A stretch of 64,000 bases of DNA from Kalaharituber pfeilii (taxonomy: Eukaryota; Ascomycota; Pezizomycetes; Pezizales; Pezizaceae), in contig WHUZ01000004.1 in the NCBI GenBank assembly GCA_015179045.1, positions 806,001 through 870,000 on the forward strand. Reading direction: 5' to 3'. Numbering within the stretch: the stretch's first letter is position 1; every line of letters begins with the position of its first letter. This document shows, piece after piece, positions 1-64,000 of the stretch. Under the pieces are notes generated by a model. That model saw only the letters and a program-made list of their open reading frames with translations. It ran no database searches and had not been told where the DNA came from. The position numbers and the translations under genes were made by a program.

Positions 1-2
1 GT

Positions 3-159
3 TACACGACCATATATGATGCCGACGGAAACTCTGCAACGTTCTGCTCCGTGCCCCCAAATCACAGCCGCAACCGCAGCAGAGCAAGGCTACCAAGGCA
101 ACCAGGATTAGGATCGGGATCAGGTTCGGGAATGGTATCGGGAAAAGGACCGCGTCAGT
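3..159 (+). CDS. C-terminal end of gag-like frame (partial)
   Basis: The frame starting at base 3 is open from the window edge to a TAG at 157-159. The peptide begins YTTIYDADGN and ends in a basic, Gly/Ser-rich tail. It is the only frame that could precede pol in a gag-pol element. No zinc knuckle or protease motif falls inside the window, so the gag assignment rests on position. The pol frame is open in parallel from base 20, so the two frames overlap by about 140 bases in a -1 relationship. Confidence 0.45.
140..146 (+). promoter_or_regulatory. Putative -1 ribosomal frameshift heptamer
   Basis: GGGAAAA lies in the zero frame as G GGA AAA, the X XXY YYZ arrangement of -1 slippery sites, four codons before the gag-like stop at 157. 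A slip here enters the open pol frame directly. That frame has no ATG until about base 275; its track-style start at 161 is GTG. The motif and frames are seen in the sequence; its function is inferred. Confidence 0.4.
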
Positions 160-160
160 A

Positions 161-3100
161 GTGGGCCCGGGAACAGCTGACGTCGCATTGATCCGGGGGA
201 TAGAAAGGCATAGGGATGACTGGGGGGAAATATACGGGTTAGCATTCGAGGGTAGCAAGGCAAGAGTGATATGCATGGAGAGGTTGGAGATGTTGGAAGG
301 GAGGGGGTTCGGAAGCGGTAGCAGGAGCGGTAGCAGGAGCGGTAGTAGGAGCGGTGGTAGGAGCGGAGGGGGAGGCGGGAGCGCGCTGACCTTATATAAG
401 CGGAAAAAGGATAAGGTTCGGCCGGTTAATAGACCGCATGAAGGGGGGTTAAAGCCGGGAGGTGAGGAGGATTGGAAGGACCGGCTGATCAGTAAAGAGA
501 AGAGACCGGGTACGAGCACGGAAGCTGTGCGCGAGGAGGAGTCGAAATATTCGCAATGGATCACGCCAAAATTCTCGTCAATACGCAGAGGGACACGGCT
601 TACTCCGGAACGGGTAGCGCGATTAAAGATAGGTGAGGGGCTGACCGCGGCGGAATTGGATGTCCTAATGGAAGTGCTATACAACCGTGAGGCCGCGTTC
701 GCATTCGATTTCACGGAAAAGGGTAGATTCATCGACGAGATCGAGCCGCCACATGTCATTCCGACCGTGCAGCATACTCCGTGGCAGGTACCAGGGTTCC
801 GGGTTCCCAAAGCTCTTGAGGCAGAGGTTGTGCGAATCGTGAAGCAAAAGCTCGATTGTGGTGCATTGGAGCGTAGTTTTGGCCCATATCGCAATCCATG
901 GTTTCTGGTCCCGAAGAAAAGTGGTCAGTACCGACTCATCAATGCGGCGCAACGCTTGAATGCAGTGACGATTAAGGACGCAAGTTTACCACCTTCCGCC
1001 GATGAGTTCAGCGAAGAGTTCGCAGGGTACCCGCTCATTTCACTCCTCGACCTGTTCTCTGGCTACGATCAGTGTACTCTCGCACCGGAATCCAGGGACA
1101 TGACGGCATTCATGACACCATTCGGCCTACTGCGCATGACCACGCTCCCACAGGGTTACACCAATGGCGTGCAATTATTCGATCGTGTTATTCGCAAGGC
1201 GCTAAAAGACCAGATCGCAGCCGGGAGGGGAAAACCTTTCATCGATGACGTCGTGGCTAGACCGCGTACCCGCAGTTGGTTTTTGGATCCAGAGAGTGGG
1301 AAGCCTATAGAGGTTGCGCCGGGGGTGCGGAAATTTGTTCTGGAAGCCATCATCTCGCTAGACCTCGTCCTGGCAGACATCGAGCGCGCAGGGGGCACAA
1401 TCTCAGGTGAAAAGAGCGAGTTCCTGAAATCAGTCGTCAAATTAGTAGCATACATGACAGGAGCAAATGGTCGCACACCTGAGGAGATGAAGGTGAGGAA
1501 AATCGTGAACTGGGCACCTTGTCAGAACACCACAGATGCAAAGGCTTTCATCGGGCTCTGCGTGTACTATAGAATCTGGGTCAAGGACTTCGCTGCCATT
1601 GCTGAACCAATCTTCCGCACGTTCAAAAAGGGAGGCTTCGTATGGGGGGTCGAACAGCAAGAGGCCATGGATAAGCTCAAAAAGGCACTGACATCCGCGC
1701 CCGCATTGAAGCCGATCGATTATGAAAGCTCGGGAAGGATCGTTCTGTCCGTGGATTCGTCACTCCTCGGCTGGGGTGCGATATTGCAGCAGGAAGAGGA
1801 GTGTTCCGAAGGCAAATGCAGCACTAAGCGACATCCCGCACGGTACGAGAGTGGACTCTGGACACCAGCAGAGAAGAAATACGACTCTGGAAAGCTCGAA
1901 TGCAGGGGGTTGTTGAAAGCGCTCAAGAGGTTTCGTTTTTACCTCTACGGCGTGAGGTTCCTCGTTGAAATTGATGCCAAAACGCTAGTACACCAGCTCA
2001 ATCAGCCAGCGTCGGATTTACCAGGCTCGGTGGTCAATAGGTGGCTCGCATGGATACGACTCTTCGCATTCGATATTAAGCATGTCGCGGGCAAAAAGCA
2101 CGGTGGACCGGACGCATTGTCAAGACGCGGAAGGGGGGTCGGCTCAGATTCAGAGGATAGCGATCCGGAGGACCTGGAAGACGCGATGGATGCGGACCTG
2201 TCAGCACTTGCATGGGAGGTAGGAGGGGTCAATAACGTGGAAGGGGTTAATGAAGGTATGCCTGAAGAGCTCCGCAAGGTTGCACGATACCTGGTTACCA
2301 TGGAAAGGCCTCCCGAGATGACAGACAAGCAATTCCATTCGTTCTGGAGATTCGCACTCCACTTCCTGGTAGCAGAGGGTAAGCTGTTCCGCCGTTCGCG
2401 AATTAACATGCCGCCGAAGAGGGTCGTCTGGGGGAACGAGAAGCTCGAGATAATCCGACAACTGCATGACGAAAGCGGGCACCGTGGCATCAAGGGCACC
2501 TATGACAAGATTGCACTGCGGTATTGGTGGAAGGGTCTTTATCGAGATGTCGAGCAGTACGTCAGGAGTTGCGAACCGTGCCAGAAGAGAGCGCCAGGAA
2601 GGGTTACCGAAGAGCTGCATCCCACATTGTATAGCGCACTATGGAGGAAGGTTGGTCTCGACGTGGTGCATATGCCAAAGGACGAGGGGTTCAGCTATTT
2701 CGTAGCTATGCGGGATGATTTCTCCGGATGGGTGGAAGCGAAGCCACTGCGCAAGGCGAACTCCAGGGCCATCGCAACATTTATTTATGAGTGGATATCT
2801 CGATTCGGCGTTCCCGGAAGGATAGTATGCGACAACGGGCCGGAAAACCAAGCTCTCACGCAGGAGTTAATGGCCAGGTATGGTATCCAGAACGTCAGGA
2901 TTGCCACATATCACCCGCAGTCGAATGGTCTCGTGGAACGTGGACACCAGCAGATCGTAGATGCGCTCGCAAAGCTCGGAGGGAATAAGGGAAACAAGTG
3001 GGTAAAGCGACTTCCGGCAGTTCTCTGGGCGGATCGTGTCACCACTCGCGCATCGACCGGATTTCCGCCATATAAGCTCGTGTTTGGCCAGGATTGTGTG

Positions 3101-3559
3101 CTCCCAGTGGAAATATCCGCCGCATCGTGGGCCATGGTGGAGTGGGAGAAGGTGCAATCGAGGGAACAATTGCTTGCAGCGAGGGCACGGCAGCTCGAGA
3201 GGCGAGAGGAGGATCTCAAAGCGGCAGCAGAGCACCTGAAGACAAGCCGGATGGACAATAAGCGATACTTCGATGCCAACCGCAGGAAGCGAGCCGGAGG
3301 GGAAGAGCTGCAAATAGGTGATATGGTCCTGGTATACAATAGCCAGCTTGACAAGCAGTGGTCCAGGAAGCTCGATAACCGGTGGATGGGGCCCTATATC
3401 ATCAGGGATATCAAGAGGGATAGGGGCACGTATTTGCTTGCAGAGCTCGATGGCACACCCATGGATAGCATCATTGCCGGTGACCGCATCAAGAGGTTCT
3501 TTCCGCGCCGGGGGGTAGACCGCGATGAGGACGATTCGGGGGAGGAGGAGGAGGAGTGA
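161..3559 (+). CDS. pol: Gypsy Pol polyprotein (RT-RNase H-integrase)
   Basis: Encodes the enzymes that copy the element's RNA into DNA and insert it. After a low-complexity Gly/Ser/Arg stretch (residues about 50-75), the reverse transcriptase spans roughly residues 205-420, with FIDD in place of the usual YxDD near residue 359. RNase H follows at about 540-660, with the D-E-D residues and the closing GPDALSRR motif. The integrase has an HHCC zinc finger (HDESGHRG ... CEPCQ, about 770-810) and a D,D-35-E core: LDVVH near 832, CDNGPEN near 890, GLVERGH near 926. The acidic tail ends in a run of Glu. Base 161 is GTG and the frame is open back to base 20, so the product is probably made by frameshifting from gag rather than from its own start. 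Confidence 0.9.
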   Translation: MGPGTADVALIRGIERHRDDWGEIYGLAFEGSKARVICMERLEMLEGRGFGSGSRSGSRSGSRSGGRSGGGGGSALTLYKRKKDKVRPVNRPHEGGLKPGGEEDWKDRLISKEKRPGTSTEAVREEESKYSQWITPKFSSIRRGTRLTPERVARLKIGEGLTAAELDVLMEVLYNREAAFAFDFTEKGRFIDEIEPPHVIPTVQHTPWQVPGFRVPKALEAEVVRIVKQKLDCGALERSFGPYRNPWFLVPKKSGQYRLINAAQRLNAVTIKDASLPPSADEFSEEFAGYPLISLLDLFSGYDQCTLAPESRDMTAFMTPFGLLRMTTLPQGYTNGVQLFDRVIRKALKDQIAAGRGKPFIDDVVARPRTRSWFLDPESGKPIEVAPGVRKFVLEAIISLDLVLADIERAGGTISGEKSEFLKSVVKLVAYMTGANGRTPEEMKVRKIVNWAPCQNTTDAKAFIGLCVYYRIWVKDFAAIAEPIFRTFKKGGFVWGVEQQEAMDKLKKALTSAPALKPIDYESSGRIVLSVDSSLLGWGAILQQEEECSEGKCSTKRHPARYESGLWTPAEKKYDSGKLECRGLLKALKRFRFYLYGVRFLVEIDAKTLVHQLNQPASDLPGSVVNRWLAWIRLFAFDIKHVAGKKHGGPDALSRRGRGVGSDSEDSDPEDLEDAMDADLSALAWEVGGVNNVEGVNEGMPEELRKVARYLVTMERPPEMTDKQFHSFWRFALHFLVAEGKLFRRSRINMPPKRVVWGNEKLEIIRQLHDESGHRGIKGTYDKIALRYWWKGLYRDVEQYVRSCEPCQKRAPGRVTEELHPTLYSALWRKVGLDVVHMPKDEGFSYFVAMRDDFSGWVEAKPLRKANSRAIATFIYEWISRFGVPGRIVCDNGPENQALTQELMARYGIQNVRIATYHPQSNGLVERGHQQIVDALAKLGGNKGNKWVKRLPAVLWADRVTTRASTGFPPYKLVFGQDCVLPVEISAASWAMVEWEKVQSREQLLAARARQLERREEDLKAAAEHLKTSRMDNKRYFDANRRKRAGGEELQIGDMVLVYNSQLDKQWSRKLDNRWMGPYIIRDIKRDRGTYLLAELDGTPMDSIIAGDRIKRFFPRRGVDRDEDDSGEEEEE

Positions 3560-4193
3560 GCAGAAGTTGAGAGAAGGGGGGCCGAGCATTGGAAGAGTGG
3601 TAGGTATAGAATTTCCTTTGATTTCTTCGCTTTCATCTGTTTGTTTGCTGCTTGACTTGCTTGGTTCATCTGTCTGTTTGTTTGATTTGTTCGCTTCGCT
3701 TGGTATGTCGCGAGGGGGCCGCTTTTTTTGGAAGGGGGGTCGGAATGGTGGTAAATGCGGTCAATTTCCTTGCAGTTCTTTGTGTGTCGTCATTGTTCCT
3801 TGGTTTATACGTTGAATGCGATCAGGGCGGGAGAGGGTAAACGGTTGGTTCTGCGGATTTTGTGGATTTCATCGACTTCGTCATGTTTTTGTGCTTTTCC
3901 TATGCTTCTATGGTTTTGTTAGCTCTTTGTTCCGGAGGTCATTGGGGGAAGGATTACAGGGATACAACGCTTCTGGCGTCAACCGGGGGTATACGCAGCG
4001 ATGTGGGGTGGTGCTCTATTTTTGCTGATTTCATTGATTTTTGCATGTCTTCTCATTATTCCGCACATTTTGCACGATTTGTCTTGTCTTGATGCTCTTT
4101 CCTGGTCGTTAAGGTGGAGGTTTGAGGGAGTGGTGCGGGGTGTTGCAGCATTGTGTGTCGCGATGGGGCCGCTCCTATGGGAAGGGGGTCGGA
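3560..4193 (+). other. Gypsy 3' untranslated region with duplicated polypurine block
   Basis: There is no coding signal. A block reading TGTCGCG, a GGGGCCGCT stretch and then a GGAAGGGGG(G)TCGGA purine run occurs twice, near 3,704-3,745 and 4,156-4,193. The second copy directly precedes the LTR start and is the expected plus-strand primer (polypurine tract). The first copy about 450 bp upstream could be a spare tract or the trace of an internal duplication. Confidence 0.5.
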
Positions 4194-4440
4194 TGTGGGG
4201 ACGCTGACATAATGAGGATGTGCGCATAAGAGAGGGAAGCTTGGCATGCGGTGGCACGTGATGGGATGTATGGGTTATATATTTGTATGGTTACGGAGCG
4301 TTAGCTAGAAATCATCAATCAATCAAGCAATCTTCTCTCGCACCCGCTCGCACTATCAGTTGTACGTTCGTTCCGCCAGCTCTCACTCTCCCGGTCTCTC
4401 ACAGGCGGTAGTGATCTATACTATCTGTCCTCTTACAACA
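4194..4440 (+). repeat. Probable 3' LTR of the gypsy element
   Basis: Begins TGTGGGG immediately after a polypurine tract and ends in ...TTACAACA, giving the usual TG...CA ends over 247 bp. It contains a TATA-like stretch (GGGTTATATATTTG near 4,270). The 5' LTR is outside the window, so the ends cannot be verified by comparison. Confidence 0.5.
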
Positions 4441-4675
4441 GTTGCGCATCAGGTATCATCATCGAACAATTGAGTCCAGTCTGTTGTATTACCTGGAAGG
4501 TCCATCATTTCTAAAATATTTCTTAGTATATATACTTGAATACAAAGTGTGATACATACTTGACAAAAGTCGTAGACGGCTGCTGTTTAAAATTCTAGAC
4601 ATATGGGAGATTCTACTCATTTAATACTCAAACAATATGGTAAATGCTAGCCTTAGCTGTGGGGTGATTCGTTTA

Positions 4676-4862
4676 ATTGGCCTGAACCGGCCTGAATGGC
4701 CTGGACCGGCCTGGTTGGCCTGGACTGGCCTGGTTGGCCTGGACTGGCCTGGTTGGCCTGGACTGGCCTGGTTGGCCTGATTCATGTGGATCAGGCCGGT
4801 CCAGGCCGGTCCAGGCCGGTCCAGGCCACTGAGAATACCGGCCTGGTCGGCCGGCCTGGCCT
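4676..4862. repeat. GC-rich fold-back minisatellite
   Basis: Short units of the type GGCCTGGTTGGCCTGGACT are repeated in tandem, then after a short AT-rich middle (GATTCATGTGGATC, near 4,778) the complementary unit AGGCCGGTCC is repeated. The two halves can pair, so the block is both a tandem repeat and an inverted repeat. No open frame of interest. Confidence 0.75.
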
Positions 4863-5470
4863 GTTGGATTCATTGCTGACAGTACAGTTCTACAATTGCG
4901 TTCTGACAGTACAGCAATGCAAATGTATCTCAAATGCATCCTGATATTGGAACGCTGGATATGTTTCTGGAAGTGGACAGCAAAGGTCTACATCCAAACA
5001 CCGCATTTTAGCTCTAGCTTTCGAGTATTAAGAGCAGTAATATAGTACCTAGGCATAGCAGTCAGAGGGCTGCGCACCCCTAGTGGTAACTCTGCATCAG
5101 AACCGCTAGTATCATCTGATGCACAGGACGCAAAAAAATTTTCATTTCTGATGTAGATGTTATAGCTACAGAGGTGTGTATATGGTGGGCCGAAAGAACT
5201 ATAGAAGCATATATGCTGTGGGTCGGAATAGCTATAGAGGTATATATGTTGCAGGCCAGAATGGCTTTGTCCATGCATACCCATTCATGCATTCCTCCGT
5301 TTCCGTTTATTCTATGCATCCATCCCTCTGTAACACCACGAGATGAGAATGATGCTATAACACACCTTGCTGCCATGCTACGCAAATGCTACTATATACG
5401 GTGTATCCTGCCATGCGAGAGGTTAGCCTTGCCACCACGTAATGAGCATGATACTACAACTCACCTTGCT
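4863..5470. other. No recognisable gene
   Basis: I see no convincing coding region, RNA gene or mobile element here; short frames are scattered and lack family motifs. Confidence 0.6.
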
Positions 5471-5574
5471 GCTATGCTGCGTGAATCCTGCTATGCTGCG
5501 TGAATCCTGCCATGCTGCGTGAATCCTGCCATGCTGCGTGAATCCTGCCATGCTGCGTGAATACTGCCATGCTG
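5471..5574. repeat. 19-bp tandem repeat (about 5 units)
   Basis: The unit GCTGCGTGAATCCTGCCAT is repeated about five times with only single-base differences. Looser versions of the CTGCCATGCT motif continue to about 5,720. Confidence 0.8.
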
Positions 5575-6017
5575 CCACAGCATGAGAATGCTGCCATACT
5601 ACGTGAATGCTGCCATATTTGAGAAGTTAAATTTACCACAAGCACGATAGGTATGATGCTAGGACTCACCTTGCTACCACGCTGCTATGGTACTCATGTG
5701 CTGCCATGCTGTTGAGCATCGGGCTGTTTACCTGCCATCCATGAGAAGTTAGCAATCAGTAGCGGCGCGTGAGCAAATGGACTCAGATACACTCATCTGC
5801 TAAACCCCTTTTTTGCTTTGGACAGTGATTTCTGTTATTCATTGCTGTTAGCCATGAAAAGAGATGAAAGGCTACCTGCTTATCTGTCATCCAGTCATTT
5901 CATTGTCAAGTAGTTTGCTGTTTTACAATACCTCTGTTGTAGCAGTAGGTGTTTTCATGAGCAAGAGACAGAAAGAGGGAGAAGATAATAGTGATACTAG
6001 AGGAGTCCCTCTGATTA

Positions 6018-6440
6018 GTGTTCGCATCGGTGTAAGCTGAGTCGGTGTAAGCCTTTAACAAAATTCCTCCGACCCTACTATAAACTCACTCAGGAACTGA
6101 GTAGTAGTTGTACATTATCACACCGACTCAGTCACGCCGCACATACAACCCGACCCGGCTCACTCGGCAGCCGAGTAGTAGTTGTACATTCTCACACTGA
6201 CTCAGTTACACCGTTCATACTTACCGACTCAACCCGACTCAAACTCGACTCACTCAGGCGGGATGTGAATGCTAAATGCATTTATTGGCATTGTACATCA
6301 AATATGTATGTGGGCCGCCTGTATGCTACAAAACTCGATACCGACTCGACTCACACTCGGTGCGAAAACTCCTCGGCCTATACCGGCTCACTGCCGAGTA
6401 GTAGTTGTACATTATCACACCGACTCAGTCACGCCGTACA
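6018..6440. mobile_element. MITE-like element with GAGTCGG subrepeats
   Basis: The ends are inverted copies of a sequence like TTCGCAYCGGTGTRAGTYGAGTCGG (left near 6,022, right near 6,340-6,365). The interior repeats a unit with CACCGACTCAGTCAC and GAGTAGTAGTTGTACATT motifs. A second member, in the opposite orientation, is at about 30,625-30,955. This copy seems to hold an extra unrelated stretch near 6,262-6,330. No coding capacity. Confidence 0.6.
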
Positions 6441-6448
6441 TACAACTC

Positions 6449-6716
6449 ATGGCACATGTCACCTGGCAGTCCTGGGAGGACCTAGAGGAGAAAGGATGGA
6501 AGCAAGAAGGCGTGGAAGGTGACCCGGTCGAGTACTGGTTTGCCTGCCTCGATCTGGGGTAGCCGGGGACCAGGGGACGGAGGGCACTGGGTGCTCAAGG
6601 GTGTATGTAGATTCCGTAGTTAGTTGTCTCAAACCTGGCCCGGGTATATGGGTCCCTGCCATAGGCTGGTAGCCTGTATGCGGGGTTACGTGAATAAAAA
6701 AAAAAAAAAAAAAAAA
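6449..6716 (+). mobile_element. LINE 3' end, tail family B, with end of ORF2
   Basis: An open stretch ending at a TAG (about 6,562) reads WQSWEDLEEKGWKQEG..EYWFACLDLG, the kind of short C-terminus expected of a LINE ORF2. A GC-rich 3' UTR follows, ending in a motif resembling CCCTGCCATGGCGAACAGC...GGGGTTACGTGAA and then about 22 A residues (6,694-6,715). The same 3' motif plus poly(A) occurs at 10.5, 14.0, 40.4 and 61.7 kb. The element is heavily 5'-truncated. Confidence 0.6.
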
Positions 6717-6719
6717 GAC

Positions 6720-7885
6720 CACACCCGACACTTTGCACTACAGTGGCTAACGTACTACTGCTGATGATAAATCAGTTACTGTGCGCAAGCACAGCCCCCT
6801 TAGAGCCAAACCGCCGCCAAGAACATACTTGTAAGTGCTGCTTGGTTGCGCCCACCAGCAAATGACTATCATCAGCACATTTAGTAAAGAGTAAAGTAGA
6901 TAAATGTCAATTGCTGCGCTTCTCGATTTCTACGGGTTAGCAAATTGAGACTTGTGATAATAACTTATATTAATATTATTATTGGCAGAAAAGCTCTGGG
7001 AAAAGTTATCAGATATGCTCCAGGTTATTTCTCTTGCTCTGAGCGGGGTTTCAGAGTGTCACCCTTACAGGCAGAGATATCCAGAATCCTCCGCCGTTTC
7101 AGGTGCTGTGCAATATTCCTGTTCCAGGAGGTGTGACAGGGATTGCGTTGACGCCAAGCGTCTGGATTTGGATTTGTTATATTGCCGTATAAGGTAGTCA
7201 ATGTTGGAATATCGTGCTATGGCATCTATGGCATGCGAGGTATGGCATGCGAGCCATGAATGGCCTCGATGGTATGTACGGAATGCCTACAACCTCATGC
7301 TATCAAGGAGATCAGAAATTATAAGTTGTGTGCAACTCGTCGAATAGATAATTAATCATAACTTAACGCTATATTGAATCAGTCAATATACCCCCTGCAA
7401 ATGCTCCTTTCGCGGCTGCAAGTATGTTCTTCAGCGAGTTTTATGTTCAAAATTAGTCATAAAAGCAATTCTAATAACTGTACTAATCAGGAGAATAGGA
7501 GTGATCATGAAGATAGAGATCGTACTATTGTAGTTACATAGGTAATTGAATAGATGGTGAGTGCCTTGCTGCTACATGGTTCTACGTAGCAACTCTTCCT
7601 ACTACTACTATATCACGCCAAATTCTCTCAGGAACATCCCCATAGTCGTTCCTTTTCGATCTCGACTTCCGCCACTGATAGACCATGCTCCATGACAGTT
7701 GATATCTCCCATCATTACGTCCACTTCCTTTAGCTCCTCTGGAACACTCAACTGACATTGACGGGCTGAGGGAGACTCCTGCTACGCATCTCAACTTTCC
7801 AAGACGATATTACATCTCCTCGCTACTCACCACTCAGATTGCTAGGCCCTTCCTGCAGAGGACATAGTAGAAGCTAACAAATACG
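6720..7885. other. No recognisable gene
   Basis: I see only short unsupported frames; nothing matches a family I know. Confidence 0.55.
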
Positions 7886-7900
7886 AAAACGGAAGTAACT

Positions 7901-7983
7901 GTTTACTCTTATCATGTAACTAAACCTCGCCATAGCCCATAGGGCGGCATGCGAGTAATGATATAAAAAAAAAAAAAAAAAAA
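7901..7983 (+). mobile_element. 5'-truncated LINE tail, family A
   Basis: About 83 bp ending in CATAGCCCATAGGGCGGCAT, GCGAGTAATGATAT and poly(A). It is flanked by a 15-bp direct repeat, AAAACGGAAGTAACT (7,886-7,900 and 7,984-7,998). Poly(A), truncation and a long variable target-site duplication are the signature of target-primed reverse transcription. Confidence 0.8.
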
Positions 7984-8479
7984 AAAACGGAAGTAACTAG
8001 TGGTAGAATACAGTACACGGGAATCTTCTGCTAAGAAGTGATCAAGACCTTACTAAAACATAGTTAGTAGCTCGTTTTATGTTTTGAATATTTATTGTAC
8101 GTTAGTAGTTCCCTGTGAAGCTTTTACAGATACAAACCTCGAACCTATGCTCTTACAGTCAAGCATCACCACCTCCGCCCTGTGTTCCTTCCCCTCCTCC
8201 TCTTCAGCTTTAGCCTTCTTGGCCATCTCTAGTTCCTGAACGATGCAATATCCGCAACGAGCAACTCCCTACCTCGCAACATTTTCTCAATACAACACCC
8301 CCGCCTCACTAGCATGAAGGACCTCTGCAATTGCAACATGCATCTGCAGTAGGTTTCATGCGGAAGACTGTAAAATGGAGAGTGATTCATGAGGCGGACT
8401 ATGCCATCCCGGATGAGCGATGCATTATTTGCTCGGTAGACCTTGATATGAATCATATGATACCCGTAAATTTTCAGCG

Positions 8480-8514
8480 TTCCCAACGGGCCGGCGGCCT
8501 GGCCGGTTGGGAAC
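8480..8514. repeat. Short perfect-arm hairpin
   Basis: GTTCCCAACGGGCCGG and CCGGTTGGGAAC face each other around a few bases, forming a GC-rich hairpin in otherwise AT-rich DNA. It may be a tiny MITE or a terminator-like structure; neither is shown. Confidence 0.45.
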
Positions 8515-8751
8515 ACTGCACGTAATTCTCAACCTTATAGCTACATTGTCAAAAGACCACAGGATTGAAAACAATACTAGGAAAGTGTACGTACCGTTGG
8601 TCGAGGGGACATGTATTATGGCATTCAAGGTTACAAGGGTCTCATAGGAGAAATTGATTCTGAGTCGTGCGCTTGGAAACATCTGTATATCGCATCTCAG
8701 CCGATTGCGGTATTTTATTACTGGTCTACAGTCAGTATCGAGCCAAATGAA

Positions 8752-9114
8752 TCACCATAATATTTGCGCCCAACATGAATGTATAGGCATTACCACTGTT
8801 TCAGAAAATTTCCCTGAGGAAAATGGGATAATTGGGCATGCTTCTGCGTCCTCTGTTTGTATTGCATCCCCCTCACTGTACGAGAGTTTCTCCGCTTCAT
8901 AATTCATTGGTATCGTAAAACCCAGCAATGATGCAACAATTTTCAGCTCTTGAAGGTACACCTTTTTGTACCAGGCCTGATCTCTGCGCAAGGCCGACTC
9001 GATAAGCTCACTGGCTATCTCTTCAAATTGCCCGATCCAAATTGGGGCGATTTGCGTTGAGCGTTGACGCCAAGGACAATGTAGTTGCTGGAATGCTGTG
9101 ACATGGGTGCTCAT
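8752..9114 (-). CDS. Hypothetical fragment, 120 residues
   Basis: A minus-strand frame of 120 codons with natural-looking composition (FEEIASELIESALRRDQAWY near the middle), more protein-like than the surrounding frames. No family is recognised, and no introns or partner exons are evident. It could be an exon of a decayed gene. Low certainty. Confidence 0.25.
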   Translation of the reverse strand: MSTHVTAFQQLHCPWRQRSTQIAPIWIGQFEEIASELIESALRRDQAWYKKVYLQELKIVASLLGFTIPMNYEAEKLSYSEGDAIQTEDAEACPIIPFSSGKFSETVVMPIHSCWAQILW

Positions 9115-9365
9115 ACGCCAGCATGGATGCGGACTTGATCCTCGGAATCAAAGCCAATGATATCCTCAGGTATTTTACAGATCCCATCTCTGGGCCAGCA
9201 AGTATTGGACAAAAGCTCACTATCCCTTTGGCTGTAAGTCGCAAGCGTCGGTTACACCGAGCTTACGATCTCGTCACAAGCAGTAACGCCGCTGGGAAGA
9301 GAAGCGGAAGTGCAGCGAGTGTTGGGAGAAGGCGCACCGCGAGCGATAGCCCACCTGCACTTGCG

Positions 9366-9450
9366 TTTTTTTAATTTTATTTTTTATTTCATTACTCGCA
9401 TGCCGCCCCGAGGGCTATGGCGAGGTTACTTAGGTAAAAGAGGAAATACT
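9366..9450 (-). mobile_element. 5'-truncated LINE tail, family A
   Basis: Reads on the minus strand as the family A 3' end (complement of CATTACTCGCATGCCGCCCC then GAGGGCTATGGCGAGGTTAC) with an imperfect A/T-rich tail at 9,366-9,389. I did not find a clear target-site duplication. Confidence 0.6.
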
Positions 9451-10475
9451 AGGTACATAGTATGGGAAATAATCTTATGGTCTTCCTGCCCATATAAACA
9501 TTTCTTGATAAGGTAGATTGGATTTAGCTTCTCGTGCCGGACGAGGAAGAAGGAGGAGCCTCCCGGGTATAAACCCAGAGCTGGAGACTCTACAGAGGAG
9601 AGGCCAAGCAACTCCGATTCTCAGTGGGAGCTTCAGGCGCGATGTGAACACTCCGCCAAGACATCTAGTGTTCACTCCGCCAACTGAACGCCTGGTCCGA
9701 AGCTTCTGTACCTTCGTAACCACTGGAGCAGTCTGGGACAGCTCGTAACCACTTTCCTATGATACCACTGAGTCCTACAGTAGCTCCCGTCCAGTACCCG
9801 TACAAGTACCAGCGGCTCATTCGGGGCTTGTAGGCGAATCCCAGCCAGTTCCTTTACTCGACTGCCCCCTCCGCTTGGCTATCCGGTCTTACCCCGGCTT
9901 TAGCTATAGTATTATCTTCTCCTAGACCAGCAGTCTTAGTAATAGTAAGGAATGCAAGCTCCAATTCCCACTGCCTCGCCTGCTCTCTCGTTTCCCTCTA
10001 TCCCTATCCCTTTATTCATCAGGCTTCAAAGACAAGTTGCTACATTATTTATACCACAGAGAGAGTTAGTGAGCATTTGGGACAAGGTGGGGATGCAAAT
10101 TAAATACGTGAGGGCTAGTTTGACTTAGCATTACTAATTTTACTGGTCAGTGCTAAAAAAAAATGAAGGCAAAGTCTGGAACGGAAGCTCCAATAAATTT
10201 AATCAGAGTTTTCCGTTCCAATTGGACCTGCTCTTTTTGACCCCACAGCCCTGCACTCCAATAACGTTTGGGTTAACAACAGCAAGGAGGCAATAGGACG
10301 CGTTGAACTGGGACATCTGTTGGACATAGCTCCATCTGTGAAGGCAAGTGGTATAGTTATAGAGGGCAAGTCAAAGAGGAATTTAAAGAAAGAAGGGAGA
10401 AAAGATCTACAAGATCCCCAGGTCATGGATACCCATGCCGTAGGCGTCGCGAATGCGACGAATGTGATACGGAAC
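9451..10475. other. No recognisable gene
   Basis: Includes a GC-richer stretch (about 9,530-9,760), but no frame with family motifs and no clear element ends. Confidence 0.5.
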
Positions 10476-10489
10476 AGCGGCAAACCCTT

Positions 10490-10583
10490 TTATTTTTTTT
10501 TTTTATTTCACGTGACCCCGCTTGTAGCTGTTCGCCATGGCAGGGCCCCTGGGTCTAAACCCTCAAAGCCCGGAGGCAGGCTT
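10490..10583 (-). mobile_element. 5'-truncated LINE tail, family B
   Basis: T-run then ATTTCACGTGACCCCGCTTG and TAGCTGTTCGCCATGGCAGG, the complement of the family B 3' end. It is flanked by the 14-bp repeat AGCGGCAAACCCTT at 10,476-10,489 and 10,584-10,597. Confidence 0.8.
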
Positions 10584-11432
10584 AGCGGCAAACCCTTGGG
10601 AATGGTGATGGTGGGGCACCCAGATGCTATCTCTCAGCCAGAAGGGCGGCGGTCAACTTCTATACAGTTGGGATAGTATGGGGGACGACAGATAGGGACC
10701 ACCAAATTTAAACCAGTCAAGATCCTCACTGATGGAGAAGCAGTAGGCGACCAGATGCCGGAGGCAGTGGAAAATAAGTTGAGCCTGGAGTATGCGAATG
10801 CCAACGATATTCTGATATGCACACCGCGACATGAGAATGAGAAGTGTATCTCGTTGCACCCACTTTGATATCGACACCGCCGGCATCCGAGCCACAGTGA
10901 AAGCGTATGTGGTAGATATTCCGCAATCATATATATATTGCTAGGGTAGCGATGGATGCAGCAAGTGCGTGCTCTGGGAGATTACGAGAATCATACCTAT
11001 GCGATTTTTGACAAATACGGATGCCCGGCACAGCTGCCAGTTATCCTGCTGGAGGCCTCAGCTAAGCTACTTGAAGTTCTGCTAAACCGGCAATGATCAG
11101 AGACCTCGTTGTCCGTGGACGAGCTGGAGCAGCTACAGATGGGGCATGGCAACTTGAAGACACCCGAAAAGAGGGATTGCGTAAGCTGAAGAAGAAATAG
11201 AGAGTAAGAGTGATTGGGATGAGGACAGTGTAATGGAAATGCAATTGTGGGACAAGGGAACCCGGAGTGAGGTGAAGAGCATTTGATATCAACAAAAGAG
11301 AACGGATGGTAATGGCCCACCCGCAGGACTATCCGGAAGAGAGAGGCGGGAGAAATGGGGGGAAGAAAGAGGCAGTGTGGTGAAGACAACAGAGGTGTAT
11401 GGTATATTTGAGGTGGGAAGTGTGGCGGAAGT

Positions 11433-11877
11433 GAGCTTTAGGAGGACAGCGGAAGTGGTGGAAGGGAGACGGGTTTTGGTGCAGAAACTGTCGAAGGAAA
11501 TGTCGAGCTATGTGTTGTAAGGGAGGGAACTATTGGTTACTAGGTCATGTAGGGGAGCGCGCATGTACATGTGGTTTGAGGAAATGGGATGGTATCTGGT
11601 TGGAAGAGGCGAGAAAGTTCAAGAAGGCATATATGGGGACGGAAGGGCCCAGAAGGCGGAAGAAATATGCGGAGTCTATGCGGGACAGCAAGGTAATGAG
11701 GCCGGTGTGGAATGGGCACGTCCACTCGAGTGGGTCGATGATTTCTTAGATATGGTGGAACAGGAAGGATGCGGCGAGGGACCGGAGCTGGGGAGAAATA
11801 AGCCAGCAAATGCTGCAGACAAGAAAAAGAATAGGAGAAGAAAAAATAATACAAAAGAAGAAAATAATAAAGGGTAA
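11433..11877 (+). pseudogene. Degenerate coding remnant, unknown family
   Basis: One frame reads like protein (TAEVVEGRRVLVQKLSKEM near 11,440, then a TAA near 11,518, then about 110 open codons ending in a Lys/Asn-rich tail). The interruption and very basic end suggest a decayed transposon gene, possibly a LINE ORF1, but I cannot name the family. The rest of 10,600-12,060 shows nothing further. Confidence 0.3.
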
Positions 11878-12067
11878 AGGGGACGGGAGGAACGGAAGTG
11901 AGAGGAGTGGAGGCAGAGGATCAGGTGAAAAGAATGGAGGTATTGGTAGTGGGATGTGAAGAGCCTTTGGGTACTGCTTGTCTGGTTCCCAACTGAGCGC
12001 AGACCAGTGGATACCGGGACAAACGAACGTCACAGGAGGTGGTGAATGAATGGACCCAGGGTTGAGG

Positions 12068-13707
12068 TAGCCTCGTCCCCAGGCGGTTGTAGAAGCCTGA
12101 GATTAGCTAATCGGGTAATCACGTGAGTGCCAAGAACTGTAAATATGTCATTTAAATATACTGTACAACCGCCTGGAGGCATTCCCTCCAAAATTATCGA
12201 ACCCTGCAAAGTCGAACCAACCCCTGCAAATACTCTCGCCCTATATACTATCGACTTGTCCGAATATGTTAGTGTAGTCTTTTTTCAATTCCAGTACCAC
12301 GCATTGTGATTCTATTAGCCAATGTGGGTAGTATTTATACATGGTCAATAAGGTATACATTGAGAATCAAACTAATGCGGAGTGTGGGTGGCATCCGGAA
12401 TGAGTTTCTCAGGGTGAAGCATATTATTTCCGAGAGTTTTATCATACTCTGGAGCTGAGTAGTTCTATACACCTATCTAGCAATAGCCTTGCCAAGTAGT
12501 ATATGGCGGCAGAGTATAGCAGCACAACTTTCTACTGAGAGTCAAACTAATGCAGAGTGTAGCTGCCGGTAGCATCCGGAATGAGTTCCTCATGGTGAAG
12601 CATATGATTTCCGAGAGTTTTATCATACTCCGGAGCTGAGTAGTTCTATACAACTATCTGGCAATGGCTTCGCTCAGTGGTATACTAGTGGCAGTAGAGT
12701 ATAGCAGTACTACTTTCCACTGAGAGTCAAACTAATGCGGAGTGTAGCTGGCGTCCGGAATGAGTTCCTTATGATGAAGAATACTATTTTTGAAATTTTT
12801 ACTATACTCCGGAGCTAAGTAGTTCTATATAACTACTTAGTAATGGCCTTACTAATAAGTATAATAGTATCGGAGTAGATGATAGTAGCACTGAGAATCA
12901 AATTAGAGTAGAATATAATATAGCTGGCATCCGGAATTAGTTTCTCATAATAGAAAATATCATTTCTGAAAGTTTTGATTATAATCCAGAGGTGAGTAGT
13001 ATAAAATATGTATATGTGACAAGCAATATACGACAAGCTGGAATGGTGTCATAGTTACATAAATAAGTGCTATATAAGCATTGCTAGTCAAGTGTCTGTT
13101 TGACCTAGTGGATAGTAACTTTCTGTATATTATTCTAAGAGTTATTAGATTCAATTCCAGTAAGTCCGACTCTTTTAGTCAGACTACGACTCTTTTAGGT
13201 CCAACTCTCTCTGTGTTGAAGTTTAGTCTAACTGGCTAGCTATAGGTAGCTAACCAGTTACTAGTTACTGCCTACCCACCTATATTAGCCCCATTCTCTA
13301 GTAATTAACTAGTTACCTAATTGTAGGGAACGAGGCTATACCTATAAGGAACAATTCCGGATAAAAGTTCCTATAATTAATTGGCTATGCAGAGGTAGTA
13401 TAAGAACTTAATACTGGACTTACATAGCTGGGCGGCACCCCCAGCACCCCCTCAAGCTCTCCATGGGAAGTAGTGTATTTGATAAAAAAGTATACGGAAT
13501 ATTACAGTTCTATAATACATGCTCCGAATCCATTAAGATTTCGACCTCCGGCGCGAAGTGGTTTTGCTCGAGATAGAATTGCAACAATGCCTCCAGGCGT
13601 TTGTGAATTTAAATGACAACGTTTTATTATATTTACAGTTCTTGGCACTCACGTGATCACCCGATTAGCTAATCTCAGGCTTCTACAAACGCCTGGGGAC
13701 GAGGCTA
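12068..13707. mobile_element. TIR element, about 1.64 kb, internally repetitive
   Basis: Inverted repeats of about 80 bp bound the element: TAGCCTCGTCCCCAGGCG at the left and its complement CGCCTGGGGACGAGGCTA at the right, continuing through the GATTAGCTAATCGGGTAATC and GTGCCAAGAACTGTAA blocks. TA at each outer edge fits a Tc1/mariner-type target, but no transposase is present, so it is non-autonomous. A 159-bp near-perfect palindrome built from the same ends lies at 34,081-34,239. The interior holds a satellite array and a member of the GTAAC-ended repeat family (about 13,010-13,150). Confidence 0.75.
12355..12990. repeat. Tandem repeat, period about 180 bp, about 3.5 units
   Basis: Each unit starts near CTGAGAGTCAAACTAATGCG, includes GCATCCGGAATGAGTT and GAGAGTTTTATCATACTC, and runs to the next start (about 12,360, 12,537, 12,718, 12,890). 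Units become more AT-rich left to right; the last has several C-to-T-like changes. It lies inside the TIR element. Confidence 0.7.
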
Positions 13708-14010
13708 CCTCAAGGACAGGAGATGCTTGCCAAGGTCCAAAAAAATGCACCGCTCCATTTGGTACCTGCAGAGAGGTGCGTTTGACCGAGATACTAACCT
13801 AATTGAGCTTAATCTTCCGTAGCCACTTTGCAACCGCAATGTGCACCAGGAGGTGCAACAGGATCGGAGGAAAGGAAAAAAATACGTACAGTTAGACCTT
13901 GCTATAATGAAAACATAAAATTTCGCTTTTCACTATAGCAAGGTTTTCAGTATAGAAAATTGTACTAAATTAGTCATGTAGTCTTGGCAGCTAAGTGACC
14001 AGGGGAACTT

Positions 14011-14071
14011 TTTTTTTTTTTTTTTTTTATTTCACGTGACCCCGCTTGTAGCTGTTCGCCATGGCAGGGCA
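14011..14071 (-). mobile_element. 5'-truncated LINE tail, family B (nested)
   Basis: T-run plus the complement of the family B 3' end, flanked by ACCAGGGGAACTT at 13,998-14,010 and 14,072-14,084. It sits inside the pogo/Fot-like element, which sits inside the gypsy composite: three layers of insertion. Confidence 0.85.
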
Positions 14072-14296
14072 ACCAGGGGAACTTCGCTACCAGTTAACAT
14101 CTGTGTCGATCTACTAGTAATGGAAATAGCTACATTAAGAAATTAATTCAAATGGGATAGTAGCAGTCATGATGAATAGAAATAGAAATGTAAGGAGTAG
14201 TAGTAGTAGGAGAAGAATATAAATTAGAAGTAAATCAGTAGTAGATTAAGATTCGTATTCATTAATTGCTGGCAGCAAGCGGGTATTCATTCATCT

Positions 14297-14806
14297 TTGA
14301 ATACTAGTGAGTTAGCAAAGCAATCATATGAGCAATATATTGAACACCTACAGACTGGAACCTTTGTTACCATCAATAGTCTGATACAGGATAGTTGTCA
14401 CTCCGGACAGGTTCAAGATTTGGTAGATGAGTATCTATTTCATGATGAGGATGCAACAGATAGCACTATTTCTATAGAGGCTATTAGTATTCCGGAACTT
14501 ATAGCAGACATGCAACAAGCACAAGTGGAAGACCTTCACCAGTCTGAATCAAATCCCGAACCCGAGTCTCTATCCCGCCCTCCCATTAGCACCTCAGAGG
14601 CTATCCAGTCTATTGATTCTCTCATGTATTATATGGAGAGTTTGCCGGTTTCTTCTCTGGACCACACTACTTTTCGTCAGCCACTAGAACTTTCAGAGCT
14701 TGCTTCTACCTTTCAGCAGCTTTCTCCCGCCTTAAAGTCATACCAGCAACATACCCGGCAGCAACAGACACTCACAACCTGGTTCAAACCAACCTCTAGC
14801 ACTTAG
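14297..14806 (+). CDS. C-terminal transposase remnant of pogo/Fot-like element
   Basis: A 169-codon frame starting MNTSELAKQSYEQ. It lacks the helix-turn-helix and DDE catalytic region, but its position at the 3' side of the element and its end (QQQTLTTWFKP) resemble the C-terminal tails of pogo/Fot transposases. The first codon may be internal to the ancestral frame. It is expected to be inactive as a transposase on its own. Confidence 0.5.
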   Translation: MNTSELAKQSYEQYIEHLQTGTFVTINSLIQDSCHSGQVQDLVDEYLFHDEDATDSTISIEAISIPELIADMQQAQVEDLHQSESNPEPESLSRPPISTSEAIQSIDSLMYYMESLPVSSLDHTTFRQPLELSELASTFQQLSPALKSYQQHTRQQQTLTTWFKPTSST

Positions 14807-15084
14807 CGCTGTTGGCTGGGCTGCTCGGAATTACTGGTACGCAGGAGGCAAGGCAGGAGCAGGGGGGTCCCTATGAATTTCATTAGTGTCTTTTCATTAT
14901 AGCAAGAACAATTTGTATGTAGATAAAAATAACTTCCTCTAGATTTTTTTTCATTACACTATTTGGTGTGATTTCATTATAGCAAGGTCAAATTGTATGG
15001 GGATAGAAATCCGAGAGCGTGGTATGTTCATTATAGCAAGGTTTTCACTATAGCGAGGTTCATTATAGCAAGGTCTGACTGTAT

Positions 15085-17400
15085 CTGTTTTCGTCATTGC
15101 CGTGGCAATCCTCAAGGATTATGATACCTTATCAACGGTAGCCAAAATCGACTTGTATCACATTTTATAGTTTTTTTATTCGAACTGCATTAGTTGTAGC
15201 AACTAGTCGTCTAGACAAATAGGCCAACGATGGCTCCAGAGACCGACCTGCCCTTACATTTAATGCAAAATCATCTATGTACCTCTATGTAGTTCCATCT
15301 ATGAGGCTCTAGGTGGCTCTACACTCATATTGTCATTCGATATCGCTACGGATACCCATATCACCGCTACAGGCCATATCCCCCATATTTGACTGCTATA
15401 GATGCAGCTGTTGGCTTCGATTGGACAGAAAAATGCCCCCCGCAAAAATAGGAAAGTTCATGCACAGAGAGATTTGGACGCTGCGACTGGAGGCTTTGGG
15501 TACAGTACCTGCGGTTGGTAAATCTGAGGATCGTTGATGACGTCTTGAGCATATTTCAGTGGCTATTTTCTTTTTTCTTTTTTTCGCTGTTTTATTGTAC
15601 TCGAGTATAAGAGGTATGATACTCGCTAGTATGTTGCGCTCAACGCGACACTCCCCCTCAAAAAAAAGGCTGACTAAGCTGAGGTCGAGGAGTTTTCATG
15701 CTCTACAGAACTGTGACGGTATGTAGAGTGATTGCGTGTTCTATGGCTGTGTGGGATATAAAGAAACAGTGTACAGAGCGAGAAAGCTTTGGGAGTGGGC
15801 AAGAGAGTCGCAAGTGGAATTATTCATTGTACCTTGTAAATTTATATAATCCTGATAGAGAGGCAGGACGGGGGGTCCTCCTCTCTTCTCAAAATCTACT
15901 TTTCTTTAAATAAAAAGGAACACCATTAAAGCTTTGAGAGTAGCTCCTCCATAGAACTACGGAATACTAATATTGTCGCTTAGCTTATGTTACGTCTATA
16001 GTAACATCAATCCTAAGCACATTGTACGAGCAAGTTTACGCCTCCGTCTACCTTAAGTTCGCAGCAGTATCGCACAAAGTTGCCCACAAGTTCGCTCCTT
16101 TTCTTTTCTTTTTGCAAATTAACAACAAGCTCTTGTTTTGGAATAGAACGGAATTCACACCTAGCTCAGTCGCACATTCCTCTGCCACCATATTATAGAC
16201 CTGGCTTATCTGAAACCCCATATATATCCAGACGCTTAAGCTCCCGTGTGCCCACAATCCCAATATACCCACAGAATTTTAGCATAAATCTGCAAGCATG
16301 TGCGCCCCACAGGCTATATTTGTGGGGCAATACAACCGCTTTGGATCTCACGCCCAGCTCAACTAGGTATTCCTCCGTCGGCCATAGTCATAGACATCGT
16401 CCCTCTAAAGCCCTCGTGTCCCCAGCAATTGACTACAAGAAAGATGGCATTGGTATAAAACTTCAATAGGCATAAAAAAATAACGGACTGCCAAACAAAA
16501 CAGAAAGGAATATACAAAAAAGCACATGAGAATGGTGACCTACGAACGAGTAATTTGTGTAATCCGAGGAGTTGTTAAATAAGCCTCCGGAGTGGCTGCT
16601 GGAGCAGCTGCTGAAGGAGTGGTACGGTAGGGGGACCGGTGGGGTGAGGGGCTGCTGAAGGAGCCGCTGAAGGGGTCATTAGAGGTGTCACAGAAGGAGT
16701 TGTCAGAGGGCCGTCGAAGGGTTGTTGGAGGGAGGAGCGATTGAGAGGAGGGGGAGAGGGTTGCCTTTGAGAGATGATTGAGGGGAGGGACGGAGGGGAT
16801 AAATAGAAGTGAGAGAGAGGTGAGGGGGGGATGGGTTCAAGAGGTGGTGGAGTTGTCAACTTATCCAACTGGCCTATGCCTTCATTGAAGTGGAAACACT
16901 GTTGTCTCTATTGATAGAGGTAACAACAAGCGCCGTCGAGAGGTGTAGCATTGGGGGGGGGTCCGGTTTGATTCCGAGGGGGCTAGTTGTTTGAAACTAC
17001 TTGGGGAGAATGCGGCGTTCTCCCACCTGGCAAAGAAACTGTTAGAAACTGTTAGAAATGCCGGAGGAGCCGAGACGACGGGGAGGTATTACTGATAGTG
17101 AATGAGGGGAGGTCCGGGGGCCCAAATTTTGTGACGTCTGGGAAGACAAGAAACCAACGCCGTTATGTGGGAGGAGTGCCAGGCTGGTGAGTTTGGAGAG
17201 TGGAAAGGTAATGCATAGAGAGGAGTACAGGAGTCAGGAGTGTGTGTTGTAGTGTCGGAGGTGTCTTATGGTGGTGAGTGAGCATTGCTTATAATGTGAG
17301 AGGTTTCCCAACGTGTTGGTAAAGATGGACCAAGGAGAAAAGATAAAGCAGGTAGAGAGGTGGGGATATGAATGTAGGTAGGCCTGGATAGAGAAAATTG
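15085..17400. other. Left half of the composite, no intact gene
   Basis: No intact gene. The stretch near 15,600-15,665 carries the minus-strand polypurine run and TGTCGCG start described for the composite. 16,560-16,860 is a Pro/Ser-type low-complexity stretch with CTCCTTCAGCAGC-like repeats on the minus strand. 16,000-16,400 contains an imperfect internal duplication (CTATATTTGTGGGGCAATAC region). All of it is repeated at 53.0-54.6 kb. Confidence 0.5.
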
Positions 17401-17404
17401 CGAG

Positions 17405-18414
17405 ATGGGGTTTCAGGAAGGCAATGAAGAAAAGGAGGAGTATTATGAGCAGAGGCATGTGGACACAGTAAAGGGGCATGGTTGTGAGGAAGCAGAGAAG
17501 CGAGGGTGCGTGTGCGCGAGGAAAAGGGTCCTAGAGGGGGTGCAGGGAGTTTTCCCGATCAAAAGGCGAATCATGAGGAAAGACCTCAGTGTAGAACAAA
17601 CCTTGAGTGATAAGGTGCTGAGAAAGTGGATAGAGGATGCAGGGTTCACTCTCGGAACAATATATGACACATGGGAGAAGAAGCGGAGAGTATGGAATTG
17701 CTTTGGACGTATCGAGAGTTGGGGATCACCCAGCTGAATGAGCTACTCATGGCTGATTCGATCCAAAGCTTGGTGCGGCTCAAGCAGGGTGCGGCTCAAG
17801 TAGGAGGCAGTCCCCTACGCAATGAAAGGGCATCGGAGACTATCACCAAGGCAGGAAGGGTTCTTCCGGAAGACGATAAGACAGGGGATAAATGTAGGAT
17901 GTATGAGAAGACTCCCTCTGATGAGCAATTCTCACCGTGAGTGGCGCCCCCGGTGATAGTGGTGAAGGTGCGGGAGGACCCGAATTCTGACCTGCGATTG
18001 ACATTAGATTATAGTCACGTGAAGGAAGAACTGCCTGAGAGACCAGTGGTGCTATCATCAGAGGTTAAGACGCTATGTCGAGGGGAGACCATGAGGTGGG
18101 ATACTATGGGAAGGGTGATCTGAAGAATGGATAATGGGCAATGGGGTAGAGAAGGAGAGTCAGCCAATACTTGCTTTTCGGGTTCCAGGTATAGGGCAGG
18201 TTCGGCCAACTAGGATGCCCCGAAGGTTGGAGTTTGTGTTCCATGAATTGGGTTATCTCGCCTTTGGGCCAATCCCTGAACCATTTCCGGAGCCGTCGCT
18301 GATAGGTGAGAAATTTCGTGAGTATGTGGATGACATGTTCATGAGGAACCTGGGATTCAAGGATTAATTCGAGCTCCTGAAAACACTTATTAACCGAGGC
18401 CGCTGTGTGCCATG
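17405..18414 (+). pseudogene. Gypsy pol remnant: reverse transcriptase, copy 1
   Basis: Pieces in changing frames align with the order of a gypsy RT: APPVIVVKVREDPNSDLRL (fingers) from about 17,942, then the catalytic loop EYVDDMF near 18,323, then FELLKTLINRG. Stops interrupt it at about 17,938 (TGA where copy 2 has Trp), 18,121 and 18,364. Further pieces (WPTPENASDMRKFLGAAQ near 18,540) follow with more breaks. It cannot give a working enzyme. Confidence 0.75.
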
Positions 18415-18689
18415 TTGAGGGTAGCATGGAAAAGCTGTTATTATTCCTGGCACAAATGAATTGCCTAGGGATGCAGTGTTATATTGGAGGGTAACAGAAG
18501 AAAAAGCCAGAGCGCGCGCGTAGAAATTGATCGATTGGCCAACTCCGGAAAACGCGAGTGACATGAGAAAATTTTTGGGAGCAGCACAAATATACAGAGG
18601 GTAGATTGAAAATTTCTCGGAACTGGCACGACCACTGTCACGACTCTAAGGGCAAACCAAGTGGCGATGGACCCTGGCTAATTCTATAT

Positions 18690-19202
18690 CATCCAGAACA
18701 AATGTATGACAGTGGTCGCAATATTCTCAGCTGAAGATGATATGGGGTGGCCTTTACAGACCTATTTCGATGCATTTAGATACACGATTGGCTTCTGCCT
18801 ACTTCAGTTAGTCGGAGAGGTTGAGAGGCCACTAATCTATGATTCAATGACATAAATAAAGCAGAAAGGAATTATGGGACATACAAAAGGGAGCTGTTAG
18901 CAATGGTGCGGTTCTCAGATAAATATGGCTATAAACCGGCTCGCAAAACGATACCCTTCACAGACCACAAACTCTTGGTAACATTCCTCACTCAGACAAG
19001 CTTGATGGGATTTATGCACGGTGAGCGATCAATCTCAGACCTTATAACATTGAGATCACACATCGAGGGAAGCAGAAATGCCATAGTAGATGGCTTGTCC
19101 AGAACATTGTTCCCCGAAGAGGGGCCAGTGGTGGCAGAAGAAGTCGCTCAAAAGGTGCTGAGACATGATAGGCAAGATGGAGTGGTTTTAGAAGGATGGT
19201 AA
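18690..19202 (+). pseudogene. Gypsy pol remnant: RNase H, copy 1
   Basis: Shows PLQTYFDAFRYTIGFCLLQ (the first catalytic Asp region), ERNYGTYKRELLAMV (Glu region), PFTDHKLLVTFL and AIVDGLSRT, the ordered motifs of gypsy RNase H. A TAA near 18,854 interrupts it where copy 2 stays open. Between 19,200 and 19,620 are short repeats with GGAGGTAAAGAAATGAA units. Confidence 0.7.
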
Positions 19203-20000
19203 GGGCAGATTTGAGGAGCTGATTAAAGACATTGGAGCAAAGGGATCAAATGTCTCCATGAAGTAGCAAAAGATCCTGGATATGGTGCTAGGGAGACGGG
19301 TGTGGTGTTGTTGGAGGTGAAAGGGAAAGATATAAACCTTGGAATAAAGCGCAAAAAATGATGGTGAACGGAGGTAAAGAAATGAACGTTGGAGGTGAAA
19401 GGGAAAGATATAAACCCTGGAATGGAGTGTAAGAGAAGATGGTGAGAGGAGGTAAAGAAATGAATATTGGTGGTGAAAGAGAAAGAAGCGGGGAGGCGGT
19501 GAGAGGAGGTAAAGAGATAGACATTGGTGGTGAAGGGGAAAGATATAAACCCTGGAATAGAGCACAAAGGGAGGTGGTGAGAAGAGAGGAGAAGATATTG
19601 GGGGAGAGGAATATCAGGTTGTAATAGAGGGAGATGAACCAGTTTGTTATGCGAAATTGTTACGCGAGGAAAACTGGCTTGGAAGGTTTGGCGCTCGAGA
19701 GGGAGGTGGAAAATTGCGGAAAGGATGTGTGGTATGGAAGTATGGTCCCATGCCTCATGAGAGGGGGAAGGCTGCCGGAGGGGCTGAGGAATGTATCAGA
19801 GAGAGTAGCTTTTAAGGCAGGAGTAAGCAGATTCAAATCTGGGAAGAGTGGACTCATGAGTGCTGGGAACCGGGCAAGTGGTGCCATGTGTGCGGAAGGA
19901 GGACGTGCGTGTAGTAATTGAGGAGGCACACGACGGGGCGGGATACATCTCTGTGGGAGAGGTAGCTGCAACACTTAGAGCGAAGGTATAGTGGAAGAGA

Positions 20001-20642
20001 ATGGCGAGAGATATTCGGGAATATGTCGAGGGGTGCATCATATGTCCACGGATGGGCCCAGTGGTGAGAAGCCAAGAGGTGAGCCCTACGGCAGTGTACC
20101 AGCAATTCGACCTGTTGGGGGTGGAATACCTTGGACCATTCATGGTCCGGGATTCAGATGGGTGTCGGTATATACTCGATGTTGTGGATTACTTCACGCG
20201 CTATACCCGTGCATGGGCTACCAAAAAGAATGATGCGGAGGAGGCAGTGCGGTACCTCGAGGAGTTTGTGAGTCAACCACAAATCGCAATCTATCACGAT
20301 CCAGGTACCCGCTTTGTGAATCCTATGTCCCAGGATTGTTGCACGAAATACGGGATCGAATCGGTAGTGAATCCAAGTGGGTCCACGGGAATGATGCAAT
20401 GGACCAATCGAGGGCTGGAAGACTGTCTGCGAAAGTGCACCCACCAGAAGGGTGACCTCAGATTATGGCCCAAGAATTGGCCAGAGCGACAAGGGGCGGT
20501 GAACACCAGGGTGATTGGTGAACTGAGGTATACACTTCTTGGAATGCTATTTGGAGTCGAGCACCGATTGCCGTTTGAGACTATGGCGAACCCCTCAGGG
20601 AGGGTCTTGGAAGGTGCGATCCATACTGATGGAGCTTTGTGA
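20001..20642 (+). pseudogene. Gypsy pol remnant: integrase, copy 1
   Basis: A 213-codon frame with the zinc-finger end (CIICPRMG) and an integrase-like core. The expected catalytic residues are altered: GVEYLGPF has Glu where the first Asp is expected, YHDPGTRFVN replaces the usual DNGT context, and the Glu region reads GSTGMMQWTNRG. The same changes are in copy 2, so the family was already inactive before these copies separated. Confidence 0.75.
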
Positions 20643-20792
20643 GAAGCGATGGGACGAAATGCTGGAGGATCTAATGGAGAGGGTCAACCAACGAGCATGC
20701 ATGAGGAAATGAAGGATGAAGCACACGAAAGGCAGAGGGAATGGAATGAGAAGAAAGAGAGGTATGACCGGGGCGTAAAGGGGTGGAACCAG

Positions 20793-20862
20793 TCTCGAAC
20801 CAGACTACCGCTTAGTGGCTGACTAAGCTACTCCACACTACGCGGTTGCTTCGTGGGGTGGA
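20793..20862. mobile_element. Small MITE inserted in gypsy copy 1
   Basis: A stretch starting CAGTCTCGAACCAGACTACC is absent from copy 2 and is flanked by GGGGTGGAAC on both sides. Its end resembles the TAGTCTCGTAACCAGACGC end of the MITE at 39,879. Confidence 0.6.
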
Positions 20863-21232
20863 ACTACCGTATGAAGCCGGGGATCTGGTTATACTTTGGG
20901 ACACAACAGCGAAGGGGAGTGGTACTGTTTTATATCGGGATACGATCGTCGACCGGGATATGACGTTCTTGGCACGCCTGCTGGAGATACTACATTTGGC
21001 TATATCTCGTGCAACAGACATGCTAGCAGCTTACAGTAAACAGTTATATGTACAGCATAGCTGATACTATAATTCTAGCATATTGTATTAATTCTGTCAA
21101 CAATAGTTCACTTGCTATATCAAAATATGCATTAATAATGTTGAATTACCACCCCCCTCCTCAACCTCCTGCATATTATCTATCAATAGGTCTATATCTA
21201 TCTTTCCTATAGTAAGAGTTAGTCATTAATGG

Positions 21233-21655
21233 CTATAGTATATGATAGCATATGCAATATAGGCTAGAATAACTTACAGCTCTATTCGCGAGGCCTGAAA
21301 CTAGCTGCTGCAGCTGCTGCATTTGCTGAATTATTTTCTCAAGTGTCGAAGGAGGGGGTGGTGGTGGCTGAGAGTCAGTAGCTCCAGATAATGCTGTTGA
21401 CTTTACTACTATCTTATTGTCTGTATCTTTTGCAGCCCTAGTTCGTCCCCTTTTACCACTCCCTTGCCCTCTAGCCTGCCGTTTTCCTCCTTTCCCACTA
21501 GTAGTTGACCCCCCCCCCTTAACTTCTAGTATATTAGTAGTAAGCCTATCTGTTGGAGTACTTTGGTTCGGACCATCTACAGAAGACTCAGGAGAGTTAT
21601 TAGAGTCCGAATCAAGGTCAATATGACAATCATTCACATTTTTCTGACCCTCCAA
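21233..21655 (-). CDS. Hypothetical exon with coiled-coil segment
   Basis: A minus-strand frame: Asp/Ser-rich start, a Gly/Lys/Arg-rich basic middle, a run of six prolines, then LEKIIQQMQQLQQLVSGLAN, which could form a short coiled coil. A good splice donor (GTAAGT) follows ANRA near 21,275, so the coding part probably ends there as an exon. The frame also extends upstream in phase (RLRQLEGQ) beyond the first ATG. No partner exon or family was recognised; it may belong to a decayed transposon. Confidence 0.3.
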   Translation of the reverse strand: MEGQKNVNDCHIDLDSDSNNSPESSVDGPNQSTPTDRLTTNILEVKGGGSTTSGKGGKRQARGQGSGKRGRTRAAKDTDNKIVVKSTALSGATDSQPPPPPPSTLEKIIQQMQQLQQLVSGLANRAVSYSSLYCICYHIL

Positions 21656-21734
21656 CTGTCGTAGTCGAGCAATGAGATAATTTCGATCCAGGACTCATCC
21701 AAATGATAGTTTTTTCCAACCTTGACTCAGAGTT

Positions 21735-22110
21735 TGTAATGGAGGTGGTAAACGCAGAGAGTTACTGTCTGCCAGGCCAAAAAGACACTTCAGTAGTGAT
21801 CCTCGCTAGTCTTCTGCGTAGCTCATATAGCACTCATTTGTGCGATTGCGATGCCGCCTACCAGCGTCGGCTCGCATATCACTTGCTGCTTGCGTCGTAT
21901 ATGCGCATTTCGTATGCGCTTGCATTTTTCACATTTTTCGCGCGCTCCACCAGCTCCATACTACAGTCGCGGTGAACTCATAACAGCCGCCTGCCAGCGT
22001 CGGCTCACATATCGCTTGCATTGCATAAGCGCATTTCGTATGCGCGTGCATTTTTCGTATTTTCGCGCGCTCCACTGGCCGCCTACACAACTGCCAGTAC
22101 TTCAGCAACT
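21735..22110. repeat. GTAAC-ended repeat family member
   Basis: Starts GTAATGGAGGTGGTAAACGC, carries GCTCATATAGCACTCATTTG, then repeats a GCATATCACTTGC...GCGCATTTCGTATGCGC segment twice. Relatives are at 13.0, 56.3, 56.8 and 58.85 kb. No coding potential. Confidence 0.6.
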
Positions 22111-22379
22111 GAATTTAACTTTAACTTAGAGTGTTGAGAGCGGTGGTGAACTGGTTTGGAGGGTATATTCGGACCTGGGGGTATATCTGCAGGCAGGGAT
22201 TGTGTGCAGCGAGCCGGTTTGAGGGGCATATCTGGGCCCGGGGGTTGCGAGCGGCGAGCTGAGGGCATATCTAAAATGGTAATTCGGTTTAGGATGCAAA
22301 TCTGAGGTTTGACAGTAACAGCGAAGCCGAAACCGAACACATACGCGGAAATAGAAAATGCCAACCATACTCCTGCACC

Positions 22380-23170
22380 TGCAAACAAGACCTTGGACCA
22401 GTGGTACAGCTCATTGAAGAACTAGATGCAAGTGAAATAGAAGACTGCTGCAAGGTATTGAAGGAATTGTTTGATGAGGAAACTGTTTTCCCGACCCGAG
22501 TCGGGAAATTATTGCTCGGCGGCTTGGATTTTGGGTCCTTGTTATTTGGTCGAAAACCGTGCTTGGGTTGCTTGTCTGTTTTTCGCTGCCTATTTTGCTG
22601 CTTGTTTCGCTGTTTGTTTGTTCAATCGGTTCTTTGGCTGCATGGAGGCAAAAAGGGGGGGGCGTTAGTGAATGCTTGAAGCAAGAGGGGTAGGGGGGGT
22701 CGATTTCGCCTGGTCGGACATGCTGCTGTTTCGCGCCTTGGGTTCCTGAGTCTTTTTTTGCCTGCCACTTGGTTGCTGCTTCTTGTTCTTTCTTTGCTTT
22801 TCTGCCTCTTTGCGCCTACTCTTCTGCTGTACTGTGCTGGCTGCTGTGGGATGTGAAGCCGTGAGGGGGCCACGGAGTCTTCTGAGGGGGAAGGGATGTG
22901 GGATAATGAGAAAAATCGCCGGCGGGAGCTTGGCCATTTCTTGGCTTACGGCCAAGGTCTGGCTTAGTCATACGCCGGTGATATATAGGCGTAGGTGTGG
23001 ATGTAGTGGGAGATGTCTAGGCAGCGGTTTTTCTCTTCTTTCTGTGCTATCACTTGCTATGCATTGCTTATATTACATGCTATGAATTGATCGTTTTGCC
23101 TACCTTATTGCTCAGCCCACCAAGTCTAGACCCGGTCCTTTCGTGCATGCAGACGCGGTATCATTGTATA
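22380..23170 (+). mobile_element. 3' fragment of a gypsy-type element with LTR
   Basis: G-rich runs and the purine tract GAGGGGGAAGGGA precede TGTGGGATAATGAG (22,897), closely resembling the LTR start at 4,194 (TGTGGGG...ATAATGAG). A TATA-like stretch (GATATATAGG near 22,980) and an end near ATTGTATACA (about 23,170) would make a 274-bp LTR. No pol lies upstream, so this is a truncated copy. Confidence 0.45.
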
Positions 23171-24400
23171 CACTCTGCCTGTTCACAACGTCCACTCAGC
23201 GCCCGTCCTCTCTTGTAAACCTTCGCGCTCCGTCTTAATACGCGTCCATCTTCCCTGACTAAGCAGCTGCGGCTTCGTTTCACTAGCGAGCATGCTGAAA
23301 TGGGGGTTGCCATAGGGACTGGCGAGAAGAACCGTAATGGGGGGTGCAAATTAAGGGGGACGGATCCAGGTTAAGGTGATACCAGTGCTGGATGAATGTA
23401 AAGCTGGACATGCTTGCAAGTTAACGTGGATCCGGCGCACTTCCGGAATTAAAATAACAGCCTCCTGTAAGGCCAAATCTTCATAGAAGATGACCAAAGT
23501 GCACATACAGCTTGGAGAGGTATAGGAAAGTAACTTCCGCACCTCAGTTAGCCAATTGGAAATTTCGAATGATACTCTATGGTAGTAGTTGCCCAATTAG
23601 GCATCTGAACCCTATGCAGGTGTAAAATGGCACGATGGCTATTAGGACCTTGAGCAAGTGCATATACCTTCTATAGTCTGTATGCAAGAGATCTGGAATG
23701 TTTCATGATAATTGGATACATATTAAACAAGTGGGTGAGCCAATATCTATGCATATATTTTTACTACTCAAAGTGAATTTTGATATTTAGTTTGTATATA
23801 ATTCTAAAAATATGAGGCATGTTCAGAATACTCTAGAATATATAGAAGAATATATCTTGAGTAGCTTATAGGTATAGGTATTGACAGAAAGTAGAGATCA
23901 ATAGGGATATCTATCTATATATATCTAATTAGGTAATGCATATTCCTTAATACACCATGTATGAATGCTGCAGTCCTGAGCTATGAAACTTCAGAAATAT
24001 AACCTAGAGGCTTCTGAAATATTATATAGAAACTCTCAGAGTGACCTGATACTACTTACTCAAAGTAGATATGATTATATCTTCTTCTGTATAAAGATAC
24101 CTTGAATTTTAGTCTATATGTTATTGCAACATGCATAAATACCATGATTATGACCCAATAAAAGCCAATATATCACTGATACCTTACTTTGAGTGCATCA
24201 CATAAGTGTACTAGAAGGTTCTTCACTTGTTTCTTATTTTTTATTGCTTATTTCTACTCTTATATTTGCTACTACATTTCTATAACTTTCTCATTTCTGT
24301 ACTTAGCTGTCCACTACTTAACTCATCTGCAAGAGGTGACGTTCTTATTTACTCCCTCACTTCAAGTGTAGTAGGAAAAGAAACGCCGTGTTAGTTCATG
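23171..24400. other. No recognisable gene, AT-rich
   Basis: AT-rich noncoding DNA with many stops in all frames; nothing recognised. Confidence 0.6.
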
Positions 24401-24559
24401 GAAGCTGGCCGGAGGGTCCCCTCCCAGACTGGCTTGCAGTTCAGTACCTCCACCTGCACCAGTGCTCATAAGCTCATTCACAGTCCTGCATTCAGACCAA
24501 CCCATCCCGCGAGCCCACCGCTGAGCCCGCACCCACACCAACAATAGAGGCTAGCCGGA

Positions 24560-25326
24560 AGCGCAAGGGCAAACTCCTTTAGTCCAGAACCAGTTCTCAA
24601 TCAAGAAGCAACTGAGTAACAAGGAAGCAAAAAACATTGCAGAGTCTAGTCCCATCATCCCCCTTACCACCCTCTCACTGGGTCCAACCCACGTTTCCTA
24701 CCACCCAGCAGGTTGGTCAGGGAAGAAAGCTACAGTCGGATAGACAGGAGGTAACATTGCGAGCAGATTCTGTCTCCGTCAACCTGCCACCTTAGAGAAT
24801 TCTCAGCGAAAGAAGCAATTTGGCATTATGGTACATGCGGTAGCATTTAGGAAGAAACTAGGGAATGTCCGCCATTAGCTGGAAGCTGCTAACAGGGACT
24901 TAGGGCAGATTACTGGGATTTGGCGGTTGAGAAAAGCGGGAACACTTGTGGAGAAGGGGAAGCTCACCAGCTCAATTGTGGTATACTTGGAGAAGCAAGC
25001 AGAGCCAATGCCGGGAAGAGTGAGATTGGGAGGGAAATGGCTGAAGTCCTTTTGAGGTCAATTTTTTAATCTGAATTTGCTCGCTTCGATTCTCCTTTGG
25101 GTCTGCATGACTAGTGAGTATCATGGGTGATGACTTTATCTGTTTATGGTTGTTATCTGGTTATGTTATTGCGTGTTTGTCTGTCTCTGCCGACATCACC
25201 AGTGGAGGTCGTGGACTCTATGTGGCTGTGCTGGCGATTTTGATTTTTATATTTATCTCCCTTTTATGTATCTCTTCATAGCCCCCAGGGTGGTATACGA
25301 GTAATGATTAAAAAAAAAAAAAAAAA
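24560..25326 (+). mobile_element. LINE remnant: ORF1 end plus family A 3' tail
   Basis: A broken frame includes ITGIWRLRKAGTLVEKGKL and SSIVVYLEKQAEP then RVRLGGKWLKS (about 24,910-25,055), a pattern like the ORF1 (gag-like) C-terminal part of fungal Tad-type LINEs. A 3' region ends at 25,278-25,326 with CATAGCCCCCAGGGTGGTAT, ACGAGTAATGATTA and poly(A). ORF2 is missing between them, so this is an internally deleted copy. Confidence 0.5.
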
Positions 25327-25849
25327 CTTATTTCACTTGTCTGCCGCCTCGATCCATTCCTTACACATATATCAATACACGGTGTGGGGAAGCTGAAAGA
25401 ATTGGTGTCGCACCGGAATAGGGCCAAGCCTTGTGATACCGGGGCTGGCATACAGGATGGATCATTCTATGGCTTCTTTGATTATTCTTCAATGGTTAAT
25501 TGGATTTCTTTCATTATTGGAATTCTTTGACATAGATTCTTTCTTTGTGACTCGAGTTATTACTTTCTTTGCTCTCTTTGTTAATATGTAGATAAAAGTG
25601 CATGTTTGTTCTATAATTAGGACAAGCTATCTTTTTCGGCACACCTGTAATACTACACTTCACATCCACGGTCCGCATTCGCTATTCAACATGTGAGATA
25701 CTGTAAGCCTTGTGTGTATATTCCGCCAGTTCTCAACCTTCCGGTCACTCTGAGGATAGTACAGTAGACACTACCGCTCTCTTACATTGGTCCCTTCGAC
25801 CGGAGAACTGTACTGCAGAATACATACCAGGCTTGATCCTACAATACAC

Positions 25850-26050
25850 CCGCACTCGCACCCGCATCCGCATTGCTCACACTCGCACCGAACTTGCATT
25901 CACGTTGAGCATTGCTCATTCGCATACCCGTTCTTATTTTTTTTTTTTCCTTTGTGCTAGTTTGAACAATGGAACACACCCGCACTCGCTCTTGCACTGT
26001 ACTCGCACTCGCACCCACAACTCGCACTCGCACCGCACTTGCATTCACAT
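25850..26050. repeat. CGCACTCGCAC-type simple repeat
   Basis: Degenerate tandem (CGCACT/CGCACC) motifs, seen again at 26,425-26,520 as CATTCGCACTCATTCGCACC. A GTTCTTATTTTxTACTAGTTTGAA segment is also duplicated at about 25,930 and 26,100. Confidence 0.65.
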
Positions 26051-26279
26051 CTCTACACCATCTTTACGAAATTGAAAGAAACAAGAATTCGCAAACCTGT
26101 TCTTATTTTGTACTAGTTTGAATGATGGAATTATTTCAGTTAAGATGGGTGGGCATTGTGATGCTAGTGGCGCTCTTGGTTTGGAACAAAGAGTTGTTAC
26201 TAGTCGGGATGCTTCCGAAAACAGACACTGAGTTTTTTTGTTTAGAATGCAATAGCAAAGGGGATTAGATAAATGAATT

Positions 26280-26280
<1 letters not shown>

Positions 26281-26320
<40 letters not shown>
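26281..26320. repeat. 40-bp poly(A) tract
   Basis: An uninterrupted A run of about 40 bases after GAATTC, probably a retroposon tail. No source 3' motif is recognised upstream. Confidence 0.7.
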
Positions 26321-26322
<2 letters not shown>

Positions 26323-27057
26323 GCAAAACGGGAGGGATAGAGATTAACTATAAATACTCCTCAAGAATGACGGTTTATTCCAAAGGCAACAGGAACGAAA
26401 AACAAAGACCAGAAAATGCTCGCGTCCATTCGCACTCATTCGCACCCATTCGCACTCTTTCGCACTCTTACCCTCGCACTTTCTCTTGTGCACGCACTCT
26501 CTCGCTGCGCACGCACTTCCTCTTACTCTTACCTTTGCCCTTACCTTTACAATCATCATATATTCGAACGTCGCTACTCCAAGCCCGACTGCTGCTCAGT
26601 ACAGAGCATTCATTTTTGATTTTGCAGAACACTCGGACCAGCTGGTTGAAAAAGGGATAATCAATGAACACACACGTGTGTTCCTATTCTTCAGGCATTT
26701 TTGGATAAGGTGGGAGATAAGCTATGCAAACGCTGCTCCATTGATATTGAAGATACGGAAACAACTCGTACCGTATGGCAAGATCTCAAAAAGGAGGCCC
26801 TAGGAGTCTGTCCTAAAGAGGACTCACAGATGAAAAGTTGTGGAAAGTCAAGCAACCAGTGGACATGGGTTAAGAAAGGAATCAGCACGCCGTAACCACG
26901 CCGTAAGGTATTGGAAGACCAGCAGTTAGTCTTGGGGTATTCCAGTAACTTATATCTCATTAATCAAGGGCCTACACGCCTTTATATCTTACGTCGATCA
27001 AGCTGTGTCATTCATCCTCAGCCACCACCACGCTCGCGCTAACCAAGACAGGGAGGC

Positions 27058-27750
27058 TTGGCTGATTTACCAACAGAGGTAATCAACCATGTTCTGGAAC
27101 ACCTTTTGCAGGATGCTCTTAAGGATGGCCTTCATTACTATCATGCTACCTGCCAAGATATCATGAAGCTGCTCCTTGTTGATCCTATTAGCAGAAGAGA
27201 GGACCCACTCCCTGTGCTAGGCAATGTTGTCCCACTCCTCGAGCATCCCTATGTGAGACGGCTCCTTGGGGATTGTGTTGTGGTGCTTCCTCTGGGCCTA
27301 GAATGCAGGAACGGTACCCCGTTGGCTGGGCTTTCAATGGAGCTATTGAATGATCCTCAGTTGCAATCTTCTGCCTGGATTGGAGTCCTGGCCGGTGAGC
27401 AAGGGAACATATCAAGAGCATACCAGCCTTATGACCCAAATGGCTACCGCATTCCTACCTTCAGGGCAATAAAGACTGTCCAGGAGACTCCCGTATCAGC
27501 CCGGCAGCCAACTGAGGTTAAACCCCTGCTGTCATCAGCAAGTGAAGCAGAAGTGAAGCGCATCATTGGAGTTCTAAAGTTGGAACCATCGGAATGTCCA
27601 ATCTCCTTATCAACCCAAGACTCCTCTGATGATCGCTCTCAGGGGCTCACTCTGAAGGGATGGACTAAGGCAGAGCTTCAATCTCTCAAGGTTACGCTTG
27701 TCGGCTTTACCTTCCATCAAGTGGGGGTACCGGAAAATTCCTGTACATGA
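27058..27750 (+). CDS. F-box-like hypothetical protein lacking an ATG
   Basis: A 230-codon frame begins at TTG (27,058) with ADLPTEVINHVLEHL, which resembles the start of an F-box (LPxE...IL/V..L). No other domain is evident after the first 45 residues. An in-frame TAA lies six codons upstream (27,040-27,042) and no ATG is near, while the context GGCTTGGCTGAT looks like GCATGGC with one base changed. F-box proteins link targets to SCF ubiquitin ligases; that role is only suggested here. It could be a copy with a lost start codon, or an exon fed by an upstream exon I did not find. Confidence 0.4.
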   Translation: MADLPTEVINHVLEHLLQDALKDGLHYYHATCQDIMKLLLVDPISRREDPLPVLGNVVPLLEHPYVRRLLGDCVVVLPLGLECRNGTPLAGLSMELLNDPQLQSSAWIGVLAGEQGNISRAYQPYDPNGYRIPTFRAIKTVQETPVSARQPTEVKPLLSSASEAEVKRIIGVLKLEPSECPISLSTQDSSDDRSQGLTLKGWTKAELQSLKVTLVGFTFHQVGVPENSCT

Positions 27751-27759
27751 CTATGGTTG

Positions 27760-28700
27760 GGGACATCTGTACGCGGCGTAAATTTCGCATCAACTTCAAC
27801 ACTCAAATCACAACGAAAATAAATAGATAAAATTAGTTTTGTGATATACAATGATAGTTTAGTGAATGAAAAATAATTCTATAGAGCAATATCTATTTAT
27901 TTAACTATACACAGAAGGCGAATTCCATTTAAATTCCAGATGTTTATGATCTCAAAAAAAAAAATTTAAAAATTTAAAAAATTTCGCAAAACGAGTCACC
28001 CCGGTTCAAACTACAAATTGGATTTATAGTTTGAACCGGGGCATTTCAGTCCATCTCAGGGAGATGCCGGCCAACCCTCTTGGCCTGTTCAGCTTTGAAA
28101 GTGTTTCATTGCTGTCTGTAAACACTAAGCACAAAGAGTTACAGAGATACTCGCCGTCGAAGCTAGCATCGACAAGCCGAAGGTGCATCCAGAGCATACA
28201 AAAACGTGTTTCCCTTGTTGTATCAGATAACAGGCGCGGCACGCGATCACTGATATATAAAAAAAAAAGGTGACAGGCGAGTGCCCCATATGAGAGATTC
28301 ACCTGCCCCAAAGTTGTGGTGATATATATTCATTTGTAGCCCCCCATTCTCGTGTCCTGTGGCCGTGGGTTGAGCTGTGGAATGCATCTCTTCCATAACA
28401 TGTGCGATATTGGTTAGGATCCCAATGGAGTCGGTCATTTGGCGTATGCGTCGCTAGGTAGGGATATGGGAGTTTAGAAATACTTAGTGTGTTAGAGAGG
28501 ACGGAAATGTCCGGCGTTTGTTTCTGATCAATTCAAAGTAAGCTCGGAGCTTTTCAGTCCTAGCCGTAATCGCAATTACTAAGAGCGAATCATCCCGTTG
28601 GTGTTCTAAATTTGAAGAGGAACCTATCGCACCTACAGTTCTGCCTAGTGAAAGGCATACACGGGCATGGTGAAGACGATGGCCCAATGGGGATCTGAAA
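27760..28700. other. No recognisable gene
   Basis: AT-rich to about 28,000, then short unsupported frames. At 28,007-28,043 there is a short inverted pair (CCCCGGTTCAAACTA and TAGTTTGAACCGGGG), likely a small hairpin or MITE remnant. Confidence 0.5.
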
Positions 28701-28762
28701 TCGGCAGGATTGTTATTTGATCTGGCTCAGCCTCATGTGGTTGGTCTGAGAGTAGGACTTAC

Positions 28763-29586
28763 AGGTAGAGTCGACCGAGTGGGTAACTGAGTGAAGGTAG
28801 TACATCCGAACGATGCCAGCAACACAGACACTGGAATTCAAGGTATCTGTTAGTAGTTGTAATACAAAAGATTTCAACCATGAAAAAAACTTACAAGGCA
28901 CCCAGCCCCAGAACAACGTAAAGTCCTGTCTTCTGTCTCCTGGGAAGCTGGACTGAGTGGACAATAGGAATGGCCATGAAATACACGGCAAAATCACTTA
29001 GGATGTTCAAGACTGAGTGGGCATAGTAGAACGCGTTTCGATGCAAGCAACTCCCATTGAGTGAGAGATCCCACGCATATGCAATTGGGGAGCATTGGAA
29101 AATGTTAACAACCAGGGATGCCGCACCCATGCCTGCGACGAAGAAGATCATCCCGTAAATTGTATATGCAAACATGGGCTATACATCTGAGTATGTTAGG
29201 GGTACGTTTCACAGCTCTAGAATAAAAACTAAACCTACCCTCAATCCCTGTTATCCCTACGCCAAATGCGCACAGCTATAAATCTACATTAATGTAAAAC
29301 ATTTCTCCACAAATCCAGTAAGCGACATACTAACAGCTCCAAGGAAGATGAAATCTGGAGGAAATCATTGTTAGCAAGATTCGTGAGTAGAATCGAAGTA
29401 TCTGCAAAAGGAGAAACATACAATCATCAACACCAAAAGACCTGATAATATATCCTCTTGAACATTCGTAGAATGACAGCAACAGCTGCCAGTACGCTGA
29501 AAGATGCATTAATCCTGATGGTACTGTCTACCCTGGTCTCTATAAGGGCTGGCGGCGATACATCGCTGGTCGCTGATGACATCGTA
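28763..29586 (-). pseudogene. PTH11-like receptor, broken copy
   Basis: Corresponds to the gene at 61,843-63,178. Retained: exon 6 (28,763-28,830), most of exon 5 (28,895-29,175, FAYTIYGMIFFVAGMG...), exons 2-3 and exon 1 (SSATSDVSPPALIE start near 29,582). Lesions: a 2-nt deletion shifts exon 1, exon 4 and the start of exon 5 are deleted, and the last exon is absent. Several independent breaks make this a pseudogene. Confidence 0.8.
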
Positions 29587-29673
29587 CATGAAGAACCTTA
29601 TTATTTGCGATTAATTCTGGAGTCGCGAACGACTGTATTCTTCAGATACCGGGGACAACGTTAATGCTTTGTA

Positions 29674-30176
29674 ATGCTAATGTTTCACGGCTCGAGGAAA
29701 ACAAACAAAGCTTCTATGCACATCTATCATATTGAGAAAAAAACGAATAACACTTGCGCAGCCTCACGCTCTCGAAAAAACACTTATTCGTCCAGGGTTG
29801 CGGAAATCGGCTTAGGGGTTTTCAACCCCCTGTGCCTTGGCATGGCACGCCGAAGAACCCCCCCAGTCTCTCCCTCGCGGAGGTACGAGTCGCTGAGGTT
29901 ACGGGGTTGGTGGGCGGGTGACTTTTGCGATTCACGAGGCAGAATTCACGCGGCTTGGAGAGGCCAGCGGGCCCTCTCTTCCCCTTCCTCTTATAGAGGA
30001 GGTTCCTCACTTGACTTGTCCGCCCTTTGCCTACCTAGACAGGGAAATTTTCCTGTGGCTTGGAAAATTTTTCTGTGGCTTGGTGGCGACATTCCGGCTT
30101 CCGTGGCCACCGGGCCCTTAGCCAACAGTCGCTCGAGCCTCACCATTAGCCAGCGGTCAGGCCGCCCCATATTATA
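29674..30176. other. About 500-bp segment present only in copy 1
   Basis: Copy 2 passes straight from GCTTTGTAATG to ATATGAAACTG (63,264-63,283), so this segment was inserted here or deleted there. It is GC-rich with a GGGGTTTTCAACCCCC mini-palindrome and ends near CGCCCCATATTATATG. No frame or element ends are recognised; clear target duplication not seen. Confidence 0.5.
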
Positions 30177-30417
30177 TGAAACTGATCGTCCGGCTCAAGT
30201 ATGCAGGCCTGGGGCTCCAATCTAGATGTAAGATTTATCAGAAGTAATGTAAGAAAACGCAATATGCGATGCGAGAAATTTCCTGTTAGCTAGATACTTA
30301 TACTACATTGCTGAAATTGAACGCACACCTTTAAAGAAAATTGGGCCGGCCAATTATGTAGTGCAGTTTAAGATCAGTCGGTAATAAGGGTTCGGCTAGA
30401 TCCTAGTCTCTACCTAG

Positions 30418-30502
30418 TACTAGCCAGTAAAATATGTATTCGGACAGGGGTACTAATGCACATTATGCGCTACGTCCGAATACATATTTTACTAGCTAGT
30501 AC
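30418..30502. mobile_element. 85-bp palindromic MITE
   Basis: AGCCAGTAAAATATGTATTC and its complement GAATACATATTTTACTAGCT enclose a short middle with GGACAGGGGTACTAATGCAC. The same element is at 63,518-63,602. A diverged relative (GTATTTGGACAGGGG...CCGCTACG) is near 55,785-55,835. Confidence 0.7.
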
Positions 30503-30624
30503 GACTAGTAACCATGCCAACGCGGCTACCTTGGCCCACATAGATCCATGCAGCCTACCCTAGACCTAAGTACATAGCCAAGTGCCTACCACAACAATCA
30601 TCACATCACATCATATCACATAGC

Positions 30625-30955
30625 ATTCGCACTCGGTGTGAGTTGTGAGTCAGTTTTCGGGTCGGTTTGTCATGCCGGAAAATGTACCCGACTCGGCTGC
30701 CGAGTGAGCCGGTATGAGTTGTATATACGGCGTGACTGAGTAGGTATGAGTTATAGGTACAGCGTGACTGAGTCGGTGTGATAATGTACCACTACTACTC
30801 GGCTGCCGAGTGAGCCGGTATGAGTTGTATATGCAGCGTAACTGAGTCGAGTGATAATGTACAACTACTACTCGGTTCCTGAGTGAGTTTAAAGTAGGGT
30901 CGGAGGAATTTCTATTAAAGACTTACACCGACTCAACTCACACCGATGCGAACAC
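30625..30955. mobile_element. MITE-like element with GAGTCGG subrepeats
   Basis: Second member of the family at 6,018-6,440, inverted. Left end TTCGCACTCGGTGTGAGTTG, right end the complement of GTTCGCATCGGTGTGAGTTG. The interior repeats units with GAGCCGGTATGAGTTGTATA and ACTACTACTCGG. Noncoding. Confidence 0.65.
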
Positions 30956-31029
30956 TAGTTCTAATTAATTGTCGATATTTTAAAACATGAGTACCCTCTT
31001 AGAAGAGCCGCATCAACCATCTCTTTTGG

Positions 31030-32745
31030 CCAGTCTATGGGGGGGTCTACCGTAGCAAAGCAGTACTTCGACACAACCAAGTAGTACTTCGACGCAACCA
31101 AGTAGTAGTGGTTGTCACTGAATAATTGAGAATGGTTACCAGAAGTTATCAGGGAAAATACGCCAACCAAACTAGGCAGGAACCGTGAGGTACCCCTTTT
31201 AACCCTGCGAAATTTATTAGTAAGTAAAATGAATTACCACGACTAAACGCCCTACACATCCACGCTATCATGATGCTCATGGTTCTTGATTCAGATGCAG
31301 ACTCCAACTCAGATTTGGAGGAAATGGCCAAAGATACACTTCTTATGTCAATACAATGTTTTAGGGTGAATTGACACATAAAGAAGACATAAATATGAAT
31401 GGGATATGTTTGCATTGTTTGTGGTTGTAGATGCATGCTGAAGGTTGATGCGAATCAAGATGTGTATACGCGGATGCTGCATATGGTGCGAAATGTTGTG
31501 GGTGTATGCAGCAAAGTAGGTTACTAACTGAGCTCTACTTACCAGAACAGCCATTTACCAGTCGATTTTGACTGGTAAAAGAACTAATGCTGGTAAGTTG
31601 CGCCACCATCCAATGGGCCAATGAACGAAGGGGCCAAGGCACTAAAAACGCCTCAGTCAAGTATAGTAAAGTATAGTAAAGTGTGGTAACCATTCTCAAT
31701 TATTCAGTGACAACCACTAGTACTTCGACACAATTAAGCAGTGCTTCGACACAGCAAAGTAGTACTTCGACGCAACCAAGCAGTGCTTCGACGCAGCAAA
31801 GTAGTACTTGGACGCAACCAAGCAGTGCTTCGACACAGCAAAGTAGTACTTGGACACAGCAAAGTAGTGCTTTGACGCAGCAAAGTAGTACTTGGACGCA
31901 GCAAAGTAGTACTTGGACGTAGCAAAGCAGTGCTTCGACGCAGCAAAGTAGTGCTTGGACGTAGCAAAGCAGTGCTTCGACGCAGCAAAGCAGTAGGGGT
32001 TGTCGACGAACAACTGGGAATGGCTACCAGAAGGTAGCAGAGAAAATACGCCAGCCAAACTAGGCAGGTGTCGTGAGGCACCCCTTTTACCCTTGTGAGA
32101 TTTATTAGTAAGTACTATGAATTACCACAACTATGCCTCTACACAACAAGACTTACGTGTATCAACTTTACACCTTTGCAACATGCCCCGTCTAAGTCAA
32201 AGAGCTGTAATACAACAAGAGCTCAGAAGCGAAGCAATGTAAAAGCTATCATGATGCTGATGATTCTTAATTGACATGTGATGAACCCATAAAGAGGATA
32301 TGTATGCATTATTTGTGTTTGTAGATGCATCTCAATGTTGATGTGATCGGGATGTGAATACGCCGGTGATGCATATGGTACGAAATAAATGCGGATGTAT
32401 GCAGCAAAGTAGGCTACTAACTGAGCACTACTTACTAGAAGAGCCCGCTACTAGTCAAATTTGACTGGTAACAGGCGTTACGTTGATACTGGAGACTACC
32501 AGCCAACAGACCAATGAACGAAGGGGCCAAGGCACTAAAAGCGCCTCAGTTAGTAGTGGTACTTTCTGGTAGCCATTCCCAGTTGTTCGTCGACAGCCCC
32601 TAGTGCTTCGACGCAGCAAAGTAGTACTTGGACGCAGCAAAGCAGTGCTTCGACGCAGCAAAGCAGTACTTCGACGCAACCAAGCAGTGCTTCGACGCAA
32701 CCAAGCAGTGCGCAACCAAGTAGTACTTCGACACAACCAGCCAGT
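31030..32745. repeat. Duplicated fold-back units around a 21-bp repeat array
   Basis: Three arrays of a 21-bp unit such as AGCAGTGCTTCGACGCAGCA occur at about 31,055-31,108, 31,724-31,995 and 32,605-32,745. The arrays are bounded by inverted flanks (CAATTATTCAGTGACAACCAC left of array 2; GGGTTGTCGACGAACAACTG right). Array plus the following 600 bp is duplicated in tandem (about 31,060-31,720 and 31,950-32,600). The unit is a multiple of three and codes STSTQQSS-like peptides in one frame. Confidence 0.7.
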
Positions 32746-33159
32746 TTGTCAACAGTGCAAAAAGCTGATTTTATATCATCTAAGGAGATGGATTTGGGGG
32801 TAGAAAAGAGAAATAAAAACTGGAGACTTCCATGGGAGCATGAAAGTCTAAAAAGAGTAGAAGCTGCTGGGTGCATGATCGACGAAGGGCCTGAGAACTC
32901 CGGAAAAGAAGTCCTTGGTCCAGATCTAAGCGACAATGCTCCGTATAGCGACAACCTATTCATAAAAATCGACTATAATGACCGGAATAAAAGGGAAAGA
33001 CGAGCAACAAGAGTAAAGCAAGTAGGGAGCATAGCGGAGGATCTATACAAGATTAAGCTAAAAAATTGGCAAGCTGGTATACCATGGGATCTATCCAGAG
33101 GCAGGGATGTCATTGTCAAAACGGACAGTCTGATCCCGCCTTCTATTATCACGACATAA
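32560..33159 (+). CDS. Hypothetical frame: Ser/Thr/Gln repeats fused to a unique domain
   Basis: The frame is open from about 32,560 through the third 21-bp array, giving a (S/T)STQPSSA repeat segment, into about 135 unique codons (KADFISSKEMDLGVEKRNKN near the junction) ending at a TAA at 33,157. The unique part is charged and protein-like but matches no family I know. No ATG is in frame near the start, so it may be an exon or a remnant of a transposon protein that captured the repeat. Confidence 0.3.
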   Translation, partial: YFLVAIPSCSSTAPSASTQQSSTWTQQSSASTQQSSTSTQPSSASTQPSSAQPSSTSTQPASLSTVQKADFISSKEMDLGVEKRNKNWRLPWEHESLKRVEAAGCMIDEGPENSGKEVLGPDLSDNAPYSDNLFIKIDYNDRNKRERRATRVKQVGSIAEDLYKIKLKNWQAGIPWDLSRGRDVIVKTDSLIPPSIITT

Positions 33160-33602
33160 GTACACGTTCTGTTATTGTTTTATTGGCTTAATTCTTTCTT
33201 ATCTTCGTTTCACATGTCGTTTACATGGATGGTTGCTATGTTTATCTCGTATATTAATTCTTTCATTTATTCTCGGAATTACTTCGGATATCACATTCAG
33301 CTGGGATTTGTTTCGTACTCGCATACAGCTTGTTTTACTTCGTCTTTTCTTTACGAAACTGTACAAGTTTGTTGCCTATATCTACGGCTACCATTTAGGT
33401 ATAGTCGTCTCACTTTCTGTGTATATAGTCTGCGGAAACCCGCACCCATTTAATACCATAGAGTCGCTCAACTCCTCTCCTCGTTACCTTCCTCCGTGCC
33501 TCCACTCCATTGCTGCCTCCGTTTGCACCATTATCTTTCTCTATAGCGCTTGCCCCGCTATCCTTATTCTTCCGCTACGCATCGTATTACCCTCTCGTGG
33601 GT

Positions 33603-33790
33603 CACGTTGTTAGTCATGTGTGTTATAGCTACTGGAGCAGGTAAAACTATGATAGCTGTCATGTATGCAGCATTATTTGGATCTAGTCATATCCGAGTCC
33701 TCTTCATCTCTCCCTTAATAGCACTTATAGAGTCATAGGTAAAGGATGTAGCCAAACATTATGAATTACAAGTAATAAAGATAAGTTACA
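33603..33790 (+). pseudogene. Helicase (RecQ/DEAD-like) fragment
   Basis: Reads VIATGAGKTMIAVMYAALFG then VLFISPLIALIES, a stop, and VKDVAKHYELQV. The first piece is helicase motif I (TGAGKT), the second is motif Ia (SPLIAL), in the order and spacing of RecQ-type helicases. Only about 55 codons remain with a TAG inside, so this is a scrap. Confidence 0.5.
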
Positions 33791-33799
33791 CATTGTGTA

Positions 33800-34080
33800 T
33801 TAGGATCCATGAGTTCAAGTTCAGATTAGATTTATAAGGGTAAAGGAGTTATAAAGAGGTTGGTTGTTGATTGTTGTATTCTGGATGTAGGAGAATGGTA
33901 TTTTGTATGTGTGTAGATCTATCTAGACAAACTGTGGCTAGTTAGGTGTGCTTAGCTCTAACATTCGCTTGGCTAGGAAACCTAGTTGCTAGGCACTCAA
34001 AAGTGCGTTGCCAACATAAGAATCAAGACCCTCGCTGCGCTCGGCTTTCGCAGCCTAGAGGGTCTTGGCATGAGACTATG
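33800..34080. other. No gene; short hairpin
   Basis: Nothing coding. A hairpin pairs AAGACCCTC with GAGGGTCTT near 34,026-34,067, immediately before the palindromic MITE. Confidence 0.5.
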
Positions 34081-34239
34081 TAGCCTCGTCCCCAGGCGTT
34101 TGTAGAAGCCTGAGATTAGCTAATCGGGTAATCAAGTGAGTGCCAAGAACTGTAATGACAGTTATTACAGTTCTTGGCACTCACTTGATTACCCGATTAG
34201 CTAATCTCAGGCTTCTACAAACGCCTGGGGACGAGGCTA
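34081..34239. mobile_element. 159-bp palindromic MITE upstream of NLR1
   Basis: A near-perfect palindrome made only of the two ends of the 12,068-13,707 element (TAGCCTCGTCCCCAGGCG ... complement), folding around a centre near 34,160. It lies about 140 bp before the NLR1 start, at the edge of the inverted repeat, and is absent upstream of NLR2. Confidence 0.85.
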
Positions 34240-34380
34240 AGGGCTATGAACAGTTGCAAGATAACAGTCATCAACCACATCGCTTATATCTCTAACGTGA
34301 ATAAAGCTCTTATCCAAGTTCTCACTATTATTATCGCTTCATATCTCGTTTATAAAGCACTAGCTCCAGTCATTTTCCAA

Positions 34381-37300
34381 ATGGATAAAAATAGTCAAAC
34401 CAGGTTTCGTGCGAATGTTAGAAAATTGGGGGAAAAGCTTGGGATTCGGTCAGTTTTTAAGAAATGGCTATTTACCTCTACTCAGGCTAACTTCCGCAAC
34501 TCCATAGTGGCTCATCTCGATCGAGATTTCCTGCTGGAAGAGAGGGGCATGTGAGGGCTGCTAGCGCCCCCCCTCCGACAGATAGGCCTTCACCTATTTC
34601 CCCCTGCACAATTCCACAAACTGGACAGGCACAAACATCAGCGAGCCCAGTTACAACTCTCCCATCACCGCCACCATTGGTACAAATACAAACTGTGGAT
34701 GCCACCTCAGGAGCTGGTTGCGTGCACTCACTAAAGGAACAATCGGAATCGCCCCAAACTCCTTTGCAAGGCAATGAAATACGTCCCACTGTGGAGGCCA
34801 TTGTTCAGGATTTAAAGTCAGCGAAAGTTGCTCTCGAAGGAAAGCAATCGGGGGATGCCAAGAGGCATATGGAATGTATATACCAGATCCTTAAGGGGGT
34901 ACAGAAGTATGCAGCTATAGTCGATATAGCGATACAGCATAACCCCCATATCACCGCTCTTGTATGGAGTGGTGTTAGACTTATTTTGCAGGCCAGTCAT
35001 AAATTCTCCCTAATGGAACGAAGGCTAATTATAATAATAGGTAGCACTCAATCGTTTCGAATTAATGGAGAAGGTGAAAGATGCAATGGCAACCATTATT
35101 GAAACGATGGCCACTTGTGAATTCTATGGACACATCTATGTGACTGCATCATTGGAGGTCACATTACATTCAGACTTATCTGAAGCTTTTAAACGCAAGC
35201 TGGGCTCTGCTCTGGATGCACTCTACGATGCGATTTCTAAGTTCACGCTCGAAGTACAAAAATATTTTGGTAGCTCAGCATCCTGTAAGATAATTCAACT
35301 TGTTTGGCTCAGTTTAGATTTTGCTAATGAGAAATGGATTTAGGGGCAAGAAAGATTGAGAATCTTCTCACACCTTTCTCAATATCAATGCAACCAATTC
35401 TCGATGAAATAGCTAGCAAGGAAAAGGTTGTCAGGGAATGTGCAGATATGGCTACAATGAAAAGGATTATGGGTAAGAACGTTATGTGAGCTTGCATAGG
35501 TATATTTTGCTAATGAGAGTAGAAAGTTCCAATGAGCTTAGGCGGATGGAGGGTCTCTTGAATGATATTAGGGGAGAATTACCTATGTTAGGTGGTGAGT
35601 ATATGATTATATTATTTTCGGTCTCCGGAAAATGGTTATGCCACTGATGCTGATTGCTAATGAAAACAGAAATTGCCGCAACCGGGCAGGAAAACCTTGC
35701 CATTACCAGGGAGGTCAACAAGAAGTTATCTGCACTTAGTACGTTTTATTACCCCATCATGCTGATCTCTTGTTAATGTAAAAGTAGTATTGGATCAGCG
35801 TCGAACATGTGTATGGAAAACTTTAGATCCAGAATTTGAACAGCTTAGGAAGGACTACCTAGCTCAACATCAGCTAGACGTGTTCAAGTTTGACTTATAT
35901 ATTCCGGCGGAAGGAATATTGCATCCACATGATAGCAACCACTTTGATCTACTAGAGGCTATGCAGCACTTCCTTTCAGATGACGTACCACAAAAAATTT
36001 GCTTGATACAAGGTGCTGCTGGATCCGGAAAATCAACGTTTAACCATTACCTTGCACGTCAATTATGGACTGAGTACGACGGAGCTTCCAATCAGGCAAC
36101 TGCAGTTGTTCCCGTGTTTATTGCACTCTTTAAAGTATATCAGCCAGGAAGCAACAATCACGATCTCATAGCTACTTTCTTTGCTGAACAGGGGTTTAGT
36201 GAAGATCAAATACAGCAAGTTCAACGTCAGCGACAATTTGTTTTCATCTTGGATGGTTATGATGAAACCAAGAGACAAGAACGCAACTTTTACACTGAAA
36301 ACAGGCTTGACAGATGGAATGCTAAAGTTATCATTACCAGTCGACCAGAATATTTGCCCTCAGGGTATCAGAGCAAGTTTTATCCTCGGGGCCAGTCGCA
36401 TCTATTACGAGAATACTACCTTGCCCCATTCTCGACACCAAGCATTCGGAGGTATATTTCACAATATGTGAAGGCTAAACCTGGACACTCAGTTGAGGAA
36501 TACGAACAGTATCTGCTGAAGCCTGATATTTGTGCTTTAGTCAGCAACCCTTTCCTTCTCACAATGGCTATGACCGTGAAACCAGTTCAAAGCAAAACCA
36601 AGCTCAAGCGTGTCGATTTATACAATCAGTTTATTGATTATTGGATTGAACAGGCAAAAGAACGTTTGGATAATATTCAACTGCCGGATATCCACTGTGA
36701 TGCATACACTAGGTTAGCTGAGCTCGACTTTGCTTTCCAAGTACGATGCTTTTGTCAACAGTTTGCACTAGCTCTCTATCGTCAACAGACGTTAGAAGTA
36801 ACCTATGCGCCTCCTAGTATTTTCCTCAATTCTGTATCGCAAGATGGTCAGTTGGTCTGGAGAGAGTTTTTAGCCCATGATGACGTCAGCGTGCAAATTT
36901 TACGCCTCAGTTCACCGCTAATTCGGCAGAGAGATACTTACCGATTTTTGCACAAGTCACTACGGGACTACTTGGTAGCTGATGCAATTTGGCGGGATCA
37001 GGCATTGAAAGAGTGTAAAGCTAATGCCCTGATAAACAAATTTCATTTTGTCGATGATCCTGCTATTCTTGACTTCATCATTGAAAGAGCGTGGGAATTA
37101 GAAGGCAGTCTTTTGGCCTTAGTTGAAAAATCCAAAATCGACATTAGCTTTTCCCAGGCAGCAGCGAATGCAATTACAATACTAGTTAGAGCTGGGAAGA
37201 GCTTTACGTGTCATGATTTGCGTGGTATACGAATCCCCAGAGCTGATTTAAGTGGTGGTTTCTTTGATCAGGCTCAGCTGGAAGATGCAGACCTCTGTCA

Positions 37301-39393
37301 GGTTCGTACATTCAATAACTTATTACTCGTATCTGGCCTATATAATTAGCTAATACTATGGTAAGCAGGTTCGTATGCATCAAACGTGGCTTAGAAAGGC
37401 AAACTTGAGTAAAGCTAGTATGATGTTTGTATCATTTGGGGAAAGGCCTTTCATAAAGTTAGGCTGGATATCTAGTGTGGCATTCTCTCCTAGTGTGGCA
37501 TTCTCTCCTGATAGCCAGCTGCTTGCCTCTAGCAGTGATAATGGCACTGTACGGCTATGGTCAGTTCAGCGGCAACAAGCTATCCATACCTTTACGGGTC
37601 ATAGCGGCTGGGTAACTAGTGTGGCGTTCTCTCCTGATGGCCAGCTGCTTGCCTCCGGCAGTATTAATCGTACTGTGCGGCTATGGTCAGTTCAGCGGCA
37701 ACAAGCTATCCATACCTTTACAGGCCATAGCGGCTGGGTAACTAGTGTGGCCTTCTCTCCTGATGGCCAGCTGCTTGCCTCTAGCAGTGATGATTACACT
37801 GTACGGCTATGGTCAGTTCAGCGGCAACAAGCTATCTATACCTTTACAGGCCATAGCGGCATGGTAACTAGTGTGGCCTTCTCTCCTGATAGCCAGCTGC
37901 TTGCCTCTAGCAGTCATGATCACACTGTACGGCTATGGTCAGTTCAGCGGCAACAAGCTATCCATACCTTTACAGGCCATAGCCACTGGGTATCTAGTGT
38001 GGCCTTCTCTCCTAATAACCAGCTGCTTGCCTCTAGCAGTTATGATCGCACTGTACGGCTATGGTCAGTTCAGCATCAACAGGCTATCCATACCTTTACA
38101 GGCAATAGCGGCTCGGTAACTAGTGTGGCCTTCTCTCCGGATAGCCAGCTGCTTGCCTCTAGTACTGTTGATCGCACTGTACGGTTATGGTCTGTTCAGC
38201 GGCAACAAGCTATCCATACCTTTACAGGCCATAGCGACTGGGTATCTAGTGTGGCCTTCTCTTCTGATAGCCAGCTGCTTGCCTCTGGCAGTGGTGATCG
38301 CACTGTACGGCTATGGTTGGTTCAGCGGCAACAAGCTATCCATACCTGTACAGGCCATAGCAACTTGGTAACTAGTGTGAACTTCTCTCCTGATAGCCAG
38401 CTGCTTGCCTCTAGCAGTTATGATTGCACTGTACGGCTATGGTCAGTTCAGCTACAACAAGCTATTCATACCTTTACGGGCCATAACGACTTGGTGTCTA
38501 GTGTGGCCTTCTCTCCTGATGGCCAGCTGCTTGCCTCTAGCAGTTATGACCGCACTGTACGGCTATGGTCAGTTCAGCGGCAACAAGCTATCCATACCTT
38601 TACAGGCCATAGCAACTTGGTAACTAGTGTGGCGTTCTCTCCTGATAGCCAGCTGCTTGCCTCTAGCAGTTATGATTGCACTGTACGGCTTTGGTCAGTT
38701 CAGCAGCAACAAGCTATCCATACCTTTACGGGCCATAACGACTTGGTATCTAGTGTGGCCTTCTCTCCTGATAGCCAGCTGCTTGCCTCTAGCAGTCATG
38801 ATGGCACTGTACGGCTATGGTCAGTTCAGCGGCAACAAGCTATCCATACCTTTACAGGCCATAGCGGCACCGTATCTAGTGTCACCTTCTCTCCTGATAG
38901 CCAGCTGCTTGCCTCTAGCAGTTACGATGGCACTGTACGGCTATGGTTGGTTCAGCGGCAACAAGCTATCCATACCTTTACAGGCCATAGCGACCGGGTA
39001 ACTAGTGTGGCCTTCTCTCCTGATAGCCAGCTGCTTGCCTCTAGCAGTTATGATTGCACTGTACGGCTTTGGTCAGTTCAGCAGCAACAAGCTATTCATA
39101 CCTTTACAGGCCATAGCGGCACGGTATCAAGTGTCGCCTTCTCTCTTGATAGCCAGCTGCTTGCCTCTGGCAGTGATATAGTATCTTTATGGCAGATTCA
39201 GCACACGGCTAGCGGTGGCACGGGCACGCTAGACAATCACTCCTTCGACACCGCCTGTCTATGGGCAGCACCCCAAAACAGACTCGACCTCACAAATATT
39301 AATATCCAAAGTGCGACCGGGCTCGATCCTCTCAATATTCAGCTGCTTCGACAACATGGATCAGTTGGCGAGCCTGTGCCCTACCAAGAGTAA
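34381..39393 (+). CDS. NLR1: NACHT-WD40 STAND protein, probable splice-site mutant
   Basis: Eight-exon model: 34,381-34,448, 34,508-35,009, 35,041-35,284, 35,344-35,472, 35,520-35,594, 35,670-35,738, 35,785-37,301, 37,369-39,393. All junctions keep frame (1,542 codons), and introns 1 and 3-7 are GT-AG with CTAA(C/T)- or TTAAT-type branch sites. Intron 2 (31 nt) starts CT in place of the GT in NLR2. Unspliced, the frame stops near 35,100, before the NACHT domain. Domains: Ser/Pro-rich N-terminus; helical STAND N-domain (ITALVWSGVRLILQ); NACHT with Walker A GAAGSGKST and Walker B FVFILDGYDE; pentapeptide-like ADLSG/AQLED/ADLCQ/ANLSK bridge; 14 WD40 repeats; a 60-residue tail. The family senses non-self or triggers cell death in fungi. 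It could be translated from a downstream start, be rescued by cryptic splicing, or be dead. Confidence 0.8.
35010..35040 (+). other. Intron 2 of NLR1 with lost 5' splice site
   Basis: CTAATG here versus GTAATG at the same place in NLR2; the branch-like GCTAAT and the AATAG acceptor are unchanged. Removing 31 nt restores the frame exactly (SHKFS then VALNR). Confidence 0.65.
37480..39190 (+). repeat. WD40 repeat array of NLR1, 14 units of 126 bp
   Basis: DNA units of 126 bp (42 codons) are nearly identical: each has GTACGGCTATGGTCAGTTCA and GCTATCCATACCTTTAC. Differences concentrate in the two codons after GHS/GHN and in the codons around the Asp of S-x-D-x-TV. Units 8-9 and 10-11 share the same pair of signatures (NL..YDC, DL), suggesting a two-unit duplication. 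Confidence 0.9.
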
Positions 39394-39729
39394 GTGAAGC
39401 TGAAGCAGGTACTATTGTTGTGTACGTCCCGTTGGGACACCGTCCACGGCCTCACTTTTTCTCATGGCTTGCTAGTCCCCTTTATATAGCCTACTGGAGC
39501 GTGGCGTTTCTTCTATTTGTGCTTATATCATCCTGTTTGTCATTCAGCACATGTCCATTCAGCAAGAGCCACTAAGTGGCGATTTTTTTGCACTCCCCGT
39601 TGATGTCCTGCAGATGTCATGTTAAATACATTTCTGTCATTCTTGATATGGTCGACGCCCCTGCCTTGTTCCGTTTTCCTGTTTCTCTACAGTGAGCTAT
39701 TGTTGTGCGGTCCAAATCATAGATTGGTC

Positions 39730-39731
<2 letters not shown>

Positions 39732-39768
<37 letters not shown>

Positions 39769-39805
39769 CATTACTCGCATGCCGCCTGAAAGGCTATGGC
39801 GAGGT
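39732..39805 (-). mobile_element. 5'-truncated LINE tail, family A
   Basis: A T-run of about 35 then the complement of the family A end, between AGATTGGTCACTT repeats (right copy 39,806-39,818). Absent at the same place in arm 2, so it arrived after the NLR duplication. Confidence 0.85.
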
Positions 39806-39878
39806 AGATTGGTCACTTGAGTTGATATCCTATTTATGGCTATATTGAAATAATGAAGTGTAATACCTATCAGTGGCT

Positions 39879-40016
39879 TAGTCTCGTAACCAGACGCTGA
39901 CTAAGCGGACTTTCATGCATGGGTGTTGCTCCGCTTAGGAGCAACATCCATGCATGAAAGCTTAGGAGCAACACCCATGCATGAAAGTCCGCTTAGTCAG
40001 CGTCTGGTTACGAGAC
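39879..40016. mobile_element. 138-bp palindromic MITE with 11-bp target duplication
   Basis: Ends TAGTCTCGTAACCAGACGC and its complement; the interior carries ACTTTCATGCATGGGTGTTG in both orientations. TATCAGTGGCT flanks both sides (39,868-39,878 and 40,017-40,027). An 11-bp duplication points to a MULE-type transposase in trans. Arm 2 shows the empty site. Confidence 0.8.
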
Positions 40017-40130
40017 TATCAGTGGCTGTGGGTGATGTCAGAAACGAGTGGATTGACCAGTCTCCCCAAGAATTGGCCTAGTCGCGAATAGGCTGGTCTG
40101 TCCGGAGCCAGAAATGTTCGCCAGGTCGTT

Positions 40131-40829
40131 TCAAAAGTATTGGGACACCTGACTTGCATATTATGCAATATGCAATATACAGTATGCAGTATGCTACTTT
40201 AGATACCTGGTACTTGATAGCCCTCTGAAGTCTCTACCACTACCTTACAACATACCCCTGAACGTAGCCTGCAGTTATGCAAGTAGCAATTAGAAGTAGC
40301 ACATTCGTGGCACAGCACTGTAACTAGATACACAATAATAGTGGGAATGGCAGTCTTTTTTTTTTTTTTTTTTTTTTTTTTGTCACGTGACCCCGCGTGC
40401 AGCTGTTCGCCATGGCAGGGCGGGAATGGCAGTCCGGAATGGGTAAAGAAAGTTGTTAAAACAGCCTAAACAGGTGTGAAACGACTAATAAATCAGCTGC
40501 TGAAATGACCATCAAAAAAAAGCTTCTGAAGTAACTATCAAAACTCCTGCCAAAGCGAGCATCAAATGATGGCGAAATGGCTATCAAAATGGCTGCCGAA
40601 ATGACCGTCAAACAGGTTACTGAAATGGCTGTCAGCACAGCTATAAAAATTGTGAAAATGCTCACCAAAATAGAATTTAAAACAGCAAGATTGAGCAGTC
40701 AGCCATGACGGCAGTGGTAATAGCAAAAGTAAGTGGATTGGATCTGCTGCTCGTGCTAGGCAATCCAGAAGTATACCAGATACTGCATAGCGTATGTTAT
40801 GCATTAGTCAGGTGTCCCAATACTTTTGA
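40131..40829. mobile_element. TIR element in the spacer, about 0.7 kb
   Basis: TCAAAAGTATTGGGACACCT at the left and its complement AGGTGTCCCAATACTTTTGA at the right. The interior has quasi-repeats of GAAATGGCTGTCA/ATCAAAATGGCTGCC type but no transposase, so it is non-autonomous. A LINE tail is nested within it. Confidence 0.7.
40356..40421 (-). mobile_element. 5'-truncated LINE tail, family B (nested)
   Basis: T-run then TCACGTGACCCCGCGTGCAG and CTGTTCGCCATGGCAGGG, flanked by GGGAATGGCAGTC at 40,343-40,355 and 40,422-40,434. Confidence 0.85.
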
Positions 40830-40842
40830 TTGACCTAGTATT

Positions 40843-40887
40843 CTCGCCATATCCCACACGGCGGTATGCGCGTAATGATATTAAAAA
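40843..40887 (+). mobile_element. LINE tail, family A, short
   Basis: TCGCCATATCCCACACGGCG, GTATGCGCGTAATGATATT and seven A residues: the family A end with a short tail. No target duplication identified. Confidence 0.55.
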
Positions 40888-41099
40888 AACAGAAACCATG
40901 AACCACAATAGCTAAGCATTCGATCCAGCACGTATGGAGGGCACACGGCCCGATTTATGCTCAGACTCAATCATGGCTCCCACGGATATCCGCCTGTTGG
41001 AGTCAACTCTGACAACACCAACCGATCATGTCCGCCCGGTCATTGCATGTGCAACCGGACATTGACGCAGCTCTCTCAGACTGCCTGGCAGTAGCGTTG

Positions 41100-41520
41100 T
41101 ATACCCTTAGCTAGTCATGGTTTCCAACAACATCAAGGCACATACCACGGGAACAGGGCGAGAGAACGAACCAGACTGGGCCTCAGGTACAAACCATTAC
41201 AATTGGGCAGATGGATAGGGGACTCTCAGCGGCATCCCGAGAAACAAAGGACTCACAGCATGGAGAAACCGCATAGGAGAAGGAGATGTGGATGAATGCA
41301 GATGGTGCAGGACGAGCAAAGAAACGAAAAACCACATCCTAGGGTGCTGAGGCGGCCAGAGAGACAGGCACAGATCAAGGAATAGACCGATGTTGGCGTG
41401 GGTGACAGAGTAGAGGGAGATGGATGATGGAAGAGGAGACCAGGTAGACAGCTATTGTAACCGGTTGGTGACCATCGCTCCGGTCATGGCCGCGAGGCTA
41501 GAATACTACATACTTTAAAT
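41100..41520 (+). pseudogene. LINE ORF2 C-terminal remnant
   Basis: One frame reads LSGIPRNKGLTAWRNRIGEG then DECRWCRTSKETKNHILGC and a stop (near 41,350). The C-x2-C ... H-x3-C pattern, preceded by a LxxW..RIG motif, is the conserved zinc-finger-like end of fungal LINE ORF2 proteins. It lies in the spacer between the two NLR arms. Upstream sequence is broken, so only the 3' part survives. Confidence 0.65.
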
Positions 41521-41544
41521 CAAGCGAAGTTTCATGCGTTCAAG

Positions 41545-41689
41545 TTTTTTTTTATATATATCATTAATCGCTTGCCGCCCTAGGGGCTATGGAGATGTTT
41601 TAGTTACATAAGGAAATAAAAGGAAAAGATACATAAAGGAATAAAAGAAGATGATAGATAATTGAACAGAGTGGCCATCCCGCTATTCC
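41545..41689 (-). mobile_element. 5'-truncated LINE tail, family A (145 bp)
   Basis: T/TA-rich tail then the complement of the family A end (CATTAATCGCTTGCCGCCCT), flanked by CATGCGTTCAAG at 41,533-41,544 and 41,690-41,701. Confidence 0.8.
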
Positions 41690-41927
41690 CATGCGTTCAA
41701 GTGAACTTGATTCCACCCGTTTCCGACATCACCCACAGTTACTAATAGGTATCACCACTTCATTATTTCAACATAGCCATAAATAGGATATCGATTCAGG
41801 CGACCAGACTATGATTTGGACTGCACAACAATAGCTCACTGTAGAGAAACAGGAAAACGGAACAAGGCAGGGGCGTCGACCACATCAAGAAATGACAGAA
41901 ATGTAAGTATTTAACATGACATCTGCA

Positions 41928-41995
41928 ATCCCCAGAGCCCACAGGGCAGCACGCAATTAATGATATGCATATAAAAAAAAAAAAAAATGAAAAAA
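41928..41995 (+). mobile_element. 5'-truncated LINE tail, family A
   Basis: CCCACAGGGCAGCACGCAAT then TAATGATATGCATAT and an A-rich tail, between ATGACATCTGCA (41,916-41,927) and ATGATATCTGCA (41,996-42,007). Absent from arm 1. Confidence 0.8.
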
Positions 41996-42223
41996 ATGAT
42001 ATCTGCAGGAACATCAACGGGGAGTGCAAAAAAATCGCCACTTAGTGGCTCTTGCTGAATGGGCATGCGCTGAATGACAAACGAGATGATGTAAGCACAA
42101 AAAGAAGAAACGCCGCGCTCCAGTAGGATATATAAAGGGGACTAGCAAGCCATGAGAAAAAGTGAGGCCCTGGGCGGTGTTCCGACGGGACATACACAAC
42201 AATAGTTCCTGCTCCAGCTTCAC

Positions 42224-45200
42224 TTACTCTTGGTAGGGCACAGGCTCCCCAACTGATCCACGTTGTCGAAGTAGCTGAATATTGGCGGCATCGAGCCCGG
42301 TCACACCCTGGATATTTATATTTGTGAGGTCGAGTCTGTTTCGAGGTGCTGCCCATAGACAGGCGGTGTCGAAGGAGTTATTGTCTAGCGTGCCCGTGCT
42401 GCCGCGAGCCTTGCGCTGAATCTGCCATACAGATACTACACCACTGCTAGAGGCAAGCAGCTGGCTATCGGGAGAGAAGGCCACACTAGATACCCTGTTG
42501 CTATGGCCTGTAAAGGTATGGATAGCTTGTTGCCGCTGAACTGACCATAGCCGTACAGTGTGATCATGACTGCTAGAGGCAAGCAGCTGGCTATCAGGAG
42601 AGAACGCCACACTAGTTACCCAGTCGCTATGGCCTGTAAAGGTATGGACAGCTTGTTGCCGCTGAACTGACCATAGCCGTACAGTGCGATCAATACTGCT
42701 AGAGGCAAGCAGCTGGCTATCAGGAGAGAACGCCACACTAGTTACCCAGCTGCTATGGCCTGTAAAGGTATGGACAGCTTGTTGCCGCTGAACTGACCAT
42801 AGCCGTACAGTCTCATCATCACTGCTAGAGGCAAGCAGCTGGCTATCAGGAGAGAACGCCACACTAGTTACCCGGTCGCTATGGCCTGTAAAAGTATGTA
42901 TAGCTTGTTGCCGCTGAACTGACCATAGCCGTACAGTCTCATCATCACTGCTAGAGGCAAGCAGCTGGCTATCAGGAGAGAACGCCACACTAGTTACCCA
43001 GTCGCTATGGTCTGTAAAGGTATGGATAGCTTGTTGCCGCTGAACTGACCATAGCCGTACAGTGCCATCATGACTGCTAGAGGCAAGCAGCTGGCTATCA
43101 GGAGAGAACGCCACACTAGTTACTATGTTGCTATGGCCTGTAGAGGTATGGATAGCCTGTTGCCGCTGAACTGTCCATAGCCGTACAGTGCGATCACCAC
43201 TGCTAGAGGCAAGCAGCTGGCTATCAGGAGAGAACGCCACACTAGTTGCCCAGCCGCTATGGCCTGTAAAGGTATGGGTAGCTTGTTGCCGCTGAACTGA
43301 CCATAGCCGTACAGTCCAATCCCAACTGCTAGAGGCAAGCAGCTGGCTATCAGGAGAGAACGCCACACTAGTTACCCGGTCGCTATGGCCTGTAAAGGTA
43401 TGGATAGCTTGTTGCCGCTGAACTGACCATAGCCGTACAGTGCGATCACCACTGCTAGAGGCAAGCAGCTGGCTATCAGGAGAGAACGCCACACTAGTTA
43501 CCCTGTTGCTATGGCCTGTAAAGTTATGGATAGCTTGTTGCCGCTGAACTGACCATAGCCGTACAGTGCCATCATAACAGCTAGAGGCAAGCAGCTGGCC
43601 ATCAGGAGAGAACGCCACACTAGTTACCGAGCTGCTATGGCCTGTAAAGGTATGGATAGCTTGTTGCCGCTGAACTGACCATAGCCGTACAGTGCGATCA
43701 TCACTGCTAGAGGCAAGCAGCTGGCTATCAGGAGAGAACGCCACACTAGTTACCCAGCCGCTATGGCCTGTAAAGGCATGGATAGCTTGTTGCCGCTGAA
43801 CCGACCATAGCCGTACAGTGCCATCATTACTGCTAGAGGCAAGCAGCTGGCCATCAGGAGAGAACGCCACACTAGTTACCTCGTGGTCATGGCCTGTAAA
43901 GGTATGGATAGCTTGTTGCCGCTGAACTGACCATAGCCGTACAGTGCGATCACCACTGCTAGAGGCAAGCAGCTGGCTATCGGGAGAGAACGCAACACTA
44001 GTTACCCTGTCGCTATGGCCTGTAAAGGTATGGATAGCTTGTTGCCGCTGAACTGACCATAGCCGTACAGTGCGATCACCACTGCTAGAGGCAAGCAGCT
44101 GGCTATCGGGAGAGAACGCAACACTAGTTACTGAGGCGCCTAACTTTATGAAAGGCCTTTCCCCAAATGATACAAACCTCATACTAGCTTTACTTAAGTC
44201 TGCCTTTCTAAGCCACGTTTGGTGCATACGAACCTGCTCACCATAGCATTAGCTAATTAAGACAGATACGAGTAATACGTTATTGAATGTACGAACCTGA
44301 CAGAGGTCTGCACCTTCTAGCTCAGCCTGATCAAAGAAGCCACCACTTAAATCAGCTCTGGGGATTCGTATACCACGCAAATCATGACACGTAAAGCTCT
44401 TCCCAGCTCTAACTAGTATTGTAATTGCATTCGCTGCTGCCTGGGAAAAGCTAGTGTCGATTTTGGATTTTTCAACTAAGGCCAAAAGACTGTCTTCTAA
44501 TTCCCATGCTCTTTCAATGATGAAGTCAAGAATAGCAGGATCATCGACAAGATGAAACTCGTTGATCAGTGCATTAGCTTTACACTCTTTCAATGCCTGA
44601 TCCCGCCAAATTGCATCAGCTACCAAATAGTCCCGTAGGGACTTGTGCAAAAATCGGTAAGTATCTCTCTGCCGAATTAGCGGTGAACTGAGGCGCAAAA
44701 TTTGCACGTTGACGTCATCATATGCTAAAAACTCTCTCCAGACCAACTGACCATCTTGCGATACAGAATTGAGGAAAATACCAGGAGGCGCATAGGTTGC
44801 TTCTAACGTCTGCCGACGATAGAGAGCTAGTGCAAACTGTTGACAAAAGCATCGTACTTGGAAAGTAAAGTCGAGCTCAGCTAACTTAGTGTATGCATCA
44901 CAGTGGGTGTCCGGCAATTGAATATTATCCAAACGTTCTTTTGCCTGTTCAATCCAATATTCAATAAACTGATTGTATAAATCGCCACGCTTGAGCTTGT
45001 ATTTGCTTTGAACTGGTTTCACGGTCATAGCCATTGTGAGAAGGAAAGGATTGCTGACTAAGGCACAAATATCAGGATTCAGCAGATACTGTTCGTATTC
45101 CTCAACTGAGTGTCCAGGTTTAGCCTTCACATATTGTGAAATATACCTCCGAATGCTTGGTGTCGAGAATGGGGCAAGGTAGTATTCTCGTAATAGATGC

Positions 45201-47228
45201 GACTGGCCACGAGGATAAAATTTGCTCTGATACCCTGAGGGCAAATATTCCGGTCGACTGGTAATGATAAATTTAGCATTCCATCTGTCAAGCTTGTTTT
45301 CAGTATAGAAGTTGCGTTCTTGTCTCTTGGTTTCATCATAACCGTCCAAGATGAAAACAAATTGTCGCTGACATTGAACTTGCTGTATTTGATCTTCACT
45401 AAACCCCTGTTCAGGAAAGAAAGTAGCTATGAGATCGTGATTGTTGCTTCCTGGCTGATATACTCTAAAGAGTGCAATAAACACGGGAACAATTGCCGTT
45501 GCCTGATCGGAAGCTCCGTCGTACTCAATCCATAATTGGCGTGCAAGGTAATGGTTGAACGTTGATTTTCCGGATCCAGCAGCACCTTGTATCAAGCAAA
45601 TTTTTTGTGGTACGTCATCTGAAAGGAAGTGCTGCATAGCCTCTAGGAGATCAAAGTGATTGCTATCATGTAGATGCAATATGCCTTCCGCCGGAATATA
45701 TAAGTCAAACTTGAACACGTCTAGCTGATGTTGAGCTAGGTAGTCCTTCCTAAGCTGTTCAAATTCTGGATCTAAAGTTTTCCATACACATGTTCGACGC
45801 TGGTCCAATACTACTTTTACATTAACAAGAGATCAGCATGATAGGGTAATAAAACGTACTAAGTGCAGATAACTTCTTATTGACCTCCCTGGTAATGGCA
45901 AGGTTTTCCTGCCCGGTTGCGGCAATTTCTGCTTTCATTAGCAATCAGCATCAGTGGCATAACTATTTTCCGGTGAGTGAAAATAATATAATCATATACT
46001 TACCACCTAACATAGGTAATTCTCCCCTAATATCCTTCAAGAGACCCTCCATCCGCCTAAGTTCATTGGAACTTTCTACTCTCATTAGCAAAATATACCT
46101 ATGCAAGCTCACATAACGTTCTTACCCATAATCCTTTTCATTGTAGCCATATCTGCACATTCCCTGACAACCTTTTCCTTGCTAGCTATTTCATCGAGAA
46201 TTGGTTGCATTGATATTGAGAAAGGTGTGAAAAGATTCTCAACTTTTCTTGCCCCTAAATCCATTTCTCATTAGCAAAATCTAAACTGAGCCAAATAAGT
46301 TGAATTATCTTACAGGATGCTGAGCTACCAAAATATTTTTGTACTTCGAGTGTAAACTTAGAAATCGCATCGTAGAATGCATCCAGAGCAGAGCCCAGCT
46401 TGCGTTTAAAAGCTTCAGATAAGTCTGAATGCAATGTGACCTCCAATGATGCAGTCATATAGATGTGTCCATAGAATTCACAAGTGGCCATCGTTTCAAT
46501 AATGGTTGCCATTGCATCTTTCACCTTCTCCATTAATTCGATACGATTGAGTGCAACCTATTATTATAATTAGCTTTCATTTCATTACGGAGAATTTATG
46601 ACTGGCCTGCAAAATAAGTCTAACACTACTCCATACAAGAGCGGTGATATCGGGGTTATGCTGTATCGCTATATCGACTATAGCTGCATACTTCTGCACC
46701 CCCTTAAGGATTCGGTATATACATTCCATATGCCTCTTGGCATCCCCCGATTGCTTTCCTTCGAAAGCAACTTTCGCAGACTGTAAATCCTGAACAATGG
46801 CCTCCACAGTGGGACGTATTTTATTGCCTTGCAAAGGAGTTTGGGGCGATTCCAATTGTTCCTTTGGTGATTGCACGCAACCAGCTCCTGAGGTGGCATC
46901 CACAGTTTGTATTTGTACCAATGGTGGCAGTGATGGGAGAGATGTAACTGGGCTCGCTGATGTTTCTGCCTGTCCAGTTTGTGGGGTTGTGCAGGGGGAA
47001 ATAGGTGAAGGCCTATCTGTCGGGGGGGGGGCACTAGCAGCCCTCACATGCCCCTCTCTTCCAGCAGGAGATCTCGATCGAGATGAGCCACTATGGAATT
47101 GCGGAAGTTAGCCTGAGTAGAGGTAAATAGCCATGCTTCTTAGAAACTAACCCAATCCCAAGCTTTTCCCCGAATTTTCTAACATTCGCACGGAATCCCG
47201 TTTGTCTTTTGAGATCAATTTTATCCAT
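42224..47228 (-). CDS. NLR2: NACHT-WD40 STAND protein, intact
   Basis: Exons (5' to 3' on the minus strand): 47,228-47,152, 47,090-46,589, 46,557-46,314, 46,254-46,126, 46,078-46,004, 45,928-45,860, 45,813-44,297, 44,233-42,224. The joined frame is 4,623 nt, 1,540 residues, without a stop. Start ATG was chosen because the upstream frames of the two arms disagree while agreement begins at MDK. Domains: Ser/Pro-rich segment to about residue 100; helical STAND N-domain (about 100-340); NACHT from about 435, Walker A GAAGSGKST near 442 and LDGYDE Walker B; pentapeptide-like bridge about 840-885; 14 WD40 repeats about 900-1,480; tail ending VPYQE. Proteins of this architecture (for example the Podospora HNWD family) recognise non-self through the WD40 surface and oligomerise via NACHT. 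No effector domain of known type (HET, patatin, HeLo) was seen. Confidence 0.9.
42440..44150 (-). repeat. WD40 repeat array of NLR2, 14 units of 126 bp
   Basis: Same 126-bp unit as NLR1. Variable triplets after GH include SDR, DHE, SGW, SSS, SNR, SNI, SDW and SSW; those around the Asp include GDR, NDG, DDR, YDG, WDW, HDG, DDE, IDR and HDH. The set differs from NLR1 although the framework is nearly the same, so the two arrays would present different surfaces. Confidence 0.9.
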
Positions 47229-47369
47229 TTGGAAAATGACTGGAGTCAGTGCTTTATAAACGAGATAATAATAGTGACAACTTGGATAAAGAGCTTTATT
47301 CACTTTAGAGATATAAGCGATGTGGTTGATGACTGTTATCTCGCAACTGTTCAAAGCCCCCGCATTTTG

Positions 47370-48190
47370 TTTTCTGTTGTGATTTGTACTCCGCACCATG
47401 CCTTTGGCGAACCATTGGTAAGCTGCGTACTATGCCAATTCTGCACTCCGATCCATCAAACAGGAGCCTCATTCTGTTGTAAGTGAAGGACATAGAGTAT
47501 GCTTGGCATCAGCCCCTACGGTGATTCCTTTAATCTAGGGTCGGAATGTGAAGCACTCTACTCCAAAATTTATTCACTATTGACTCAATGTAGAGAATAT
47601 CGTTCACGTATTGTTGTCCCTATGGCCGATGACAAAACCAAGCTTTTCTGCCAGATTGGTACTAGTATACGTCATGTATGTACTAATAATGAAAATTACA
47701 AATTAGGAACACAATGAACGTAGTCAACTGGATGGTTTGAGCGTATATTCTTGCCGTCCACCTCACATTCCACTTTCACGCCAGCTTTGGCGAATTCTCC
47801 GGTGTCGACTGTCGCTCGGTATCCCCATCATGCCATTAGCTTCCCAGGCTTCCCAAGGGTGAGGGACATCTCGAGTCATGCTGATAAAGCCGATGCGGGG
47901 GGAAAGCTGGACAGCCCTGAGCAAAGATGCTTATACCAGGGCAAACTGGTGAGCAGGGAGAAGGGAGAAACTGGGGGTGGTTGTTGGAAAAGATACGAGG
48001 AGTGATCCATTGCTCCGCTTCAACGCTGAGTTCGCTGTGCGGAAATTGCGCAAGTGCGAATTTTGCACTGCACTTTATACTCGCTATGCATACCTCAATC
48101 ATTTTAAATCGAGGGATTCTGGTGCTTAAGGTTGAGGCTCGGAAGGGGTAAGCATGGCCGCTAGCAACCGAGCGGGAAACTAAGGTTCTT
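47370..48190. other. No recognisable gene
   Basis: Short frames only, between the NLR2 upstream edge and the LTR-like sequence; none shows a family motif. Confidence 0.5.
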
Positions 48191-48194
48191 GTCC

Positions 48195-48453
48195 TGTTAC
48201 TGCACGTACTTGTATCATACCGGTAGAGTACACGTAGCGCACAACAAAGTATATAATAGAAAAGTGTCAAGGCACAGCTCCCCCAGCTTGAAGTGAAGGC
48301 GAGATGAAGATGATTACCCCTCACACCCCTCCAGCTACCCCTCCGTCCCTCCTTCCCTCCTTCCCTCCTTTCCTCCAGAAAGTTACCGGTACCCCAGCGG
48401 ACCCTCACGTGATCCTGATCCTTGCCAAGCCTCTGATCTACCTACATAATACA
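48195..48453 (-). repeat. Candidate LTR of gypsy composite, copy 2
   Basis: On the minus strand it begins TGTATTATGTAGG after a purine-rich run and ends ...GCAGTAACA (TG...CA, 259 bp) with a TATATAC box inside. It lies downstream of the pol remnants, where a 3' LTR belongs. No matching 5' LTR was found, so this is tentative. Confidence 0.35.
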
Positions 48454-48973
48454 TCTCTGCTAAACCCCTCTCTCAAGCAGTAGTGGGGTCAACCGACCGC
48501 CCCCACGAGTCAAGTCCTCCCACCCCACGAATCGGATCTTCCTACCCCCGCCTCTTTATCCTCCTGATAGTCATTGGGAGTGCAAACGCATCTTTTCCTG
48601 AGCCAAATAACTCCCCTTTCCTAGGCTTAAAGAAATTTGAGATGGGCACCATGGAACACCCCTGGGATGCGCTTCCCTCCAACATGCTCAACCGCGTATA
48701 TGACGCATCACTCTGCAATCTTTCACAAACAACGAACGGCCCATGCCCCCTCACAGCTACTGTAACTTACCGCTCCCCTTCGCTGTTGTGTCCCAAAGTA
48801 TAACCAGATCCCCGACTTCATAGTCCCACCCCTTTACGCCCCGGTCATACCTCTCTTTCTTCTCCTTCCGTTCACTCTGCCTTTCGTGTACTCCATCCCT
48901 CATTTCCTCCATCATGCATGCTCATTGGTTGACCCTCTCCATCAAATCCTCCAGCATTTCATCCCATCGCTTC

Positions 48974-49615
48974 TCACCAAGCTCCATCAGTATGGATTGC
49001 ACCTTCCAAGACCCTCCCTGAGAGGTTCGCCATAGTCTCAAACGGCAATCGGTGCTCGACTTCAAATAGCATTTCAAGAAGTGTATACCCCAGTTCACCA
49101 ATCACCCTGGTGTTCACCGCCCCTTGTCGCTCTGGCCAATTCTTGGGCCATAATCTGAGGTCACCCTTCTGGTGTGTGCACTTTCGCAGACAGTCTTCCA
49201 GCCCTCGATTGGTCCATTGCATCATTCCCGTGGACCCACTTGGATTCACTACCGATTCGATCCCGTATTTCGTGCAACAATCCTGGGACGTAGGATTCAC
49301 AAAGCGGGTACCTGGATCGTGATAGATTGCGATTTGTGGTTGACTCATAAACTCCTCGAGGTACCGCACTGTCTCCTCCGCATCATTCTTTTTGGTAGCC
49401 CATACACGGGTATAGCGCGTGAAGTAATCCACAACATCGAGTATATACCGACACCCATCTGAATCCCGGACCATGAATGGTCCAAGGTATTCCACCCCCA
49501 ACAGGTCGAATTGCTGGTACACTGCCGTAGGGCTCACCTCTTGGCTTCTCACCACTGGGCCCATCCGTGGACATATGATGCACCCCTCGACATATTCCCG
49601 AATATCTCTCGCCAT
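48974..49615 (-). pseudogene. Gypsy pol remnant: integrase, copy 2
   Basis: 213 codons nearly identical to 20,001-20,642, including the same altered catalytic context (GVEYLGPF, YHDPGTRF, GSTGMMQW). Not expected to be active. Confidence 0.75.
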
Positions 49616-50424
49616 TCTCTTCCACTATACCTTCGCGCTAAGTGTTGCAGCTACCTCTCCCACAGAGATGTATCCCGCCCCGTCGTGTGCCTCCTCAATT
49701 ACTACACGCATGTCCTCCTTCCGCACACATGGCACCACTTGCCCGGTTCCCAGCACTCATGAGCCCACTCTTCCCAGATTTGAATCTGCTTGCTCCTGCC
49801 TTAAAAGCTACTCTCTCTGATACATTCCTCAGCCCCTCCGGCAGCCTTCCCCCTCTCATGAGGCATGGGACCATACTTCTATACCACACATCCTTTCCGC
49901 AATTTTCCACCTCCCTCTCGAGCTCCAAACCTTCTAAGCCAGTTTTCCTCGCGTAACAATTTCGCATAACAAACTGGTTCATCTCCCTCTATTACAACCT
50001 GATATTCCTCTCCCCCAAAATCTTTTCCTCTCTTCTCACCACCTCCCTTTGTGCTCTATTCCAGGGTTTATATCTTTCCCCTTCACCACCAATGTCTATC
50101 TCTTTACCTCCTCTCACCGCCTTCCCACTTCTTTCCCTTTCACCACCAATATTCATTTCTTTACCTCCTCTCACCATCTTCTCTTACACTCCATTCCAGG
50201 GTTTATATCTTTCCCTTTCACCTCCAACGTTCATTTTTTTACCTCCGTTCACCATCATTTTTTGCACTTCATTCCAAGGTTTATATCTTTCCCTTTCGCC
50301 TCCAACAACACCACACCCGTCTCCCTAGCACCATATCCAGAATCTTTTGCTACTTCATGGAGACATTCGATCCCTTTGCTCCAATGTCTTTAATCAGCTC
50401 CTCAAATCTGCCCTTACCATCCTT

Positions 50425-50958
50425 CTAAAACCACTCCACATCTTGCCTATCATGTCTCAGCACCTTTTGAGCGACTTCTTCTGCCACCACTGGCCCCTCT
50501 TCGGGGAACAATGTTCTGGACAAGCCATCTACTATGGCATTTCTGCTTCCCTCGATGTGTGATCTCAATGTTATAAGGTCTGAGATTGATCGCTCACCGT
50601 GCATAAATCCCATCAAGCTTGTCTGAGTGAGGAATGTTACCAAGAGTTTGTGGTCTGTGAAGGGTATCGTTTTGCGAGCCGGTTTATAGCCATATTTATC
50701 TGAGAACCGCACCATTGCTAACAGCTCCCTTTTGTATGTCCCATAATTCCTTTCTGCTTTATTTAATGTCATTGAATCATAGATTAGTGGCCTCTCAACC
50801 TCTCCGACTAACTGAAGTAGGCAGAAGCCAATAGTGTATCTAGATGCATCGAAATAGGTCTGTAAAGGCCACCCCATATCATCTTCAACTGAGAATATTG
50901 CGACCACTGTCATACATTTGTTCTGGATGATATAGAATGAGCCAGGGTCCATCGCCAC
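50425..50958 (-). pseudogene. Gypsy pol remnant: RNase H, copy 2
   Basis: An open 177-codon stretch with PLQTYFDASRYTIGF, ERNYGTYKRELLAMV, PFTDHKLLVTFL and IVDGLSRTL. It is less damaged than copy 1, but detached from RT and integrase by stops and frame changes. Confidence 0.75.
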
Positions 50959-51200
50959 TTGGTTTGCCCTTAGAGTCGTGTCAATGGTCGTGCCAGTTCC
51001 GAGAAATTTTCAATCTACCCTCTGCATATTTGTGCTGCTCCAAGAAATTTTCTCACGTCACTCGCGTTTTCCGGAGTTGGCCAATCGATCAGTTTCTACG
51101 CGCGCGCTCTGGCTTTATCTTCTGTTACCCTCCAATATAACACTCCATCCCTAGGCAATTCATTTGTGCCAGGAATAATAACAGCTTTTCCATGCTACCC

Positions 51201-52215
51201 TCAACATGGCACACAGCGGCCTCGGTTAATAAGTGTTTTCAGGAACTCGAATTGGTCCTTGAATCCCAGGTTCCTCATGAACATGTCATCCACATACGCA
51301 CGAAATTTCTCACCTATCAGCGACGGCTCCGGATATGGTTCAGGGATTGGCCCAAAAGCGAGATAACCCAATTCATGGAGCACCAACTCCAACCTTCGGG
51401 GTATCCTAGTTGGCCGAACCTGCCCTATACCTGGAACCTGAAAAGCAAGTATTGGCTGACTCTCCTTCTCTACCCCATTGCCCAGTATCCATTCTTCAGA
51501 TCACCCTTCCCATAGTATCCCACCTCATGGCCTCCCCTCGACATAGCATCTTGAACCTCTGATGGTAACACCACTGGTCTCTCAGGTAGTTCTTCCTTCA
51601 CGTGACTATAATCTGATGTCAATCGCAGGTCAGAATTCGGGTCCTCCGGCACCTTCACCACTATCACCGGGGGCGCCGCCCACGGTGAGAGTTGCTCGTC
51701 GGAGGGAGTCTTCTCATACATCCTACATTTATCCCCTGTCTTATCGTCTTCCGGAAGAACCCTTCCTGCCTTGGTGATAGTCTCCGATGCCCTTTCATTG
51801 CGTAGGGGACTGCCTCCTACTTGAGCCGCACCCTGCTTGAGCCGCACCAAGCTTTGGATCGAATCAGCCATGGGTAGCTCATTCAGCTGGGTGATCCCCA
51901 ACTCTCGATACGTCCAAAGCAATTCCATACTCTCCGCTTCTTCTCCCATGTGTCATATATTGTTCCGAGAGTGAACCCTGCATCCTCTACCCACTTCCTC
52001 AGCACCTTATCACTCAAGGTTTGTTCTACACTGAGGTCTTTCCTCATGATTCGCCTTTTGATCGGGAACACTCCCTGCACCCCCTCTAGGACCCTTTTCC
52101 TCGCGCACACGCACCCTCGCTTCTCTGCTTCCTCACAACCATGCCCCTTTACTGTGTCCACATGCCTCTGCTCATAATACTCCTCCTTTTCTTCATTGCC
52201 TTCCTGAACCCCCAT
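51201..52215 (-). pseudogene. Gypsy pol remnant: reverse transcriptase, copy 2
   Basis: Contains APPVIVVKVPEDPNSDLRL, GDLKNGYWAMG followed by a stop, and in another frame AYVDDMFMRNLGFKDQFEF with the catalytic YVDD. The stop after YWAMG is shared with copy 1; the Trp at the copy 1 TGA site (17,938) is intact here. Confidence 0.75.
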
Positions 52216-54639
52216 CTCGCAATTTTCTCTATCCAGGCCTACCTACATTCATATCCCCACCTCTCTATCTGCTTTGTCTTTTCTCCTTGGTCCATCTTTG
52301 CCAACACGTTGGGAAACCTCTCACATTATAAGCAATACTCACTCACCACCATAAGACACCTCCGACACTACAACACACACTCCTGACTCCTGTACTCCTC
52401 TCTATGCATCACCTTTCCACTCTCCAAACTCACCAGCCTGGCACTCCTCCCACATAACGGCGTTGGTTTCTCGTCTTCCCAGACGTCACAAAATTTGGGA
52501 CCCCGGACCTCCCCTCATCCACTATCAGTACTACCTTCCCGTCCTTTCAGCTCCTCCGGCATTTCTAACAGTTTCTAACAGTTTCTTTGCGAGGTGGGAG
52601 AACGCCGCATTCTCCCCAAGTAGTTTCAAATAACTAGCCCCCTTGGAATCAAACCGGAACCCCCAATGCTACACCTCTCGATGGCGCTTGTTGTTATCTC
52701 CATCAATAGAGACAACAGTGTTTCCACTTCAACGAAGGCATAGGCCAGTTAGAAAAGTTGACAACTCCACCACCTCTTGAACCATCCCCCCTCACCCCTC
52801 TCTCACTTGTATTTATCCCCTCCGCCCCTCCCCTCAATCATCTCTCAAAGGCAACCCCCTCCCCCCTCCTCTCAATCGCTCCTCCCTCCAACAACCCTTC
52901 GACGGCCCTCTGACGACTTCTTCTGTGACACCTCCAATGACCCCTTCAGCAGCCCCTATCCCACCAGTCCCCCTACCTCACCACCCCTTCAGCAGCTGCT
53001 CCAGCAGCCACTCCAGAGGCTTATTTAACAACTCCTCGGATTACACAAATTACTCGTTCGTAGGTCACCACTCTCATGTGCTTTTTTTGTATATTCCTTT
53101 TTGTTTTGTCTGGCAGTCCATCAATTTTTTATACCCATTGAAGTTTTATACCAATGCAATCTTTCTTGTGGTCAATTGCTGGGGACACGAGGGTTTTAGA
53201 GGGACCATGTCTATGACTATGACCGACGGAGGAATACCTGGTTGAGCTGGGCGTGAGATCCAAAGCGGTTGTATTGCCCCACAAATACAGCCTGTGGGGC
53301 ATACATGCTTGCAGATTTATGCTAAAATTCTGTGGGTATACTGGGTTTGTGGGCACACGGGGGCTTAAGCGTTTGGATATATATGGGGTTTCAGGTGGGC
53401 CAGGTCTATAATATGGTCGGCGGAGGAATATGCGACTGAGCTAGGTGCGAATTCCGTTCTATTCCAAAGCAGGAGCTTGTTAATTTGCAAAAAAAAGAAA
53501 AGAAAAAGAGCGAACTTGTGGGCAACTTTGTGCGATTCTACTGTGAACTTAAGCTAGACGGAGGCGTAAACTTGCTCGTACAATGTGCTTAGAATTGATG
53601 TTACTATAGACGTAACATAAGCTAAGTGACAGTATTAGTATTCCGTAGTTCTATGGAGGAGCTACTCTCAAAGCTTTAATGATGTTCCTTTTTATTTAAA
53701 GAAAAGTAGATTTTGAGAAGAGAGGAGGACCCCCCGTCCTGCCTCTCTATCAGGATTATGTAAATTTACAAGGTACAATGAATAATTCCACTTGCGGCTC
53801 TCTTGCTCACTCTCTTGCTCACTCTCAAAGCTTTCTCGCTCTGTACACCGTTTCTTTATATCCCACACAGCCATAGAACACGCAATCACTCTACATACCG
53901 TCACAGTTCTGTAGAGCATGAAAATTCCTCGACCTCAGCTTAGTCAGCCTTTTTTTGGGGGGGTTGACGCGTTGAGCGCAACATACTAGTGAGTATCATA
54001 CCTCTTATACTCGAGTACAACAAAACAGCGAAAAAAAGAAAAAAGAAAATAGCCACTGAAATATGCTCAAGACGTCATCAACGATCCTCAAATTTACTAA
54101 TCGCAAGTACTGCACCCAGCCGCAGCGTCCAAATCTCTCTGTGCATGAACTTTCCTATTTTTGCGGGGGGCATTTTTCTCTCCAATCCAAGCCAACAGCT
54201 GCATCTATAGCAGTCAAATATGGGGGAAATGACCCGTAGCGGTGATATGGGTATCCGTAGCGATATCGATGATAATATGAGTGTAGAGCTGCGTAGACCC
54301 TCATAGATGGAACTACATAGAGGTACATAGATGATTTTACATTAAATAAAGGACAGGTCGGTCTCTCGAGCCATCGCTGGCCGTAATCCGGCTATTTGTC
54401 TAGACGACTAGTTGCTACAACTAATGCAATTCGAATTAAAAAAGACATAAAATGTGATACAAGTCGATTCTGACTACCGTTGATTATAACCCTGCGGATT
54501 GTCACGGAAATGGCGAAAACAGCCATGTATTTCTTTTCTTTTCCTCCGATCCTGTTGCACCTCCTGGTGCAAGAGACAGGCATTGCGGTTGTTATTTACC
54601 CAAAGTAGCTACAGAAGATTAAGCTCAATAAGCTACCCC

Positions 54640-56030
54640 AGTCTGTAGCAAACAACGAATTCGGAAAAAGATCCATAAAATTGTCTGTAAAAAACTGCGG
54701 AAAAATATATCTCGACTTAGGAAGCTTTAGCAAAGCAAATATTTCAATAGACACTGATTTTGAAGCATTTTGTTGGTTGAAGTACTATTATTTTGATAGG
54801 GTGACTGCTGCTTGTCTTCCATATCTTACATACTTATGAGGAACATAAATTGTAGAATAAGTTGTTAAGTATATAGTACTACCAGTCCCGTAGTAGCAAC
54901 GAGCAGTGTATGAGTAACGAGCTAGTATTTTTAGGGTACAATATTTTAGCCTCAACAGGCACCCTTGCCTTCCTCATAATATCAACATATCGTACCCAAT
55001 GTCCAAGATATCAACTAGCATTAAGCTTAGATAGTATGTATTCAGAAAGGCAAAGTTGCCTTAGGCCCTAAATTGTATTATTGTATGGATATATAAGTAC
55101 CCAAAGGGCAGTATCATAAAAACAGCATGCTATTTTTTTATTAGTTAGAAAAACTACATTATAGGTTACAAGTAGTTCAGAAAAGCTATATAGAGGCTTA
55201 TCAGAGGCAAGCTCCTTACTAAGAGTGAGAAAGATACATTTGTTAATTAGATACTTACTATAAGTGATCTGGGCTTTAAGGTACATCTGACTATGCTGTG
55301 ACCAATGGCTGTGCATATTCTCCAGGCTTAGTATAGCAATGCAAACGTTAGCATAAATATTTCCTAAAACGCCAGACTACAGTTAATGCCAAATACATAC
55401 AATACTTAGAGCATTATAAGGTCCTAATGTATTGGCATAGTGTGCCTTCTATAAAGCTCTACGTAATTGCATATGCTACTATCATATCATTCCTGATAAT
55501 CTATGAAATTGACAAGAAAGGTATCGTCATGGGAGTCATCCATTCCAAACTACATATGTCAATTGTATGAGCAGGACCTGGTTGTAGGGTTGCAGTTACT
55601 GATGGAAATCAAAAGTTCGTCAATGTGCTTGAGACGGTCAATGCTGTAGGCAACGTTACTCCACCTTTTATCGTATGGCAGGCATTAGAATGATGCGCAT
55701 AAGCACCCTAGTCGCCTTTGCTACTCTAAGAGCGGCTATGTGGATGACGGCCCGGGCCTCGAGTACTATTATAGACAGGAAAATAAGTATTTGGACAGGG
55801 GATAAAAGTATATTATCCGCTACGCAGTTTTCGGCATATTTTCGTGTGCTTGGCGGTTAGGAGAAGTCAAAATTTATTATAAGCTATCAGCTGTCCAAAT
55901 CTTATATAGTACTGAATTACATTCTTCTAAATAAAATGTCCATACCTCTAAACATATACAATTCCTGAATTTTTTTGTTTGCTTGCGAAGAAAGCCAGTT
56001 CAAAAATTTGCACTAGGTTACGACAGAACC
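54640..56030. other. No recognisable gene, AT-rich
   Basis: AT-rich, stop-dense DNA. Near 55,770-55,835 it contains a diverged relative of the 85-bp MITE at 30,418. Confidence 0.5.
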
Positions 56031-56324
56031 CTTTCCATAGTACAAGAATAGGTGAGTCAAATTCAATTAAGTAGGTATAGCTGGTTTTACTTACTGATAT
56101 GATATAGCAGAATAGCCTGCTAGATTTAGCAAGTATGACAGGTTTCTCTTAACAGTATAAGATGTAGCAGAATAATTCATATTTGACAAGTATGATAGGT
56201 CTCTTATGATGGCATGAGATGTATCAAAATAGACTCAATTTATAGATATGATAGGTCCCTTTCTATAATATAGAGTGAGCTCAATTTAATAGTTAGGATA
56301 GGTCTCTATTAATAGCATACAATT

Positions 56325-56573
56325 GTAACGGAGGTGGTAAACGCAGAGAGTTGCCGTCCGCCAGACACTTTACTAGGGATACTCGCTAGTCCACTGCGGG
56401 GCTTCATAGCACTTTTATGCGACTGCGACACCGTTCCGGCTGTCACTTATCGCCTGCATTGCATATGCGCATCCACCGACCCCCCCCCTTTTTTTTTTTT
56501 AATACCGTTACTCGCGTGCCGCGAGAAAGATCCACCGACCGCCCCATCTCCGGTTGCGGTGAGCCCGTAACAG
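56325..56573. mobile_element. GTAAC-ended repeat with nested LINE tail
   Basis: Opens GTAACGGAGGTGGTAAACGC and closes GGTGAGCCCGTAAC, so the ends are short inverted repeats. It is related to 21,735 and to minus-strand copies at about 56,780-56,960 and 58,849-58,990. A family A LINE tail is at 56,482-56,529 between ATCCACCGACC repeats (56,471-56,481 and 56,530-56,540). Confidence 0.65.
56482..56529 (-). mobile_element. 5'-truncated LINE tail, family A
   Basis: A C/T-run, then AATACCGTTACTCGCGTGCC, the complement of a very short family A end, with an 11-bp target duplication. Confidence 0.75.
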
Positions 56574-57360
56574 CAATATAGCAGAATAAGCCAAATTTAG
56601 CAGACATACTTAATCTCTTTCAATATTAGTATAATATTACAAGGGCAGCAGAATAAGTAAAATTTGATGGATAAAGTAACTTTTTCTTGATAGTATAAGC
56701 TGTAGACTAAATTTGACAGGTATAGCAAGACCTTTTTTAGTATAAATATAGCAGAATAATGTTGCAGGTTTACTGCAACCATAGGGCGGGCGTCGGTGGA
56801 TACGCATGCACATACGAAATAAATATACACATGGCGAAATAGGCAATATACGACAGCTTGAATGACATCATAGTCACATAAATGAGTGCTATATGAGCTA
56901 CGCAGAGGACTAGTGAGTATTGCTAGTCAAGTGTCTTTTTGGCCTGGCGGACAGTAACTCTCTGTGTTTACAAGATCCATTACAACCTGCTATTGCATAT
57001 ATACAATATATAACTGCAAGAGACCAAGGTATTACTATTGTGAGTACAATCTACAGCTCTCTAGTTAGAAAGTATACAGAAAATGCTTAAATTGTATGTA
57101 CATATTATACAGTATCTGAATACTATTTCAACTGATGAGTATTGTTATGCTATTTCTAAATAGCGGAAATAGCGGGATGTCTCCGGACAGTCCTTTTGGA
57201 CTGTCCTGACTGTCCTGACTGTCCCGAAGGTTGCATAACTGACTGTCCCATCTTGCATATGGTGCGGCTGAGCTCACTGTCTTGGTGTGGCAACTAGCGA
57301 GAATTCATTAAAAAATCGAAGTACCTAAATACATGATTGTGCGCAATACAGAATGATACA

Positions 57361-57936
57361 TCATACTGATGTAGTAGAAGATACAGTGATACAGTCTTGA
57401 GTCTCATTATGCTCCACACTCTCTGCCCGAGCCCGCTTTCGCTGCCTTTCTGCCATTTCAGCTCCTGACCCAAGTACCTCTGTTCCACTATCTATATCTA
57501 CTCGCAAATTAATAGATATTGCCCATAGACATTCTTTGGCTTGTGTGTTGGTCTGGCGTCTGCGCTGTACTATATATATATTAGTACATAAGTCTTAATT
57601 AAAATATATTGACATACCTTCAGAATTCTCTGCATCTAGTTTTCTAGTATCTCGGGGCTTGCCATGATGTACACATCCATAGCGTATACGACCTTTCTTT
57701 TCAGACCCACTTAAAGTCACCACAGCGAAGCCTTTGGTAAATGCATAGTCCTGGAGTCTATCTAAAGCCATATTTGGCCATGCATATTGCTCGCCATCCA
57801 TAGGTTCTTCGCAATGTAATTCAGGCATCTCTTCTACAACCTTTATTACTACCGAAACAAGCTCCTTTGGAAGGCTTGGGTGTGGAGTCCAGGTCTGTTT
57901 CGCACTCAAGGTACCAGTTGCAGTGGAGAGTGACAT
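57361..57936 (-). CDS. FAR1-like DNA-binding protein of MULE element
   Basis: Two exons, 57,936-57,618 and 57,569-57,361, joined across a 48-nt GT-AG intron; the joined frame is in phase and ends at TGA. The middle reads DYAFTKGFAVVTLSGSEKKG, then a Cys/His pattern (YGCVHHGKPRDTRK ... RRRQTNTQAKECLW), the layout of the FAR1/WRKY-GCM1-type zinc-binding domain found at the N-terminus of MULE transposases. The MULE catalytic DDE domain is missing; the C-terminal part is Arg/Glu-rich. It probably binds the element's own ends, by analogy; that is inference. Confidence 0.7.
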
Positions 57937-58079
57937 TTTAGTGGGCGCAAAGCAAGTGTAGGGCAGAAAAATTAAATAAGGACTCGTGAGTACTATATGA
58001 ATATATGTATCGGCTGGAAAATATCTGGGATGTAAAGTGCGTGAAGCCTTTGTAATTGTGTTGGAGCCTTACAAAAATG

Positions 58080-59985
58080 AAAATCTCAAAACCAGTAACG
58101 TGCCCGAAGTGGTAACGATCTGCCCCCCTGTAACGATCCATTCTCTGGGCACTCCTCGTCATACATTCCTCGCTCTACTACTTATTTTGGATATATTGCA
58201 ACTATAGAAATTGCTTAACATTATACCAATTTGACATCGATGAATCAGGATTTGCTATCATAATGAGGAAAAAATCAAAATTCCATTATTTACAACCAAA
58301 TTCATTATTATTCACCTAATTCGAGCTCTCCCTGTATAGAGTATAGCTCAACATCCTCGAAATCAGGAAAATAATATAGAAAACTAGTAATTCTCATCCA
58401 TCTAGGGCTGGTCTTTTTATTAAAAGTCAATATTGTATATACAGATCATGTGGGATGCAGTGCGCCTTCAATTGTATAGAAGTAGTTTATGTTCCTGAGC
58501 TAATCTCCATACCTTGATCTGACCTTCAGTGTTCCTAGACTCCTCAAGTGATTCAGGAATACCGGGACTTGAAGTTGTAGTAGTTGAAGCACTAGGGGTG
58601 GTAACAGTAACTCCTTCTGAGGTGCCAGGTATGACAGAAGAGACCTATGGCTCAAATCTGCTATTGGAACCTTCTTCTACCCACCCCCCCTTCTAGTATT
58701 CAGACCCTCCTATCTCATGAACTAAAGATCTTTCCCAGCCCCAGCCTTGCATGTGAGTTCCTCTATGGTGTCTTTTTGTAACTTGTTCAGCTGCAGCCAT
58801 CTCTCTCTATTTTCGTTCTTCTTTTGCCTTGCTGTCATGGGTCACCTCGGGTGGCCGATAGAGCGTATATGCGACGTATGCGAAATGCGACAGCAAATAT
58901 ATGGGATGCAGGTGCGTATTGCTAAATGAGCTATGCAGAGGACTAGTAAACGTCACTAGTCAAGTGTTTTTTCACTGATCTGGTGGGATGCGGTTCTCTA
59001 CCCAAGACGCCCAAGACGTTATATTCACTCACTTCCTCCTAAGCCGCCTCGAGCTGAAGTTAAAGCAATACTGGAAATAGAAGGAAAAAATAGTAGGAGA
59101 TGTCGAAAAGGAAACAGAGAGTACCAGCGAAGGTCAGAACGGAGGAAGAGAAACTTCAGAAGGTGCGAAAATAGTTTAGGATAAGAAAGAAGCCGCTGAT
59201 ATGCAAAGTAGTTAGCAGCGATGGATCGAGAAAGTAAGGCAAAAGAGGAACGAAAATAGAGAGAGATGGCTGCAGCTGAACAAGTTACAAAAAGATACCA
59301 TAGAGGAACTCACATGCAAGGCTGGGGCTGGGAAAGATCTTTAGTTCATGAGATAGGAGGGTCTGAATACTAGAAGAGGGGGTGGGTAGAAGAAGGTTCC
59401 AATAGCAGATTTGAGCCATAGGTCTCTTCTGTCATACCTGGCACCTCAGAAGGAGTTACTGTTACCACCCCTAGTGCTTCAACTACTACAACTTCAAGTC
59501 CCGGTATTCCTGAATCACTTGAGGAGTCTAGGAACACTGAAGGTCAGATCAAGGTATGGAGATTAGCTCAGGAACATAAACTACTTCTATACAATTGAAG
59601 GCGCACTGCATCCCACATGATCTGTATATACAATATTGACTTTTAATAAAAAGACCAGCCTTAGATGGATGAGAATTACTAGTTTTCTATATTATTTTCC
59701 TGATTTCGAGGATGTTGAGCTATACTTTATACAGGGAGAGCTCGAATTAGGTGAATAATAATGAATTTGGTTGTAAATAATGGAATTTTGATTTTTTCCT
59801 CATTATGATAGCAAATTCTGATTCAGCGATGTCAAATTGGTATAATGTTAAGCAATTTCTATAGTTGCAATATATTCAAATAAAAGTAGTAGAGTGAGGA
59901 ATGCATGACGAGGAGTGCCCAGAGAGTGGATCGTTACAGGGGGGCAGATCGTTACCACATCGGGCACGCTAGCTACAGTGCGAAT
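58080..59985. repeat. Near-perfect palindrome, arms about 750 bp, loop about 400 bp
   Basis: GAGTTCCTCTATGGTGTCTT at 58,755 matches its complement ending at 59,311, and pairing continues outward to about 58,080/59,985. The loop (about 58,833-59,236) contains a member of the GTAAC-ended repeat family. It lies wholly inside the MULE-type element. Confidence 0.85.
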
Positions 59986-60174
59986 TATCAAAGAAAAATT
60001 TCCCAGTTCGGAGAGTTAAGCACACTGATTACCCCGCATCGAAAATATCTGCCGCACCAAGACAGTCTGCCACACCAAGACAGTGAGCTCAGCCGCACCA
60101 TATGCAAGACGGGACAGTCAGTTATGCAACCTTCGGGACAGTCAGGACTGTCCGGAGACATCCCGTCTAAATAG

Positions 60175-60975
60175 TGCACATACATTATAATATACAATCT
60201 TGACAATTATTGGTAGCAAAATCTCAATAGAATATGCTACTTCTACTGAGCTGGTGAGACATCTTTCTACCAAGCTTTTAGTGTCTTCCTCTCCAACTAT
60301 ATACCATAGTACTCACCCACTACTCCGTAGTACAGTACACGCACTGCCCTCTGAGCCCCACAACGCCTCCCTGGGGACCTCTTGCAAACCTCTCCAAGTC
60401 CAGCAAACACTGGGGCGTCTCGTCTCCTTCAGTACCCAAAATTTAATTACAAATTTTCATCCATCCGTATTCGCGCCGTCACCAGACTACCGAGATATTC
60501 AGGTAAATGGTAAATAGAGCGATTTATAGCCTCTTTCCATCAAGGCCTTGAAAAAACGTACACCTGTTACAACTGTATACTACGCACTAGTTTAAATTCC
60601 ATAAGGTTTGAGATATACATATTTGTTGCCTAAACTAAACTTATTAAGCGAAAACACAAAAAAATGCACAAACCCATATATGACAAATGCGGTGAACAAA
60701 GTAATATTCATGTTATATTAAGATGAAAACCCTAGAAGCCTGAACCATCTTCAGTATCGGTAATAGCAGGTAATTGCAAACAAAGTAAATCGTGTAACAG
60801 TCTGCTGATGCAGAACCAAAATCCGACGATGACTGCCGGTCCGAGAATCATAATACCTCGATGATAATCCAATAAACATCTACAGAAAGCAAACTACGAA
60901 ATAAGAAATGTAAACTCTTCATTCATAAAATGGGTTGGAAAATAACACGAAGCTTGTATTCCTTGGCTGCAGTAT
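60175..60975. other. No recognisable gene
   Basis: One 105-codon plus frame (60,200-60,517) has no family motif and no supporting context; the remainder is AT-rich. Confidence 0.5.
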
Positions 60976-60989
60976 AATGATCATCTGCT

Positions 60990-61033
60990 TTTTTTTTTTT
61001 TTTTTTTTTTTTATATCATTGATCGCAGGCCGC
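60990..61033 (-). mobile_element. 5'-truncated LINE tail, family A
   Basis: T-run and TATATCATTGATCGCAGGCC, flanked by GATCATCTGCT at 60,979-60,989 and 61,034-61,044. With about 20 bases of body left it is among the shortest members. Confidence 0.75.
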
Positions 61034-61347
61034 GATCATCTGCTTGACTTATAGCGTGAGCAGAAATGGATAAAGGAAAATGCTTTGCAGGACGTAACTG
61101 CAACTTAGAAAGTACAAGGCTGTCATAAAGATGTATTTTGAGAACTTGAGAGGGTGCAAGATTCCTCCGATTTATAGTTACACGGCCAGCGCCTGGGGCC
61201 GCCTTTCAAGCTCTGAGTCTGAGTCGCTCCTCCTCCCCATTAAATATTGACTGTGAAATCCGTCGTTTTATAAATGTTGGTATCATTGCCAGTGATAAAA
61301 CACTCTTCACTTCGATTAACGTTGTTTTCCATCGTCAACTCGGATCA

Positions 61348-61680
61348 AGGCTCAGCTGGTTTGGAATTCTCCATCTTGATGGTGCACGTGGCTTGGTAGT
61401 TTATGGTTGAGTCGTTGATAGAATAGGGTTCACGGTTGCGGCTGCTCTCGACGGCACCGCCACTGGTGCTGTGCTTTCCAAGTAAGTTCGAGTTGTTGGA
61501 GGTCGAAAGCATACCAATGTCACAGACCAGCCGAGTAGGAATTATCCGCATCAAGAGAATAAACCCCCACGCTCCGGAATAGAAGATATGCCGCGCGCTC
61601 CGCCAGATACATCTACCAAGCTCACGAGAAAAGTCACCGCTCAAGAAACCATGGAACGATAGTTCCCTATGTCGCATCCT
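61348..61680 (-). other. Possible displaced C-terminal exon of the receptor gene
   Basis: A minus-strand frame ends NDSTINYQATCTIKMENS...EP and stop; it is Ser/Asn-rich like the cytoplasmic tails of PTH11-type receptors and lies just downstream of that gene. A LINE tail sits between it and the last clear exon. I found no convincing splice junction joining them. Confidence 0.3.
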
Positions 61681-61743
61681 ACCCTGCCATGGCGAACAGC
61701 TGCAAGCGGGGTTACGTGAAATGAAAAAAAGAAAAAAAAAAAA
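61680..61743 (+). mobile_element. 5'-truncated LINE tail, family B
   Basis: ACCCTGCCATGGCGAACAGC then GGGGTTACGTGAAAT and an A-rich tail, between TCGCATCC repeats (61,672-61,679 and 61,744-61,751). Confidence 0.8.
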
Positions 61744-61842
61744 TCGCATCCAGTTTTGAATTTAATTCATGCCTCCCTCTCATGTACATAAGTCCTTAAG
61801 CAACGTCTTATCCCTCTGCCTATGTCTAGCACCGATAGCACC

Positions 61843-63178
61843 CTAGTCGAACCTGCGATGAGCTGTGTGGACCGCCTCTGTCAAACTTGTGATCGGGGCC
61901 CCTGAGTATCGTGTACTACGACTTTCACAACCAAGAGCTTTAGGCCAGTACCGGCGGATGATGGCTGCGAATGAGGGTATACAGGCGCAGAAAACACCGA
62001 CATCAGCTTCGATAGTAGACCAGTTGTAAGGGTCAATGAGATCCCCTGGAATATTGTTATTTGATCTGGCTCAGCCTCATGTGGTTGGTCTGAGAGTAGG
62101 ACTTACAGGTAGAGTCGACTGAGTGGGTAACTGAGTGAAGGTAGTACATCCGAACGATGCCAGCAACACAGACACTGGAATTCAAGGTATCTGTTAGTAG
62201 TTGTAATACAAAAGATTTCAACCATGAAAAAAACTTACAAGGCACCCAGCCCCAGAACAACGTAAAGTCCTGTCTTCTGTCTCCTGGGAAGCTGGACTGA
62301 GTGGACAATAGGAATGGCCATGAAATACACGGCAAAATCACTTAGGATGTTCAAGACTGAGTGGGCATAGTAGAACGCGTTTCGATGTAAGCAACTCCCA
62401 TTGAGTGAGAGATCCCACGCATATGCGATTGGGGAGCATTGGAAAATGTTAACAGCCAGGGATGCCGCACCCATGCCTGCGACGAAGAAGATCATCCCGT
62501 AAATTGTATATGCAAACATGGGCTTTGGCTGCAGCTGCAGGTAAAACATGAGGATGGAAATCTTGATGAGTATCATGGCAGCTGTGTACAACAATGAGGC
62601 GGCATAGATCACCTAATACACATGTAAACATTTAGAACTCAGTAAAACGCGGGCAATTAATGAAAGTCGACACAGACTTTGAAAAAGGATACTAGCTTAG
62701 TTTCAGAACCATGAATCTCATCATTATGAAGTCCAAGACCGTACTTTGTGCCTGTAAAATATGTATCGTTAACAATACATCTGAGTATGTTAGGGGTACG
62801 TTTCACAACTCTAGAATATAAACTAAACCTACCCTCAATCCCTGTTATCCCTACGCCAAATGCGCACAGCTATAAATCTACATTAATGTAAAACATTTCT
62901 CCACAAATCCAGTAAGCGACATACTAACAGCTCCAAGGAAGATGAAATCTGGAGGAAATCATTGTTAGCAAGATTCGTGAGTAGAATCGAAGTATCTGCA
63001 AAAGGAGAAACATACAATCATCAACACCAAAAGACCTGATAATATATCCTCTTGAGAACATTCGTAGAATGACAGCAACAGCTACCAGTACGCTGAAAGA
63101 TGCATTAATCCTGATGGTACTTTCTACCCTGGACTCTATAAGGGCTGGCGGCGATACATCGCTGGTCGCTGATGACAT
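61843..63178 (-). CDS. PTH11-like seven-helix membrane receptor
   Basis: Seven exons (5' to 3'): 63,178-63,016, 62,948-62,929, 62,869-62,833, 62,751-62,693, 62,612-62,239, 62,174-62,107, 62,045-61,843; joined 924 nt, 307 residues. Every junction is GT-AG and preserves family motifs: N-terminal helix ending in SRGYIIRSFGVDDYFIFLGA, then KYGLGLH, the YAASLLYTAAMILIKISIL helix, FQCSPIAYAWD with the conserved Cys, NILSDFAVYFMAIPIV, VCVAGIVRMYYL, and STWDLIDPYNWSTIEADVG followed by CACIPSF. These are the signatures of the fungal rhodopsin-like (PTH11/SAT5-type) integral membrane family, thought to act as plasma-membrane sensors. It is shorter than many relatives; the cytoplasmic tail may be truncated or continue downstream. 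Copy 1 (28.8-29.6 kb) is a pseudogene. Confidence 0.8.
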
Positions 63179-63602
63179 CGTACATGAAGAACCTTATTAT
63201 GTGCGATTAATTCTGGAGTCGCGAACGACTGTATTCTTCAGATACCGGGGACAACGTTAATGCTTTGTAATGATCATATGAAACTGATCGTCCGGCTCAA
63301 GTATGCAGGCCTGGGGCTCCAATCTAGATGTAAGATTTATCAGAAGTAATGTAAGAAAACGCAATATGCGATGCGAGAAATTTCCTGTTAGCTAGATACT
63401 TATACTACATTGCTGAAATTGAACCTTTATCTAAAGAAAATTGGGCCGGCCAATTATGTAGTGCAGTTTAAGATCAGTCGGTAATAAGGGTTCGGCTAGA
63501 TCCTAGTCTCTACCTAGTACTAGCCAGTAAAATATGTATTCGGACAGGGGTACTAATGCACATTATGCGCTACGTCCGAATACATATTTTACTAGCTAGT
63601 AC
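62053..63602. repeat. Direct repeat copy 2 of 28,709-30,502
   Basis: Carries the receptor gene from intron 6 to beyond its start, plus about 420 bp of upstream DNA ending with the 85-bp MITE (63,518-63,602). Homology stops exactly at the MITE's outer end (ACTAGCTAGTAC). Confidence 0.85.
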
Positions 63603-63631
63603 TCGGAACCTCCCTGAATAGTGCTGGGAAT

Positions 63632-63760
63632 CCCCCTGAATTATTGCACGCTGCTAGATAATATACATGCATCTGGCCAATGAGGATTGAAAGAATTGTA
63701 GCTGACAGCCAATCAACGTTCTCCCATGGCATCTTGCAGCGTGCAATAATTTCATGGGGG
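63632..63760. mobile_element. 129-bp MITE-like inverted repeat
   Basis: CCCCCTGAATTATTGCACGC at the left and its near complement GCGTGCAATAATTTCATGGG at the right enclose about 75 bp. Noncoding; the remaining bases to 64,000 show no gene. Confidence 0.6.
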
Positions 63761-64000
63761 TTATGATACGAGTTTTTGCGGAGCAGGGAGTTGGGCCAGA
63801 TCGGCCAAGTGGTCAATGCGAGCAAGATTGCTTGATTGATGATAGTTAGTGGCGGACAGCGCTATCGTGACATCCAAGGATAAGATTTACTCCACACTCA
63901 CTTTGATTTGCGAAACGCGAGACGTATCTGTTAAAATAGCTGTTGCGAGAAGAAATCGTGGTTCCAGGCTAACGAACTACATTTTTGCCTGTCTATGGGG

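Follow-up and report, generated by a model that had tools for sequence, protein, structure and literature searches.

Separate rewriting of WD40 arrays as the probable source of variation in a mirror-image pair of NLR genes of Kalaharituber pfeilii

Does the diversity of WD40 repeats in fungal NLRs arise by change within arrays, or do loci exchange repeats, as has been suggested for Podospora? Three young copies of one NLR in Kalaharituber pfeilii, two of them linked mirror images and one apart, offer a natural test of this question. The linked copies, here called A and B, lie in a window of 64,000 nucleotides, the whole stretch of DNA analysed (contig WHUZ01000004.1, positions 806,001 to 870,000). 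An earlier note had described them as two complete eight-exon NLR genes, tail to tail in a 13-kb inverted repeat, and had proposed that the hairpin itself could generate their variation.

The gene structure was confirmed by predicted models. Gene A (34381-39393, plus strand; exons 34381-34448, 34508-34991, 35041-35284, 35344-35472, 35523-35594, 35670-35738, 35788-37301 and 37369-39393) encodes a predicted NACHT-pentapeptide-WD40 NLR of 1534 aa, and gene B (47228-42224, minus strand; exons 47228-47152, 47090-46607, 46557-46314, 46254-46126, 46075-46004, 45928-45860, 45810-44297 and 44233-42224) one of 1532 aa. Both spliced frames are open throughout, and intron 2 of both models requires a GC-AG reading. 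Pfam detected NACHT above cut-off in the NACHT exon frames of A (35766-37349, plus strand; match at 35997-36476, E 8.5e-13) and B (44249-45832, minus strand; E 2.4e-11), as well as 14 WD40 stretches in each arm. The N-terminus of A, scanned as the exon 2 frame and a spliced stretch that excluded the 22-codon exon 1, matched DUF7708 (2.8e-17) and, below cut-off, NACHT_N; these were the only profile matches there, and no HET domain was found in these two scanned stretches. Of the families reported for the two NACHT-exon frames, 11 and 6 in number, none was PF00805; for the WD40 exons, the best 25 matches were listed. It is annotated in Kalaharituber and Mycoavidus relatives, and in A a pentapeptide-like stretch was seen by eye at the end of the NACHT exon frame.

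Self-comparison also confirmed the inverted repeat. The left arm (34241-39623, plus strand) aligned base by base with the right arm (41993-47359, minus strand, matched as 47359-41993) at 93.26% identity over 5397 columns, bearing out the near identity claimed across exons and introns; 5.4 kb at 93% is not explicable by chance. The size of 13 kb, however, has to be replaced by two arms of 5.4-5.8 kb and a spacer of 1.7-2.4 kb. Similarity continues in shorter matches to 39874 and 41741 and, by eye and with small insertions skipped, to approximately 40060 and 41715. A and B are 96.0% identical over their 5′ part (exons and introns) and ~91% across the WD40 arrays, and their facing stop codons (39393 and 42224) are 2.8 kb apart.

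The flanks of the arms are unlike. Homology of A to B ends 140 bp upstream of the A start codon at transposon-like repeats: a near-perfect, MITE-like palindrome (34081-34239; self-match 98%) abuts the arm, and multicopy repeats beside it occupy 33200-34078. A palindromic MITE-like insertion was identified by eye and alignment in the 3′ flank of A (39889-40018). At the spacer end of the B unit, an element with terminal inverted repeats (40123-40840, by eye) is present also in the third copy, C, and the homology between B and C stops here. The conserved 5′ region of B (47258-48184, minus strand), likely its promoter, is common to contig C351, which carries C, and ~70-80% alike to two C38 loci; beyond 47359 it had no match on the A side within the window. 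An assembly artefact, or a pair of alleles placed one after the other, would produce highly identical arms, but this is extremely unlikely for arms that differ by 4-9%, have unlike flanks and lie in a contig of 2.2 Mb. Moreover, each of three RPB2-type loci occurs once, and on this single-copy state the alleles reading was rejected; the genome looks haploid.

Each WD40 array consists of 14 units of 42 aa (126 bases), located at 37468-39231 (plus strand) in A and at 42386-44149 (minus strand) in B; array C also has 14. TRF gave 90% and 93% matches at the DNA level for the units of A and B. Five codons per unit (5, 6, 8, 24 and 26) hold most of the amino-acid variation. Their positions are the same in A and B and their residues differ, so that the different variable-site signatures described before were recovered by unit comparison. 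These codons were again the most variable in the mean over 16 arrays (the loci with at least 7 usable units among 30 fetched). Outside the five codons, the unit backbones of these arrays lay 0.020 from their own consensus and 0.104 between consensuses, and the consensuses of A, B and C differed by 1-2. Array length varies among relatives (7 units in C179, 4 in L007).

Prediction for the entire WD40 exon gave a pLDDT of 37, and the five models from the seven-unit prediction ranged from 35.9 to 92.7. The seven-unit propeller model with pLDDT 92.7 has 28 strands, and its best structure matches were seven-bladed propellers and PDB 2ymu, a highly repetitive propeller of 577 residues (TM 0.95 by query length). 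The 2ymu protein is cyanobacterial, with 14 near-identical blades; its structure listing gives no NLR context. Seven consecutive units are predicted to form one seven-bladed propeller, with the variable residues mostly in the loop that precedes strand a and in the one that joins strands b and c. From this one model and the unit count, two propellers of seven blades each would accommodate the 14 units that A, B and C have. The NACHT matches and the five variable codons support a classification of A and B as putative NLR-type genes with hypervariable WD40 sites as in fungal allorecognition.

Copy C allowed us to ask which genes are closest. B and C share a unit (40123-48184, minus strand; C351:123649-131169 plus 133395-133944) that includes the 3′ spacer and 5′ flank of B and is 95.6% identical over 7274 columns, with additional shorter pieces and 89% in the outer 5′ piece. 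In the 5′ region, identity was 98.0% for B-C, 96.0% for A-B and 95.95% for A-C; the 160 variable sites comprise 96 unique to A, 30 to B and 32 to C, and 2 at which all three differ. Judged from these alignments, B is sister to C on another contig and not to its hairpin partner A. The arms are thus not each other's closest relatives, whereas the arms of a gene-conversion pair would be expected to be.

This relationship bears on the proposal that pairing of the arms leads to mutual conversion and to shuffling of WD40 units, making variation locally. Arms that are 93% identical and 2.4 kb apart would favour such a process. Outside the arrays, however, the 32 sites with A=B≠C are matched by 30 with A=C≠B, so that no arm-to-arm homogenization is evident there since the B-C split. 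Five A=B sites in a row in the 3′ part gave P 0.039 in one of six run tests, but for the 5′ region the A=B run had P 0.17, and none of six tract tests was significant. Within the arrays, A and B had five codon-24/26 pairs in common, twice the expected 2.5 (P 0.019 without correction, one of three pairwise tests), and B and C had none. Two exact C-half strings were common to A and B and none to A and C or to B and C; exact N-half units common to two arrays were not found. When whole units were compared, 9 of the 12 units of A lay nearer to a B than to a C unit (permutation P 0.23). Against these points, array backbones differed equally between A and B (mean 6.14 differences per unit pair) and between A and C (6.15). 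The arrays of B and C also differed as much as those of A and B at the variable codons, though the C contig holds no further family match among the best candidates listed. In these comparisons, the edge units (1 and 14) of every array, together with the tenth unit of C, which is one codon short, were dropped from the codon-variability, pN/pS and unit-distance tests; the shuffle and half-unit tests used units 2-13, with C unit 10 kept, one codon out of register. We consider conversion and unit shuffling between the arms unlikely as the source of variation; there are weak hints that some A-B exchange may have taken place, limited to the arrays. Short conversion inside arrays is hard to detect because the A, B and C backbones are so alike (1-2 consensus differences).

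Comparison of B and C showed where the arrays changed. In 11 aligned unit pairs, pN was 0.418 and pS 0.056 at codons 5, 6, 8, 24 and 26, compared with 0.024 and 0.050 at the remaining codons. Units at the same place in B and C were not closer than shuffled ones (42 differences versus 43.4, sd 2.1). The variable codons of B and C are as unlike as those of unrelated units, despite a 98% identical 5′ region. RIP was rejected as the diversifier: the 5′ parts of the arms have no RIP-like dinucleotide bias [TA/AT 0.79-0.81; (CA+TG)/(AC+GT) 1.41-1.44], and polarized changes have no CpA preference. The WD40 exon of A is less clear, since its TA/AT of 1.33, unlike that of other parts, leaves room for a mutation bias there.

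With a probability of about 0.7, we conclude that A and B are likely intracellular non-self sensors, the 14-unit WD40 arrays of which were rewritten separately in each gene and not by exchange between the arms. Ligand contact at the variable loops would release the NACHT switch; NACHT would then oligomerize and the N-terminal DUF7708/NACHT_N-like domain would signal, probably for cell death. New loop residues likely come from point mutation; short conversion or unequal exchange would likely spread them among the units of an array, and diversifying selection would likely retain them. It is doubtful that a rewriting engine confined to the array re-specifies each unit at five codons, leaving third bases nearly unchanged and the number of units at 14, and makes no use of a near-identical array 2.4 kb away. 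If this were true, a sensor could be re-specified while the 5′ part of its gene changes by 2%, pointing to targeted codon diversification and not to repeat shuffling between loci. From the earlier view of a candidate non-self recognition locus with locally generated variation, we retain the NLR type and the hypervariable WD40 sites, but not the hairpin as their source, given the three-way comparison with C.

Separate rewriting in functional sensors has to be weighed against the reading that one or both genes are functionless relics, A being promoter-dead. The loss of homology upstream of A, where the region is conserved in B, C and two C38 loci, would agree with this, as would the one-base deletion that causes a frameshift in exon 2 of C. 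On the other hand, the reading frames of A and B each stay open for more than 1530 codons. Their NACHT exon gave dS/dN of 0.092/0.024 (A-B), 0.117/0.023 (A-C) and 0.055/0.012 (B-C), and the resulting dN/dS of 0.20-0.26 indicates purifying selection, with a strong excess of amino-acid replacements confined to the five codons. Relics are therefore improbable, but A may be weakly expressed, as suggested by the transposon-like flank that it has in place of the region conserved in B and C.

We also considered whether the convergent layout has a function. The NLR family comprises at least about 81 loci in the genome (merged from 95 search rows, the counts of which are lower bounds). Among 18 neighbouring family pairs less than 40 kb apart, counted over 79 of the 81 loci (C2 and C13, with stops, omitted), 15 were tandem, 2 convergent and 1 divergent. 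The convergent layout is thus not kept family-wide, and a functional paired layout was rejected. A regulatory pair, in which the family is silenced by antisense or double-stranded RNA from readthrough of the convergent 3′ ends, would suit the geometry of the facing stop codons, but is very unlikely with 2 convergent pairs in 18. The layout probably arose as a side effect of dispersed duplication in a region rich in transposons. The mirror-image arrangement appears ordinary, and the rapid change of the sensor is the notable part.

The NACHT exon was 44% identical over 92% of its length to a protein of Mycoavidus in which NACHT, PF00805 and WD40 occur together. Its matches include Mycoavidus and Mortierellaceae, with the NLR nearest to Kalaharituber pfeilii. 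The input to a midpoint-rooted tree was 11 own-genome rows and 27 of the 91 proteins found; a Mortierella row without a motif match was dropped. In this tree the 11 sampled own-genome loci formed one branch, and Mycoavidus was the nearest named neighbour of Kalaharituber plus this branch. A pattern search for the family in bacterial and archaeal genomes gave 27 matches, none of which was confirmed.

The predicted architecture and sequence kinship of A and B resemble those described in the available text on NACHT-PPR-WD40 NLRs of Mortierellomycota and Mycoavidus endobacteria (PMC11291939); the genes here differ in having eight predicted exons and at least about 81 loci. Sensor-helper pairs of plants and fungi likewise consist of two adjacent NLRs in opposite orientation, head to head (excerpts of PMC12258605). 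By contrast, A and B are convergent, near-identical copies with equal domains, and their tail-to-tail layout gives them no shared promoter.

The Podospora HNWD genes, as portrayed in the sections available of PMC1805685 and PMC2873952, share with A and B a NACHT domain and highly conserved WD40 units, such repeats being defined by likeness above 85% over a stretch longer than 100 aa (excerpt of PMC4986451). A and B have the NWD-type combination of NACHT, highly conserved WD40 repeats and diversifying top-face codons (pN > pS). Positive selection is reported in the same two sources for HET-E/D/R codons 7, 9, 25 and 27, which correspond to codons 6, 8, 24 and 26 here (consensus alignment, offset by one), and functional het-d/e arrays were modelled as 14 blades in two propellers (extract of PMC12222747). 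Podospora proteins differ in carrying a HET domain, instead of which the stretches scanned here have a DUF7708/NACHT_N-like domain and a pentapeptide-like linker, and usually 11 plus 3 cryptic units, whereas all 14 are conserved here. The Podospora accounts available report exchange of repeats between loci, whereas here backbones differ between arrays and the 5′ parts have no RIP-like bias. Our findings carry the HET-E/D/R codon map and the layout of 14 blades over to an NLR family whose linker is pentapeptide-like and whose nearest named relatives are found in Kalaharituber, Mycoavidus and Mortierellaceae.

The two halves of the inverted repeat, a left arm at 34241-39623 and an oppositely oriented right arm at 47359-41993, were 93.26% identical in a self-comparison of the window. 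Spliced models gave one predicted eight-exon gene per arm, A with 1534 aa (34381-39393, forward strand) and B with 1532 aa (47228-42224, reverse strand), which bears out the hairpin and the facing eight-exon NLR genes described in an earlier note. The domain order was a DUF7708/NACHT_N-like region (located in gene A), NACHT, a pentapeptide-like stretch (recognised by eye), 14 WD40 units of 42 aa and a conserved tail.

Gene form and relatives suggest that the window is fungal. We searched the whole genome (78 Mb, 360 contigs) with the 5′ part of A. Among the matches listed, the near copies were B and C351:127759-130854 (copy C, on another contig), each 95% identical; the next best match reached 78%. 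Intron 2 was GC-AG in all three copies (window 34992-35040 and 46558-46606; C351:130053-130101). In copy C (C351:122500-132400) a one-base deletion shifts the frame of exon 2, and the frames of the NACHT and WD40 exons are open. Pairwise identity over the 5′ region was 98.0% for B-C, 96.0% for A-B and 95.95% for A-C, and of 160 sites, 96 were unique to A, 30 to B and 32 to C. These values indicate that B and C are sisters and that A lies outside. B and C also have in common the spacer and upstream flank of B (40123-48184). Polarisation with an outgroup, which left 12 sites unassigned to a branch, gave 56 changes for A, 28 for the B-C stem, 30 for B and 32 for C, branch lengths that are clock-like. 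The dS of the NACHT exon was 0.092 (A-B), 0.117 (A-C) and 0.055 (B-C).

The earlier note had further proposed that the hairpin could promote gene conversion between the arms or shuffle WD40 units, so that variation is generated locally. Conversion between A and B after the split of B and C should produce an excess of sites at which A equals B and differs from C over sites at which A equals C and differs from B. Outside the arrays, the counts were 32 and 30, and thus no trace of arm-to-arm homogenisation was found in the three-way comparison. None of six tract tests was significant. The longest A=B run in the 5′ region was four sites (P=0.17), and a run of five sites in the 3′ part had P=0.039 as one among six run tests. 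Homogenisation of the arms by the hairpin is therefore not supported outside the arrays. Two results from within the arrays speak against separate evolution of A and B. The two genes had five codon-24/26 pairs in common against an expectation of 2.5 (P=0.019 in one of three tests), and of 12 A units, nine were closer to a B unit than to a C unit (permutation P=0.23).

In 35 complete inner units, variation was concentrated at codons 5, 6, 8, 24 and 26, followed by codon 16. The same five codons led when averaged over 16 arrays, namely those with at least seven usable units among 30 fetched loci, A, B and C included. The average within-array entropy of these 16 was 0.79 for the first and second bases and 0.31 for the third. 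At codons 5, 6, 24 and 26 of the inner units, the majority third base occurred in 31 of 38 codon types. For the five codons, the 11 unit pairs of B and C gave pN 0.418 with pS 0.056; the remaining array codons gave 0.024 and 0.050. As the earlier note had stated, the arrays of A and B differ at the variable sites. At these codons, same-place units of A and B showed 46 differences compared with 43.9 for shuffled units (A-C, 48 vs 45.7; B-C, 42 vs 43.4; one C unit in this test was out of register). Since same-place units were not more alike than shuffled ones in any pair, positional likeness at the variable sites has been wholly lost while synonymous sites changed by ~5%.

That B and C have no codon-24/26 pair in common does not sit easily with a reshuffling of inherited units as the only process. 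The backbone distance was 0.104 between array consensuses and 0.020 inside arrays (16 arrays), and inspection by eye showed no unit of A, B or C with the backbone of another subfamily. Mutation, short exchange inside one array and diversifying selection may jointly be enough; targeted mutation is not needed, although it may play a part. A RIP-like bias was absent from the 5′ parts of the arms, but TA/AT was 1.33 in the WD40 exon of A.

At least ~81 loci, among them A, B and C, make up the family (from the merging of at least 95 match rows). The convergent layout of A and B is an exception in it, because 15 of 18 neighbouring pairs (<40 kb) were tandem, two convergent and one divergent. A further convergent pair lies on contig C38 (C38:81239-82756, forward, and C38:99038-100051, reverse; 16 kb apart). 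Upstream of A, homology ends 140 bp from the start codon, where a palindrome lies next to two multicopy repeats that fill this flank (33200-33613 and 33613-34078; 94-99% identity on many contigs, 40 of 188 candidates scored). B, C and two C38 loci retain a conserved 5′ region. Within the window, no counterpart of it was found on the side of A, and the expression of A may thus differ.

SINE-like elements with poly(A) tails and a common 3′ end occur genome-wide and at window positions 7943, 9388, 39767, 40860, 41560, 41945 and 61015; several show target-site duplications and apparent 5′ truncation. Their 21-base core had 6070 genome matches (≤2 mismatches) and its reversed control none. A second kind of poly(A)-tailed element is very short, has apparent target-site duplications and is likewise found genome-wide (window 10507, 14031, 40382 and 61700; C351:123733); its 33-base core had 2878 matches (≤3 mismatches) compared with 0 in the control. 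A second inverted pair (15085-20789 and 48823-54522; 95.2% over 5.7 kb) probably represents two oppositely oriented retroelement copies. The window also holds direct duplicates (28709-30502 and 62053-63602; 97.6-99.2% in three blocks) and a 1179 aa retroelement pol frame (20-3559) with RT, RNase H and integrase domains, whose order suggests a Ty3-like element.

The closest named matches of the NACHT exon were six Kalaharituber pfeilii proteins (40-50% identity), followed by Mycoavidus, Gigaspora and Mortierellaceae. In a midpoint-rooted tree of 37 rows, 11 sampled genes of this genome formed one branch (support 100/99) adjoining Kalaharituber and two further rows; the next named neighbour was Mycoavidus, with two further rows, and Mortierellaceae stood apart. 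PMC11291939 reports that NACHT-PPR-WD40 NLRs of Mortierellomycota were acquired from Mycoavidus. NLRs of the A/B sort are already known as a kind. Our literature search, mostly of sources other than subscription journals, found reports neither of the A-B pair nor, for Pezizales, of the same architecture combined with conserved arrays of 14 units. What is new and useful is the three-copy comparison and the negative outcome for the hairpin.

A, B and C each had 14 units, as did C320, C1, C57 and C317 at L008 (the last with a broken frame) among eight further arrays. The other four had 12, 11, 7 and 4 by pattern count, which may have missed some in the arrays of 12 and 11, as these hold diverged longer units. 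The best of five models of a seven-unit stretch of B (pLDDT 92.7; range 35.9-92.7) had 28 strands and resembled solved structures of seven-bladed propellers as well as 2ymu, a repetitive propeller; pLDDT was 37 for the full WD40 exon. Because the modelled strands of the first unit run 7-12, 18-23, 28-32 and 37-42, codons 5-6 are placed in the loop before strand a and codons 24-26 in the b-c loop, with codon 8 opening strand a. An alignment by eye to the WD40 consensus matches codons 6, 8, 24 and 26 to Podospora codons 7, 9, 25 and 27, which PMC1805685 reports to be under positive selection and sited in the d-a loop and b-c turn. Fourteen units would fit two seven-bladed propellers. This count parallels the model of active het-d/e alleles as two seven-bladed propellers, usually with 11 conserved and three cryptic repeats (PMC12222747).
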